Positions 1 through 64,000 of a DNA stretch of 64,000 nucleotides are shown here, in pieces. The notes below the pieces were generated by a model. It did not search any database. It was given only the letters and a program-made list of their open reading frames with translations, and was not told where the DNA came from. Origin of the DNA: Porphyridium purpureum (Eukaryota; Rhodophyta; Bangiophyceae; Porphyridiales; Porphyridiaceae); NCBI GenBank assembly GCA_008690995.1, contig VRMN01000012.1, positions 355,515-419,514 on the forward strand, written 5' to 3'. Every line of letters starts with the position of its first letter. The stretch's first letter is position 1. The translations under genes and the position numbers were made by a program.

Positions 1-1443
1 CAACTCTGCGATTTCGATTGGGTTGCGCATCAAGTTCAGCAGGATGACACGTGCATGGTGATTGTGTGTGCGTCCTGCGCTGTGGTCGATGCGTATTTGG
101 GACTTGATCGGCGCGAAAAGCTCTGCGCGCTCGGGGTTTCAGTGAGGCGGTCTGATTGGCTTATTGACGTTCTTGAAAACGGCGGCAGACCCGTTCCAGG
201 TTATGTAGAATTGGTGGACGAGGAGTCATGCACACCTGAAGACGTGTCCAGAAGCAAGCACTCAAAAGCACAGCTGCTCCTCGACAGTGACGAGGCCTGC
301 GGGCAGTCCGAGATGATGGTTGAGCTTGATGAGCTGTTGCTGAAGCGGCTTCATGCCGTGTTCTCTCGCCTTTCGTCAATCTACGAGATTTTGGACGCCA
401 GTCCCAACGACACGTATCGAGCCAGGCACTACAAGCAGATGAGCTTGATGGTGGAGCAATGTCTGGCATCTGTGGAAAAGAGCGCCAGCGGCGTGGTTTC
501 ATTGGAACAGTTGAGCCGGCACACGCGGAGTCGCGGGGGATTGACACTAAAGGAGTTGGATGAGATCAGAGAGATTGTCCAAACGGATACCTGCTCACGA
601 CTGCAGGAGCTGGAGCACAAGAATGGCGCGATGATCGCGAGTTTGGAAGGGCTGGAAAAGATCCACGGCGTTGGTGCAGGAGTGGCCAAGCTATGGTACC
701 GCCAGGGCATACGCACGGTGGGAGACGTGCGCGAGCGGCTAGGCTCACTCAATTTGTCGTCGGCTCAGAGAATTGGCCTGAGCTACTATGAGGAGCTTTG
801 CATTCGCATTCCTCGCGAAGAAGTTGCTGAAATTGAGGCGGTTGTGAGGCAGGCCGTGGCGGTCGTGTCAGATCATCAGCTCCATGCAGCGGCGTGCGGA
901 AGCTACCGTCGTGGCGAGCAGAGCTGTGGGGACGTAGACGTGCTGATTAGCGGCACAAATGGCCACGCGCATGGCTTTTTGCAACGTCTTGTTGAGCACT
1001 TGAAACAAACTGGATTTCTCGTGGAGACACTGCAGAAAGTGACGGCAGAGCACGAAGGGCACGACAAGACGCGCCTCGAAAAGTGGTTCGGCATCTGCCG
1101 TCTGCCTTTTGCAAAGTCAAGCTCGGTGCCAGGAGCCCCTATACGGTGCATAGCGCGGCGCTTAGACTTGTTTGTGGTCAGCAACGAAGTACTTCCATAC
1201 GCGCAGCTGTATTTGACAGGCGACACACATTTTAATCGTGGTTTGCGCCTACTCGCCAAGCGCAAGTACGGTCTGCGGCTCGGCAACACGGGCATGTGGC
1301 GCGTGACTCATGACCGACGGGGCAACGCTATCTCGCGCGGCCCATGCGTTCCTGCTTGCTCTGAAGCGGACGTTTTGCGTGAACTTGGGCTCGACTTTGT
1401 TCCACCGACAGACCGCATTGGCTGGCGCTCGGGCCCGACTTGA
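1..1443 (+). CDS. DNA polymerase family X (Pol lambda/mu/beta-like), 5' end outside the window
   Basis: The frame is open from base 1 through the first ATG at 55, so the gene starts upstream; 480 codons are visible. The first ~75 residues look like the end of a BRCT domain (hydrophobic strands, then SDWLIDVLENGGRPVP). Next come a helical 8-kDa-type region, a helix-hairpin-helix (EKIHGVGAGVAKLWYRQGI, about nt 655-711), the palm motif GSYRRG (nt ~898) with the catalytic pair DVD (nt ~931), the third carboxylate in RRLDLFVV (nt ~1158), YLTGDTHFNRGLR (nt ~1207) and the usual family C-terminus SEADVLRELGLDFVPP. Known family role: gap-filling DNA synthesis in base excision and end-joining repair in the nucleus. 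BRCT plus polymerase core favours the lambda/mu class over plain beta. An insertion of about 30 residues between the second and third carboxylates is usual for the class. Confidence 0.93.
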   Translation, partial: QLCDFDWVAHQVQQDDTCMVIVCASCAVVDAYLGLDRREKLCALGVSVRRSDWLIDVLENGGRPVPGYVELVDEESCTPEDVSRSKHSKAQLLLDSDEACGQSEMMVELDELLLKRLHAVFSRLSSIYEILDASPNDTYRARHYKQMSLMVEQCLASVEKSASGVVSLEQLSRHTRSRGGLTLKELDEIREIVQTDTCSRLQELEHKNGAMIASLEGLEKIHGVGAGVAKLWYRQGIRTVGDVRERLGSLNLSSAQRIGLSYYEELCIRIPREEVAEIEAVVRQAVAVVSDHQLHAAACGSYRRGEQSCGDVDVLISGTNGHAHGFLQRLVEHLKQTGFLVETLQKVTAEHEGHDKTRLEKWFGICRLPFAKSSSVPGAPIRCIARRLDLFVVSNEVLPYAQLYLTGDTHFNRGLRLLAKRKYGLRLGNTGMWRVTHDRRGNAISRGPCVPACSEADVLRELGLDFVPPTDRIGWRSGPT

Positions 1444-1567
1444 CCGATCAAGATTACGTGGTGCAATTCGAGACCGTCGCTTGCGAGTCGGTGCTCAGCT
1501 CGCCTTTAATGGTGAGAGATGCAGGGAATGGGGATAGCGTACGTATATTTTTATTTTTTTTATTTAT

Positions 1568-1954
1568 TCAGGAGCAAGGGCCGGTGTACGAGGCCCACGC
1601 CTTGTGACTCTCGTGTAAAGTAACTTTGATGGTGCCGCTAAACTTGCCTTTGAACGCGGCAGCCATATCCTTCTGGATCTGCATGCACATGAACTCTGTG
1701 GTTGTATTTACCCCCTTGAACTGGGGTAGCTCATCCAGATTCTTATAATTGTATGCCTGCAGACACTTTCCGAGCGCATCGAGTGCCTCGCCAATGTCGA
1801 CGACCCAATTGCACCCATCCACGAGTTTATCTGTGCCAAACTCGCAATCGACAGTATACGTCGCGCCGTGCATATTCTGCGCAGGCCCAAACTCGGCGCC
1901 GGAGAACGAATGCGCGATCATGATCGAGTCGCGCACACCCAGCGTAAACGCCAT
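1568..1954 (-). CDS. PTPS/QueD-fold protein with degenerate active site
   Basis: 128 residues from the first in-frame ATG (start MAFTLGV); upstream codons are non-ATG. The pattern follows the 6-pyruvoyl-tetrahydropterin synthase / 6-carboxytetrahydropterin synthase family: His15 before the first insert, MHGATYTVDCEF (28-39, family lHGHny.v), NWVVDIGEALDAL (49-61), NLDEL (72-76), NTTTEF (83-88, family pTaEn) and LHESHKAWASY near the end. The usual zinc triad His..HxH is reduced because the third His is Ala31. No Cys sits just before the HGH-like motif, and the catalytic Asp-His pair of LDHxxLN is replaced by NYKNL. Inference: the T-fold is kept but standard pterin chemistry is doubtful. It ends 125 bp from the convergent polymerase gene across a T-rich stretch. 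Confidence 0.72.
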   Translation of the reverse strand: MAFTLGVRDSIMIAHSFSGAEFGPAQNMHGATYTVDCEFGTDKLVDGCNWVVDIGEALDALGKCLQAYNYKNLDELPQFKGVNTTTEFMCMQIQKDMAAAFKGKFSGTIKVTLHESHKAWASYTGPCS

Positions 1955-2175
1955 GATTGAGCCGCGGTCTTTTTTTTGGCAGAGACCTGACACGCTGGCG
2001 TCTCCGTATGTTCACGAGGCACGAGATAGCTACTGTGTACGCGTGCTCTCCACCGACAATCTCGATCGGATCATCAGCTGCTCGCCAAGCTTCAGCACTT
2101 ACCGCCAGCTCCACGCGTCTCGCCCTTCCATTTCAGATCGAAAACCCGAACCGATTTTGAAATGGGAATGAACCG

Positions 2176-2364
2176 TTAAACCGATACGTGTTGCAGCGCT
2201 TTTTCGTGCTGCTCCGTCGCCTGACTGCTCCGTCAGCGCAAGGACGCAAACAAGCACGGCTGCATGATACTCACGTCTTGACGTCCGACTCGCTGCATGT
2301 GCACATAGACCTCCTCGCTGTCGTATCCAATCCTATACTTGAAGGCGAAATTTGGTCTCGCCAT
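2176..2364 (-). CDS. Tiny two-exon gene, unknown 44-residue protein
   Basis: Read on the minus strand, exon 1 is 2364..2275 (30 codons from ATG, MARPNFAFKYRIGYDSEE...) and ends CAAGAC. It is followed by GTGAGT, a full 5' splice consensus. A 54-nt intron (2274..2221) contains CTGAC 11-15 nt before a terminal TCAG. Exon 2 (2220..2176) continues in phase for 14 codons to TAA (ATEQHEKALQHVSV). The predicted product is hydrophilic, charged and helical at its C-terminus, with no signal peptide or membrane segment. It lies 221 bp upstream of the PTPS-like gene on the same strand. The family is not recognised; it could be a small organellar subunit or the last exons of a longer gene (see 2504-2786). 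The splice signals are visible; the gene itself is an inference. Confidence 0.42.
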
Positions 2365-2503
2365 GTTTGTTGAAGCGTAAAAAGGCCAGAAAGCGCGAAA
2401 CAGCAGCGTTGCAGAGAACGTGCAGTTCGCCAGGTTCGGACAAGGTGAGGAGCGAACGTGCGTGATTGGTTCTCCTGCTGAATGATCCTTGCTGCGGCAA
2501 CGC

Positions 2504-2786
2504 TTACCAGCCTCCGAGCCTGACGCATATGAAGCAGCCGCGGCCGGACCTGTAGTCGCGTGCAGCCTCGTTGGGTATTGCGTCAACCTGGTTCACGCTG
2601 CCGTCGAGCGCGGCCGTACTTGAGATGTGGTGGGACGAAAGGCGTGTGAGTTATTTTTCATGCTTGATCGTAATCGTACGCATGGGTGCGTAAAGCAGTT
2701 CGTCCAGCAAGTGCTCACTTGGGGCGCCCAGCTCGAGAAAGGCAGGGCCGCTTTGCGCTTCTTATCATGGCGTTCGACCAAGCCAT
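2504..2786 (-). CDS. Candidate two-exon small gene or upstream exons of the 2176-2364 gene
   Basis: From ATG at 2786, 22 codons rich in Arg/Ser and lacking acidic residues (MAWSNAMIRSAKRPCLSRAGRP) lead to CAA|GTGAGC at 2718. A 100-nt intron ends ...ATAACTCACACG...CTCAAG at 2619, with a branch-like ATAACTCA and a pyrimidine-rich tail. The next exon continues in frame (NTAALDGSVNQVDAIPNEAARDYRSG...) to TAA at 2504, where the stop overlaps another donor-like GGTAAGC. The N-terminus resembles a mitochondrial presequence. Splicing from GGTAAGC into the next ORF would make one longer gene, but no clean acceptor was found. Unrecognised and low confidence. Confidence 0.22.
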
Positions 2787-3939
2787 GCACCAGATTCAAT
2801 TGTTTGGCTCATATTTCGCACGAAGCAGGTGGCGCACTGTTTCAAGCAATGCGTATGTATCTCTCTATAAACGATGATTAAGCACGCACCACTAGGCTAC
2901 GCACATCACTTCAGTCGGCACACAGTGTAAATGTGGCGTCACACTCTCCGCACAATCACAGAGCCTCTCGTTCATGATTACGGCTGGTGTGCTAAGAACA
3001 AAGGGTGTCTAAAGACCAGTATACCCATCCACCACAACAGCTTCTCCACAACAACTTGCATCGGATTGCTCCATCCATGTCTGCGCAACAACGTCTTGCC
3101 AGCAACGCCATGCGACCGTCGGAATTCCACCGTTTCTCAACCCGACGCTTCCATTCACAACGTCATCTGTACGTGTTCTTGTGAGAGTCCAAACCCCAAC
3201 GCGCTCTTCTCGCTTTCTTGTTCTCGGGAAAAAGGCACGAATGACGCCGCTCAGTCTGCCAGTCGACCCGATTGCGACACGACTCGCTCAAGTTTTGAGA
3301 CACACAGCACGTTCATTGCGGCCATCCGTGTCGTGCGCTCGCACGCGTGCATGCGCGCTCAAGAACATCTACGTCTTGTCATACTGACCATCTCTTCTTC
3401 ACGGCCAAAAGGAACCGAGCTGCCTCGGACATTTATCCACTGGATAACCGAGACCAGAGCAGAAAGAAAGCAGAGCAACCTTTCAGCACTTGCACAACTC
3501 TTCCACTGCTGCTTGTTCAGGCCGCGCGTGTTGAAGTCTCCGCTTGCGTGCATTCTGTTCGCTTCGTGCGCCGCCACGTCACGTCGCACACGATCGACTC
3601 TTCCTGCGTTTCGACGTGCTCGGTTTCACGGTCAGCCGCAGCAGCAAGCCGAGTGGAACGTGACACGCTGCGCAGTTTCGCATGGAACGTGACACGGAAC
3701 GTGAACGACAGAGCGCGGGCGACAGAGACCAGCAGCGGTGGAGACCAGCAGCGGCGGTGGTGACACGTCTTTTGTCCTGACGCACGGCGACGCGTTTGGC
3801 CAGACGCGACGGAAGGTTGAACTTGAAGAACGGTGCAGAAGGGCAGCAGCAGGGTGAAGGAAGAAGGATCGGAGGCGTGACAACAGGCAGGTTGGGTCGA
3901 GGTGGGTTGTGAGCTGTGTGGAAGGTGGTGAGAGCTTGG
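2787..3939. other. Intergenic, no supported gene
   Basis: About 1.15 kb separate the minus-strand small ORFs from the ankyrin gene. Open frames exist on both strands, but their composition is biased to Arg/Ser/His/Thr, they start mostly at non-ATG codons and none resembles a known domain. The last 300 bp are purine-rich on the plus strand and probably include the promoter and 5' UTR of the ankyrin gene. Confidence 0.5.
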
Positions 3940-4914
3940 ATGAAGATGGAAGGACGCGTATCGTTTGTGCTGGTCGGAGCGCCGGTGGTGAGTCCGGTGA
4001 GGAGGGAGGCAGCGGCGGTGAGTGGGTATGTGGGGGTTGGACGTCCGCGTGCCGCACGTCATCCGAGACGCGTGGTGCGCATGTGTGCGTCGTCGTCGTC
4101 GGATGGTGAGCTGCTGGTTCGCGCTGCAATGAAGAATGACGCGGAGATGGTGCAGAAACTGCTTGCTGAGGGCGTTCAGCCAGGGTACGCGTCGGTCAAG
4201 AATGACTCGCTGATGTCTCCGCTGCAGTGGGCGGCGTCGGAAGGGTATGTCGATATCGCAAAGTTGCTCTTGGACGCAGGCGCGAACACCAACCAGAAGA
4301 ACGCCAGCGGACGTACCGCAATCATGTACTGTTTCGAGAACCTTCCGCCAGCGCGCGCGGGAATCGCACCCCCGGCAGGATTTCCTGGCGTCGCTGGCAA
4401 GCAGGCGCCGCAGCAAGTGCCCATGGTGAAGCGCATGACGGGCCATGCCGGCGTGGCCAAGCTACTGTTGGTGAGTGGCGCGGATAAGTCTGTGGTGAAT
4501 GAGGTGGGTGAGAACCTGCTGCACTTGGCCGCGCGAAAGGGGCAGCTGGGATTGGTCGAGCTGCTGCTGTCGCTGGGCCTCGACCCAGACGCAGAGAGCA
4601 GGGGGTATCAGCACACTGCGGTCCACATCGCGGCAATGGAGAATTACCCAGATGTCATTCGCGCATGCGCTGCTGCGGGTGCGAACGTGAACAAGCAAAA
4701 CCGAATCGGATGGACGCCGCTGATTTGGGCCGCAGCAAAGGGCTACGTTGAATGCGTCAAGGCCTTGCTTGATGCCGGCGCTGACCCGAACTTGCGTGGT
4801 GAGGAGACCGGCAGGCCCGGCGAGCGCACAACATCGGCGCTCAAGGAGGCGCGCAAGTCGTTTGACCCGCAAACCACTTCCAAGCTGCTGATCCGAGCCG
4901 GTGCAATCGAGTAA
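3940..4914 (+). CDS. Ankyrin-repeat protein with likely plastid transit peptide
   Basis: 324 residues from the first in-frame ATG at 3940 (a second ATG at 3946). The N-terminal ~55 residues are Arg/Val/Ala-rich with almost no acidic residues and a Phe near the start (GRVSFVLVGAP), as in red-algal transit peptides. They end near RMCASSSS. From about residue 57 there are six ankyrin-like units: ELLVRAAMKNDAEMVQKLLAEG, SPLQWAASEGYVDIAKLLLDAG, an irregular one interrupted by an insert of about 35 residues rich in Pro/Ala, NLLHLAARKGQLGLVELLLSLG, TAVHIAAMENYPDVIRACAAAG and TPLIWAAAKGYVECVKALLDAG. The end KLLIRAGAIE is a capping helix. Ankyrin arrays are protein-binding scaffolds; the partner is unknown. 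Targeting is inferred. Confidence 0.85.
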   Translation: MKMEGRVSFVLVGAPVVSPVRREAAAVSGYVGVGRPRAARHPRRVVRMCASSSSDGELLVRAAMKNDAEMVQKLLAEGVQPGYASVKNDSLMSPLQWAASEGYVDIAKLLLDAGANTNQKNASGRTAIMYCFENLPPARAGIAPPAGFPGVAGKQAPQQVPMVKRMTGHAGVAKLLLVSGADKSVVNEVGENLLHLAARKGQLGLVELLLSLGLDPDAESRGYQHTAVHIAAMENYPDVIRACAAAGANVNKQNRIGWTPLIWAAAKGYVECVKALLDAGADPNLRGEETGRPGERTTSALKEARKSFDPQTTSKLLIRAGAIE

Positions 4915-5085
4915 GCTCCCCCGTTGTCTTGGCACAAGGACCGGAGATGGATATTGGCGCTATGTTCCCTCCGGGTGGATCTTCTCGAGATGTGGAACCG
5001 ATGCATTGACTTGACTTTTGAATGCCACGGACTGCCGTGTTTCTCGTGGTGTCGGCCACAGACCGCGCAATCTGTGGAAACAAGA

Positions 5086-5120
<35 letters not shown>

Positions 5121-6684
5121 CGCGTGATGCTTGGACTGGTCCTTTCGAGTCTTGAGCACGATACTGGTGGATAGCCATTGATGCTCAGCTGCGCTATGCG
5201 AGCAATGGAAAATGTCATGTTTGGAACAATGGTACAAAACATAATGTAAACACACCTTTCGCAGGAACCTTTGGTAGCACCAACAAGCGCGTGACCAGCG
5301 TCGTGCGCGCGTTTCGGCCTTCCGCATCATGTAGGCGTCGCTGCCGACTTTCCTGAGAAAGACACCCAAAGAAATTTCATCCTTGAGGGAGAATCAACCG
5401 TCCTGCGCATGAAAACTTCCGCAGCCCCACTGTGCCCACGTGACACGGCACCAGAGGACGAACGTGGACGCCGACATGTTTTCGTAAGATGGCACGTCCA
5501 GATGAGCTCCAATTGGCGCAACATGACCCAAAGCGCACCACCGCGTTCAAGTGGGACTGTCGCAACACACGCACTGAGCACCACCGAGCAGCGCGTCTCC
5601 ATATGAAGCGGTGTCCAAGCCGCACCCCGCAGGCTCAAGGTGACCACACGGAAGCGGACCACCGCACGCTCTGTGTGTGTTTGGCGAGTCCAGCAATACA
5701 GAGCGTGCGTGTTCGACAAGGTCACGGGCCCACCATCGCGTGTGTGTCTCTAGCTCACGTTGGGCTCGGGGGAGAAACACGCGTGGTGCTGCCTCGAACA
5801 CGATACGGAGAAAAGAGCAGAAAAGAATGTTAGAGCTGACGGACGTTGACGAAATTTGGTGTTAAACGATCCAATAAAGCAGGCTGCGACAATTGGCTGG
5901 TGTGGACGCTCCTGCGATCTCATCGCTAGCCTTCTGCAGCAATCCGTGTGTCCAACAGGTGCTTCTGGAGGGCCCTAAGGGGTTTCAGTCTTTCGTATTG
6001 GTCGGGGTCAATTACATTAAAGACATGTTGACCATTTCAGCCTCTACTCCACGGGGAACAGGTCAAAGAGAATTTCCGGCCAGTACGCACTCGATGCGGA
6101 CATGACAAACACTTCAATAACATGGAAGGCTTAGAACAGTTGCGAGCGCGTTTGTCTGTCCAGATGAAGACCGTAAATACAAGAATAAAGGTGCGAGTCC
6201 CACGGGCAAGCGCGTATTTTCTCTGGAAGCCAAGATACCAAACCTCTTTAACAAATAGAGAAGAGGTGACCGTTATTTCTCGAGTCTCGCTACTACTCAG
6301 AGTTCAAGGCTCAAGAAGCAGAAGATATATAGCAAGCTATTTAGACAAGCTGTTTAGGCAAGTGTAAAAGTATGCGGTGCAATTACAGACTAGACTACAA
6401 GTCACGTTTTGGCTCGTTGCAATACAGAGAAACGATGATGTTGGCTTTTCCGAGCACCAATCCTCGAAGAAGATCGCAAAAGTTCTGTTGACTCAAGAAT
6501 CACTTTAACATTGAAGCTACTTGGCTGCAATCCTGGCACTACAAAATCCTGCAGGATAGCGAAAACAAAAAAAAACAACCGATAAAAGAAATTGCTTCTC
6601 AACTTCCATGAAGTGCATTGGAACCACCTCAGTCCAGTTCAAGAACGCCAGTGCAAACCTGTCACGTGCCAGAAAGCGCGAGAC
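4915..6684. other. Intergenic, no supported gene
   Basis: Holds the ATG microsatellite at 5086-5120. From about 5850 to 6600 the sequence is clearly richer in A+T than its surroundings. No frame on either strand shows a domain, a long ATG-started run or balanced amino-acid composition. It probably contains the 3' ends of the flanking genes; otherwise nothing was seen. Confidence 0.5.
5086..5120 (+). repeat. (ATG)n trinucleotide microsatellite
   Basis: Perfect ATG/GAT repeat of about 11.7 units, 170 bp downstream of the ankyrin stop codon. It lies in non-coding sequence; no frame around it is convincing. Confidence 0.95.
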
Positions 6685-7951
6685 TTACTCGCAGTGCCTC
6701 TCGTACGGCGTATAGAACGACAACATGTTGCCGAAGAAGCCGAGGTTGTCGTACCAGTACTGGTTCTGTGCGTACGACCCAAAGATCAGGTTGTCCAGCA
6801 GGTAGTACACCTGGTAGCCCGTGAAGCATGCGTTGCGCGTCTGGAACGGCTCAATGTGACTCATCGGGCTCGAGTAGCAGAACGAGTCTGCATACGAGTT
6901 GTAGATCACTCCGTACTCGTCAATGTACGTGCACATTTGCCTGAACAACAGCTCCATGTTGCAACCCGTGCTATGGCAGCCAAGGTCGCTGAATGCCTGT
7001 CGGAACCAAGGGCACGAGATGCCCGGAATTGTGCGCAGGACCGTACCGTCGTTCATGATCACCTTGCAGTCGCGGTCCGAGTACAGCGGCGTCGGCTTGC
7101 AATAGATGGGGGGCTCGGCCCAGAACGAGTCGCCGTTCTCATAATAGTGCGGGTAGCGCGTATCGTACTGACTGGCGCGCTCCACCACCACAGTCGGGAA
7201 GGACCAAAACATTGTCTGGCATTTGCTGATGTCATTGGCACGTGTCGTCTGGCCCCAGTCATGGTAAATCGGGTTGTACCCTGGCTTAAGGGGCAAGCCG
7301 CCGGTGCCGCGCATCGTAACGTCTTCCTCAGACATCACTTTGTCCTTCTGCTCCTTCATGTGCTGCACGAAGCGCATCGCGGGCGTCTGTGCGCCCGTGG
7401 CCCGGCGTCGCATCTTGCGGCCCTCCATGTTGTGCTGGTTAAAGTACGACTGCATGCGCTCGGTCGAAATGCACACGTGCGTTTCGTTCATAGACGTCCT
7501 CTTCCAGAAATTCATGACAGTATGCGCAACGAGGTCCTTGATCTCATCATCTGGCGCGCTTGAAAACGAGCTCTCCACGTCAATCTCCAGGAACTGCGCA
7601 AAGTGCTCGCTCGTGAAAACATTATCATCACACTCTTCCGCTAGCGGCTGGCCGTCGGCCGAGCTCCTTCAAGCTCACGAAGCGCTCGGTCTGTAAATCC
7701 CAAATCGAGCCTGCTCTGTTCAAGACATCCACCGAATGGTCCTGCTTTGCTGGCGCCGCGCTGCATACGCAGAACAGTGCCACCAACACGGCCAAGCCAC
7801 ATACCAGAAATAGTTGTTGAAAATGGCTCGTCGTTCGCGCAATTCGCCACTCGACCTCCGTGCCCGGCGCACCGCGCAGGCTCTCTGCCTTCGCCGGAGA
7901 TTCCCTCAAGTAAACGAATGGAGCACCGTTTACTTCTATACCTCCAGCCAA
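6685..7951 (-). CDS. Membrane-anchored lumenal/extracellular protein of unknown family, frame change near 7650
   Basis: Two minus-strand frames join into one plausible protein. The upstream frame (7951..7628) holds a hydrophobic stretch LFLVCGLAVLVALFCVCSA typical of a signal anchor, then ...DLQTERFVSLKELG. The downstream frame continues as DGQPLAEECDDNVFTSEHFAQFLEI... to 6685. The join needs a +1 change; dropping one C from GGCCGACGG at about 7649 gives a seamless LGDGQPLAEE. A 31-nt GTGAGC...CCAG intron would also fit but is very short. The C-terminal ~300 residues are rich in Tyr, Phe, Trp and Cys (about 12 Cys) with no recognised domain, suggesting a disulfide-bonded lumenal or secreted region. 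No in-frame ATG precedes the anchor, so the true start is unresolved; an ATAAAAGG box lies near 8011 on this strand. Confidence 0.62.
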
Positions 7952-9292
7952 AAACCTCTGCCTCTATCTCTCTTGCCTCTCGCGTCTTCCGTGCGCTCCA
8001 CTCGCCCTTTTATGCTCATCGTCTGCACGGGAAACCGTGCAATCCGAAACCGTGTAGTCCGAAACCGTGCCACCTGAAACTGCGCCTCTTGAGTTGGAGT
8101 GGGTTGTCGAATTCCAACACAAACGTCCAGATTCTGTGCTCCTGAGCCACGCAGCTGAATCCGCTCGAGGGGCCGCGAACAAACGCGAACCGCATCTCGT
8201 TCCGACCAGGAGGCGGTGAGGGGCTGCGTGCGTTGTCAAGGCGGTGGTCGCCGTATGGAAGCGTGCACATTGGATTGTCAAAGGCATGATGATGTCTGGA
8301 GTGGCGCAAGGGGCTTTTTCAAGTGGGCGGGTGTTGGACTGGTCCTACGTGGATTCGTGCAGGTGAGGTACCAGGTTCGAGGATAAGAGAGGTACATGGC
8401 GATGCTTTGCGTGGACGCCTTGTGTGTGACGTCACGTCACCTGTGGGAATAACCCTTCTGAAGGGTTGCGAAGCGAGAGGCTCCAGGCATGACCTGTCTG
8501 GTACGCTTTCACGCTGTGACACAGTGGGCACGGTGTAAATGGTTGTGTGCGTGTGTATGTGTGCGTAGCTTGGGCTGCTTGGTTCATGATTGATTCATAG
8601 ATTTCATGGATGGATACTTTCTGTGGTTGCGTAGATTCGTTCCTTCATTCAGAGAACCGAACGCCAAGCTGGTTCTGGGCCAGATGGTTTAGAATTTGGC
8701 AGGGGGTTGTTGTCCCGCGTCCTGGTGGTCGAGACCTTGGCGTATCTGCTGCGGATCTCTTCGTTGGAAAACAAGCGAGACTGTGCGCTCACTTTTCACG
8801 GACGCAATCTGCGTAAGGTTTGCGTCGATATTGGCATTGGCTTATGTCTTGATTATTTCGGAAGGCAAAAGGCTGAGATTGTTGTGGTCGACCAGCCGTT
8901 TCCCCAAAGACCAGTCGGCACGGGCAGTGCCGGTTGAGATGTGAGGGACGCTGTTGCAGTGCTCTCGAAGTGAACTGGAGGCGGAAAAAGGCAAATCAAA
9001 CAATTGGCAATGGCGACGCGACTGTTCTGCGGCGCCGATCCGGATACCATCATCCAAAGGCCAAGCAACACAAGCACTGGCAATGCCGCCACCAGCTGAA
9101 GTCCCCGCGATGAAAAGTTCGCGGCATTTGCAGATCATGAACGTCTATGAAATAACCAGTCGGATCCTCGACATGCGGATCACGTTCGCCGGGGACATGT
9201 CTAGCGCGCCACGATCGTTGCCGCACGAGCGACGCACCAGCACTGCGTGATCGCCTCTCCGTTTCCGATCAAAGTAAAGAAACTCGGCGTGC
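7952..9292. other. Divergent promoter region, no supported gene
   Basis: Lies between a minus-strand gene and the plus-strand gene at 9293. It contains TGACGTCAC at 8427 (a bZIP/CRE-type octamer TGACGTCA) and the hairpin AACCCTTC-T-GAAGGGTT at 8451-8467, 24 bp apart. Open frames are short and unconvincing. Confidence 0.45.
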
Positions 9293-10009
9293 ATGCGTCC
9301 GACGCGCGCTTCCATCTTTTCCGCCGCTGTCAATCGCGTGACTATCGCGCTGAACAGGCTCTTCCAACGATTGATGCGGAAGGTTGCGAGCATTCAGCAC
9401 GTCGCCAACTGGCACAAACGATTACGGAGAAAGATGTCGTGTCTACCGGTGCGACACGCGTTGCGTGAGTGCGGCCACGTTGCGCGGAGGTGCATGAGCA
9501 CGCCGGCATCGCTGATTGGCGTTGAGCGCATGTCCGCGGACGGGAATCTAGAGAACGGAGTGAAGCGAAGCTTTAGCGAGAAGACGTTGAGGAAGATCTG
9601 CCAGAGCCCGGTGTCTGCGCTGGAGGGCATCAATATCCGAGAAGGCCACTTTTGGAACTTGTACGACGTGATCACTGTGCAGGATCTGGCGCTCTGGAAG
9701 CCGGCTGAAATCGCCACACACATTATGACGTTTGATCGGCTGATCAGCAGCTCGTCCAAGGTGAAGATTTTCAGAGGTCGGAAGCGCTTCAATTTCCGCA
9801 ACGCGCTCAACGAAGAGTACAAAAACATGCCCATCTACGATCTTGTGATGAGCCCACCCATGGTGATCCGCGGCATCTCTTCAGACAAGTCGATGGACCT
9901 GGCGCGCGTGGGCATCCTACAGGTGCAGAAGCTCGCCAACTATCGGCCGTACATTGTTGCGAGGGCCATAACATGTTTGGCCGAGTACGAGGAGGAAGAG
10001 AAAGAGTAG
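9293..10009 (+). CDS. Protein with two helix-hairpin-helix-like repeats, probably organelle-targeted
   Basis: 238 residues from ATG at 9293. Residues 1-70 are basic (many Arg/Lys/His) with no acidic residue before about 57, suggesting an organellar presequence. Two related units follow: ALEGINIREGHFWNLYDVIT.VQDLALWKPAEIATHIMTF (109-147) and VIRGISSDKSMDLARVGILQVQKLANYRPYIVARAITCLA (191-230). Both read i.GI......l..vgI..vQ.LA...P..iA..i, a pattern close to DUF4332-type helix-hairpin modules. Between them lies a basic linker (KVKIFRGRKRFNFRNALNEEY). The acidic tail is EYEEEEKE. Nucleic-acid binding is possible but unproven. It converges with the BRUTUS-like gene, with 187 bp between stops. Confidence 0.72.
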   Translation: MRPTRASIFSAAVNRVTIALNRLFQRLMRKVASIQHVANWHKRLRRKMSCLPVRHALRECGHVARRCMSTPASLIGVERMSADGNLENGVKRSFSEKTLRKICQSPVSALEGINIREGHFWNLYDVITVQDLALWKPAEIATHIMTFDRLISSSSKVKIFRGRKRFNFRNALNEEYKNMPIYDLVMSPPMVIRGISSDKSMDLARVGILQVQKLANYRPYIVARAITCLAEYEEEEKE

Positions 10010-10196
10010 GCGCGGCGCAAGCTGCGCGAGGCCCAGGGGGGATCAATGACGCCACCGACACACGCTTTGGACCGGAGGCTTAGATCAAGAACTAGTCATG
10101 GGAGTTATCAATTTCACTGGAGTCACAACATGGTTACAATGGCTGTTATCAGCCAGACATATTATGAGTGTCGAAGCCCAGCGCGAAGAGGACCCA

Positions 10197-13100
10197 TCAC
10201 CGCGGTCTTTTCTTCAACTGCGTTACAGCTTGCGTGCCTGGATCGCCACCGTTTGGGTCAATTCTCAACGTGGTGGTATTGTAGCTGGCGCACAGCGCGC
10301 ACTTGTTGAACAGAAAGTGGAAACGGGTCTCGCATTCCTCACCACAGTCGTTGCAGTGCAGTGTGCACGTGGCCGCACGATACTGCTCTGGCATGGGCTG
10401 GCGCGCAAGGAGCCGGTCTAGACGTTCAAAGTACTCGCTCATGTCTGCCAGCGACTTCTGGCAGTACGGGCATTTGAGCGAGGTTTTTCTGTACTTCTCA
10501 AAGCACTCAAAGTGCATCACGTGCCCACAGCGCAGGTACTTGATGTGGCGCGTCGACATAAACATGTGCTCATGACAAATCGGACAGTTGGATTCCATGA
10601 CTCGCTCAATGCACTTGTGCGTCGCGAAGTGCTGCGCGCGGATGCACGCATTGCACTTCATGCAGTGCACATTATCGATACCAAGTCCCTTTCCTACGCG
10701 GCACACGTTGCACATGTGGCAGTGATAGATGCTCCGCGATTCATCATTGTCCCACAGACGACACACTTTGCAAAAGTACTTGCCCATGGTTTTGCCGCAC
10801 GCAGGATTGCGACACGTCCTAGCTGCTGACTGCACTTCGTGGCAGTGCATACATACCATCTTGACGGTCTCGTAGCGGTCAATAGCGTGGGCTTCGTGCG
10901 CGTCGTGGCATAGCCGGCACGGGTATATTTTGTTGCAGCATGCGCTCACGACTTTGCAGTCGCGCCGGTAATGCTGACAGCCTAATACCTTGGCGGTTGC
11001 ATCCGCGTAAGACGGTGCTAGCATTTTAGGAGATGCAGCCCACCCGCTTGCGCGTGTCGAAAGTTGAACGTCCGCAGCAGAAGCGGGAGCATCACTACCA
11101 GAAACAATCGCGCCTTCACGCGACCCGGCGGACCGAGCCCCGTCATTTTCACCAGAAGCAGCAAAGTGTGCTTTCCCATCAGGAACATCAATTTTGGCGT
11201 GCCGCCACGAGCTGAGCATGAGATTTTGCATGAGTCTGCTCTTCATGTCGGCCGACAAAGAATCGTCATTGGCGATCGCACGGATCGCGCGCTGCATATC
11301 CTCCTTTCCTTGGGTAAAAAAGCGATTGAGCAGCGTCTGCTCTTCGCTACTTTCCAACGGACTGGCCTGCGTGGTCTTGGCCTCCTTCTTCTCCTGTCTA
11401 ACGGGCAGAATCGACTGCACGTTTGGAAACCACGCCAGCAGCCACTTTTCAAACATGGTCGAGCGTGTCACGGACAGCAAGTGCGACATCATCGATTGCT
11501 GCTCTTCTGCGCTGAGCGTCTGAATCATCCATGGGAGCATTTCCCGAAGTCTTTCTTCCGGAATTTGACCAAAAATTCGACCCACCACTTCGGTTTGCTC
11601 GTCAGGCGTAAATAATTCAATCAGCAGCGGCCACAACTGCTTTTCCTCCTCGTCCAAATGCGCGAGCATGTCTGCACGCAGCACACGCAGAAGAATATGC
11701 ACACTGCGCAGCAAGCGAATGCACTCGTCTGGCTCACCGACACACTGTAACCGGTCCAGACTTTCAATCACGGTGGCAAATAGGTACCGTTCTCCGCAGT
11801 GCTCTTCATGGTACCGATCCGCCACTCCCGGCTGCCGCGCATTCAACGCCGGAAGCACGATCAAATCTTCGGCGCGCGAGTGCTGATCGACCATGCGCGA
11901 AAGGAACCGGAAACGGTTTGACAGTTGAGCAATTTTGTTCGGGTGCGGAATTGGGATGGGCATGTCCGATTCCTCGCGCTCCTCGTCTGAATCAGTGCCA
12001 ATGAGCTCGTTGATTTGCTCGTGCAAGCAGGAAAGCTCAATACGGATGGCCTTATGCACGCGGTATATTTCAGACACGGGTCCTGTTTCGTGCAGTTTGG
12101 TCTCTTCCTGCAGCTCGCGCTTGCTGTACGAATGCAACTCGGGTATGCGCAGGACTAGCTCGTCCCATTCCAGTCGCCTGATGACGCCCTTCTGTACGGC
12201 GCGTGCAAGCACGAGAGAAACGTCCTTGAACACGGTGTCTGGCGCGGAGCGCAGAATGTTGCGCAGCAAGTCGATGCGCTGCTTTGTGCTGAGTGGCTCG
12301 ATCAGCCACGGGAAGATATCCAAACTCATTTTGGTGAACGCGTTGCGCACCATGTTATCCTGAGCCTGGAGTGAGAAGTGCTGCCGCACCATGGGCAGCA
12401 AGCGGTCCTCCTCGTCTCGCATATGCTCAAACATCTCGGCCTTGACGGCTCGAAACGAGGCGACAAACATCGCCCTTTTCGACGCGCGCTCGTCCGTGCT
12501 TTCCTTTGGAATGCGCAAGTATTCAGCACTGGCGTCGATAAGCTTTTGAATCTGTTGGCACTCCTCTTCGTGTTCGCCTTTTAGCATGGAATTCGCGTCA
12601 TGAGCCCCTTCCTTGGTTTGCTCGCTGTGCCCTGAGCGACTTTGGAGCTGCGGAATGATGTAAGCGTCTTCGCCCGCTGAATGGCCCTCTAGCACATGCT
12701 GCAAGAATGTCAGACGCGCAAGAATGTACCGCACCTCGTAGTCATCCATGTCCCAAGACGTCGTGTACTCGCATAATGTTTCGAGATCCTTGAGCTCCCC
12801 GCGAATCGCGGCGTGAATGCTGGTGATCTCAACCAGCGGATTCACCGCGCCAGATGTCGACGCGGCCTGTTTCATTTTAGGCAGCTTGGAGCAGATGGCG
12901 CTCCACTCGCTCGCTGGCAGTGCGGAAATGATCGTGCCTGCAACCTCCCCGAGCTGTTTGTCAGACGCGTATCGCTCAATCTCGCCGAGGAAGCGCAGGC
13001 GTTCTTCGTACGACAGTACGCGCAGCGTCCAGGGCAGCACAGGGGCTGAGACGGCTGCGGCAAGCACGGCCACCAGGAGCTCGCCCTGCTCGGAATGCGT

Positions 13101-13811
13101 AAAGAGGTCTTTCATGACTGGCAGTAGCACGAGCTCTTCGTCATCCATGTGCGTTTTGATCGCTTCGCAGAACATGTCGGTCAGCCTCTTCACTTCCTTT
13201 AGCAGCTGCGACCGGTCCTGCTCGTACGGCGTTCGTCTTGCCTGCGCGTGCTCCAGGGGCTCTCTCTGTCCTTTCTCTTCCTGCTGCTCGTGAGCTTGTC
13301 CGCTGAGCGCATCGTACCGCCTGGCCGACGCGCCCACGCCGTCCTCCTCATACTCGTGGATGAGTGGCCTCGTTTTCATTTTCTCCAGCCCGGCGACCAG
13401 GAGCGCGTGCAGCTCGCTCACATTTTCATGCTCGCGCTCCCACTTGTCCACCAGCGTGCCGAGCAGAACCCCCTTCATGCCTGAAGGCAGAGCCGTGGCC
13501 GCCGGCTTTTTCACCTTGAGTTGCAGCGCGGGCAAAATGTACGCGTCTTCGGCCAGACAATGGTCGGTGAGCATGGTGCGGAAGAAGTCTAGCCTAAGGC
13601 GGAGCTCGTCGAGTTTTTGTTCGGACACGGCGCACGTGAGCGCCTGCACGTCTGCGCGAAACATGTACAAGTCGCTTCGAATTGCCTTGTGCACGTTGAA
13701 GACCTCTGCGAGCGGGCCGTACTGCGGCCACTCACTGGACGCGACGCGTCCATCCCACTCTGACGCGAGCCGCGCGCCGCCTTGCGCCAGACTCTGCGCA
13801 CACTCTGCCTT

Positions 13812-13848
<37 letters not shown>

Positions 13849-14034
13849 GAATGCACGGCGCGCGGCAGTAGCGCAACTGGCAGCGCCGCTGCCGTCGGCG
13901 ACGCCACGTGGCTCCCGGGCGTCGCGCACGCTCCTTACGACGCGCGCACCACCACCACGATCATCCTCCTCGTCCTCCTCATCCTCTCCATGTTCCCGCG
14001 CACGCTTCTCGCCCACCACCCGCAGCGACGCCAT
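10197..14034 (-). CDS. BTS: BRUTUS-like E3 ubiquitin ligase (3x hemerythrin + CHY/CTCHY + RING)
   Basis: The main frame (13907..10197) encodes three hemerythrin domains with HxxxE-type iron ligands (FNVHKAIRSDL, LTDHCLAEDAYILPAL, THMDDEELVLLPV; TSIHAAIRGEL, LEGHSAGEDAYIIP, FEHMRDEEDRLLP; YRVHKAIRIEL, VDQHSRAEDLIVLP, AHLDEEEKQLWP). These are followed by CHY and CTCHY zinc fingers, a RING-H2 (CPICHEHMF...CGHVMHFECF...CPYCQ) and a final zinc ribbon (CNDCGEECETRFHFLFNKCALC). Plant BRUTUS ligases sense iron through the hemerythrins and ubiquitinate iron-response factors; that role is inferred here. The frame has no ATG before domain 1. An ATG at 14034 opens 32 codons with an acidic cluster ending GTC|GTAAGG at 13938. 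Splicing 94 nt to the first CAG of the poly-Gln run (exon 2 from 13844) restores phase, giving about 1247 residues. The intron is a proposal; the ligase call is firm. Confidence 0.92.
13815..13847 (-). repeat. CAG repeat coding poly-Gln
   Basis: Ten CAG codons plus CAA on the minus strand give Gln11 near the N-terminus of the BRUTUS-like protein. The run also supplies many possible CAG splice acceptors for the proposed intron. Further CTG-rich sequence lies at about 14100-14140. Confidence 0.95.
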
Positions 14035-14443
14035 GGCGGAGCGCCTCCCCACCCCTCCTCCTACTGCAGCTGTTGTTGCTGCTGGTGCAGCTTTTATTGC
14101 TCCTGCTGCTGCTGCTGCTGCTGTTGCTGCTGATGCTGGCGGTGGAGGTGTCCCCTCTCTCTCTCTCTCCCTCCCGCCCTCGGGTCCTGCGTTCTTGCGT
14201 CTTGCTCGCGTCCGCGCTCTTCCCGCGCGCTCGCGCCCCTGTCGCTTTCGCGGCGCAAACGGCGCACATCTGCGGCCATAGCAACGCGCGCCGCGTTGCT
14301 ACGCAAAAAAAAACGCACGCGCCGCTTCGCCCCTTCGCACGCTCCACGCAGCGCGCACCACGCGGCACGCCCGTACCAAAACGCTCCCTCCCAATCACAC
14401 ACCGATCGCGCAACACAGGCGCGGGTACTGCGGGAGTCGGCGC

Positions 14444-14594
14444 GGTACAGCGGGTGTAGACTGAAGTACAGCGGGAGTACAGCGGGTGTAGAGTGAAGTA
14501 CAGCGGGAGTACAGCGGGAGTACAGCGGGAGTACAGCGGGAGTACAGCGGGAGTACAGCGGGAGTACAGCGGGAGTACAGCGGGAGTACGGTGG
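14444..14594 (+). repeat. 11-bp tandem repeat GTACAGCGGGA
   Basis: Begins with variant units mixed with GTGTAGAGTGA spacers (14444-14496), then eight perfect consecutive copies from 14497 and a decayed copy at 14585. It lies between the 5' end of the BRUTUS-like gene and the 3' end of the hydrolase gene. The 11-bp spacing places each GTAC core on roughly the same helix face. Confidence 0.95.
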
Positions 14595-14659
14595 ATCGGA
14601 GGAAGACGGGAATGCCTGGGGTTCAAGAGGTGTGTGAGGTTTAATAAAGTGGGAAGGGT

Positions 14660-15583
14660 TTAGAGGTGGGCGGTGATCCACGTGACTATCGCTTCGCGGA
14701 CCTTGGGGCCGTCCTGCTCGTGCAGCAAGTCATGCCACATCCCGTCAAACTTGCTGATCTGCTTGTCGGCGGCGGGAAGCTTGTCCACAAACGCTTGCAT
14801 GCCCACAGGGTCGACCAGCGTGTCCTCCGAGCCAATAAACACACACACCGCGCCGCGCATGCGCTCAATCCGCTCGGGCTCGTTCACCGTGCCGTACGAC
14901 ACAAGCATCTCCCGCCCAGAGCGCACGCGAAGCTTCTCGGTGTAGTTGTTCGGGTCGTTCTCAAACTGCTTCTGGTTCTCCTCAAACGGACTGGGCGGCA
15001 ATTTCAGCACCTGCGCCGTGGGAATCAGCAAACTCAGCAGCGACGACATCGCGGCAAGAATGCGGCCGTACAGTCCGAACATGTCGGCGGGCGGAACCAC
15101 CGCGGGCGAGATCAGGACGGCGCCTTGGAAATCCTGCGGACGGTCTTGCAGAATCAGACACGTAATCAAGCCGCCCATCGATGTGCCCTGAATAAACACG
15201 GGCAGCTTTTGCTTCTCCAGCTCTGGGTCACGCGCCTTTTGCTCGTCGAGCGCCTGCAACACGTCGGCTGTCAAGTCAGACATGTTGAAGAATCCACGCA
15301 ACCCGCCCGACTTGCCGTGGCCCGTGTGGTCATTCGCAAGGACCACGATGCCCATCTTGTTGTACGTCTCCACAATCGATCCGGCGTACTGGTTGCGAAA
15401 GCCGTCCGGCCCAAGCTCCAAGAACTCAAAGCCCGTCCACGCGTGAATCCCATGCACCAGAACGACTACCCCGCGCCGCACGGTCGAGCCCGGCGGATCC
15501 CACCGATACGTCTGGATCTCGTTTCCATTCTTGGCCGACACGAACCGAAACTCGTGCGCGTTCTCCATCTTGCTTGACCCCAT
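14660..15583 (-). CDS. Monoglyceride-lipase-like alpha/beta hydrolase (serine aminopeptidase S33 type)
   Basis: 307 residues from the first in-frame ATG (MGSSKMENAHEF). Motifs: oxyanion loop VHGIHAWTG (about 44-52), NDHTGHGKSGG (85-95), nucleophile elbow GTSMGG with Ser about 135, catalytic Asp in GSEDTLVDP, and catalytic His in MWHDLLHE near residue 284. This is the layout of monoacylglycerol lipases and lysophospholipases, which release fatty acid from monoacylglycerol or lysophospholipid. No signal peptide or membrane segment is seen, so a cytosolic or lipid-droplet-associated location is likely. The substrate cannot be told from sequence. Confidence 0.9.
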   Translation of the reverse strand: MGSSKMENAHEFRFVSAKNGNEIQTYRWDPPGSTVRRGVVVLVHGIHAWTGFEFLELGPDGFRNQYAGSIVETYNKMGIVVLANDHTGHGKSGGLRGFFNMSDLTADVLQALDEQKARDPELEKQKLPVFIQGTSMGGLITCLILQDRPQDFQGAVLISPAVVPPADMFGLYGRILAAMSSLLSLLIPTAQVLKLPPSPFEENQKQFENDPNNYTEKLRVRSGREMLVSYGTVNEPERIERMRGAVCVFIGSEDTLVDPVGMQAFVDKLPAADKQISKFDGMWHDLLHEQDGPKVREAIVTWITAHL

Positions 15584-16453
15584 TTTCAACACGAAGCGTC
15601 AGCTTCTCACCTCGACGCAGGTGAAGCACGCACGCGCTGAACCCGCACCGGTGCCGCGGACGGAGGGCGCAAAGCGCGCGGGCGTAAGTGAGTGTGATAA
15701 CAACGCTTCAACGACGTGCGAAAGTCTCTTCCCCGTTCAGCTGCAAGTCTCCAAGATTCGACTCCTTCAGGAATCAACCCTTATAATCAAACACGCGCGT
15801 TTTATTATGAAACGAGCGCGTCCGTTCGCGAGCCGATCAGCCAACGGACGCGGCGCGACCGCTGCCGCGCACTCGTGGCACGCGATAATGCGGCCACACA
15901 ATGTGGTCGACCAGCCCGTGCTGGTCTTCGCGTCACTCCCTGAAGCCAGCACTCTCTGCATGTCAGACCACACGCACATCCGAGCTCGGTATACTCACGT
16001 GCCAGGAGTATATTTCATTCCCTGCGTGCCAGAATCAGAGAACCGAGCGGCTGTGAAGACAGTATCAGACAGTAGTTTCAGAAATGTCAGTCACGTGCAG
16101 CTACTCTATTCCTTCCAGCTCGCAACGTCTTTGCACAAACATGTCGTTCATCGTTTCAAGCCGAGTACACACGCGGTCACGCCGAGCACCGTCAAAGACA
16201 TCTTCGATTCACACCAAACTGTCGCGAGCGCGAGGAACACACAGCCCACAGGCGTTTCCATCTGTCCACACAAGCGCCCTGACTCGCCGCTGGTCACATG
16301 CTGATGCACTTGGCGGCCGAACGCGCGGCTCAGAGTGCGACAACAGGGCTTCGCGACCCTTCAACGAGAACGAGTGTGATGTGGTGCGCTCAGTGAGCTG
16401 CGTGTGAACGCGTCGTAGCGGCGTCGCTTCGCTGAAGTAGGCATGCTAGGCGG
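15584..16453. other. Intergenic, divergent promoter region
   Basis: About 870 bp between the minus-strand hydrolase and the plus-strand WD40 gene. No frame is convincing and no clear TATA box was picked out. Confidence 0.45.
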
Positions 16454-18457
16454 ATGTTCTCATTCAAAGGAGACGATTGCTCTCACATTCGCGCTGGTGG
16501 CTTGACGTTACGATCGCAGCGGGTGTCGGAGAGGAGACGTTCACTGGCTTGCTCTGCTTTTGTGCAAGAGTACAAGCTCGCACTCGGTGTCGCAGAAGAG
16601 GTCTCGGCCATGGCGGAAACCAGAACGCGGGGGCCGATACCTTCATCAGCTTTGGCTTCTGGAGACGGGACACAAATACATGAGGCATCTTGTCCCGCGC
16701 AGGTATTAAGTGGACACGCGGGGTCCTTAAATTCATTGGCATGGTCTTCCGATGGCAACCTTGCGTCAGGCGGTGATGATAAGGTTGTCAAACTCTGGCA
16801 TCCTCCGTCAGGAACGTGCTTGCAGACGTTTCATGGGCACACGCACTTTGTAACAAGCGTGCGTTTCGCCCCGGACGGAAAATGGCTTGTGTCCGGCAGT
16901 TTAGACAGGACCGTGAAGCTCTGGGACGCCAAGAATGGCGCGTGCCTTCATGACTTCAAGCACAATCGGCACAAGATCTACGCGGTCGACATCTCACCTC
17001 TCGGCCAAACTTTCGCTTCTGCCGGGGACGGCTTGAAGATTCAGTTGTGGAACGCGTGGAAGTACGAGTGTGAACACTCTCTAGGATCAGCAAGAGACTC
17101 ACATACTCGCAGCGTAAAGTCGGTTCATTTCTCGCCGGATGGACAGCGCCTAGTCAGCGGGAGCTCAGACCGCACAATCAAGATATGGGATGTTTTCTCG
17201 GGGGATTGTATTCACACGCTGGATTCGCTGGGTACCGAAGTACAAGCCGTCCGCTTCTCACCCAGCAATGAGTTGGTGGCATCGGTTGCACAAACCGGTG
17301 GGATCAGGCTATGGGATGTCCGTGCCGGCACATATGTGCGCACAATTCAAGCACCCGGGGTTATCTATTCATTGTCGTTTTCGCCCGACGCACAGGAGCT
17401 AGCGTCCGCTGGTAAGGGTGGAAACATCAGCATCTGGAGCGTAGAGACAGGCAAACGCGTAGACATGTTGAAGGGACATGAGTGGATAACACGCTCAGTT
17501 GCTTTTGCGCCGGACGGCCGGAGCCTAGCATCCTGCGGCACTGATCTTAAAGTGAGCGTTTGGATCACTCGCGAACTTCGGTCACGAAATTGCGAGTTGC
17601 CGTCGAAACCGCGGCCAGAACCGCGGCCAAAACCGCGGCCAGAACCGCGGCCAGAACCGCAGCCAGAACCGCGGCCAGAACCGCGGCCAGAACCGCGGCC
17701 AGAACCGCGGCCAGAACCACAGCCAGAACTGCAGCCAGAACCGCAGCCAGAACCGCAGCCAGAACCGCAGCCAGAACCGCGGCCAGAACCGCTAGTAGAA
17801 CCGCGGCCAGAACCGCGGCCAGAACCGCGGCCAGAACTGCAGCCAGAACTTCAGCCGGAACTGCAGCCAGAACTGCAACCGGAACTGCAGCCAGAACTGC
17901 AACCGGAATCCCAGCCGGAAAGACAGCCGAAATCCCAGTCGGGATCCCAGCCGCAAATGCGGTCGGAGCAAGAGCCAGCACTGGTTTCAGAACTGGTGCC
18001 TCTCCCGGACCAAGTGCAACAAGGGGAGCAAAAGCCTACACAGGCGCCTGCGTTGCTCAATGTGGTCCGACCGGAATCGGAAGACTTGCCAGGGCTTGAC
18101 CCAGCAGATATGGACGCAGATCTCCCATCGTACCACAGCTCCAATGAAGATTCTAGCCCAAATGCCGCGGGACCAGTGAAGCGCGCACGTCTTGACAATA
18201 CGTGGCAGTCCGTGTCTGACGCAAGCGCGCTCCTGGTGTGGAAAGACGCCTACATAGAAATAAGTCAAACTCTCGAAGTACCTGAGCTAAGCGTGGAGTC
18301 AGCAAGCGATGTGGCTTTTGAACTACTCAACGGGTCCATATCCTCGCGAGCCGTAGAATTGGCGATGCGTGCCAGAGATCGAAACAGAAGTGGGTCTATC
18401 AGTTTGACTCAATTCATCCTCGCTATGAAGGCTCTTGCGAACTCACGCATCTTGTAG
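16454..18457 (+). CDS. WD40 propeller protein with Pro-Glu repeat and C-terminal EH/EF-hand-like segment
   Basis: 667 residues from ATG at 16454; ATG at 16610 (MAETRTRG) is an alternative start. Seven WD40 units run from about residue 80 to 375 (for example [51 protein letters not shown]), enough for one closed propeller. From about residue 378 a 12-bp DNA repeat encodes (EPRP/EPQP)n for about 100 residues. An acidic linker follows, then a final ~75 residues with [20 protein letters not shown], one EF-loop of an EH-type domain. Two larger relatives with WD40 followed by full EH pairs lie at 56270 and 60288, so this looks like a diverged family member. Function unknown; EH domains usually bind NPF-bearing trafficking proteins. 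Confidence 0.86.
17608..17910 (+). repeat. 12-bp coding minisatellite (CCAGAACCGCGG)
   Basis: About 25 units with variants GCGG/GCAG/CTGCAG in the third and fourth codons, encoding repeated Pro-Glu-Pro-Arg or Pro-Glu-Pro-Gln. Units stay in frame. The 3' third carries more substitutions than the 5' part. Confidence 0.93.
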
Positions 18458-19591
18458 TCATCGTATGGGCATGGCGTGCGACATCCAGATTATGTGAAAG
18501 GCCACATGCGCTGGATCATTTTCTTGCTCACTGGCCTGACCAGGAACCAAAGACACTTTGGCTGTGCTCTTCTCCTCATTCAACACGCATACTTTTTCAA
18601 GAGAGAGAGAGAGGACGCGTGCGAGAGCAAGCTTGTAGAATAGCGGCGTTGCCTGGGACGTGAATCGAGAGGAACATGGATCTAACCGAGTATCTTGGCG
18701 AAGTGCGGTCCGTAGTCTTTTTTTTTTGTTTGCAAATGGATGATCCATGCTGGCGACGGAAGGAGTTCGAAAGAGACAATGAAGACGTGGAATTCTGAGG
18801 CAGGTAGAAAAGACGAAACGGAGCCAGAGTCAGCGTGTGTGGAACACGTGTGCATCTTTTCAGGTCGAAAGCAAGTCGCCGCGGCATTGGAAGGGCCTGC
18901 TGTATGTTTGCTCAACAGACTACGTCGTGGAAGGTTGCGTTGTCGCGATTGATCATGTTTGTCATGTTGCCATCCAGCATTTGTAGGAACAGCGGAAATA
19001 TCTATGTAAACTTCAAGTCATGGCGTTCTGAGTTTTGCTTCACGAGCGTAGTGGATGATGTCAAGTGATGCTGGTGAACGAATGAATGATCCCGGCGTAG
19101 GTAGGCGACTGCTTGCGCACATTCAAAGGTAGTTCGAACGCGGCGATCTTTAAGGAATTTTTAGCAGAAGAAGGATTTGTGGTCGTTGATTTCAGGCGGT
19201 GAGCATGGCGTGGAAATGTGGGATATGTCAACGGCATGCGAGTCGATGTGTAGGCTTTGCAAATATTTGGATGCGCTGTGTTCATGTGTCTGTACAGTAA
19301 ATCATCCAGGTGGCGTGTGATGTGTGACAGTATTTGTAGGCGGTGAAACGTTTGCCTTTTGGGGAAAGCACGGAACAAGAAAGTTTACATAGACGCGAGC
19401 CCGTGCTGGAATCGGCTACCGCTGACGTGCGGCTAAGCGACAATTCGGAGCATAATTACAGAGCAAGTTGGTGTGCTTGCGGCAGATTAGCCTTCTCCTA
19501 TGTACCGGCTCGCCACAAAGGCTGGATGCACAATTTGACACAAACAAAACTCAGACTCAATTTATCGCTCACGGACTGTATTTGCAGTGCA
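18458..19591. other. Intergenic between convergent genes
   Basis: About 1.1 kb between convergent stops. Contains a short GA run near 18602 and a T10 tract at 18718. No supported gene. Confidence 0.5.
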
Positions 19592-20176
19592 CTACTTCAT
19601 CTTTTGCTGCGCGGGGCGACAGATGACGCGGTGCAGGACTTTGGAAGGGAGGAAGCGGTTCCACATGCGGTACACGACTCTGGCGAAGAAGGCATGGCGG
19701 CCTGCCAGCGTTCCTGTAGTAAGTAGAATTAAAGAGTAAATGGGGCTAACTGCGAGTACGGAGCCTATTCGGTACGACCACGGCCCATCCCGCATATTCC
19801 CTTCCAGACCCATCTTGTTCAGCGCTGGGCGAACGACGCGCACGCTTGTCGTACCCACAATACCAAACACGACACACAGAAACAGCTTATCCAGCACCCA
19901 CTCCACACTATACTTTGCCAACTGCGGCTGCGCACGCGTGGACCAGTCCATCAAAGACTGAAACGCGGTAGGCGCTCCAGCGGACGTCTTTGCCGCCGCA
20001 GCCCCTTGCTTGGCGCTGCCCGATCCATTCCTCGGTGGCGGCACGCCTTGGTGACTCCACCTCGCGATTTGCCACGCTGTCGAGGCGTGCGCCACATCCC
20101 TTCTCATCTTCCCATCGACGCGCTTCCCACATTGCCACAGCCAGGCCGAGCTCACCGTCCTCCTCAGCGCAGCCAT
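19592..20176 (-). CDS. DUF6787-like inner-membrane protein with organellar presequence
   Basis: 194 residues from ATG. Residues 1-60 are Arg/Ala/Ser-rich (start MAALRRTVSSAWLWQ), as in mitochondrial or plastid presequences. Two hydrophobic segments follow: LDKLFLCVVFGIVGTTSVRVV (about 97-117) and IGSVLAVSPIYSLILLTTGTLAG (about 140-162). The stretch NMRDGPWSYRIGSV..SPIYS..L..TGTLAGRHAFFARVVYRMWNRFLP matches what I remember of the DUF6787 family of plants, algae and stramenopiles. The role is unknown. The C-terminus is basic. Confidence 0.72.
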   Translation of the reverse strand: MAALRRTVSSAWLWQCGKRVDGKMRRDVAHASTAWQIARWSHQGVPPPRNGSGSAKQGAAAAKTSAGAPTAFQSLMDWSTRAQPQLAKYSVEWVLDKLFLCVVFGIVGTTSVRVVRPALNKMGLEGNMRDGPWSYRIGSVLAVSPIYSLILLTTGTLAGRHAFFARVVYRMWNRFLPSKVLHRVICRPAQQKMK

Positions 20177-20797
20177 TTCTCAATCCCCACGCAGCCACCG
20201 AAATCCCACAAGAGGTCTCGACAGGACACTCTCACCCCCCTCGTTCAAACCGTGAATTCCACAAACACGAACACAAAATGCACGAATTCTTGCAGCCAGG
20301 GAAATGCCACGCCGTGTGCGCGTATCGCCGCGCTCCGTACACCGGCAGCCACCACACTACACACCCACACAATCACTGCCTCCGTCTCTTTCTCCCTTCT
20401 TCTCGCGCCAAGCGCGCACGAACAAAATCTTTTTCTCTTCGTCTTTTTCTCTTTTAGGGTTTCCTGTCGAAACCCTAACTTTCACTGAACACCCCATCAA
20501 ATCATAAAACACCCTCGTTTTATTAGATACTGCGATCATCGGTTCGGGATACTGTACCTCCAGTTTTGCGTGGCGAATCATGCCGGGTCAGATCTGTTCT
20601 GCCGGGTTGGAAGAGGTACAGTGTGATGTTTATTCGTGAGTTGTGCGAGTTTAATAGAAAAATGGTACAGTGCCGGGTAACCCTAGAGTTGGGTTTTGTG
20701 GAAAAGTTACCCGGGTTTGCGCGAGCGTGCGCGGTTGCGCGTGGCGGCACGGCTTCGACGCGATAGGCGCGTGCGTTTGTGTGTGAGAGAGTGTGTG
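20177..20797. other. Promoter region and diverged left flank of the array
   Basis: Includes the telo-box pair, several GTACAG motifs (about 20553, 20616, 20665) and, from about 20715, sequence that resembles with many changes the last part of the array unit before 26074 (shared GCGGCACGGCT..GACGCGA). No gene is supported. Confidence 0.5.
20454..20478. promoter_or_regulatory. Inverted telo-box pair
   Basis: TTAGGGTTT, 7 bp, AAACCCTAA: a perfect 9-bp inverted repeat of the plant-type telo-box AAACCCTAA. It sits 278 bp upstream of the minus-strand gene at 20176 and 320 bp left of the tandem array. A regulatory role is inferred from the known use of telo-boxes in plant promoters. Confidence 0.5.
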
Positions 20798-22161
20798 GCG
20801 AGTGGCAGATGTGGCGGCTCGTTCGTGTCTGAGTGCCGCGCGTGGCAATGTGGCGCGCCGCATGTACCTGCGCATGAGTTCACGCGCTGCGGAGAGACGC
20901 GCCGGCTGGAGAATGGCGGAATGTGCTTGGCGTTGTCGGGCGGGTTTCACCGAAGAGCGTGGACCGAGAGGCAATGGACGTGGTGTGAGCGCCGTCTCGC
21001 GCCGTGCGTTGAGCACGCCCAGAGCTGTGGCTCTTGATCGGTCATGATGTAAGGGCGCGTGGTGGGTTTACTCGGATGAGGAGGGATGATGCTGATCGCA
21101 AGGCGGCTGCCGCGTACGATGAGGGAGAACATTACGCGTCCAGATGGACAGGGTGCAAGACACTTTCGCGAGGTGTGAAGTATGCCAACGGAGGCAAAGC
21201 GATGCTTGTTGCGTCAGCGGCGGCTGGGCGACAGGACGTCGTCTTTGACGTGTCGCCACATGGTGCGCGTGCACCTGCTGCGGAGCAGGAAGCGTTGCAT
21301 TCTGCCCCGGCGAGGCGTTGTGCGACTTGCGCTGACAGTATCACTGTCGGTAGTCGCGGGGGCCCGTCAGGTCCCGTTGGTCTCGAGGTGAGCCAGCTGG
21401 AGATCAGCAACGCTCAGCACCGTTCAGCAGGCGCGCGGCGCCAATCGGCTCTGTCGTGGCCGAATATATTTCGACTGATTCATGAAAAGCAGCGAGGGCA
21501 GGCCATGAGTGTGGTCAAGTGAAACAGGCTCTGCGTGCACATGGCCGTTGTGCACGCGACGATGTGAGAAAAAATCTTGGTACGGAGCCTCTTTCCGTCG
21601 AAGAAGTTGGTTTTCGGTGGCTGGGGCGCGACGCCGACATCCAGCTTCTGGAAGGAACACGACGGCAGGAGCGGCACCGAGCGTGCGATGGCGCTGGACG
21701 GCTGTCAAAGACGCGAAAGCCAAGCGAGGCTCGCTGACTATAACTCTATCGGAAACTCAGAAGCGTTTTGCGACGCGTGGAAGTGGACGAAGACTAAACG
21801 CAACGACTCTCACCACGATGCGTGCAGTCCATTGGACTCATGTGGCTGGATTCGCGGCGCAAGCGCTGGCTTGTATCTGCAGCGGAGAACGGGGCGACTG
21901 AAAGACGGCATGGTGAGCTACCCAAGCAAGCCTGGTGAGAATCCAGAGTGAGATGGAACATGTCCGTAGAGTAGGGTGCCAGCTTGAATTGCGGGTTGGC
22001 AGATGATTGAGCGCCAATGCTTCATTCAACAATGTTGGTACGCAAACAGGTTGCGCGAGTGCATCGTGCAATGAGCCATGCAACCTGCACGTCTGTGCCG
22101 ATCGTCTTGCCTGGGGGGCTGCGTGACAGGTGTTTCAACGCATCCCATGCCATGGTGTTCA

Positions 22162-22162
<1 letters not shown>

Positions 22163-22230
<68 letters not shown>
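22163..22230 (+). repeat. TGCCTG hexanucleotide microsatellite
   Basis: 68 nt, about 11.3 hexamers, in unit 1; same in unit 2 (27439-27506). Units 3 and 4 have 56 nt (32715-32770 and 37979-38034). It is the only length difference I found between units. Confidence 0.95.
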
Positions 22231-22602
22231 GCGCAAGGCACGTAGGCTGATGGCTTATTTCTTAGTACAGCTTTGCGGAGCCGATATCGGAGAAAAAAAG
22301 GAGAGTGTGCTTGGGCGTGCAGATCCAAGCGACCATCTTGTTGGGCACAGTAAAAGTGTGCTCATCTGCCCTTGGAGAAGGGCTAATCATCAGCCAGTGC
22401 TTGACTGGCGCTGTCCGCTTTGTCTACTACCTACGGCGTTGCCGAAGACACAAGATGAGGACGTGCGCGTGGTAGCGGCTGGAACTGGACTGCGAAGCGT
22501 TGGGTTGTGTGAGTCGAATGTCGTTGTGGGCGGTGGGAATGATTCTCTGATGAATGACCCAGAAGTGGCTTCGCGATGCACAGTGCATGGTAGACGTGCC
22601 GC

Positions 22603-22620
22603 CATGATCACGTGATCATG
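22603..22620. promoter_or_regulatory. 18-bp perfect palindrome with E-box core
   Basis: CATGATCACGTGATCATG, centred on CACGTG. It is preceded by ATGCAC-A-GTGCAT at 22576-22588. Repeats at 27879, 33143 and 38407. It lies about 870 bp upstream of the secreted-protein ATG. CACGTG is the core bound by bHLH and bZIP factors; a role here is inferred. Confidence 0.4.
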
Positions 22621-23213
22621 TTCAAGTTTAATTCACATCGTTCTCCGCTTTTGGTATCGTTTGCTGCATGCGAGCCAATCAAATTGCGATTGCGCGCGCT
22701 TCGAAAAAGGAATAATGAGGTCTTTAAACGAAGCTGCTGGAAATCGTATCGCATGGCTTTGCAGCCTCACTTCGAGGTGTGTAGAAAACAAGCACGGCGG
22801 AGAACAATATTCATCGGCTCAGAGGAAAATTATTCCCACACGCCGTTGTGTGCGCCGCGTTGTGTCACGCAAGTACAGAGCGGCTTTTCTTGTGTGTTGC
22901 GCTTCGTCGGCCTCGACCATGACCACATGCGAGATCCAAACGGACTCCTCCCTTCCGACTGACTCCGAAGCAAAACGCCCACGCAAAGCATGAAAAAACA
23001 ACGACGAAAATATCTAGAAACCATCGCTGGCAACATCTGATTTGGACTGTGTCCGGAGCGTTTTTGAATTGTACTTTTCGATGCGACGAAAATCGGTGTG
23101 TTTCGCGCCGTCAACGACGCGCGCCGGAAGATGAACACAGAGTGTCCATGAAGTTGTGAGATGGGCTGCCGTGGCTATTTAAAGACATGATGATGGTGTG
23201 GCTGCAGGGAGAC

Positions 23214-23256
23214 GTGTGTGTGCGTGTGTGTGCGTGTGTGTGCGTGTGTGTGCGTG

Positions 23257-23287
<31 letters not shown>
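23214..23287 (+). repeat. TGTGTGTGCG / TG tract
   Basis: Five 10-bp TGTGTGTGCG units then a plain TG run, followed by a G-rich stretch. About 200 bp upstream of the secreted-protein ATG. Present at the same place in all four units (28490, 33754 and 39018 onward). Confidence 0.93.
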
Positions 23288-23288
<1 letters not shown>

Positions 23289-23343
23289 GGGAAGAAGCGG
23301 TAGGTGGGGGGAGGGGGGGGCTTTTTGGACTTGTGGAAAAGCG

Positions 23344-23351
23344 AATATAAG
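23344..23351 (+). promoter_or_regulatory. TATA-like box of the secreted-protein gene (unit 1)
   Basis: ATATAAGG 142 bp before the ATG at 23486. Copies at 28620, 33884 and 39148. Confidence 0.4.
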
Positions 23352-23485
23352 GCTGCGTCGAGGTTGGGCGGCTCATCTTCGCTCTTGTGTGCTTGTCGCC
23401 ATAGTTAAGGGCGCAGCAGGGACGAAAGGGTGACCCACCGATTTCGGTTGCCCGCTCTTCGTCTCTATCTGATTCTTTCGCCGCG

Positions 23486-24676
23486 ATGCTGACACGCAGT
23501 CGCACTCGCGTGCGTGCTCGACTTGCCTGGGAACTGCTTGTTCTTGCTATTCTCCTGGTTCTCGTCGACTCGCGTCGAGGCCTTCTGCGAGCTTCGGTAG
23601 AGGCGGTCGGCCTTCGTTGCGATGCATGCTCGACCGACTTTGATTGTGTTGGCGTTCTGGGATGCTTCGAAGGCACGTGCGAGCTGGCGTCGGACCCCAT
23701 TGGCATTTGCGAGACCGGATGCTGTCAAGCGTGCGACTGCTCGGTGAACACGGTGTGTGTGGGCGACTCCGGGGCGTCGTGCTCGGAGGATTGCAATTGC
23801 AGCGGTGACTTGGTGTGTGTGGACGGCCAATGCGGATCGGGAGGTCCGGGTCCACCGCCTTCAACCGGGCCGCGCTGCAGTACCTGCTCGACCGATGCAA
23901 ATTGCGCTGGGGTACTGGGATGCTTCGAAGGCACGTGCGAGCTGGCGTCGGACCCCATTGGCATTTGCCAGACCGAATGCTGTGAAGCGTGCGACTGCTC
24001 GGTGAACACGGCGTGCGTGGGCGCCTCCGGGGCGTCATGCTCGGAGGATTGCAATTGCAGCGGTGACTTGGTGTGTGTGGACGGCCAATGCGGATCGGGA
24101 GGTCCGGGTACACCGGGTCCACCGCCTCCTCCGCCTCCTCCGCCTCCACCGCCGACACTGCCAACACCGCCGATAATGCCGCCACCTCCACCGACGTCAC
24201 CGCCACCGGAGCCGGTGTGTATCGACGCCGAGTGGATCGAGGCGCGTGGGTTGGAGAAGGTGCATGCCTCTGATGGCGTGGGCGAGTTGCTGTGCATTGT
24301 AGGTCTGGACGACATTCCGTGCGGCACGCCCGACCACGTGCTTGAAGTTGCCGAAATTGCGGGTGCTGCTCGCATGCGCGCGTCGAGGTCGGTGCTTCGC
24401 ACGTACGCGGACGTGTGTGCGGCGCGCGCGTGCACGTCCAAGGTGGGCCGCTTCAATGGCGTCTTGCACTCGGATGCGCACTTGATGCCGACTCAGGAGG
24501 GCCACACGCTGACGACAGTGGCGCATCGAGGTACGATTTGGAGTGGCGTTGAGAACCGTGTCGTGGTGGCCGCGCAGCGCATGCAGTCTGCGCGCATCAA
24601 CCGAGCCCTGGCGTACTTGCAGCAGAAGAATAGCGTGCAGCGCCTGGATGATACGAAGCGGGGTGTGACCGTTTGA
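23486..24676 (+). CDS. Secreted Cys-rich, Pro-rich protein, copy 1
   Basis: 396 residues from ATG. A basic n-region and hydrophobic core (LAWELLVLAILLVLVDS, 14-29) form a signal peptide or signal anchor. Two Cys-rich repeats follow (45-117 and 131-203, period 86), each with 16 Cys at identical spacing (CxACSTD..C..VLGCFEGTC..., ECCEACDCS, CSEDCNCSGDLVCVDGQC). A Pro-rich hinge (209-243) leads to a C-terminal domain of about 150 residues (VCIDAEWIEARGLEKVHASD...) with five further Cys and no family I recognise. The layout suggests a cell-wall, mucilage or adhesion protein outside the cell. It points away from the upstream 2.6 kb of non-coding DNA and converges on the PDZ gene. Both repeats are nearly identical in DNA, so internal duplication was recent. 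Confidence 0.8.
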   Translation: MLTRSRTRVRARLAWELLVLAILLVLVDSRRGLLRASVEAVGLRCDACSTDFDCVGVLGCFEGTCELASDPIGICETGCCQACDCSVNTVCVGDSGASCSEDCNCSGDLVCVDGQCGSGGPGPPPSTGPRCSTCSTDANCAGVLGCFEGTCELASDPIGICQTECCEACDCSVNTACVGASGASCSEDCNCSGDLVCVDGQCGSGGPGTPGPPPPPPPPPPPPTLPTPPIMPPPPPTSPPPEPVCIDAEWIEARGLEKVHASDGVGELLCIVGLDDIPCGTPDHVLEVAEIAGAARMRASRSVLRTYADVCAARACTSKVGRFNGVLHSDAHLMPTQEGHTLTTVAHRGTIWSGVENRVVVAAQRMQSARINRALAYLQQKNSVQRLDDTKRGVTV

Positions 24677-25358
24677 GGAGGTTGCGGGCACGGAGACTGT
24701 GCGAGAAACGTGCTCGCATGACGGCAGGAGTCGTGGCGCCCGGCCGATCGGCGCGCGTGGAGTCGGTCCAGTTTGTGCCAATCTGTGGCGGAGCATCCAG
24801 ATGAACGACGAAATGCACGGTTTGGGATGTCCTGGGGCAATGAAAACATGACCCCCGGCTTTCGGAGACGGCGCGCCCGCTGCCTGTGAAAGGGCGACGG
24901 ATTTTCTCCCCCGGGGTTTTTGCCGACGCTCTCTATTCTTCTTTCTCTCGAGAGTTTATTCTTTTTCTTTAAAGTCTAAGTGAATGTCTGAAGCAACTGC
25001 TGGGGCGCCATGTTAGTTCACTGCTGCGGAAACCCTTTCCGTCGTCATTGGCACAATGCGCAAAAGGTCTGGCCTGCCAATTGGCCATGTGTGAGAGCAA
25101 AGCAGAGGGATCTTCCAGTTTGTCCCAGTATTTTCCCGACAATTTGGCAAGTGTTTTATTCTGTTCCCCCATCGAGGGTATCTCCCCTGCAGTAAGTGAG
25201 CCCGTCCAGGTCAAATGAAGTACCTACCGCTGCGGCGCGAGACGCACCCTGGGAAGCACGGAAGAGGAAGCCAGATTAAGTATCCTTGTCAAAAGCTGGC
25301 TGCGATGGTAACACATGACGAGCTGGAGCAGAGCCTACTTTCTTTCGCAACTATTATC
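24677..25358. other. Spacer between convergent genes of the unit (unit 1 shown)
   Basis: A minus-strand frame from ATG at 25172 to 24969 (67 codons, MGEQNKTLAKLSGKYWDKLED...) has fairly balanced composition and recurs in every unit at the same place. It has no recognised domain and could be an exon or chance. A CT-rich stretch at about 24925-24970 follows the secreted-protein stop. Equivalents: 29953-30634, 35217-35898 and 40481-41162. Confidence 0.35.
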
Positions 25359-25806
25359 TCACTGAAGTACCAGCGTGCATTCGCCCAGGCGAGCCTCAAT
25401 GGTTTTCATCACTTTTTCAAGTCCCACACCGGTGGTGGACCACAACTCGTCCTCCTTGAACACGGCCGACACTGCCACAACGACGTCTCCCTCCTTCACA
25501 CCAGCCTTCTCTCCATTTGATCCCGCAGCGACCTCGCGCACAAACACCATCCCGTCGTCCCGCTCTTCAAGCAGCAGTCCAATCGGCTTCTCCACCGTCA
25601 CCTTTCGCTCGCCTTTCTGGACTGGGCGGTTCTCACTCTCCTCCATGCCGTCCTGGTGGATGTTGAAAATCTCTTTCGCGTCCTCTGCTGCCATGTACAA
25701 CGTGGCGGGCGAGCGCCTCGCTTGCGGCGTCATGCACGCCGGCTCCATTGCGTTCGCCAGCTTGTGCGGCACCACCTGCGCCGCAAGCTCCGACAAAGGC
25801 AACCAT
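25359..25806 (-). pseudogene. PDZ-domain gene copy 1, targeting start out of frame
   Basis: The PDZ frame (ending TLVLQ at 25359) is intact: VTVEKPIGLLLEERDDGMVFVREVAAGS....GVKEGDVVVAVSAVF.., with GLLL as the carboxylate-binding loop. The ATG at 25806 opens MVAFVGACGAG, matching the plastid-targeting start of the copy at 41633, but reads out of frame with the PDZ region. Between them this copy has 23 nt fewer than copy 4. The PDZ frame itself meets a TGA just upstream and has no ATG until the internal MEPACM. Either the gene is dead, or a shorter untargeted protein is made from an internal ATG. Confidence 0.55.
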
Positions 25807-27437
25807 CGTTTGCTGACTCTCGTCTCACTCGGCGTGCGACCCGTGCCGTTCAGCGTGCGCCGGAGCAATCAGCGTCCCGTCGCGCACGCTCGAAAGCGTT
25901 CTGCTCGATCATGGCTGCGGCATGCAGCCGGCGCGACGGAACGGCGTGCCCGTCTGCGCACCTGCATCTGTGGCGCAAGCCGGCCTTTGCTTCAACCGGA
26001 ATCGCTCGAGATGCCGCTGGTGCATGCGAGCGTGCGAGCGTGCGGCGGCACGGCTGTGACGCGAATGGCGTGTGCGAGTGGCAGATGTGGCGGCTCGTTC
26101 GTGTCTGAGTGCCGCGCGTGGCAATGTGGCGCGCCGCATGTACCTGCGCATGAGTTCACGCGCTGCGGAGAGACGCGCCGGCTGGAGAATGGCGGAATGT
26201 GCTTGGCGTTGTCGGGCGGGTTTCACCGAAGAGCGTGGACCGAGAGGCAATGGACGTGGTGTGAGCGCCGTCTCGCGCCGTGCGTTGAGCACGCCCAGAG
26301 CTGTGGCTCTTGATCGGTCATGATGTAAGGGCGCGTGGTGGGTTTACTCGGATGAGGAGGGATGATGCTGATCGCAAGGCGGCTGCCGCGTACGATGAGG
26401 GAGAACATTACGCGTCCAGATGGACAGGGTGCAAGACACTTTCGCGAGGTGTGAAGTATGCCAACGGAGGCAAAGCGATGCTTGTTGCGTCAGCGGCGGC
26501 TGGGCGACAGGACGTCGTCTTTGACGTGTCGCCACATGGTGCGCGTGCACCTGCTGCGGAGCAGGAAGCGTTGCATTCTGCCCCGGCGAGGCGTTGTGCG
26601 ACTTGCGCTGACAGTATCACTGTCGGTAGTCGCGGGGGCCCGTCAGGTCCCGTTGGTCTCGAGGTGAGCCAGCTGGAGATCAGCAACGCTCAGCACCGTT
26701 CAGCAGGCGCGCGGCGCCAATCGGCTCTGTCGTGGCCGAATATATTTCGACTGATTCATGAAAAGCAGCGAGGGCAGGCCATGAGTGTGGTCAAGTGAAA
26801 CAGGCTCTGCGTGCACATGGCCGTTGTGCACGCGACGATGTGAGAAAAAATCTTGGTACGGAGCCTCTTTCCGTCGAAGAAGTTGGTTTTCGGTGGCTGG
26901 GGCGCGACGCCGACATCCAGCTTCTGGAAGGAACACGACGGCAGGAGCGGCACCGAGCGTGCGATGGCGCTGGACGGCTGTCAAAGACGCGAAAGCCAAG
27001 CGAGGCTCGCTGACTATAACTCTATCGGAAACTCAGAAGCGTTTTGCGACGCGTGGAAGTGGACGAAGACTAAACGCAACGACTCTCACCACGATGCGTG
27101 CAGTCCATTGGACTCATGTGGCTGGATTCGCGGCGCAAGCGCTGGCTTGTATCTGCAGCGGAGAACGGGGCGACTGAAAGACGGCATGGTGAGCTACCCA
27201 AGCAAGCCTGGTGAGAATCCAGAGTGAGATGGAACATGTCCGTAGAGTAGGGTGCCAGCTTGAATTGCGGGTTGGCAGATGATTGAGCGCCAATGCTTCA
27301 TTCAACAATGTTGGTACGCAAACAGGTTGCGCGAGTGCATCGTGCAATGAGCCATGCAACCTGCACGTCTGTGCCGATCGTCTTGCCTGGGGGGCTGCGT
27401 GACAGGTGTTTCAACGCATCCCATGCCATGGTGTTCA

Positions 27438-27506
<69 letters not shown>

Positions 27507-28532
27507 GCGCAAGGCACGTAGGCTGATGGCTTATTTCTTAGTACAGCTTTGCGGAGCCGATATCGGAGAAAAAAAGGAGAGTGTGCTTGGGCGTGCAGAT
27601 CCAAGCGACCATCTTGTTGGGCACAGTAAAAGTGTGCTCATCTGCCCTTGGAGAAGGGCTAATCATCAGCCAGTGCTTGACTGGCGCTGTCCGCTTTGTC
27701 TACTACCTACGGCGTTGCCGAAGACACAAGATGAGGACGTGCGCGTGGTAGCGGCTGGAACTGGACTGCGAAGCGTTGGGTTGTGTGAGTCGAATGTCGT
27801 TGTGGGCGGTGGGAATGATTCTCTGATGAATGACCCAGAAGTGGCTTCGCGATGCACAGTGCATGGTAGACGTGCCGCCATGATCACGTGATCATGTTCA
27901 AGTTTAATTCACATCGTTCTCCGCTTTTGGTATCGTTTGCTGCATGCGAGCCAATCAAATTGCGATTGCGCGCGCTTCGAAAAAGGAATAATGAGGTCTT
28001 TAAACGAAGCTGCTGGAAATCGTATCGCATGGCTTTGCAGCCTCACTTCGAGGTGTGTAGAAAACAAGCACGGCGGAGAACAATATTCATCGGCTCAGAG
28101 GAAAATTATTCCCACACGCCGTTGTGTGCGCCGCGTTGTGTCACGCAAGTACAGAGCGGCTTTTCTTGTGTGTTGCGCTTCGTCGGCCTCGACCATGACC
28201 ACATGCGAGATCCAAACGGACTCCTCCCTTCCGACTGACTCCGAAGCAAAACGCCCACGCAAAGCATGAAAAAACAACGACGAAAATATCTAGAAACCAT
28301 CGCTGGCAACATCTGATTTGGACTGTGTCCGGAGCGTTTTTGAATTGTACTTTTCGATGCGACGAAAATCGGTGTGTTTCGCGCCGTCAACGACGCGCGC
28401 CGGAAGATGAACACAGAGTGTCCATGAAGTTGTGAGATGGGCTGCCGTGGCTATTTAAAGACATGATGATGGTGTGGCTGCAGGGAGACGTGTGTGTGCG
28501 TGTGTGTGCGTGTGTGTGCGTGTGTGTGCGTG

Positions 28533-28564
<32 letters not shown>

Positions 28565-28761
28565 GGGAAGAAGCGGTAGGTGGGGGGAGGGGGGGGCTTT
28601 TTGGACTTGTGGAAAAGCGAATATAAGGCTGCGTCGAGGTTGGGCGGCTCATCTTCGCTCTTGTGTGCTTGTCGCCATAGTTAAGGGCGCAGCAGGGACG
28701 AAAGGGTGACCCACCGATTTCGGTTGCCCGCTCTTCGTCTCTATCTGATTCTTTCGCCGCG

Positions 28762-29952
28762 ATGCTGACACGCAGTCGCACTCGCGTGCGTGCTCGACTT
28801 GCCTGGGAACTGCTTGTTCTTGCTATTCTCCTGGTTCTCGTCGACTCGCGTCGAGGCCTTCTGCGAGCTTCGGTAGAGGCGGTCGGCCTTCGTTGCGATG
28901 CATGCTCGACCGACTTTGATTGTGTTGGCGTTCTGGGATGCTTCGAAGGCACGTGCGAGCTGGCGTCGGACCCCATTGGCATTTGCGAGACCGGATGCTG
29001 TCAAGCGTGCGACTGCTCGGTGAACACGGTGTGTGTGGGCGACTCCGGGGCGTCGTGCTCGGAGGATTGCAATTGCAGCGGTGACTTGGTGTGTGTGGAC
29101 GGCCAATGCGGATCGGGAGGTCCGGGTCCACCGCCTTCAACCGGGCCGCGCTGCAGTACCTGCTCGACCGATGCAAATTGCGCTGGGGTACTGGGATGCT
29201 TCGAAGGCACGTGCGAGCTGGCGTCGGACCCCATTGGCATTTGCCAGACCGAATGCTGTGAAGCGTGCGACTGCTCGGTGAACACGGCGTGCGTGGGCGC
29301 CTCCGGGGCGTCATGCTCGGAGGATTGCAATTGCAGCGGTGACTTGGTGTGTGTGGACGGCCAATGCGGATCGGGAGGTCCGGGTACACCGGGTCCACCG
29401 CCTCCTCCGCCTCCTCCGCCTCCACCGCCGACACTGCCAACACCGCCGATAATGCCGCCACCTCCACCGACGTCACCGCCACCGGAGCCGGTGTGTATCG
29501 ACGCCGAGTGGATCGAGGCGCGTGGGTTGGAGAAGGTGCATGCCTCTGATGGCGTGGGCGAGTTGCTGTGCATTGTAGGTCTGGACGACATTCCGTGCGG
29601 CACGCCCGACCACGTGCTTGAAGTTGCCGAAATTGCGGGTGCTGCTCGCATGCGCGCGTCGAGGTCGGTGCTTCGCACGTACGCGGACGTGTGTGCGGCG
29701 CGCGCGTGCACGTCCAAGGTGGGCCGCTTCAATGGCGTCTTGCACTCGGATGCGCACTTGATGCCGACTCAGGAGGGCCACACGCTGACGACAGTGGCGC
29801 ATCGAGGTACGATTTGGAGTGGCGTTGAGAACCGTGTCGTGGTGGCCGCGCAGCGCATGCAGTCTGCGCGCATCAACCGAGCCCTGGCGTACTTGCAGCA
29901 GAAGAATAGCGTGCAGCGCCTGGATGATACGAAGCGGGGTGTGACCGTTTGA
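28762..29952 (+). CDS. Secreted Cys-rich, Pro-rich protein, copy 2
   Basis: Same 396-residue translation as the copy at 23486; see that entry for domains. Promoter-proximal TG tract, TATA-like box and palindrome are all present, so nothing visible separates it functionally from copy 1. Confidence 0.8.
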   Translation: MLTRSRTRVRARLAWELLVLAILLVLVDSRRGLLRASVEAVGLRCDACSTDFDCVGVLGCFEGTCELASDPIGICETGCCQACDCSVNTVCVGDSGASCSEDCNCSGDLVCVDGQCGSGGPGPPPSTGPRCSTCSTDANCAGVLGCFEGTCELASDPIGICQTECCEACDCSVNTACVGASGASCSEDCNCSGDLVCVDGQCGSGGPGTPGPPPPPPPPPPPPTLPTPPIMPPPPPTSPPPEPVCIDAEWIEARGLEKVHASDGVGELLCIVGLDDIPCGTPDHVLEVAEIAGAARMRASRSVLRTYADVCAARACTSKVGRFNGVLHSDAHLMPTQEGHTLTTVAHRGTIWSGVENRVVVAAQRMQSARINRALAYLQQKNSVQRLDDTKRGVTV

Positions 29953-30634
29953 GGAGGTTGCGGGCACGGAGACTGTGCGAGAAACGTGCTCGCATGACGG
30001 CAGGAGTCGTGGCGCCCGGCCGATCGGCGCGCGTGGAGTCGGTCCAGTTTGTGCCAATCTGTGGCGGAGCATCCAGATGAACGACGAAATGCACGGTTTG
30101 GGATGTCCTGGGGCAATGAAAACATGACCCCCGGCTTTCGGAGACGGCGCGCCCGCTGCCTGTGAAAGGGCGACGGATTTTCTCCCCCGGGGTTTTTGCC
30201 GACGCTCTCTATTCTTCTTTCTCTCGAGAGTTTATTCTTTTTCTTTAAAGTCTAAGTGAATGTCTGAAGCAACTGCTGGGGCGCCATGTTAGTTCACTGC
30301 TGCGGAAACCCTTTCCGTCGTCATTGGCACAATGCGCAAAAGGTCTGGCCTGCCAATTGGCCATGTGTGAGAGCAAAGCAGAGGGATCTTCCAGTTTGTC
30401 CCAGTATTTTCCCGACAATTTGGCAAGTGTTTTATTCTGTTCCCCCATCGAGGGTATCTCCCCTGCAGTAAGTGAGCCCGTCCAGGTCAAATGAAGTACC
30501 TACCGCTGCGGCGCGAGACGCACCCTGGGAAGCACGGAAGAGGAAGCCAGATTAAGTATCCTTGTCAAAAGCTGGCTGCGATGGTAACACATGACGAGCT
30601 GGAGCAGAGCCTACTTTCTTTCGCAACTATTATC

Positions 30635-31082
30635 TCACTGAAGTACCAGCGTGCATTCGCCCAGGCGAGCCTCAATGGTTTTCATCACTTTTTCAAGTCC
30701 CACACCGGTGGTGGACCACAACTCGTCCTCCTTGAACACGGCCGACACTGCCACAACGACGTCTCCCTCCTTCACACCAGCCTTCTCTCCATTTGATCCC
30801 GCAGCGACCTCGCGCACAAACACCATCCCGTCGTCCCGCTCTTCAAGCAGCAGTCCAATCGGCTTCTCCACCGTCACCTTTCGCTCGCCTTTCTGGACTG
30901 GGCGGTTCTCACTCTCCTCCATGCCGTCCTGGTGGATGTTGAAAATCTCTTTCGCGTCCTCTGCTGCCATGTACAACGTGGCGGGCGAGCGCCTCGCTTG
31001 CGGCGTCATGCACGCCGGCTCCATTGCGTTCGCCAGCTTGTGCGGCACCACCTGCGCCGCAAGCTCCGACAAAGGCAACCAT
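30635..31082 (-). pseudogene. PDZ-domain gene copy 2, targeting start out of frame
   Basis: Identical by reading to the copy at 25359-25806, including the 23-nt difference that separates MVAFVGACGAG from the PDZ frame. Confidence 0.55.
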
Positions 31083-32713
31083 CGTTTGCTGACTCTCGTC
31101 TCACTCGGCGTGCGACCCGTGCCGTTCAGCGTGCGCCGGAGCAATCAGCGTCCCGTCGCGCACGCTCGAAAGCGTTCTGCTCGATCATGGCTGCGGCATG
31201 CAGCCGGCGCGACGGAACGGCGTGCCCGTCTGCGCACCTGCATCTGTGGCGCAAGCCGGCCTTTGCTTCAACCGGAATCGCTCGAGATGCCGCTGGTGCA
31301 TGCGAGCGTGCGAGCGTGCGGCGGCACGGCTGTGACGCGAATGGCGTGTGCGAGTGGCAGATGTGGCGGCTCGTTCGTGTCTGAGTGCCGCGCGTGGCAA
31401 TGTGGCGCGCCGCATGTACCTGCGCATGAGTTCACGCGCTGCGGAGAGACGCGCCGGCTGGAGAATGGCGGAATGTGCTTGGCGTTGTCGGGCGGGTTTC
31501 ACCGAAGAGCGTGGACCGAGAGGCAATGGACGTGGTGTGAGCGCCGTCTCGCGCCGTGCGTTGAGCACGCCCAGAGCTGTGGCTCTTGATCGGTCATGAT
31601 GTAAGGGCGCGTGGTGGGTTTACTCGGATGAGGAGGGATGATGCTGATCGCAAGGCGGCTGCCGCGTACGATGAGGGAGAACATTACGCGTCCAGATGGA
31701 CAGGGTGCAAGACACTTTCGCGAGGTGTGAAGTATGCCAACGGAGGCAAAGCGATGCTTGTTGCGTCAGCGGCGGCTGGGCGACAGGACGTCGTCTTTGA
31801 CGTGTCGCCACATGGTGCGCGTGCACCTGCTGCGGAGCAGGAAGCGTTGCATTCTGCCCCGGCGAGGCGTTGTGCGACTTGCGCTGACAGTATCACTGTC
31901 GGTAGTCGCGGGGGCCCGTCAGGTCCCGTTGGTCTCGAGGTGAGCCAGCTGGAGATCAGCAACGCTCAGCACCGTTCAGCAGGCGCGCGGCGCCAATCGG
32001 CTCTGTCGTGGCCGAATATATTTCGACTGATTCATGAAAAGCAGCGAGGGCAGGCCATGAGTGTGGTCAAGTGAAACAGGCTCTGCGTGCACATGGCCGT
32101 TGTGCACGCGACGATGTGAGAAAAAATCTTGGTACGGAGCCTCTTTCCGTCGAAGAAGTTGGTTTTCGGTGGCTGGGGCGCGACGCCGACATCCAGCTTC
32201 TGGAAGGAACACGACGGCAGGAGCGGCACCGAGCGTGCGATGGCGCTGGACGGCTGTCAAAGACGCGAAAGCCAAGCGAGGCTCGCTGACTATAACTCTA
32301 TCGGAAACTCAGAAGCGTTTTGCGACGCGTGGAAGTGGACGAAGACTAAACGCAACGACTCTCACCACGATGCGTGCAGTCCATTGGACTCATGTGGCTG
32401 GATTCGCGGCGCAAGCGCTGGCTTGTATCTGCAGCGGAGAACGGGGCGACTGAAAGACGGCATGGTGAGCTACCCAAGCAAGCCTGGTGAGAATCCAGAG
32501 TGAGATGGAACATGTCCGTAGAGTAGGGTGCCAGCTTGAATTGCGGGTTGGCAGATGATTGAGCGCCAATGCTTCATTCAACAATGTTGGTACGCAAACA
32601 GGTTGCGCGAGTGCATCGTGCAATGAGCCATGCAACCTGCACGTCTGTGCCGATCGTCTTGCCTGGGGGGCTGCGTGACAGGTGTTTCAACGCATCCCAT
32701 GCCATGGTGTTCA

Positions 32714-32770
<57 letters not shown>

Positions 32771-33796
32771 GCGCAAGGCACGTAGGCTGATGGCTTATTT
32801 CTTAGTACAGCTTTGCGGAGCCGATATCGGAGAAAAAAAGGAGAGTGTGCTTGGGCGTGCAGATCCAAGCGACCATCTTGTTGGGCACAGTAAAAGTGTG
32901 CTCATCTGCCCTTGGAGAAGGGCTAATCATCAGCCAGTGCTTGACTGGCGCTGTCCGCTTTGTCTACTACCTACGGCGTTGCCGAAGACACAAGATGAGG
33001 ACGTGCGCGTGGTAGCGGCTGGAACTGGACTGCGAAGCGTTGGGTTGTGTGAGTCGAATGTCGTTGTGGGCGGTGGGAATGATTCTCTGATGAATGACCC
33101 AGAAGTGGCTTCGCGATGCACAGTGCATGGTAGACGTGCCGCCATGATCACGTGATCATGTTCAAGTTTAATTCACATCGTTCTCCGCTTTTGGTATCGT
33201 TTGCTGCATGCGAGCCAATCAAATTGCGATTGCGCGCGCTTCGAAAAAGGAATAATGAGGTCTTTAAACGAAGCTGCTGGAAATCGTATCGCATGGCTTT
33301 GCAGCCTCACTTCGAGGTGTGTAGAAAACAAGCACGGCGGAGAACAATATTCATCGGCTCAGAGGAAAATTATTCCCACACGCCGTTGTGTGCGCCGCGT
33401 TGTGTCACGCAAGTACAGAGCGGCTTTTCTTGTGTGTTGCGCTTCGTCGGCCTCGACCATGACCACATGCGAGATCCAAACGGACTCCTCCCTTCCGACT
33501 GACTCCGAAGCAAAACGCCCACGCAAAGCATGAAAAAACAACGACGAAAATATCTAGAAACCATCGCTGGCAACATCTGATTTGGACTGTGTCCGGAGCG
33601 TTTTTGAATTGTACTTTTCGATGCGACGAAAATCGGTGTGTTTCGCGCCGTCAACGACGCGCGCCGGAAGATGAACACAGAGTGTCCATGAAGTTGTGAG
33701 ATGGGCTGCCGTGGCTATTTAAAGACATGATGATGGTGTGGCTGCAGGGAGACGTGTGTGTGCGTGTGTGTGCGTGTGTGTGCGTGTGTGTGCGTG

Positions 33797-33828
<32 letters not shown>

Positions 33829-34025
33829 GGGAAGAAGCGGTAGGTGGGGGGAGGGGGGGGCTTTTTGGACTTGTGGAAAAGCGAATATAAGGCTGCGTCG
33901 AGGTTGGGCGGCTCATCTTCGCTCTTGTGTGCTTGTCGCCATAGTTAAGGGCGCAGCAGGGACGAAAGGGTGACCCACCGATTTCGGTTGCCCGCTCTTC
34001 GTCTCTATCTGATTCTTTCGCCGCG

Positions 34026-35216
34026 ATGCTGACACGCAGTCGCACTCGCGTGCGTGCTCGACTTGCCTGGGAACTGCTTGTTCTTGCTATTCTCCTGGTT
34101 CTCGTCGACTCGCGTCGAGGCCTTCTGCGAGCTTCGGTAGAGGCGGTCGGCCTTCGTTGCGATGCATGCTCGACCGACTTTGATTGTGTTGGCGTTCTGG
34201 GATGCTTCGAAGGCACGTGCGAGCTGGCGTCGGACCCCATTGGCATTTGCGAGACCGGATGCTGTCAAGCGTGCGACTGCTCGGTGAACACGGTGTGTGT
34301 GGGCGACTCCGGGGCGTCGTGCTCGGAGGATTGCAATTGCAGCGGTGACTTGGTGTGTGTGGACGGCCAATGCGGATCGGGAGGTCCGGGTCCACCGCCT
34401 TCAACCGGGCCGCGCTGCAGTACCTGCTCGACCGATGCAAATTGCGCTGGGGTACTGGGATGCTTCGAAGGCACGTGCGAGCTGGCGTCGGACCCCATTG
34501 GCATTTGCCAGACCGAATGCTGTGAAGCGTGCGACTGCTCGGTGAACACGGCGTGCGTGGGCGCCTCCGGGGCGTCATGCTCGGAGGATTGCAATTGCAG
34601 CGGTGACTTGGTGTGTGTGGACGGCCAATGCGGATCGGGAGGTCCGGGTACACCGGGTCCACCGCCTCCTCCGCCTCCTCCGCCTCCACCGCCGACACTG
34701 CCAACACCGCCGATAATGCCGCCACCTCCACCGACGTCACCGCCACCGGAGCCGGTGTGTATCGACGCCGAGTGGATCGAGGCGCGTGGGTTGGAGAAGG
34801 TGCATGCCTCTGATGGCGTGGGCGAGTTGCTGTGCATTGTAGGTCTGGACGACATTCCGTGCGGCACGCCCGACCACGTGCTTGAAGTTGCCGAAATTGC
34901 GGGTGCTGCTCGCATGCGCGCGTCGAGGTCGGTGCTTCGCACGTACGCGGACGTGTGTGCGGCGCGCGCGTGCACGTCCAAGGTGGGCCGCTTCAATGGC
35001 GTCTTGCACTCGGATGCGCACTTGATGCCGACTCAGGAGGGCCACACGCTGACGACAGTGGCGCATCGAGGTACGATTTGGAGTGGCGTTGAGAACCGTG
35101 TCGTGGTGGCCGCGCAGCGCATGCAGTCTGCGCGCATCAACCGAGCCCTGGCGTACTTGCAGCAGAAGAATAGCGTGCAGCGCCTGGATGATACGAAGCG
35201 GGGTGTGACCGTTTGA
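34026..35216 (+). CDS. Secreted Cys-rich, Pro-rich protein, copy 3
   Basis: Same 396-residue translation as the copy at 23486. The only upstream change is a microsatellite 12 bp shorter, about 1.26 kb before the ATG. Confidence 0.8.
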   Translation: MLTRSRTRVRARLAWELLVLAILLVLVDSRRGLLRASVEAVGLRCDACSTDFDCVGVLGCFEGTCELASDPIGICETGCCQACDCSVNTVCVGDSGASCSEDCNCSGDLVCVDGQCGSGGPGPPPSTGPRCSTCSTDANCAGVLGCFEGTCELASDPIGICQTECCEACDCSVNTACVGASGASCSEDCNCSGDLVCVDGQCGSGGPGTPGPPPPPPPPPPPPTLPTPPIMPPPPPTSPPPEPVCIDAEWIEARGLEKVHASDGVGELLCIVGLDDIPCGTPDHVLEVAEIAGAARMRASRSVLRTYADVCAARACTSKVGRFNGVLHSDAHLMPTQEGHTLTTVAHRGTIWSGVENRVVVAAQRMQSARINRALAYLQQKNSVQRLDDTKRGVTV

Positions 35217-35898
35217 GGAGGTTGCGGGCACGGAGACTGTGCGAGAAACGTGCTCGCATGACGGCAGGAGTCGTGGCGCCCGGCCGATCGGCGCGCGTGG
35301 AGTCGGTCCAGTTTGTGCCAATCTGTGGCGGAGCATCCAGATGAACGACGAAATGCACGGTTTGGGATGTCCTGGGGCAATGAAAACATGACCCCCGGCT
35401 TTCGGAGACGGCGCGCCCGCTGCCTGTGAAAGGGCGACGGATTTTCTCCCCCGGGGTTTTTGCCGACGCTCTCTATTCTTCTTTCTCTCGAGAGTTTATT
35501 CTTTTTCTTTAAAGTCTAAGTGAATGTCTGAAGCAACTGCTGGGGCGCCATGTTAGTTCACTGCTGCGGAAACCCTTTCCGTCGTCATTGGCACAATGCG
35601 CAAAAGGTCTGGCCTGCCAATTGGCCATGTGTGAGAGCAAAGCAGAGGGATCTTCCAGTTTGTCCCAGTATTTTCCCGACAATTTGGCAAGTGTTTTATT
35701 CTGTTCCCCCATCGAGGGTATCTCCCCTGCAGTAAGTGAGCCCGTCCAGGTCAAATGAAGTACCTACCGCTGCGGCGCGAGACGCACCCTGGGAAGCACG
35801 GAAGAGGAAGCCAGATTAAGTATCCTTGTCAAAAGCTGGCTGCGATGGTAACACATGACGAGCTGGAGCAGAGCCTACTTTCTTTCGCAACTATTATC

Positions 35899-36346
35899 TC
35901 ACTGAAGTACCAGCGTGCATTCGCCCAGGCGAGCCTCAATGGTTTTCATCACTTTTTCAAGTCCCACACCGGTGGTGGACCACAACTCGTCCTCCTTGAA
36001 CACGGCCGACACTGCCACAACGACGTCTCCCTCCTTCACACCAGCCTTCTCTCCATTTGATCCCGCAGCGACCTCGCGCACAAACACCATCCCGTCGTCC
36101 CGCTCTTCAAGCAGCAGTCCAATCGGCTTCTCCACCGTCACCTTTCGCTCGCCTTTCTGGACTGGGCGGTTCTCACTCTCCTCCATGCCGTCCTGGTGGA
36201 TGTTGAAAATCTCTTTCGCGTCCTCTGCTGCCATGTACAACGTGGCGGGCGAGCGCCTCGCTTGCGGCGTCATGCACGCCGGCTCCATTGCGTTCGCCAG
36301 CTTGTGCGGCACCACCTGCGCCGCAAGCTCCGACAAAGGCAACCAT
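35899..36346 (-). pseudogene. PDZ-domain gene copy 3, targeting start out of frame
   Basis: Identical by reading to the copy at 25359-25806. All three share the same lesion, so it predates the amplification. Confidence 0.55.
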
Positions 36347-36613
36347 CGTTTGCTGACTCTCGTCTCACTCGGCGTGCGACCCGTGCCGTTCAGCGTGCGC
36401 CGGAGCAATCAGCGTCCCGTCGCGCACGCTCGAAAGCGTTCTGCTCGATCATGGCTGCGGCATGCAGCCGGCGCGACGGAACGGCGTGCCCGTCTGCGCA
36501 CCTGCATCTGTGGCGCAAGCCGGCCTTTGCTTCAACCGGAATCGCTCGAGATGCCGCTGGTGCATGCGAGCGTGCGAGCGTGCGGCGGCACGGCTGTGAC
36601 GCGAATGGCGTGT

Positions 36614-37977
36614 GCGAGTGGCAGATGTGGCGGCTCGTTCGTGTCTGAGTGCCGCGCGTGGCAATGTGGCGCGCCGCATGTACCTGCGCATGAGTTCACG
36701 CGCTGCGGAGAGACGCGCCGGCTGGAGAATGGCGGAATGTGCTTGGCGTTGTCGGGCGGGTTTCACCGAAGAGCGTGGACCGAGAGGCAATGGACGTGGT
36801 GTGAGCGCCGTCTCGCGCCGTGCGTTGAGCACGCCCAGAGCTGTGGCTCTTGATCGGTCATGATGTAAGGGCGCGTGGTGGGTTTACTCGGATGAGGAGG
36901 GATGATGCTGATCGCAAGGCGGCTGCCGCGTACGATGAGGGAGAACATTACGCGTCCAGATGGACAGGGTGCAAGACACTTTCGCGAGGTGTGAAGTATG
37001 CCAACGGAGGCAAAGCGATGCTTGTTGCGTCAGCGGCGGCTGGGCGACAGGACGTCGTCTTTGACGTGTCGCCACATGGTGCGCGTGCACCTGCTGCGGA
37101 GCAGGAAGCGTTGCATTCTGCCCCGGCGAGGCGTTGTGCGACTTGCGCTGACAGTATCACTGTCGGTAGTCGCGGGGGCCCGTCAGGTCCCGTTGGTCTC
37201 GAGGTGAGCCAGCTGGAGATCAGCAACGCTCAGCACCGTTCAGCAGGCGCGCGGCGCCAATCGGCTCTGTCGTGGCCGAATATATTTCGACTGATTCATG
37301 AAAAGCAGCGAGGGCAGGCCATGAGTGTGGTCAAGTGAAACAGGCTCTGCGTGCACATGGCCGTTGTGCACGCGACGATGTGAGAAAAAATCTTGGTACG
37401 GAGCCTCTTTCCGTCGAAGAAGTTGGTTTTCGGTGGCTGGGGCGCGACGCCGACATCCAGCTTCTGGAAGGAACACGACGGCAGGAGCGGCACCGAGCGT
37501 GCGATGGCGCTGGACGGCTGTCAAAGACGCGAAAGCCAAGCGAGGCTCGCTGACTATAACTCTATCGGAAACTCAGAAGCGTTTTGCGACGCGTGGAAGT
37601 GGACGAAGACTAAACGCAACGACTCTCACCACGATGCGTGCAGTCCATTGGACTCATGTGGCTGGATTCGCGGCGCAAGCGCTGGCTTGTATCTGCAGCG
37701 GAGAACGGGGCGACTGAAAGACGGCATGGTGAGCTACCCAAGCAAGCCTGGTGAGAATCCAGAGTGAGATGGAACATGTCCGTAGAGTAGGGTGCCAGCT
37801 TGAATTGCGGGTTGGCAGATGATTGAGCGCCAATGCTTCATTCAACAATGTTGGTACGCAAACAGGTTGCGCGAGTGCATCGTGCAATGAGCCATGCAAC
37901 CTGCACGTCTGTGCCGATCGTCTTGCCTGGGGGGCTGCGTGACAGGTGTTTCAACGCATCCCATGCCATGGTGTTCA

Positions 37978-38034
<57 letters not shown>

Positions 38035-39060
38035 GCGCAAGGCACGTAGGCTGATGGCTTATTTCTTAGTACAGCTTTGCGGAGCCGATATCGGAGAAAA
38101 AAAGGAGAGTGTGCTTGGGCGTGCAGATCCAAGCGACCATCTTGTTGGGCACAGTAAAAGTGTGCTCATCTGCCCTTGGAGAAGGGCTAATCATCAGCCA
38201 GTGCTTGACTGGCGCTGTCCGCTTTGTCTACTACCTACGGCGTTGCCGAAGACACAAGATGAGGACGTGCGCGTGGTAGCGGCTGGAACTGGACTGCGAA
38301 GCGTTGGGTTGTGTGAGTCGAATGTCGTTGTGGGCGGTGGGAATGATTCTCTGATGAATGACCCAGAAGTGGCTTCGCGATGCACAGTGCATGGTAGACG
38401 TGCCGCCATGATCACGTGATCATGTTCAAGTTTAATTCACATCGTTCTCCGCTTTTGGTATCGTTTGCTGCATGCGAGCCAATCAAATTGCGATTGCGCG
38501 CGCTTCGAAAAAGGAATAATGAGGTCTTTAAACGAAGCTGCTGGAAATCGTATCGCATGGCTTTGCAGCCTCACTTCGAGGTGTGTAGAAAACAAGCACG
38601 GCGGAGAACAATATTCATCGGCTCAGAGGAAAATTATTCCCACACGCCGTTGTGTGCGCCGCGTTGTGTCACGCAAGTACAGAGCGGCTTTTCTTGTGTG
38701 TTGCGCTTCGTCGGCCTCGACCATGACCACATGCGAGATCCAAACGGACTCCTCCCTTCCGACTGACTCCGAAGCAAAACGCCCACGCAAAGCATGAAAA
38801 AACAACGACGAAAATATCTAGAAACCATCGCTGGCAACATCTGATTTGGACTGTGTCCGGAGCGTTTTTGAATTGTACTTTTCGATGCGACGAAAATCGG
38901 TGTGTTTCGCGCCGTCAACGACGCGCGCCGGAAGATGAACACAGAGTGTCCATGAAGTTGTGAGATGGGCTGCCGTGGCTATTTAAAGACATGATGATGG
39001 TGTGGCTGCAGGGAGACGTGTGTGTGCGTGTGTGTGCGTGTGTGTGCGTGTGTGTGCGTG

Positions 39061-39092
<32 letters not shown>

Positions 39093-41540
39093 GGGAAGAA
39101 GCGGTAGGTGGGGGGAGGGGGGGGCTTTTTGGACTTGTGGAAAAGCGAATATAAGGCTGCGTCGAGGTTGGGCGGCTCATCTTCGCTCTTGTGTGCTTGT
39201 CGCCATAGTTAAGGGCGCAGCAGGGACGAAAGGGTGACCCACCGATTTCGGTTGCCCGCTCTTCGTCTCTATCTGATTCTTTCGCCGCGATGCTGACACG
39301 CAGTCGCACTCGCGTGCGTGCTCGACTTGCCTGGGAACTGCTTGTTCTTGCTATTCTCCTGGTTCTCGTCGACTCGCGTCGAGGCCTTCTGCGAGCTTCG
39401 GTAGAGGCGGTCGGCCTTCGTTGCGATGCATGCTCGACCGACTTTGATTGTGTTGGCGTTCTGGGATGCTTCGAAGGCACGTGCGAGCTGGCGTCGGACC
39501 CCATTGGCATTTGCGAGACCGGATGCTGTCAAGCGTGCGACTGCTCGGTGAACACGGTGTGTGTGGGCGACTCCGGGGCGTCGTGCTCGGAGGATTGCAA
39601 TTGCAGCGGTGACTTGGTGTGTGTGGACGGCCAATGCGGATCGGGAGGTCCGGGTCCACCGCCTTCAACCGGGCCGCGCTGCAGTACCTGCTCGACCGAT
39701 GCAAATTGCGCTGGGGTACTGGGATGCTTCGAAGGCACGTGCGAGCTGGCGTCGGACCCCATTGGCATTTGCCAGACCGAATGCTGTGAAGCGTGCGACT
39801 GCTCGGTGAACACGGCGTGCGTGGGCGCCTCCGGGGCGTCATGCTCGGAGGATTGCAATTGCAGCGGTGACTTGGTGTGTGTGGACGGCCAATGCGGATC
39901 GGGAGGTCCGGGTACACCGGGTCCACCGCCTCCTCCGCCTCCTCCGCCTCCACCGCCGACACTGCCAACACCGCCGATAATGCCGCCACCTCCACCGACG
40001 TCACCGCCACCGGAGCCGGTGTGTATCGACGCCGAGTGGATCGAGGCGCGTGGGTTGGAGAAGGTGCATGCCTCTGATGGCGTGGGCGAGTTGCTGTGCA
40101 TTGTAGGTCTGGACGACATTCCGTGCGGCACGCCCGACCACGTGCTTGAAGTTGCCGAAATTGCGGGTGCTGCTCGCATGCGCGCGTCGAGGTCGGTGCT
40201 TCGCACGTACGCGGACGTGTGTGCGGCGCGCGCGTGCACGTCCAAGGTGGGCCGCTTCAATGGCGTCTTGCACTCGGATGCGCACTTGATGCCGACTCAG
40301 GAGGGCCACACGCTGACGACAGTGGCGCATCGAGGTACGATTTGGAGTGGCGTTGAGAACCGTGTCGTGGTGGCCGCGCAGCGCATGCAGTCTGCGCGCA
40401 TCAACCGAGCCCTGGCGTACTTGCAGCAGAAGAATAGCGTGCAGCGCCTGGATGATACGAAGCGGGGTGTGACCGTTTGAGGAGGTTGCGGGCACGGAGA
40501 CTGTGCGAGAAACGTGCTCGCATGACGGCAGGAGTCGTGGCGCCCGGCCGATCGGCGCGCGTGGAGTCGGTCCAGTTTGTGCCAATCTGTGGCGGAGCAT
40601 CCAGATGAACGACGAAATGCACGGTTTGGGATGTCCTGGGGCAATGAAAACATGACCCCCGGCTTTCGGAGACGGCGCGCCCGCTGCCTGTGAAAGGGCG
40701 ACGGATTTTCTCCCCCGGGGTTTTTGCCGACGCTCTCTATTCTTCTTTCTCTCGAGAGTTTATTCTTTTTCTTTAAAGTCTAAGTGAATGTCTGAAGCAA
40801 CTGCTGGGGCGCCATGTTAGTTCACTGCTGCGGAAACCCTTTCCGTCGTCATTGGCACAATGCGCAAAAGGTCTGGCCTGCCAATTGGCCATGTGTGAGA
40901 GCAAAGCAGAGGGATCTTCCAGTTTGTCCCAGTATTTTCCCGACAATTTGGCAAGTGTTTTATTCTGTTCCCCCATCGAGGGTATCTCCCCTGCAGTAAG
41001 TGAGCCCGTCCAGGTCAAATGAAGTACCTACCGCTGCGGCGCGAGACGCACCCTGGGAAGCACGGAAGAGGAAGCCAGATTAAGTATCCTTGTCAAAAGC
41101 TGGCTGCGATGGTAACACATGACGAGCTGGAGCAGAGCCTACTTTCTTTCGCAACTATTATCTCACTGAAGTACCAGCGTGCATTCGCCCAGGCGAGCCT
41201 CAATGGTTTTCATCACTTTTTCAAGTCCCACACCGGTGGTGGACCACAACTCGTCCTCCTTGAACACGGCCGACACTGCCACAACGACGTCTCCCTCCTT
41301 CACACCAGCCTTCTCTCCATTTGATCCCGCAGCGACCTCGCGCACAAACACCATCCCGTCGTCCCGCTCTTCAAGCAGCAGTCCAATCGGCTTCTCCACC
41401 GTCACCTTTCGCTCGCCTTTCTGGACTGGGCGGTTCTCACTCTCCTCCATGCCGTCCTGGTGGATGTTGAAAATCTCTTTCGCGTCCTCTGCTGCCATGT
41501 ACAACGTGGCGGGCGAGCGCCTCGCTTGCGGCGTCATGCA
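36614..41540 (+). repeat. Tandem array unit 4, right-truncated (4927 bp)
   Basis: Same short microsatellite allele as unit 3. Identity stops after 41540 (GTCATGCA, then G instead of C), inside the PDZ gene. The sequence beyond is a diverged relative of the last 337 bp of the other units. Confidence 0.95.
39290..40480 (+). CDS. Secreted Cys-rich, Pro-rich protein, copy 4
   Basis: Same 396-residue translation as the copy at 23486. This copy is the one paired with the intact PDZ gene at 41163-41633. Confidence 0.8.
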   Translation: MLTRSRTRVRARLAWELLVLAILLVLVDSRRGLLRASVEAVGLRCDACSTDFDCVGVLGCFEGTCELASDPIGICETGCCQACDCSVNTVCVGDSGASCSEDCNCSGDLVCVDGQCGSGGPGPPPSTGPRCSTCSTDANCAGVLGCFEGTCELASDPIGICQTECCEACDCSVNTACVGASGASCSEDCNCSGDLVCVDGQCGSGGPGTPGPPPPPPPPPPPPTLPTPPIMPPPPPTSPPPEPVCIDAEWIEARGLEKVHASDGVGELLCIVGLDDIPCGTPDHVLEVAEIAGAARMRASRSVLRTYADVCAARACTSKVGRFNGVLHSDAHLMPTQEGHTLTTVAHRGTIWSGVENRVVVAAQRMQSARINRALAYLQQKNSVQRLDDTKRGVTV

Positions 41541-41633
41541 GACTGGCTCCATTGCGTTCGCCAGCTTGTGCGACACCAGTGGCGCCACGCGGCTGTTCGA
41601 ACCCGCACCGCAAGCTCCGACAAATGCAACCAT
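41163..41633 (-). CDS. PDZ-domain protein with red-algal-type plastid transit peptide
   Basis: 156 residues from ATG at 41633. The start MVAFVGACGAGSNSRVAP and the following Ala/Ser/Arg-rich stretch to about residue 45 fit a red-algal transit peptide, with Phe at position 4 and no acidic residue until Glu29. A single PDZ domain spans about 77-155: GLLLEE loop, DGMVFVREVAAGSNGEKAGVKEGDVVVAVSAV, ending TLVLQ. PDZ domains bind C-terminal peptides; in plastids similar small PDZ proteins are peripheral to thylakoids, so a scaffold role there is inferred. The 3' two thirds (up to 41540) are identical to the array copies. The first third differs and continues into unique flanking DNA. The gene is thus a chimera and the only copy with start and domain in one frame. 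Confidence 0.8.
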   Translation of the reverse strand: MVAFVGACGAGSNSRVAPLVSHKLANAMEPVCMTPQARRSPATLYMAAEDAKEIFNIHQDGMEESENRPVQKGERKVTVEKPIGLLLEERDDGMVFVREVAAGSNGEKAGVKEGDVVVAVSAVFKEDELWSTTGVGLEKVMKTIEARLGECTLVLQ

Positions 41634-42661
41634 CTTTGTAGACTCTCTTTTCACTCGGCGTGCAACACGTTCCTTTCACCGTTCCTCGGAGCAATCCTTT
41701 TTCCAACGCAGATACACAAACGCAAACTCTTCAATATCTCCCTCGCAAGTATCAAGCCGCTGTACGTGGGAAAAAAGAGTGCCGCTCTGCGCATTTATAC
41801 CCATGGCAGAAGCCGCACTTCCCTTCAACGTGGAACCCGCAACGTGGAATCGCCCGAGCTGCAGCTCGCTGCCTGCGCTGCGTGCACGTCCGGAAGCCTT
41901 CCACGCTGGATGCGGTCAGGGGTACTGTGACCTCGAACGCCAAAGCCGCGGCTGCGCGCGGTGCCGAATCTGCGCGCAGCGCCACGTTGGCACCTGGCCT
42001 AGGTTGTAGGCATGGGCGCGTCAGCCCATCTCGTTGGTTGCTTTCCTTGTTCCGCGCACGTCGCACGTGTTCCGTTGCAGATTTGATCCAAACCGCAATC
42101 ATGCGCCACACTCTGGCAGTCGACAGCTCCTACGAGTCTACTGTTTTCGGACCGGCGGTGAGTGTGTGTGGTGATGCGCCTGCAGACGCGCCGCGCTTGT
42201 CAGTCTAAGCATTCGTGCGATGGCGGGACGCCGGTTGCTTATTGAGACACATAGTGGCAACGCCGCGCGCTAGACTCGATTGTCATTTGCCTCCGACAAC
42301 GCACGGAACGCGTCTCTTTACTCTTCATCGGACAATTTCTTGAATTTCACACGGACGTGTGTGGAAGCGTAGCGTGCGCGCGGGGAATTATGTGCGCGTG
42401 TTCCTGCAGCGCCTCCACGGTCAGTTCGGCTCTGGTCCCTTCTCCCGCCGCAAGATCGCGCGCGTCGTTTTCGGGAGACTTAACGCGTCTAGTAAAATGG
42501 GGGCATTTAGCTATAAAAATGGAAACGGTGCTTGTCCCGTTTGCACGTGGGGGAGCTGCTGCTGCAGATATCTCGTGTGATATTCCACACGGAGCAGACC
42601 TTGGCTCGAGGAGACAGGGCGCGTCGCCAGGTAAAGAGCAGCCAGCAGCATTGGCTAAACC
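41541..42661. other. Right flank of the array and promoter region
   Basis: To about 41870 the sequence is a diverged relative of 36277-36613 (shared CGGAGCAATC, TCTGCGCA, TTCAAC..GAATCGC). An ATG at 42101 opens 19 codons (MRHTLAVDSSYESTVFGPA) that run into GTGAGT, a donor-like hexamer, but no convincing second exon was found. A TATA box follows at 42512. Confidence 0.45.
42512..42518 (+). promoter_or_regulatory. TATA box of the split-barrel gene
   Basis: TATAAAA, 150 bp before the ATG at 42662, in an otherwise GC-rich region. Confidence 0.5.
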
Positions 42662-43438
42662 ATGGGAAAGCTGCTGCCCGAAATTGGTGAGCCGGAGGCG
42701 GCGTTTATTGCGTCACAAAAGGTGTTTTTCGTTGGCACTGCGCCGCTGTCGCCAGACCATCGCGTGAATGTGAGCCCCAAGGCAAACGGGTGCGTCGTGC
42801 TGGATAAGCACACGGTAGTCTATGCAGACTTGACGGGCAGCGGCGCCGAGACGGCCGCGCATGTCTTGCAGAATGGGCGTATGACGCTCATGTTTTGTAA
42901 TCTCGAGGCTGGCGCGCCGAGAATCTTGCGCCTGTTTGGCCGCGCGCAGCTCATTCTCGCAGAGGATGTGCCAGAAAGCTTGCTCCAAAAGCTACCGGAG
43001 AGGATGACAAAGAACGAGGGCTTCCGCGCCGTGTACAAGCTGTCGGTCGACCGTGTGACGCAGTCGTGCGGCTACAGCATGCCAGTCATGACGTTTGAAA
43101 AGTATCGGACAACGCTGGACGAGTGGACGCAGCACAAAGGCCCTGATGGTATGAACGAGTACCGGACGCTGAAGAATTCGTTTTCCATCGACGGCCTTCC
43201 GTCGCTCGCTCTGCTGCGCAATGATGCGCCTGTCGACATTGTACCCGTGCCGGAAGGTGGCTACATATTGGGCAAAGTCCAGCCCGGAGACAAGGCTAAG
43301 CAACTCAAGGTGTACCGACCACCCCAAACGGTGCGAGTGCGACTCCGTGACTTGATCTTTGCAGGCGTCAGCGTGGCCCTTTCGGGGATGGTCGTAGGCG
43401 CGCTCTTGGCCCGCTGGGGAGCGTTTTCTGTTGATTAG
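42662..43438 (+). CDS. FMN-binding split-barrel (pyridoxamine 5'-phosphate oxidase-like) protein with C-terminal membrane tail
   Basis: 258 residues from ATG. The first ~160 residues carry the family pattern: AAFIASQKVFFVGTAPLSPDHRVNVSPKANGCVVLDKHTVVYADLTGSGAETAAHVLQNGRMTLMFCN (split here only by prose), then RLFGRAQLI. The usual phosphate-binding serines and arginine of true PNPOx enzymes are not obvious, so the substrate is open. Related proteins act in flavin-linked redox or pyridoxal salvage. The C-terminus has one hydrophobic segment (LIFAGVSVALSGMVVGALLARWG) followed by five residues, a tail-anchor layout suggesting an organelle or ER membrane, enzyme domain facing the cytosol. Its 3' end converges on the aminotransferase gene. 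Confidence 0.82.
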   Translation: MGKLLPEIGEPEAAFIASQKVFFVGTAPLSPDHRVNVSPKANGCVVLDKHTVVYADLTGSGAETAAHVLQNGRMTLMFCNLEAGAPRILRLFGRAQLILAEDVPESLLQKLPERMTKNEGFRAVYKLSVDRVTQSCGYSMPVMTFEKYRTTLDEWTQHKGPDGMNEYRTLKNSFSIDGLPSLALLRNDAPVDIVPVPEGGYILGKVQPGDKAKQLKVYRPPQTVRVRLRDLIFAGVSVALSGMVVGALLARWGAFSVD

Positions 43439-43668
43439 ATGATGTTCAAGCGCCACGTAAAGGGCCATGTTGAGAATTAAGCCAGGTCGCCGATTGATCG
43501 CTACCCTTCTTTCTTCCATAAGCCACGCGGCCAGGTGCTTTGAGGTGCTTGTCATGCTCGCCAGGACAATGCAGCGCTCCCACGCACCATCCGGGGCGCG
43601 AGTGAGGTTGAGAAAACATAAAGACACAAATTTACTCAACAAAGCTTGCTGCGCAGCCACGCTGTGAT

Positions 43669-44799
43669 TCACGCCGCCGTGATCTTTGCGTACCCGTACT
43701 CCAACCACTCACAGAGCACGGCAATGTCGCTGGCCTCCACTGTCGCGCCGCACCAGATGCGGAGGCCCGGAGGCGCGTCGCGGTAAGAATTGATGTCGTA
43801 CGCGACGCCTTCCTTTTCCAGCAGCTTGCTCAGCGCCTTGACCTGCTCTGGTGTCGCCTGCGGCAGTACAAAGCACACAGACGTATTTGAGCGCGACGCC
43901 GCGTCCTTGGCAAGGAACTCGATCCAATCGTGCTTGGCCACGAATTCTTCAAACACCTGCAAGTTTTTCTTGGAGCGCTCGATGAGTGCGCTCAGCCCGC
44001 CCACCGAGTCGACCCACTTGAGCGCGTCCAGGTAGTCTTCCACGCACAGCATCGACACGGTGTTGATCACCGAACCTGTAAACAAGGCCGAGTCAATTTG
44101 GCCCTTCTTGCTCATGCGGAAGATCTTTGGTACTGGCCAGGGCGGCGAGTATGTCTCGAGCCTCTCGACAGCGCGCGGGCTCAGGATAATCATTCCATGC
44201 GCGGCCTCGCCGCCCAGTACCTTTTGCCACGAAAAGGTCAGCACGTCAATTTTCGGCCAAGGGATATCCATGGCAAACACCCCTGAGGTTGCGTCGCAGA
44301 TGGTGAGTCCCTGTCGCTCGTCGGAGATCCACGACGCGTCTGACGAGCAGCACACGCCACTGGTGGTGCCGTTCCACGTGAAAATAATGTCGTGATTCGG
44401 GTCTGTTTCATGCAGTGGTGGCAGCACGCCGTACTCGCCGATGAACTCGCGCACGTCGGGCAGCTTCAGCTGGTTCTTCAGATCATCAGCCCAGCCCTTT
44501 CCAAACGACTCCCAGTAACACACGTCGACCGGGCGCGGGCCAAGCATGGTCCACATGGCCATCTCGACTGCGCCCGTGTCTGACGCAGGCACAATTGCGC
44601 ACAGGTACGACTCTGGCACGCCCAGAATCCTCTTCGTGTCATCAATTGCCAGTCGCAGCTTGGCGAGAGCCAGCGGGTGTCGATGCGAACGTCCCAGCGG
44701 CGCATCTGCCAGCGCCTCCAAGCTATACCCAGGCCGCTTCTTACATGGCCCGGACGAAAAACACGCGCTGCTCGGCTTGTTCTTTGGCGCGTCGGCCAT
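43669..44799 (-). CDS. serC: Phosphoserine aminotransferase (class V, Methanosarcina/alphaproteobacterial type)
   Basis: 376 residues from ATG ([25 protein letters not shown]). Start motif [58 protein letters not shown] and the PLP lysine in [16 protein letters not shown] (Lys193) match the distinct serC subfamily of Methanosarcina and alphaproteobacteria rather than the usual bacterial/animal PSAT. Reaction: 3-phosphohydroxypyruvate + glutamate to O-phosphoserine + 2-oxoglutarate, in serine synthesis. No clear organelle presequence, so cytosolic is likely. Upstream lies a CT-rich stretch (44820-44870). The subfamily suggests an origin by transfer or from the mitochondrial ancestor; this is inferred. 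Confidence 0.9.
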
Positions 44800-45400
44800 C
44801 TTGCCCTTCGCCAAACCTTTAACTTCTCTCTGCTTCTCTCCACAATCTTCTCTCTCTCTCTCTCCCTTCCGCGCCGCCACTTTTTTTTTGCGCCGCCGCG
44901 CGGCCGCACCGGAAAAATAAAAAAGTAGTTAAACAATGAATTAAATAAAATAATATTCGACGAGAAAATGGTAATTTACAACGCAATGACGTAAACTGTT
45001 TAAACCGTATTGATCTGAACCGTTTACATGTGACGCGTCTGCAGCAGCGTTCGGTGTGGGTGGAGTGGACATGGGCATCCAAGTCGCTGGCTGAAAGGGG
45101 CCAGTGCGAGGCTTGCGAGACTGCTCTGCAGCGTTGCCATGCCTGCGGTGTGCCATTTCGTGGACGCGAGAGGGAGACACGCCGCGCCAGATTTTCTGGC
45201 CTGGATGGAGCGTTTGCCTCGGGAAAGTTTGTGAGGTGCAAACTTGGACTTGCAGCGGACGACGGTACAGATTTCAGTGAAGCAGACCTTACAGGCTTAT
45301 AAAACACGAGGCTTTATGACGCAATGACGCTTTGGCGGGAGCGAAGGAGACTTGTTTCCGCATCACAACATCCGCCCGTTTGTTCGGTAACGACGTTCGG
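44800..45400. other. Intergenic, no supported gene
   Basis: Begins with a CT-rich promoter-like stretch on the minus-strand gene side. AT-rich patch at 44925-45010. No convincing frame. Confidence 0.5.
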
Positions 45401-45823
45401 CTAGTAAACGTGCGACGCGTCCGGGTTGGTGGGACTCACGAAGTCCTTTGTGTAGTAGACGTTCTTGCCGACCTGCCATTTCGGCCTGTTCTTCATGATC
45501 TCGGCCTCCTTTCTCAGGAACTCTTCGCTCTGCACGACAAACTCGACGTCCGACTCGCTCTGCAGGAACGGCGTGATATTCTCACGGATCGCCATGCGTT
45601 CCTTCTTGAGTTTCCGACGCCACTGATTCGTATGCGCCACGTTAATCAGCCCGCCAAACACGACGGCCGCGCCGCCGCCCAGCAGCAACCACGCCATCAT
45701 CGGCGACACCGACTTGGGCACGTTGCGGCGCACATCAATCGGCGCGTACCCGCCCTTCGGCGGCATGTCCTGCCGCACCTCCCGCGGAGGCGGCCGCGGA
45801 ACCCCAACCCCTGCGCTCGACAT
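45401..45823 (-). CDS. NDUFA13: NADH dehydrogenase complex I subunit GRIM-19 / NDUFA13 (B16.6)
   Basis: 140 residues from ATG (MSSAGVGVPRPPPREVRQDMPPKGGYAPIDV). The start QDMPPKGGY..IDVRRNVPK, one membrane segment (MMAWLLLGGGAAVVFGGLINV, about 48-68) and the charged matrix helices (RRKLKKERMAIRENITPFLQ, SEEFLRKEAEIMKNRPKWQVGKNVYYT) are diagnostic. It is an accessory subunit of mitochondrial complex I, inserted in the inner membrane by one helix. Full length for the family. Its ATG is preceded by a strongly CT-rich leader (45826-45930). Confidence 0.95.
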   Translation of the reverse strand: MSSAGVGVPRPPPREVRQDMPPKGGYAPIDVRRNVPKSVSPMMAWLLLGGGAAVVFGGLINVAHTNQWRRKLKKERMAIRENITPFLQSESDVEFVVQSEEFLRKEAEIMKNRPKWQVGKNVYYTKDFVSPTNPDASHVY

Positions 45824-46254
45824 CTCACTCTCTCTCTCTCTCCCTCTCTTTCCCACACACACAAAAAGCCTTTTCCCTCCTTCCTCTTCCCCCGCCTCTT
45901 CCCCTTCTTCTTCTCAGTCTCTTCCCACACTTATTTTCATAAAATCACAAAACATGCCTGAAACATCAGACATCATGCCATTAAAGAACTGGCGTTCTTC
46001 ACTTTCATATAAAAACGCCCGGATTCTAATATAAACATACTGTACTTCAGCTGTACCTGCGCACAACCCCTACAGTACAGTGCTCCGACTCGCCACAGTA
46101 CACGCCGCGCACCGTTTTCACTCGCATTCTTTTGTAATGCTGACAGAAGTATTTATAAACGTGAGTGTTTAGGATAGAAAGGTAATGTGGTAATGTGGGA
46201 GTGGAAGGAAGACGAACAAAGGAAGGAGGAGAATGTGGCGAGCGGGTGGATGGG

Positions 46255-47157
46255 ATGGAAAGGGGGTTGGCTGAGATGGCGAGTGTGTATGGGAGTCAGC
46301 GAGATGGCAGCGGACGCGATGACGGTCGGAACATTGGCGATGTGGAGGTGGACACGCTGGGACTGCCAATTCGTGCCACTTTAACCAATGGGCTGCACGT
46401 TGAGCTGGATTTCTTCAGGCCTGCGCCAGACTCGGATGAGCTGTCTCGCGCATATGAAGAGTTTAATGCCGTGATTGAGGAAGGCACCACGTGGCCCTTT
46501 GAGAATCGGTTTGAAAGCGAGGCACAGTTTCGGTCCTATTTCTGCTCCCACGCGGCGTTTGTGCTGCGCGCAAATTCTGCGATGGCACCTGCTGGTGAGA
46601 TCGTCGGCTTCTTCTACATCAAGCCAAATTATCCCGGTCGATGCGCGCATTTTTGCAATGGCGGGTTCGTGACAGTGCCTGCATTCCGGCGTCAGGGCGC
46701 AGCGATCTTGATGACCACCCATTTCCTCGCACTCGCCAAGACGCTCGGGTACCGCGCGGTGCAATTTAATTTGGTGTTTGCCACCAATCACGCGTCGCAG
46801 TGCTTGTGGCGCAGACTGCGCTTTCGCGAAATAGGCGTGCTTCCGCGTGTGGGCCGCCTCAAGCTGGTGGATCGCGAGAAGCATGACAAGCAGGACCAGG
46901 CGCGCCACCGCTTCAACGCGCGGCGATGGATGTTGGATGGCGATTGCATCTTCCAAGATATCAAGCACAGCCCGAACCCGACCTCGCTGGTCGACGCCAC
47001 CATGTACTACTATGATCTTACACAGCATGATCCCAGCACGTTCAAGCCGCTGGAAATGTGGCAGGTGCGGCTGCAGGGCGCGCGCCGACTGGTAGCTCGC
47101 CACGCGCTCGCGGCAGTGTGCGTGTCGCTCTTGCTCATGTGCAGGCTCAGATCGTGA
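46255..47157 (+). CDS. GNAT-family N-acetyltransferase with C-terminal membrane tail
   Basis: 300 residues from the first in-frame ATG at 46255; ATG at 46276 (MASVYGSQRDG) is an alternative. The GNAT core includes VGFFYIKPNYPGRCAHFCNGGFVTVPAFRRQGAA (described in two parts: beta strands, then the acetyl-CoA loop RRQGAA), LALAKTLGYRAVQFNLVFATNHASQCLWRRLRF and REIGVLPRVGRLK. The pattern is closest to fungal Mpr1/YjgM-type GNATs. The last ~20 residues (ARHALAAVCVSLLLMCRLRS) form a hydrophobic tail, so the enzyme may be tail-anchored. Substrate unknown. It converges with PDH E1 alpha, 43 bp between stops. Confidence 0.8.
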   Translation: MERGLAEMASVYGSQRDGSGRDDGRNIGDVEVDTLGLPIRATLTNGLHVELDFFRPAPDSDELSRAYEEFNAVIEEGTTWPFENRFESEAQFRSYFCSHAAFVLRANSAMAPAGEIVGFFYIKPNYPGRCAHFCNGGFVTVPAFRRQGAAILMTTHFLALAKTLGYRAVQFNLVFATNHASQCLWRRLRFREIGVLPRVGRLKLVDREKHDKQDQARHRFNARRWMLDGDCIFQDIKHSPNPTSLVDATMYYYDLTQHDPSTFKPLEMWQVRLQGARRLVARHALAAVCVSLLLMCRLRS

Positions 47158-47200
47158 CGGCCAGTGCGTACGCCAAGAAAAGTTCGCACCCTTTTATATG

Positions 47201-48400
47201 TTAAGGAATGTATCCGTTGTACGCATTGGTGCCTCGAATAGGTGCCTTTTCGACGTACACGTTGGTGTACATATCTTTGACTTCCGGCTCTGGGTCCGTT
47301 TTGGCAAGCTTGACGGCCTCGTCCACTTCCTTCTTGATCTTCTTCTCCAGCGCCTTGACTTCCTCCACGCCCATCCACCCTTCGTCGATCATGCGCGACT
47401 TGACGCGGTCGATCGGGTCGCGGCTTTTGCGAATGTCGCTGATCTCGTCGCGCGAGCGGTAGGTAATGCCCGGGTCAGACATGGAATGTCCATGGTAGCG
47501 ATAGGTGTCCATTTCCATGTACAGCGGCCCGTGCTCCAACACAAACTTTTTCGCGTACGCCATGCCCTCGCGCACGGCGAGCACATCCATGCCGTCCACT
47601 TTCATACCTGGGATGAACGAACCGCGCTTGTAGAAATCCGCACCCGAGCCGGAGGCGCGAGAGGTCGACGTGCCCATGCCATACTTGTTGTTCTCGCACA
47701 AGAAAATGCACGGCAGCTTCCACAGACTCGCCATGTTGATCGCCTCGGCCAGCTGGCCCTGATTCGCGGCGCCATCGCCAAACATGGTCACGGCGATGTT
47801 TGGCTTTTCGTAATACTTGAGTGCGAACGCCAGACCGGCGCCTAGCGGGGTCTGCGCGCCCACAATTCCCTGGCCGCCAAAGTACCCATTCTCCGTCGCG
47901 TACATGTGCATGCTTCCGCCACGGCCCTTTTGCATACCGGTCGTGCGCCCCGTCAGCTCGGCCAGCACCGAGTGCACCGTGCCTCCCCGCGACAAGGCCT
48001 GGCAATGATTCCTGTATGAAGTAATCAGCAGATCCTGATAAGTCAGCGCAGCGTCCATGCCCACTACGACGGCTTCCTGTCCGTCGTACAAATGACAAAA
48101 GCCGCGGATGGCCTGTCCCTTGTACAAGACATCCGCCGAGATCTCCATTCGCCGCATGCGCAACATCATCGTGAAATACTGCAGAAGGTCCTCCTTATTT
48201 GCCTCGCACTCTGGCGCGGGCACATCCATCATATACCCCTGGTGCGGCGTGAACGTGAACTTGCTCGACGGCACATCGCCGCCCTGCGCCGCGCCATCCA
48301 GCCGCATCGCCGTCCCCGCCACCCCACGCACATACCCACCCGCATTTAACCCAACACCACGCACCACGCGCGCGCGGCGCCACACCCCAATCCCCAACAT
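47201..48400 (-). CDS. PDHA: Pyruvate dehydrogenase E1 component, alpha subunit, mitochondrial
   Basis: 399 residues from ATG (MLGIGVWRRARVVRGVGLNAGG, an Arg-rich mitochondrial presequence). The thiamine-diphosphate motif is GDGAANQGQLAEAINMASLW..CENN. Other family marks are GFCHLYDGQEAVVVG, YRNHCQALSRGG, KGRGGSMHMY, YGMGTSTSRAS and the phosphorylation loop YRYHGHSMSDPGITYRSRDE. With E1 beta it decarboxylates pyruvate to feed the E2 lipoyl arm in the mitochondrial matrix. The mitochondrial (not plastid) type is favoured by the loop with HGHSMSDPG and the presequence. Full length. Confidence 0.96.
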   Translation of the reverse strand: MLGIGVWRRARVVRGVGLNAGGYVRGVAGTAMRLDGAAQGGDVPSSKFTFTPHQGYMMDVPAPECEANKEDLLQYFTMMLRMRRMEISADVLYKGQAIRGFCHLYDGQEAVVVGMDAALTYQDLLITSYRNHCQALSRGGTVHSVLAELTGRTTGMQKGRGGSMHMYATENGYFGGQGIVGAQTPLGAGLAFALKYYEKPNIAVTMFGDGAANQGQLAEAINMASLWKLPCIFLCENNKYGMGTSTSRASGSGADFYKRGSFIPGMKVDGMDVLAVREGMAYAKKFVLEHGPLYMEMDTYRYHGHSMSDPGITYRSRDEISDIRKSRDPIDRVKSRMIDEGWMGVEEVKALEKKIKKEVDEAVKLAKTDPEPEVKDMYTNVYVEKAPIRGTNAYNGYIP

Positions 48401-48959
48401 CCTGCACACACAAAGACACACACACACAAACACACCCTTGCTTCCTACCTTTACCGCCCCTTCGCCCACTCGCTCGCCTTCTCTTCCTTCCTTCAAACTC
48501 GACTCGGGCTAGGGTTATTCCATCTTTACCACGCGCATTACCTCTCTCTACTAAAAACATACGTAAGTCAAACGTAGTACATTTGCCATTACAAATGAAT
48601 GCAATGACTGCCCAACGGCCATCGCGAAGGCGTAGTGTACAGTTTGTCGGTACAGCACAGCGTCCCGTCGTTTTGCAGCCACTCAAAAGACCGCGTCACG
48701 CATTACATCTCTACTAAAACAGGGGATTTTTACATGCTAGACACACTCCGCATTCCAATATCATTTTGCTATACATGTGACGTCAGGGCCAAAGCCGTAC
48801 GTTTCCTGCGTAGCGCTACGCATTACAAGATTATCATCAAACGCGGGATTAGTTCAGAGTTATTGAAGACATTGCAAACGAATGCGAAAGTACAGCAATG
48901 GTTTGGGAACAGAAAATAAAATGGAGGTATATGATATTTAATTTTGCCCTCCACTTTCA
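48401..48959. other. PDH promoter region and spacer before 5S rRNA
   Basis: CA-rich leader at 48410-48440 (minus-strand gene side), telo-box-like CTAGGGTTA at 48511, GTACAG motifs near 48637 and 48651. From about 48700 the sequence is AT-rich. No gene is supported. Confidence 0.5.
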
Positions 48960-49080
48960 ACCTGCGCTCATAGCAGCTGGACATGCGCCCCTTCCCATCT
49001 CGCACAGGGAAGCTAAGTCCGCTAGCGCCCGGGTAGTACTGAGGTGAGGGATCACTCGGGAATTCCGGGTGGCGCAGGTA
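48960..49080 (+). rRNA. 5S ribosomal RNA, copy 1
   Basis: About 120 nt. 5' ACCTGCGC pairs with 3' GCGCAGGT to close helix I. Internal landmarks match eukaryotic 5S: CCCATCTCGCACAGGGAAGCTAAG (read as two motifs: loop B/C side, and AAGCTAAG of the A-box), GGGTAGTACTGAGGTGAGGGATCAC and GGGAATTCCGGGTG. A CTCTTTTGC run follows 6 nt after the 3' end and can serve as a Pol III terminator. Transcribed by RNA polymerase III; part of the large ribosomal subunit. Confidence 0.93.
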
Positions 49081-51099
49081 ATCTCTTTTGCTCCTCTCTC
49101 TTTTTTTGCCTGCCTTTACTTACGACGTGGTGTGGATCTTTTGGCTGAGCTCTGGCCCAGTTCCCCCGCTGATGATCTTCTAACGATCACCGCGGCGTTG
49201 CGGGCCTTTTGGCTTGGTTCAAACTGTGAAAGAGGGGAAAATATAATCTTCGCCGGACCGCCATAGAGCTCGTGACCAGATAGTCCTCGGCCGCGCAGTT
49301 TCGCCCCGCGTTCTGGAAGTTGTCTTCCGGAATGCACTCCCAAGTACATTGCGACATGAGCCTTACAATTCACGCGCCAAAACAAGGAGTTAAAAGTTCC
49401 GACCACGTGGAAGAATTTGTCGCATCGTGCTCGTTTGCGTTTCAACTTCATCGCCCTTGAGAAATGTTTATTCCGCCCCTGGTTGCCGGCACCTTCGACG
49501 CCTGTCGCCTAGTTTGCGGCACATGCTTCCCCAGGCGTTTATGTGAACTTGCTTTTGTGCTTGCGCTTCTGTGTGTGCTGTGGAGAAACACATCGATGGA
49601 CCCTGTGCCTTCTCATCGAGGCCTTTCGGCCTTGCGGCGTTTCCTCTTTCATCTCCCTTCTAAGGATCGAAGAGACACCTTGGGTGCAGACCTAGAGGTA
49701 CGGCGCTTTAGAATAATGTACCTGTGTGCCTTGTTTTCTCGCCCGAATCGTAGCCAAATAACATCAGACGCAAAAGACGAGAACAAGAAAGAACAAAACA
49801 TCAGACGGTCACAGAGCAGCAAATCCCACGTCTAGCGGGACTACAGGTTGCTCTTCCCGTCGGCGGCCGCAGGACCGATCTCGACAGGGGCAAAGAGATG
49901 TAACCCTTATTGAGGGCAAATTATCATACAACCCCTCCACGCTATCCCTCGGTGCTCTGGTACACAAACTCTGCAAACCCACTACGCTTTCTAACGATCG
50001 CTCTCACCTGTTCTTCCATTTTACTCTTCCTTTTACCTCTTCCTTGCTATCTGGAAAAGTCAAACGACCTGGCGGCCTGCCGCTCCTTTTATTGCCAGAG
50101 TCGGCTTGAGGAAATCAACAACCCAGAAAAAGAGAAGCGGAAGAAGCCTCCGCTGGCTCGGAGCAGTCCACATCAAATGGTTCAAATTTACCAGCTGTCA
50201 AGCTTCCAGCTTCCGAATCGTGAGGGTGGCTTTATGTCTACCGCTTCCACGCCAGTCATCTAAAAAATATTCGCTCCCATTTCCCCGTGCAACACATCCG
50301 CCATTTCCACAGCCTTTACCGCATCCTCCTTGGCTCTTTCCAGTCTGCTGATTGTTGTTTTTCACTTTAAGGTGCTGGAGACGCATGCCCGTGGGGAGCA
50401 GGAACCACCTGGCGGCTGGCTGGCACTCATAAAGCCGCTTTTCGACTACGTGGCTTTGACTTCGTTCTGTAGAACGTTCGGAAAAAAGTCTGACCTTTTG
50501 TTGAACTTTCGTTTTGTTCCGCGTTGGCGACAGCAAGGACGACAGGATAAGTATTGCGCGGGGCCTGTGCGGTCCCCCAGAAGTTTTCAGAAACGATAGA
50601 AGTAGAGGGTACGAGGAAAGGGCACAGAGCATAAAGAAGGGAGTATCCGTTTGGTATCCGGATTCTCAGCGCGGCTGTTGGAAAGCGTGAGGTCCATTGC
50701 TTAGCCTGTGTAGCAGAGCCAGCAGTTTATTGAGTCTGCGGGTTTAAGTGCCCTGAAAGCATTGACGTCACACGGCGGCTTTATCCTTTACGAAAGCCTG
50801 TGCCTGTTAGGACTGGTGCTGTCTGCGCCGACGCGAAAGACAATAGCAGTGGCCCTACACGTTGGATTTTCCACGCCCCGGGCTTTCGTGGTCTGTGTGT
50901 GTCGGTGTTCTCTGAACCGGTTTCGACGTGGTTTCTTGTGTGAATGGACATCCAATCGAATTCATTCCAGCCTGTACTCGTTCTTGTCATCCTCAAGCAC
51001 ACGCAGTGTAAAGCAAAATCCAGATCGATTTACATAGACGATTTTCCACGAATTTATTATACACATGTATATATAATTTAATTTTGCCTTTCCCTCTCA
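49081..51099. other. Spacer between the two 5S rRNA genes
   Basis: About 2 kb with no supported protein gene. Frames of 70-140 codons are present but compositionally unconvincing. Some tracts are pyrimidine-rich. No rDNA other than 5S was seen. Confidence 0.5.
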
Positions 51100-51220
51100 A
51101 CCTGCGCTCATAGCAGCTGGACATGCGCCCCTTCCCATCTCGCACAGGGAAGCTAAGTCCGCTAGCGCCCGGGTAGTACTGAGGTGAGGGATCACTCGGG
51201 AATTCCGGGTGGCGCAGGTA
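51100..51220 (+). rRNA. 5S ribosomal RNA, copy 2
   Basis: Same 120-nt sequence as the copy at 48960, same strand, 2140 bp downstream. Flanking identity is limited to an upstream TTTAATTTTGCC element (about 20-30 bp before the RNA) and the first ~14 nt downstream, including TTTT. Confidence 0.93.
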
Positions 51221-51806
51221 ATCTCTTTTGCTTCTCGCTCCTTTTTGTTACGTGCCTGCTTGCTTCTTTCCATCCCTCCGTCACTTTGCGTCCGACTCTT
51301 ACGCCGCTACCATCAGCGCCACTGTCACCGCCGGCAAAATTGTCTCGTCGTCCTCTTCTGGCAGGGCAACGTTCGCTGTGTGCATTGGGGTGTGGCTCTC
51401 TGCTTGCGTCGCGCGTAGCAAGTCTGGTTCTCACACATTCGGGTCATATTGCGTGGCGCGTTTTTTTTTGCTCTATCTGCGTGCCAGCCTGCGTGCCTTC
51501 GTGCCTGCTTGTCTCTGGCTCGCCGGCTGCCTCGTGTTAATCCCGCTCTCATTCGGTACCGGGAGGTCGCGGTTGTGGCTCTGGTCATGCGCTGCTGAGA
51601 CTTGGTAGGGTGCGGACACAGACCAAGTAAGACCGACCAGGCTCGGTTGAGGGCGACGTCGAACTTGTTCGAGGAGAACGTTGTCTTGAATATTGCGCTG
51701 CGTCTGTCCTCGTTCTCAACCAGCACAGGCTCTGGTCGGTTCAAGTTCTGAAGACTGTCAGGTGGTTTGAACAACAGGCAGCGACCCAGTGCGGACACAA
51801 GCCGCC
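51221..51806. other. Spacer between 5S copy 2 and the TMEM205-like gene
   Basis: Pyrimidine-rich, no supported gene; the last part presumably is the promoter and 5' UTR of the gene at 51807. Confidence 0.45.
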
Positions 51807-52271
51807 ATGGAAAAACTGGTGGGCGCCGGGATGATCCTGTGGACCGGCGTCATGGTGGGCGTCGAGTTCATGGACGCGCCAGTAAAGTTCCAGGCGCCGG
51901 CGTTGCAGGAGCAGCGGTGGGTAGCGATGCAGGTCGGCTCGGTGCTGTTTCGCCATTTCCAAAAGGTGGAGCGCGTGTTTGTCGCGTTGGGAACGGCCGG
52001 AATGGCCTTGGTGTCGATGAATACTGGGCGCAACCGTCTGCCTCGGCTCGCGTCGTTCGGACTGGTGCTCGCATCCGTCGCGCTGAATCACGCGTGGGTC
52101 GCGCCGCGCTTGTACGACGTGATGCAGTACGGCATTGACCGGCGCATCTTGAAGAAGAGCGATGTGCCGCAGGAGCTGCGCGATAAGAGTGCCTCGTTGC
52201 ACGCTTGGTACGCGGCCTTGGAGCTTGCCAAGATGTGTGGCTTGGTCGGATGCGCGGCCGCGCTGCTGTAG
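51807..52271 (+). CDS. Small four-helix membrane protein, TMEM205/DUF4149-like
   Basis: 154 residues from ATG (MEKLVGAGMILWTGVMVGVEFMDAPVKF, the family-like G..LW.G...G..f..aPv.F). Hydrophobic segments at about 3-22, 57-74 (VFVALGTAGMALVSM), 83-103 (ASFGLVLASVALNHAWVAP) and 134-154 (WYAALELAKMCGLVGCAAALL). Layout and start fit the TMEM205/DUF4149 group, whose role is unclear. No presequence. Its stop is 75 bp from the convergent gene at 52347. Confidence 0.72.
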   Translation: MEKLVGAGMILWTGVMVGVEFMDAPVKFQAPALQEQRWVAMQVGSVLFRHFQKVERVFVALGTAGMALVSMNTGRNRLPRLASFGLVLASVALNHAWVAPRLYDVMQYGIDRRILKKSDVPQELRDKSASLHAWYAALELAKMCGLVGCAAALL

Positions 52272-52346
52272 CGGGGACGAGGAGCACAAACACATCTCAA
52301 AAGTTGTTTAGCAAAAGTTATCTAGAAAAAATTCCAACCAGATTCA

Positions 52347-53613
52347 TTAATGTGCGACGGCCGTGGCTGGATCCTCCGCAGCCTCGACCACGCCGCTCTG
52401 CTGGACCAGCTCCTGGTCCACCTCGGTGCCGTCCACCCACTCCCACTCCTTCTCAAAGTGGTCGTCCACTTCGGCCTTGTAGAATTCAGGCACGAGCTCG
52501 CCAGTCTCATTCTCGCCTTGCAGCATGTCCACCACGACCCTTTTGCTTCGCTCGTTCACCTCGCGCACCAGCGCCGCGTGGTGCTCCTCAAAGTGCTGCA
52601 CCTTGACGAGGTACTCCTTCTTTCTCTTCTTCTTATCGATGTGCTTTTTCTCAAAAAATTTGCGCTGGCCGGGATCCTTGAGCCACTTGACGGCCATCAC
52701 GGCGTAGCACTCGTCCGTGCCGTTGAACCAGGCCGCAAAGATCTCCTCCTCCATGGCGTCCTTCTCGCTGACAGGAACGTACTTTTCGATCAGGTCGGGA
52801 AGCAGCTTCAGTTCCAGCGTGAGATAGCTCAGCAGCGCGGACACGGCCTTGTTGATTTTCTCGCGCAGCAGGCGCAGCGCCTCGGACGGTGGAAGGTACA
52901 CGAGCTCGCTGTCAAACGTGACGCGCAGCGTTTGCAGCATGCGGCCAATCTCCGACTTGGACTTGGTGCGCTCCTTCCTGCTGAGCGGGCCGTTGATGGT
53001 GACCCGCTTGGCGAGTCGCGCGTACCAGACGGGCTCCTCGATGAAAAAGTACGACACAATGAAGCTCGACGTCACTTCCCAGTGGTCGAAGAACAATTCA
53101 ATGTCCTCCATTTCGACGTCGACAAACATGCGGTCAAGCGCGGACAGCAGTGTAGGTATCTGCGTAGGAGTCGTCGCGCAGCGCGTTTTGCGACATGGCG
53201 AACAGGTCGATGTTCCACTTCCCGCCGTATGGCGTCGCCAGCAGCGCCGGCGCAGAAAATGTCGCGGCGCGCTGTTGCGCAATCTTGGCGTACGCCGTCC
53301 TGTTCCCGGTTTGGGCTTCAGCGGCGTTCTCTCGCTGCCCGCAGCACCAGCCAGACTGGCAGCTTTTTGCCTGATCCGCTGGCCGAGCGGCACGCCCGAA
53401 TCGCTGGCGCGGCGTCCGTTTGCAGCAAACAGGTTTCGCGCTTCGCTGCCGCGGGATCGATCGTCGATGCGTTTGTGCCCGAGCTGGACAGCGAGCCCCG
53501 CTTGGCGGCGCGTCGGCTGAATCGGCACGAAAGCTCGGACTGTCGCCGCTGCTTGAACGAGACCGAGCTGTCTCATATGACCTCGGCGTCGGTGGCCCTG
53601 TATCAGCTTCTTC
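52347..53613 (-). CDS. Helical protein resembling a hemerythrin-type bundle without iron ligands; frame disrupted
   Basis: The 3' part (53159..52347) is one clear frame: IPTLLSALDRMFVDVEMEDIELFFDHW..., then SFIVSYFFIEEPVWY, INKAVSALLSYLTLELKLLPDLIEKYVPVSEKDAMEEEIF and a charged coiled-coil-like tail. Upstream, coding character continues in another frame (about 53613..53134: ...TPYGGKWNIDLFAMSQNALRDDSYADTYT), so a +1 change or an intron acceptor (ACGCAG|ATA at 53160) is needed near 53140-53159. The helical spacing, with E..LLPDL..KYV...EKD, resembles the hemerythrin domains of the ligase at 10197, but the HxxxE His ligands are absent. No ATG start was found upstream, where further frame changes occur around 53600-53680. 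Family assignment is tentative. Confidence 0.5.
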
Positions 53614-56269
53614 CTACCGCGCCAAACCCCTTCATGCGCGACGACGAGGACGCCTGCGCCGGCTTGTCGGCTGTCCTGCCGAGTCGCCGCGCCCGAAAAT
53701 CTTGCTCGGAGGTCGAGCGCATCGCGCTTGATGCTGGCGCTGGAGCGACGACTCGTCGACCTCGCCTTCTGCCTCGCGGAGCGGTCTAGCCGCCGCGCAG
53801 GTCTCCTGGGGACGAGCCCCGCGCCCCAGCATGCGCATCTTTGGCGAGGCCGCCGACGGCGACTCCGTCCGCGACATCCTCCCTCCACTCTGCCAAACTC
53901 TCCTTGTCTCATGCTGGACCGCCAACGTCCACCCGCCTGACGCCACCAACCCACCGACCCGTTCCAACCCGCCCGCAACCCAGCGCACGCAACGCAGCGC
54001 CCTTCCCCGCGGCGTCACTCACCCACCCACCCACCCACCCACTCTCCCTGCCCAACCTGCACCCCAACCGCCGTGCACTCACCCCCACACCCGCCCCACC
54101 CTCCACCACCATTGCCCGCGCAACCCCCTCCGTCCACCACTCCCACACTCCGGCCCTACCGTCCCTCACCACCACTCCCACCTCCCTCTCCCTCTCCTCT
54201 CCCCAACCCCACCACTGGACACAAACCCCCTCCTCTCCTTCCTCCCCTTCTGCTCCTTCCCCTGCCCCCTTCAACCCTAGCTCATACTTAACCCAGCTGT
54301 TTCACTAGAAACACACACCCACCCGCAACCCTAATCCACATCCCACCCTAACACGCCACCCCCCAACACTCCCCAACGCCGAAAATCTGCGCCATGCACG
54401 CGCGCTCGCATACCCAAAACACACACGTTTAGTAACACACGTAACGGCCATCACCCCCACCCCACTTCCACCCTCACCGCCACCCTTCGCCACACTACCG
54501 CCTGCAATACCCGGCCCCCACCCCGTCGCTGTAATTCCTCCGTCTTTCCATCACCTCGTTCCGCATCGTTCTCTCTTTCTTTCTGTCTGTCCGTTTGTCT
54601 GTTTGTCCTGTTTACACAAATAGTACACCCTGCCTCCCTCCCTTCTTCCCATGTCGGTTTCTGCGGTTTCTTGCCGGTGCGTTCAAATCATCGGCATTGC
54701 AGCTGAGCGTCGCCTCCCGCCGCTTCTTCTGGCCCGTGCGATCGCGGGTTTAAGTGAGAATGCGCGCACGCGCATTGCAGGCTGCGCTTGTCAGATGGTC
54801 GTCATTTCCCGGTCGATGGCAGGCTGGTCAGGCCGGTATGAACGGCGCGCAGGGTGGGATGTCGACGTGCAAGAGCAGGTGGAAGCGGAGAGACGACGCG
54901 GAGAGAGGGTGACGGAGCGGGCGATGGTTTGTCCGAGTGCCATCAAGCTGCTGGGCGCGCGAGGCAGGTGCGCTGGCAGACCGGATGGACAGGTAGACGA
55001 AAGACGGGAGATGGTGCTTCGTGGCAGGCGGTATGAGCTGCAGCGCTGGCTGGGATACGTCAGCGGTAAGTTCCGGTGTCTGTGCAAGGAGCAGAAGGAT
55101 GATGATACCCTTTGGCGGCGCTATGAGCGTTCGGTCGGGCCTTTTCACGCACGCAGATGGCTGCAGATGGCTTCGCGTCCAGCCGGTCTGTTGCGGCTAC
55201 GGGCATGGAGCTCTGGTGTTTCAACGGCCGGATCCACCTTTCGACGGTTCGGCCAGGCTACGTACCATGCTTGTTTCTAAGCCGTCTTGGACCTTGAGGC
55301 GTGCGCGAGTTTAATAATTTTCTAAGCTCGCATGCTCGACGTGGATGAGTTCCGCGCAGACAAGTCTATTTGACCAAAAGAGGCGGCTCTGAGCCTCCTG
55401 GATAGAGTATATCCAATGCCCTTCTTTCCTCGTCTCGTGTCACAGACTTCACAAGTTGACTCGGCGAGCGGTTTGCAAGTGCGCAACAAGGCTCTTCCCC
55501 AGGACGAGGCACATGGCAGCAGGCACTAAGCCTAGACTGCATTGCCATACGAACGCTACCGTAGCAGGGAGCCACATCGACCACCATCGACGACCAAATA
55601 CCTTTCCGTACTGAAAGAGACCAGCGGTTCTTATGCCTGTCGAAACGGACTCTCGCACTGCCCGCGTTGCCATCGATATCGCTGTCTACGACCCCGGAAT
55701 GAACATCGGCTCTCTCTTGCCTCACCATGAAGGCTCGCGCCACTTTCCCAGATTGCCACTTTAGCAGAGCCAAAGTCGGTAACCTGCGCACGTCAGACTC
55801 ACCGTCACACGGCTCCATTCGCCGTGCCGACTGCAGAAGCAAGGGGCGCGTGCGAAACTGCACATTTCGCGTTTGTCAGACCTCATGAGCGGGCCAGCCA
55901 GTATTCTGCCGCATTGTGGCGTTTTTCTTGAGGGCGCACGGTTCACACTCCCTTATGCATCGGCTGCGTCTGTACCCAGGAAAAGAGATGTGCGAGTTGA
56001 GGCCATCCGGTGTATATCGCCAGGGATAGAGCGACCGTGACAGTTGTCCATATCAGCAGACGAAAGTCCTTACGCTTCGGGCAAGGTCATTAAGGAAGAC
56101 GAGCGCAAAAGCTCATCGCTGAATAGATTTTGAAACCCCACAGAGACAAGGATATCCGTGAAGTCCGCGACCATATCTTAGCTCGAATATTTCTTCGCGT
56201 CCCTGTATAGTAGATCCACGCTGGTCAAGTGACTTCCGCAATTTCAAAGACATTTATCAAAGAAGTTCG
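53614..56269. other. Long intergenic region, no supported gene
   Basis: 53800-54300 is very C-rich on the plus strand (CCACCC runs). 54320-54360 has AACCCTAA-like stretches. An ATG-started frame 54651-55280 (209 codons) is Arg-rich, without a domain, and is judged doubtful. The upstream exons of the gene at 52347 probably lie in 53614-53950. Confidence 0.45.
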
Positions 56270-58243
56270 CTAAAGCAGGGACCACGTCTGCGCTTCCAGC
56301 CTTCCAGTCACGTGCCAAGCTCCGGGAAAGAAGCCGCGCTTCGCCCTCATGTTTGTTCGCTTACTAGGTTGCTTCCGGAACCACAACCACTCCTCCAAGT
56401 TCGACACAGCGTGAGATTCTAAGAGCAAAGCACAAGCGCGCTCAGCACGCTCCGTGTCACCGTCAAGGGCGCCCAACAAATACTGCTCAAACCCTTCGTA
56501 TGACTTTCGCGCCGCTACCCACTTGTCAACTTTCTTCTTGTCCGGGAATGACAGCTGCACAAACTCTTGGAACTCCTTCATGTCGTTCAGTGCCTCGCCG
56601 TTCACCTGGCGCTCCCTCACATTCCGGACCGATGCGGCGTCAACCTGCAGGACCCCTTCCAGGACTCGAGCCAGCTGCTCACAAGTCAGATCATCAAGGG
56701 GAGTTTCCGCAAGCATCTTCTCCACGTCAGTGTCCGACTCGTCGCCTGGCGATAGAATCTCATCGGCACGAGGGTCTACAGTACTTGTATCGGGACGTGC
56801 GGGCTGCCCAAAAGGACCCACCGGCTCTGGCACGGGCGTTGGGACCTCGACCTTGATGTTCGCGATCAGTTCCTTCTCGCCACGTGCCGCCTCGTCCAAG
56901 TCCAGCTTCATTCCCTTCTGGGCCATCGCCACCAGCCGCAACGCAGTCTTGAACCGCCCCGTATCGAGCGACGAAAACATCCCTTGGCTGGTTGCGAAGC
57001 TCCAGATCTCATTCAGCATGCGATTCGGTAGTCCAGACTTGGACAAAAACGCAACCGTTTCCTGCACGTCCACCTCACCGCTTCCGTCCGCGTCGGCCAC
57101 CTTCCAGTATACCTCGTGCTGTGCTGTCTCCGACAGCGTGCGCGCGCCAAGGGCAAACGGATTCGCCCCGGGTACGTCTATTTTGGCACGCAGCGAGAGC
57201 GGACCTTGTTGCGCACGCGCCAGGCTGCCCTGCTCGCCGTTCTGCTCCAGCGCAATGAAGCGAAGCGCGAGCACAAAGTCATCATAATTTAGCGTAAGCT
57301 TGCCGCGAGCTGTTGCAATGTCATCCCACATGCGATACAGCACCGAGGTCGAAAGCCGCGTCTTTGAGAAGAACGCCAGCGCCTCCTGAGCTTCCAGAGC
57401 GCCGCTCCTATCCGAGTCGGCGACCGCCCAGTAATCCTTGCAATACTGTGCCTCGTCGGCTGCACCAGGCACACTTTCACGGCCGCACTGTCGATCACTT
57501 GTTTCCCACACCTTGACCGTCTTGTCATCGCGGCTGGACGCCATGAACCGGCCATCGAGCGGGAAACGCTCTGTGGTCACCTTTTCTGAATGATCCTGCA
57601 GGGTGCGGACGCACGAGCCGGTTTGCACATCCCACACCGTGATCGTTTTGTCCCAGCTGCCGGACGCAATGAATCGGCCATCGGGCGAAAAGCGCACCGC
57701 GTACACACCATGTTGGTGCCCAGTCATGGTGCGCACGCACGCGCCGGTCTGCACATCCCATACCTTGACCGTCTTGTCATCGCTGCCGGACGCGATGAGC
57801 TTGCCATCGGGCGAGAAGTCCACCGCCCACACCTTATCCAACTGTTCCGTCAAAGTGCGGACGCACGAGCCAGCGTGAGCGTCCCACACATTGACCGTTT
57901 GGTCCCAGCTGCTGGACGCAATGAATTGGCCATCGGGCGAAAAGCGCACCGCGTACACACCATGTTGGTGCCCAGTCATGGTGCGCACGCACGCGCCGGT
58001 CTGCACATCCCATACCTTGACCGTCTTGTCATCGCTGCCGGACGCGATGAGCTTGCCATCGGGCGAGAAGTCCACCGCCCACACCTTATCCGAGTGTTCC
58101 GTCAAAGTGCGGACACACGAGCCAGCGTGGGCGTCCCACACATTGACTGTTTTGTCCCAGCTGCCGGACGCAATGAATTGGCCATCGGGCGAAAAGCGCA
58201 CCGCATACACACCACATGAGTGCCCGTCGCGCAGATTGCGCAC
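56270..58243 (-). CDS. WD40-EH-EH-SAM-like protein, paralogue 1, 5' end damaged
   Basis: 657 codons, no ATG at the start of the open frame. Six WD40 blades (about 1-255) alternate two types, [25 protein letters not shown] and [25 protein letters not shown], so the real DNA period is 252 bp with very high identity. Two EH domains follow (about 264-335 and 374-440; [44 protein letters not shown]), each with an EF-type loop. Next is an acidic linker, then a SAM-like region (about 514-575; [23 protein letters not shown]...VNGEALNDM) and a C-terminal helical part. EH domains bind NPF motifs in endocytic proteins. The ancestral start lies in decayed sequence at 58244-58602. It may be a pseudogene, or the 5' end may be misassembled. 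Confidence 0.75.
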
Positions 58244-58602
58244 GTACGCGCGCCGGTCTGCACATCAATACCTTGACCGTCTTGTCATCGTATGCGGACG
58301 CGATGCGTGCATCGGGCGAAGTCCACCGCCACACCTTATCCGGAATTTCCATCAAAGTGCGGATACACAGGCCAGATGACGTCCCACACATTGACCGTTT
58401 GGTCAGCTGCTGGACGCAATGGGTGTACATCGGGCGAAAGCGCACGTACACACCATACTGCCCAGTCATGGTGCGCACACTTTACTGGAACTGCCGCGTC
58501 TATGACCGTCTTGTCGCTGCTGCCGGACTGATAGAACCGTCGGGCGAAGTCTACCAAATCCACACCTTATCTGCGTACCCAGTCAGGTCGCTTAATTACC
58601 AT
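58244..58602 (-). pseudogene. Decayed 5' part of WD40 paralogue 1
   Basis: Recognisable WD40 DNA (three blades, for example GATAAGGTGTGG, GACAAGACGGTC, CCAAACGGTCAATGTGTGGG) with many 1-4 nt deletions relative to the intact units and stops in every frame. An ATG at 58602, followed by ACGCAGATAAGGTGTGG at about 58574, lines up with the start of the paralogue at 62315. Confidence 0.7.
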
Positions 58603-60287
58603 CGCCTCTGCTTCAACCCACCGACCGTCCACACCGCACTATTCTCACTTCCAGCACACGGCCTGCTCTCCCTCCTGCCCGTGCACGCGCGCCCCGCCTT
58701 TCTGCCGGAATCGCGAAATCGAACGCGTTTCACGATTTTCCAGCGCTGCGTCGCACAGCGCGCGAAGGCAGAAACGACCAAAGCGGCCGTTGCGCGACGC
58801 CGTGCTTTTCGGTGCGCTCAATTTGGCTTCATGCGGTTGCATGGCAGCGCAGGGAGCGCTAAGATCGCTGGCTGCATCTGGCGGGCGTGCGTGAATGGAT
58901 AGACGGATACATGAGGCGCAGGTACGCGAGAAGCACGCTGGACAGCTGCTCGGGACGCAGTCACGGGAAGACATCTACCCGAAAGGTTGGACACAATGTG
59001 ATAAAGGAGACCCATGTAGGCACACAGGGGCTCACACGGGAGCCACTTAGGAGGCATAGAGAAAAGCATGATCCTCCCGGACATGGTCTCAGGCCGCACG
59101 TTAAGAGCATTACCTGCGCGTTTGCTTCTTTTTTCTTTTTTTTTTTTTCACTTCCTGGACTGCCAATGCACCATGCAGCTGCTGATTCGGAAAACTGAAG
59201 TAAAACGGAGCGGCGCAAAACAAAGCCGTGCTGGCGTTCGGAGGTCGGTGGTGAAAGGGGCAAGACAGATCACGTCTGCACGGTTTAGATGGATGGAGCG
59301 GCAGCAGTGAGCGAGCAAGAGACCTGCGGTAGCGGTTTCCAGAACTGCGCCCGTAGCGTGGATGATGGCATCTAAGCACAGAAGGGCACGGCAGAATGCC
59401 GAAGAATCAAGTCGCTGATGGGCGCATCGTAGCCGCAGCGTTCGCGCATGTTTGCTTGCGCACAAGATCTGGACCATGCACCACGCTCGGTGGTTGTCCG
59501 TCCTGTAAGGATCTGTCCTGAACTCCATGCCACTTTTTTGACAGAGGGAATTTGTCCACAACTTGTCGCGAAGTTTCCTACTCGGCTGGATACATCTGAA
59601 CAGGCAGCTTGCTGCTCCACGGCGCGCCCTTGCGATGAGCCCTCTGTCCCTGTAGGTGATCTGGCAGTCGCCGCGCTGGCGCAAAAGCACGAGCGCTTTT
59701 GTGTTTGTACTCCAGGATGACCGTGGCACACAGCTTCCAGTGCGCAGCCCGTGCCCGTGCCAATGCCGACGCCGGATAAGTGCATGCGTGCTCGACCGTA
59801 TCAAGCGTGGCTGGGAATTTATCCCACAGCGCGCCGCTCAGGTATGGCATCCATGCATTCCATTGCAATCACACGCAACCGCTCGCAGCCGCTCTTAGCC
59901 GCTCGCAACCGCTCTTAGCCGCTCTTAGCCGCTCGAAATCCGTCGCGAGCGCATGCACCCGAGCCACAGGCGGCCCACGCAGTCGTCACGGGAAAGTGCA
60001 CTCACTTTATTGTGAACATCACACCAACTCGCACCCGCCGCTAGCGCACACGGCGATCATGTGAGCGTCCTCTTTCAATAGGTTTCCGTACGTTGCACAT
60101 GTATCGTGCATGCTGCTTTCTGCACCAGACAATCAAGCCCGCCGCGGGTCCACAAATACACAGACGCTCACATGATCCAGTCAGCCCGTGCCACCTCGCG
60201 CGCGTACCCGACACACGCTGACAAGCGACCACTGCGGCAACGGCTTATTGCTCATTCTCACAAACACTCACGCGCACCAGCATTGGT
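58603..60287. other. Spacer between the WD40 paralogues
   Basis: Contains T11 at 59138, a CGCTCTTAGC/CGCTCGCAAC decamer-like repeat at 59874-59938 and no supported gene. Confidence 0.5.
59874..59938 (+). repeat. 10-bp degenerate tandem repeat
   Basis: About six units alternating CGCTCGCAAC, CGCTCGCAGC and CGCTCTTAGC in intergenic DNA. Confidence 0.85.
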
Positions 60288-62315
60288 CTACTTCCACTCC
60301 GCCGCGTCAGGTCCGCCCGGCCATGTGCCAAGCTCGGGGAAAAGCCGCACAATCTCTCTCATACTTCTTCGCTTGCTAGGTTGCTTCCGGAACCACAACC
60401 ACTTCTCCAAGTTCGACACCGCGTGATATTCTAAAAGTAGCGCGCAAGCACGCTCGGCACGCTCCGCGTCACCGCCAAGGATGCCCAACAAATACTCCTC
60501 AAACCCTTCGCACGACTTTCGCCCCGCCACCCACTTTTCAATTTTCTTCTTGTCCGGGAATGACAGCTGCACAAACTCTTGAAACTCTTTCATGTCGTGC
60601 AGTGCTTCCCCGGTAACCTTGCGCTCCCAAACATCCCGAACAGATGCGGCGTCAACCCGCAGGAGCTCCTCAAGTACTCGAGCCAGCTGCTCACAAGTCA
60701 GGTCATCCAGCGCAGTTTCCGCAAGTACACTATTCATGTCGTCGCCTGGGAACGGACCCACGGGCTCTGGCAGAGGCGTTGTAGCCTCGACTTCGATGTT
60801 TGCGATCAGTTCCATATCACCATTCGCCGCCTCGTCCAAGTCCAGCTTCATTCCCTTCTGGGCCATCGCCACCAGCCGCAACGCAGTCTTGAACCGCCCC
60901 GTATCGAGCGACGAAAACGTCCCTTGGCTAGTTGCAATTCCCCAGATCTCATTCAGTACGCGGTTCCGCAGTCCAGACTTGGACAGAAAAACAACCGCTT
61001 TCTGCACGTCCACTTCATCGCTTCCGTTTGTGCAGACCAGCTCACAGTACTCCTCGTGCCGCGTCGTCTCCAACGGTGTACGCGCGCCAATGGGTAACGG
61101 GTTCGACCCCGGTATGTCTAGCTTGGCCCGCAGCGAGTGCGAGCCTTGTTGCGCTCGCGCCAGGCTCGCCTTCTCGCCGTCCTGCACCAGCGCAACGAAG
61201 CGCAGCGCGAGCACAAAGTCGTTGTAGTTTAGTGCGCGCTTGCCGCGCCCTGTAGCAATCTCCTTCCACATCCGATCCAGCATCGAGGTCGACAGCTGCG
61301 CCTTCGAAAAGAACACCAGCGCCTTCTGAGCGTCCAGAGTTCCGCTCTTATCCGAATCGGCAATCCCCCACAAATTCTGGCAGTACTTTTCCTCGTCAGC
61401 TGCACTAGACATGCTTTCGAGGCCGCACTGTAGGTCGCTTGTGTCCCACATCTTGACCGTCTTGTCATCGCAGCTGGACGCCATGAACCGGCCATCGGGC
61501 GAGAAACGCACTGCGGTCACCTTTTCTGAATGTTCCTGCAGATTGCGGACGCACGAGCCGGTGTCTGCGTCCCAAACCATGACCGTTTGGTCCCAGCTGC
61601 CGGACGCGATGAACCGGCCATCGGGCGAAAAGCGCACAGCGTACACACCATGTTGGTGCCCAGTCATGGTGCGCACGCACGCGCCGGTCTGCACATCCCA
61701 TACTTTGATCAAGCAGTCGTCGCTGGCAGACGCGATGAACCAGCCATCGGGCGAGAAGTCCACCGCCCACACCTTATCTAAGTGTTCCGTCAAAGTGCGG
61801 ACACACGAGCCGGTGTCTGTGTCCCACACCATGACCGTTTGGTCCCAGCTGCCGGACACAATGTACCGGCCATCGGGCGAAAAGCGAACCGCGTACACAC
61901 CATGTTGGTGCCCAGTCATGGTGCCAACGCACGCGCAGGTCTGCAAATCCCATATCTTAATCGAGCGGTCATCGCTGCCAGACGTAAGGAGCTTGCCATC
62001 TGGCGAAAAGTCCAGCGTCCACACAGGATCTGAGTGCCCCGTTAAAGTGCTGATACGCGCGCCGGTGTGTGCGTCCCACACCATGACCGTTTGGTCCCAG
62101 CTGCCAGACGCGATGAAGCGGCCATCGGGCGAGAAGCGCACCGCGTACACACCATGTGCGTGCCCCGCCATGGTGCGCACGCACACGCCGGAACGCGCGT
62201 CCCACATCTTGATCGTCCTGTCATCGCTGCCGGACGCGATGAGCCTACCAACGGAGGAGAAGTCCACCGTCCACACCTTATCTGCGTGCTCCGTCAGATT
62301 CAACACAGCCGCCAT
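60288..62315 (-). CDS. WD40-EH-EH-SAM-like protein, paralogue 2 (intact)
   Basis: 675 residues from ATG (MAAVLNLTEHADKVW). Seven WD40 blades (about 1-298) make one full propeller; alternate blades share nearly the same sequence ([26 protein letters not shown] three times). EH1 at about 305-375 (DSDKSGTLDAQKALVFFSKAQL... MWKEIATG), EH2 at about 421-483 ([46 protein letters not shown], split here), where the first acidic residues of the loop are changed to CTNGSDE, so calcium binding there is doubtful. SAM-like region at about 538-597 ([20 protein letters not shown]...VTGEALHDM) and a C-terminal helical part. No signal peptide; cytosolic. An endocytic or recognition adaptor is inferred; I know of no described protein with this order. 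Confidence 0.88.
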   Translation of the reverse strand: MAAVLNLTEHADKVWTVDFSSVGRLIASGSDDRTIKMWDARSGVCVRTMAGHAHGVYAVRFSPDGRFIASGSWDQTVMVWDAHTGARISTLTGHSDPVWTLDFSPDGKLLTSGSDDRSIKIWDLQTCACVGTMTGHQHGVYAVRFSPDGRYIVSGSWDQTVMVWDTDTGSCVRTLTEHLDKVWAVDFSPDGWFIASASDDCLIKVWDVQTGACVRTMTGHQHGVYAVRFSPDGRFIASGSWDQTVMVWDADTGSCVRNLQEHSEKVTAVRFSPDGRFMASSCDDKTVKMWDTSDLQCGLESMSSAADEEKYCQNLWGIADSDKSGTLDAQKALVFFSKAQLSTSMLDRMWKEIATGRGKRALNYNDFVLALRFVALVQDGEKASLARAQQGSHSLRAKLDIPGSNPLPIGARTPLETTRHEEYCELVCTNGSDEVDVQKAVVFLSKSGLRNRVLNEIWGIATSQGTFSSLDTGRFKTALRLVAMAQKGMKLDLDEAANGDMELIANIEVEATTPLPEPVGPFPGDDMNSVLAETALDDLTCEQLARVLEELLRVDAASVRDVWERKVTGEALHDMKEFQEFVQLSFPDKKKIEKWVAGRKSCEGFEEYLLGILGGDAERAERACALLLEYHAVSNLEKWLWFRKQPSKRRSMREIVRLFPELGTWPGGPDAAEWK

Positions 62316-62549
62316 TGCAGCTCGTGGCCCCTCCTTCCACCGACTGTCCACACCGCACGCTTCTCACTACCTGCACACGCGCGCCACACACAACCTCACT
62401 CCGACTTTCGACCCCGTCTTCACGAACATAGGCGTCCAGCCGATCTGAGCTGTTTCTGTCGAACGTGATAGTGGCGCGAAGCAGTTCCAGCGCAATACTT
62501 TGTCAATCCTGCATTTGGAGCGGACAGCACAGCACAATCCGGAAGGAAC

Positions 62550-62605
62550 AGCTATTTTTGGAAAATAGCTTGGACACGCGTACCCGTGCACGTGTCGCGT
62601 GTCCA
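62550..62605. promoter_or_regulatory. Two adjacent inverted repeats in the retroelement leader/LTR region
   Basis: AGCTATTTT-TGG-AAAATAGCT at 62550-62570 (9-bp arms), and TGGACACGCG (62571-62580) with CGCGTGTCCA (62596-62605), 15 bp apart. They lie 57-112 bp before a TATA box and may be U3 control sites of the retroelement. Confidence 0.4.
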
Positions 62606-62661
62606 ACTTCTTTGCACCGTGTCCCCCACCTACAGTGTCGTCCACACCTCCTCGCGTCACG

Positions 62662-62668
62662 TATAAAG
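62662..62668 (+). promoter_or_regulatory. TATA box, putative LTR promoter
   Basis: TATAAAG, 261 bp before the gag ATG. Its position fits a U3 promoter, but LTR ends could not be fixed because the partner LTR is outside the window. Confidence 0.4.
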
Positions 62669-62922
62669 GCGAGTACCTAAAGGCGGAGGGACTAGACCTT
62701 CGCGAGTCGGGACAGGTAGAGTAAATGTTTTGTGTGTAAAAGAATATACATTCTGTGACTTCTGTTGTTCGGGAGAGAACAGATATCACCTCACGCTTCC
62801 CACCTCACTGGCACGCTTGTCGGGAGACTGGCAGACCAGGGGTGAGCGGCGGATCATTTACTCTCTGTTGGAAAACAAAAACCGGTTACCTTTGACATTT
62901 CGAAATTGTCAACTTATTCGTG

Positions 62923-64000
62923 ATGGCGTCTGGAACCAGATCACAGCGTGAGACACAGCAGCGTGCTGGCGCCGATGCCATCGGATCGGTCGCAAATGCT
63001 TGGGAAAGCATGAAGTCAAAGAACGAAGACATGCAAAACCTGCTGGACATGTGTAACGAGTCGACCAACTCGGAGATCGAGATGTTGATGGTTGAAAGGT
63101 CGATTACTCTGCAGCAGCTGAGAAACTTGAGCATTGTGTGCCCCATTCAGTGGCAGCAATACTGCAGGCTTCGCGGTCTTCCAAATTTCGAAGCGGGGAC
63201 TAGAATTGAAGATTCGTTCGAACGCTATTCCCCACAGGCTGAATGCAAGTCAGAGCCAGAAGCAGATCCATACCAAGGCACCGTAGCAGTTGCAGCACAA
63301 CCGAGTGACCATAATAAGCTTCAACAGTTTGTTCGGTTGTTTCCAGTCGAAGCACAATTCGACGGGTCTGACACAGGAGTCCCTTTCACTGTGTGGAGTC
63401 GAAAAGTATTCAATGGTATGAAAATGATGAACATCGACGAAAATACAACCCTGAGAGCGTTGCCGCTCATTGTGAAGGGGGCAGCTGAAACGTGTATTGC
63501 TGCAAACCGCAAAGAGAGATTGCATGCGGCTCTGGAACACCTGAGGAAAGAATTCGACACAGAAGAAGTTCGTTTGATGAGAATGTTGGAGCTCCGCACG
63601 AAGAACTTCGACTCTTATCTTAAGAGACATATTGATGTTGGCTCGGCATTTGATAGCTTGGTTCGCGACGTCACCGATGTAGCGACTCGCGTAGGTCCTC
63701 CCCATGACACTCCAGACTGTATCGCCAGCTTTGTGATACAAACCATGCTTAATACTAGCCACGGCGAACTCATCGCGGCAGCCGTCACAAAGAACTCGGA
63801 CGCCGGCTCTCTGGCACGGGTCCGATTTGTGCTCGTAACGCAGGAGAAAAGAAAAGAGCGAACTGTTCTATTCCAAGACGAACACACCGCAAAGGTGTCA
63901 CAGTCGCCACATGGGTTGAAGAAGCAGAAAAGCTTTGGGAAGAAATTGCATTGTACCCATTGTGGAAAAACAGGGCACGATAAAGGAAAGTGCTGGGCTT
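62923..64000 (+). mobile_element. LTR retrotransposon gag region, continues past the window
   Basis: ATG at 62923 opens a frame with no stop to base 64000 (359 codons). The N-terminal part is helical; residues ~130-320 resemble the Gag capsid-type region of Ty1/copia- or gypsy-class elements (FTVWSRKVFNGM, LRALPLIVKGAAETCIAA, ALEHLRKEF). A basic stretch (KKQKSFGKKL) leads to a CCHC zinc knuckle CTHCGKTGHDKGKC at residues 344-357 (C-x2-C-x4-H-x4-C). Pol is expected to the right. Codon use is richer in A+T than the neighbouring genes, as expected for a mobile element. Class cannot be settled without Pol. Confidence 0.85.

What the first reader, a model, noticed from the sequence alone, without database searches (positions are those of the whole stretch)
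56270..62315. WD40-EH-EH-SAM-like architecture with young, homogenised propeller blades
Two tandem paralogues join a WD40 propeller to two EH domains and a SAM-like region, an order I do not know from described proteins. The blades alternate two types in a 252-bp DNA period with near identity inside a gene, while the EH parts have diverged more. High internal repeat identity in WD40 arrays is known from fungal NLR-type recognition genes, where repeats are reshuffled under selection. A recognition or variable adaptor system is a serious possibility.
Basis: partly seen in the sequence, partly recalled or inferred. Interest (0 to 1): 0.75.

Follow-up and report, generated by a model that had tools for sequence, protein, structure and literature searches.

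The report
Red-alga propeller–EH proteins that swap blades
A single-celled red alga carries a family of proteins that join a seven-bladed binding wheel to two trafficking-type EH domains, and the wheels differ in blade number and swap blades between genes while the rest stays uniform, as one would expect of a variable recognition or adaptor system whose target is still unknown.

Summary
The window ends at the end of a contig of the unicellular red alga Porphyridium purpureum. Gene 2 (60288-62315, minus) is intact: seven 42-aa WD40 blades, two EH domains, then a conserved tail of no known family. SAM is not supported. Gene 1 (56270 to about 58600) has the same order but is frameshifted at both ends, so it is damaged or badly assembled. 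The 252-bp alternation of two blade types is real, but was seen only in this pair.

The genome holds at least 20 loci of this WD40-EH-EH-tail family, 14 of them open. In the C22/C31 cluster the EH parts are 90-98% alike between paralogues while the propellers are only 76-83% alike and have lost blade-by-blade correspondence. Two versions of the cluster (haplotypes or a large duplication) show blades exchanged between neighbouring genes and one exact seven-blade (882 bp) difference. Variation is greatest at the loop positions selected in fungal HNWD receptors. Omega above 1 is only hinted, in one 21-blade array; it is not shown family-wide.

Most likely this is a lineage-specific family with a variable propeller and a constant EH adaptor. 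It behaves like fungal variable-WD40 receptors but lacks NACHT, so it is not a member. Ligand and function are unknown.

The parts
60288..62315 (-). Gene 2: intact 675-aa WD40(7)-EH-EH-tail protein, single open frame from the conserved ATG at 62315
   Evidence: 100% identical copy at C33:215796-217856
61407..62288 (-). Gene 2 propeller: seven 42-aa WD40 blades, order B-A-B-A-B-A-last
   Evidence: AlphaFold2 model with 28 strands over residues 3-290, 10-residue mean pLDDT 73-90 for residues 11-230 and 61-68 for 231-290
61149..61397 (-). Gene 2 EH domain 1 (first EF loop DSDKSGTLDAQK; conserved Trp)
   Evidence: Pfam EH; genome-wide EH search
60834..61067 (-). Gene 2 EH domain 2 (first EF loop degenerate in this copy)
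   Evidence: phmmer to EPS15 EH 1qjt_A E=1.3e-6
60291..60725 (-).
56270..58264 (-). Gene 1: in-frame part with six blades, EH-EH and tail; frame lost near about 56350 and upstream of 58222
57467..58222 (-). Gene 1 in-frame blades (A-B-A-B-A-last)
58223..58605 (-). Gene 1 upstream blade-like DNA with dense small gaps (about three more blades), decayed or unpolished
16454..18457 (+). More distant relative in the same window: WD40 propeller, P/E/R/Q repeat linker, C-terminus similar to those of C3_207460 and C11_1588110

Best explanation
A lineage-specific family of adaptor proteins with a variable front and a constant back. Front: a WD40 propeller, seven blades in most open copies, whose residues vary most in the d-a loop and the b-c turn, the binding face of such propellers. 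Back: two EH domains (modules that usually bind NPF peptides in endocytic and trafficking proteins; recalled) plus a conserved tail. Shown: blades are swapped between neighbouring genes, one propeller-sized block differs between two versions of a locus, blade positions no longer correspond between paralogues, and the EH-tail part stays uniform under purifying selection. Inferred: the propellers bind a changing set of targets (parasite or virus proteins, variable cargo, or self/non-self markers) and the EH domains deliver the bound target, or the signal, to one common NPF-bearing trafficking partner.
For: At least 20 loci, 14 open. In 18 of 18 non-allelic pairs among seven C22/C31 genes EH-EH is 0.904-0.980 identical (DNA) and the propeller only 0.762-0.825. 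The last blade of three C22 genes is identical in all three but 0.754-0.794 like their C31 counterparts, while blades 1-5 match at 0.987 and 1.000 in the two of these pairs that could be compared. Exact 882-bp (7-blade) difference C31_14761 / C22_147814. Same-position blades (0.735-0.812) are no more alike than different-position ones (0.733-0.790) in 15 pairs of six genes. The longest shared exact stretch lies in a different blade number in 86 of 103 pairs. Entropy ranks positions 4, 22, 6, 3, 24 highest of 42 over 13 arrays; 4, 6, 22, 24 correspond to HNWD codons 7, 9, 25, 27. Omega is 0.14-0.47 in EH-EH and 0.09-0.52 in the tail in 42 non-allelic pairs. EH passes the Pfam cut-off.
Against: No ligand, expression, localisation or other-strain data. 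ML omega at the four loop codons is 0.67 family-wide (2dlnL 4.21 against omega=1), so positive selection is not shown; pairwise omega at seven loop codons exceeds 1 in only 19 of 42 pairs. Relatives with lower internal identity also vary much there, which structural freedom alone could give. C22 and C31 may be a segmental duplication rather than haplotypes. One allelic-like pair shows no exchange. NPF binding is inferred from the domain family only. Homogenised EH parts with shuffled repeats could arise from recombination without any recognition role.
Confidence: 0.5

Rival explanations
1. Ordinary endocytic or trafficking adaptors. The family was amplified in this alga, and blade turnover is a neutral by-product of tandem similar repeats and gene conversion; the propellers do housekeeping scaffolding.
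For: EH domains are found and are endocytic modules (recalled). Framework, EH and tail codons are under purifying selection. Unequal exchange is expected in 126-bp repeats. Loop positions also vary much in five relatives with lower internal identity. The window pair's surfaces are largely uniform A/B repeats.
Against: EH parts are kept uniform while propellers differ sharply in 18 of 18 cluster pairs. In the C1 array 20 blades have no synonymous and 11 nonsynonymous changes in 35 framework codons, yet 19.5 nonsynonymous and 2.5 synonymous at seven loop codons. Fourteen open copies are many for a single housekeeping adaptor (inference).
Confidence: 0.3
2. A true intracellular immune or allorecognition repertoire: each propeller recognises a pathogen or non-self factor and the EH-tail module triggers a defence or death response, as in fungal HNWD NLRs.
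For: Same repeat length, same variable positions, repeat-number difference, inter-gene exchange and broken copies as in HNWD (for HNWD; 10, 39, 55, 84 here). No NB-ARC hit and only one marginal NACHT match over the cut-off in the genome. Related arrays carry another C-terminus with a mildly hydrophobic SFIP(Y/F)AGAG segment.
Against: Pfam found only EH and EF-hand-type matches worth naming in the C-terminal parts, no known death or TIR domain. Function untested.
Confidence: 0.15
3. Mostly decaying copies and assembly noise: the assembly is hybrid Nanopore/Illumina, repeats are hard to polish, and the differences between C22 and C31 or the frameshifts are artefacts.
For: Gene 1 has clustered small gaps. 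Five of 20 loci have stops in the C-terminal part. 2553 bp are 100% identical between C20 and C33 with a 78% flank.
Against: 14 open loci with EH and tail omega well below 1. C22 and C31 differ in a structured way (last blade shared by three genes, exact 882 bp), which base-calling errors do not make.
Confidence: 0.05

Closest known systems
Fungal HNWD/NWD NLR genes with high-internal-conservation WD40 (het-e, het-d, het-r of Podospora)
   Same: 42-aa blades, differences in blade number, exchange between genes, variability at d-a loop and b-c turn codons (7, 9, 25, 27 = 4, 6, 22, 24 here), broken copies (PMC1805685, PMC2873952, PMC12222747, PMC4986451: passages seen)
   Different: No NACHT or HET domain found; WD40 is N-terminal; EH-EH-tail instead; mean within-gene identity 0.57-0.72 aa except C1 (0.89) and C11 (0.78); positive selection not shown
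Highly- or moderately-repetitive WD40 proteins of bacteria, fungi and protists (Hu et al. 2017, PMC5587647, passages seen)
   Same: Mean blade identity (last blade left out; their measure may differ) above the 0.4 cut-off for the 13 arrays measured and above the 0.7 cut-off for four (C1 0.89, C11 0.78, C31_39663 0.72, window gene 1 0.71)
   Different: That study is a catalogue by internal identity; 'red alga' and 'Rhodophyta' do not occur in its main text
EH-domain endocytic adaptors (EPS15, intersectin; plant AtEH/Pan1 recalled)
   Same: EH domains by Pfam; phmmer to EPS15 1qjt E 1.3e-6, a calcium-binding EF-hand family protein 6yeu E 4.8e-4, intersectin-1 2khn E 0.062
   Different: WD40 propeller in front; lineage-specific multi-copy family; no other Pfam module found in the C-terminal parts
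Brown-algal LRR-ROCO candidate immune receptors (PMC11378527, passages seen)
   Same: An alga diversifying a repeat sensor by repeat shuffling next to a constant module
   Different: LRR exons and a GTPase module there; WD40 blades in one open frame and EH here

Membership tests
Fungal HNWD/NWD-type NLR (STAND) | NACHT or NB-ARC nucleotide-binding domain | tested here: not met
   C-terminal parts give EH, EF-hand and a few weak other Pfam matches, no NACHT; only 9 aa precede blade 1; genome: no NB-ARC at E<=0.01, 8 NACHT-profile matches of which one over the cut-off, none at a family locus
[quoted passage not shown] criterion seen in PMC4986451) | tested here: not met
   Mean pairwise within-gene aa identity 0.58 and 0.71 in the window genes; above 0.85 only in C1 (0.89) of 13 arrays
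Fungal HNWD/NWD-type NLR (STAND) | Repeat-number polymorphism between alleles or strains | tested here: inconclusive
   9 against 2 scored blades, exact 882-bp difference, between C31 and C22 versions; met if these are haplotypes, which was not proven
Fungal HNWD/NWD-type NLR (STAND) | Concerted evolution with blade exchange between genes | tested here: met
   Identical last blade in three C22 genes, unlike their C31 counterparts; register lost
Fungal HNWD/NWD-type NLR (STAND) | Positive selection at four loop codons | tested here: inconclusive
   Family-wide omega 0.67 (four codons) and 0.94 (seven codons) against 0.27 (other 35); C1 alone 2.1 to the program's bound of 50, 2dlnL 2.6-4.8, including for its framework codons; C1 P(S<=2 of 33)=0.0097, P(S<=3)=0.034
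EH-domain proteins | EH domain over the curated cut-off, two copies | tested here: met
EH-domain proteins | Binding of NPF motifs | not testable with these tools
   A Trp in the second half is invariant in the 8 EH sequences that I chose for alignment; its role in the pocket is recalled; binding untested
SAM-domain proteins | SAM profile match in the tail | tested here: not met
   No SAM match
SAM-domain proteins | SAM fold of the tail | tested here: inconclusive
   All-helical model with mean pLDDT 48, too weak to judge
WD40 propeller | Seven four-stranded blades | tested here: met
   28 strands over residues 3-290; seven WD40 stretches

The most novel reading that the evidence does not exclude
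A unicellular red alga with no detectable NB-ARC keeps a germline repertoire of variable recognition proteins of a new build. Exchangeable WD40 propellers are the variable part, and an endocytic-type EH-EH adaptor with a new tail, instead of a nucleotide-switch NLR core, is the constant part. Sister arrays carry a different, partly hydrophobic, effector-like C-terminus. It would be a non-STAND counterpart of fungal variable WD40 receptors.
Probability: 0.3. Interest if true: 0.85.

Novelty: new variant of a known kind. Interest (0 to 1): 0.6.

Why it matters
Variable repeat receptors are known in animals, plants and fungi (recalled; fungi seen) and proposed in brown algae. In the listings that I saw none was reported for red algae (6 of 6 papers listed; 15 of 45; 0 found; 8 of 47), which is no proof of absence. 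If the propellers prove to bind changing targets, this family would show that the variable-front, constant-back design can be built on a trafficking adaptor without a nucleotide switch, in a small genome where it can be tested. Even if neutral, it is a clean case of blade exchange between genes seen in two versions of one cluster.

Tried and rejected
SAM assignment: profile searches gave no SAM match. The tail model (mean pLDDT 48) was too weak for a fold search. In the full-length model the propeller is good but all after residue 292 except one residue is below pLDDT 50, with only two sequences in the alignment. No fold search was run.

Telomere link: several family loci lie near contig ends, but no TTAGGG array was found in the 78 loci then held, and among the 200-base ends of 12 contig ends only C31's right end showed a short tandem repeat (about 12 bp), not a telomere type that I know; not claimed.

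EH-like nature of the C-terminus of C3, C11 and window 16454: hhalign gave probability 0.4%, so no EH claim is made; EF-hand matches there are below Pfam's cut-offs.

Relatives elsewhere: none confirmed in viral contigs or prokaryote genomes. Eukaryote genomes other than this one were not searchable, so presence in other red algae is untested.

Positive selection: counting and codon ML on a fixed tree. Blade exchange violates the tree assumption, so the omegas are rough. In C1 the framework codons too have omega at the bound, so the excess is not confined to the loops.

Chance alternation: in each window gene one tenth of the possible blade orders reach the observed even-odd contrast, so the order of five or six blades is not by itself significant; the A/B sequence split is what carries the observation.

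Literature: WD40 with EH and SAM (10 of 14 listed), Porphyridium with vegetative incompatibility (none), TPLATE/TSET (none) gave no matching paper in the listings.

Rows left out: 41 and 73 drop the last blade of each array and leave out the C22 genes 120114, 136886, 140797 and 147814; one search uses 10 of the 14 open genes; one search uses 15 genes and drops 2 allelic-like pairs of 105.
Full report
Where it is. The window is G000:C20:355515-419514, the right end of a 419,514-base contig in a 22.16 Mb genome of 46 contigs. A phycobilisome linker of this genome matches PDB 6kgx LRC2 over all 490 residues without a visible mismatch (that 6kgx is Porphyridium purpureum is recalled). Size and largest contig (C43, 5,717,864 bases) fit the 22.1 Mbp hybrid Nanopore/Illumina assembly of P. 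purpureum CCMP1328 (52 contigs, largest 5.7 Mbp; PMC6811547, passages seen). I take the species as P. purpureum.

The two genes. Gene 2 (60288-62315, minus) reads from a conserved ATG almost directly into seven WD40 blades of 42 aa, then two EH domains and a tail. Gene 1 has the same order. Its first part (58223 to about 58600) is blade-like but shows 33 gap openings over 412 aligned bases against gene 2, 27 of them bases missing from gene 1, while its in-frame blades show 6 over 749. Its last ~30 residues are out of frame and the other frame soon meets a stop. In a hybrid long-read assembly the first stretch may be unpolished sequence rather than decay; I cannot tell. TRF reports 252-bp arrays in both genes. 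Blade types A and B differ (61-70% DNA in gene 2) while same-type blades are 74-98% alike. Between the two genes six aligned blades are 86.1% (DNA) and 77.8% (aa) identical, EH-EH 82.6% and 70.6%, tail 86.7% and 82.9%.

Domains. EH is firm (PF12763, 52.2 and 51.0 bits, cut-off 22; EPS15 EH domain 1qjt, E 1.3e-6). The tail is strongly conserved (mean column identity 82% in 9 sequences) but gives no SAM match; the weak matches go to other families, best PDZ_3 at E 0.0068. AlphaFold2 with the two window proteins gives 28 strands, a seven-blade propeller (10-residue mean pLDDT 73-90 over residues 11-230, 61-68 over 231-290), and nothing reliable beyond. In blade 1 of the model positions 4 and 6 precede strand a and positions 22 and 24 lie between strands b and c, the places described for Podospora codons 7, 9, 25, 27 (PMC1805685, passages seen).

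Family. Searching the genome with the C-terminal 371 aa gives 20 loci, a lower bound: C20 x4, C33, C22 x5, C31 x4, C40, C45 x2, C17, C1, C11. Five have stops in the C-terminal part (C45 x2, C17, C1, C11) and window gene 1 is frameshifted, leaving 14 open. Of these, 11 have seven scored blades and the others 12, 9 and 2 (the C33 copy is counted as gene 2, with which it is 100% identical). Window gene 2 and the C33 copy are identical over 2553 bp while the flank beyond is 77.7% alike, which suggests recent gene conversion. Of 40 EH stretches found in the genome at E<=0.01, 32 lie at these loci. No NB-ARC was found; the NACHT profile gave 8 weak matches, one over the cut-off, none at a family locus.

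Sister arrays. C1_2367146 has 21 blades and a broken EH part. C3_207460 (22 scored blades) and C11_1588110 carry another C-terminus with a mildly hydrophobic SFIP(Y/F)AGAG segment (best 19-residue Kyte-Doolittle means 1.5 and 1.6) and weak EF-hand matches at the end. Pfam shows nothing over its cut-offs for either; the PDB search was run for the C3 copy only and gave nothing meaningful (E 0.81). The window gene at 16454-18457 ends in a similar module. A link of this module to EH was not supported.

Constant back, variable front. For ten of the 14 open genes all 45 pairs were compared. Seven of them are C22/C31 genes: 21 pairs, 3 allelic-like. In the other 18 of 18, EH-EH is 0.904-0.980 identical (DNA) and the seven blades 0.762-0.825; dS is 0.04-0.26 in EH and 0.32-0.64 in the blades. 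Blades at the same position are no more alike (0.735-0.812) than blades at different positions (0.733-0.790) in 15 pairs of six genes. Over 103 non-allelic pairs of 15 genes the longest exact shared stretch lies in the same blade number in 17 and in another in 86, roughly what loss of register would give.

Two versions of one cluster. C31 (91.7 kb) matches C22 inverted: collinear pieces at 93-98.5% in the cluster, 97% at C22:112.8 kb, 96% at C22:85.9 kb. They are haplotypes or a large duplication. C22 holds five family loci, C31 four. Comparing versions: blades 1-5 are 0.987-1.000 identical in three pairs. In one pair (C31_35562 / C22_140797) the last blade is identical too. In the other two, the last blade of C22_120114 and of C22_136886 is only 0.794 and 0.754 like the C31 version, while the two are identical to each other and to C22_147814. 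That is blade exchange between neighbouring genes on one version. C31_14761 has nine scored blades and C22_147814 two; the alignments put the difference at 882 bp, seven blades, one propeller's worth. Which of the two is the older state is not known.

Selection. Mean entropy over 13 arrays (last blade dropped) ranks positions 4, 22, 6, 3, 24 first of 42. In 42 of 42 non-allelic pairs omega at seven loop codons (0.68-1.75, above 1 in 19) exceeds omega at the other 35 (0.22-0.46). Pooled changes over 13 arrays: 298 nonsynonymous to 88 synonymous at loops, 507 to 328 elsewhere (odds ratio 2.2). In C1, 20 blades show 30.5 nonsynonymous and 2.5 synonymous changes (P of 2 or fewer synonymous of 33 = 0.0097, of 3 or fewer 0.034), 19.5 of the nonsynonymous ones at the seven loop codons. 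Against: codon ML gives family-wide omega 0.67 at the four codons (2dlnL 4.21 against 1), 0.94 at seven and 0.27 elsewhere. For C1 omega exceeds 1 in every partition, framework included, with 2dlnL only 2.6-4.8. Five relatives with lower internal identity also vary much at these loops (entropy ratios 1.4-2.9; the 13 arrays 1.7-4.0 except C1 with 14). So: weak constraint at the binding face is shown; diversifying selection is suggested in C1 only.

How it probably works. Shown: propeller, EH-EH, constant tail, purifying selection on the back, blade exchange and a propeller-sized length difference. From established knowledge of the families (recalled): EH domains bind NPF peptides of endocytic proteins, and WD40 top faces bind proteins. 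Inferred: variable propellers select targets and the EH-tail module links them to one trafficking partner. Whether this serves defence, cargo choice or self/non-self recognition is open.

Comparison. In repeat behaviour it works like fungal HNWD WD40 sensors, but NACHT is absent and 12 of 13 arrays fall short of 85% mean internal identity, so it is not filed there. It is filed as a new variant of repetitive WD40 proteins, joined to EH domains. I found no paper describing WD40-EH-EH in red algae in the listings of searches, in a library of openly licensed papers; four of these listings show only part of, or none of, the wider literature.

Noticed in passing
window 22162-41578: Four tandem copies of a 5.26-5.28 kb unit, 100% identical in three and 99.9% over 3601 bases in the fourth (partial), each with a 396-aa cysteine-rich ORF holding an internal 258-bp duplication; the one copy scanned had no Pfam match.
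   Followed up: partly
window 62920-63999: Gag-like ORF with a CCHC zinc-knuckle motif (by eye) running off the contig end; probably an LTR element beside gene 2; no Pfam match at E<=0.01.
   Followed up: no
L042 (C3:207460-211752) and L041 (C11:1588110-1590305): Repetitive WD40 arrays fused to an unknown C-terminal region with a mildly hydrophobic SFIP(Y/F)AGAG stretch; only sub-cut-off Pfam matches (EF-hand, SlyX and others); PDB searched for the C3 copy alone, nothing meaningful.
   Followed up: partly
C33:215691-218243 and window 59904-62456: 2553 bp holding gene 2 identical on two contigs while the downstream flank is 77.7% alike: recent conversion, duplication or assembly effect.
   Followed up: partly
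L063 (C33:191189-192445): WD40 relative (six scored blades and one more by eye) preceded by a hydrophobic, possibly membrane-spanning segment, without EH in the same frame.
   Followed up: no
L069 (right end of C1) and L072 (left end of C22): The two contigs end in the same short sequence in inverted orientation, as read from the printed ends: a shared terminal repeat or an assembly break.
   Followed up: no
window 10197-13907: Minus-strand protein with hemerythrin, CHY finger, RING and zinc-ribbon domains (BRUTUS-like by recall).
   Followed up: no
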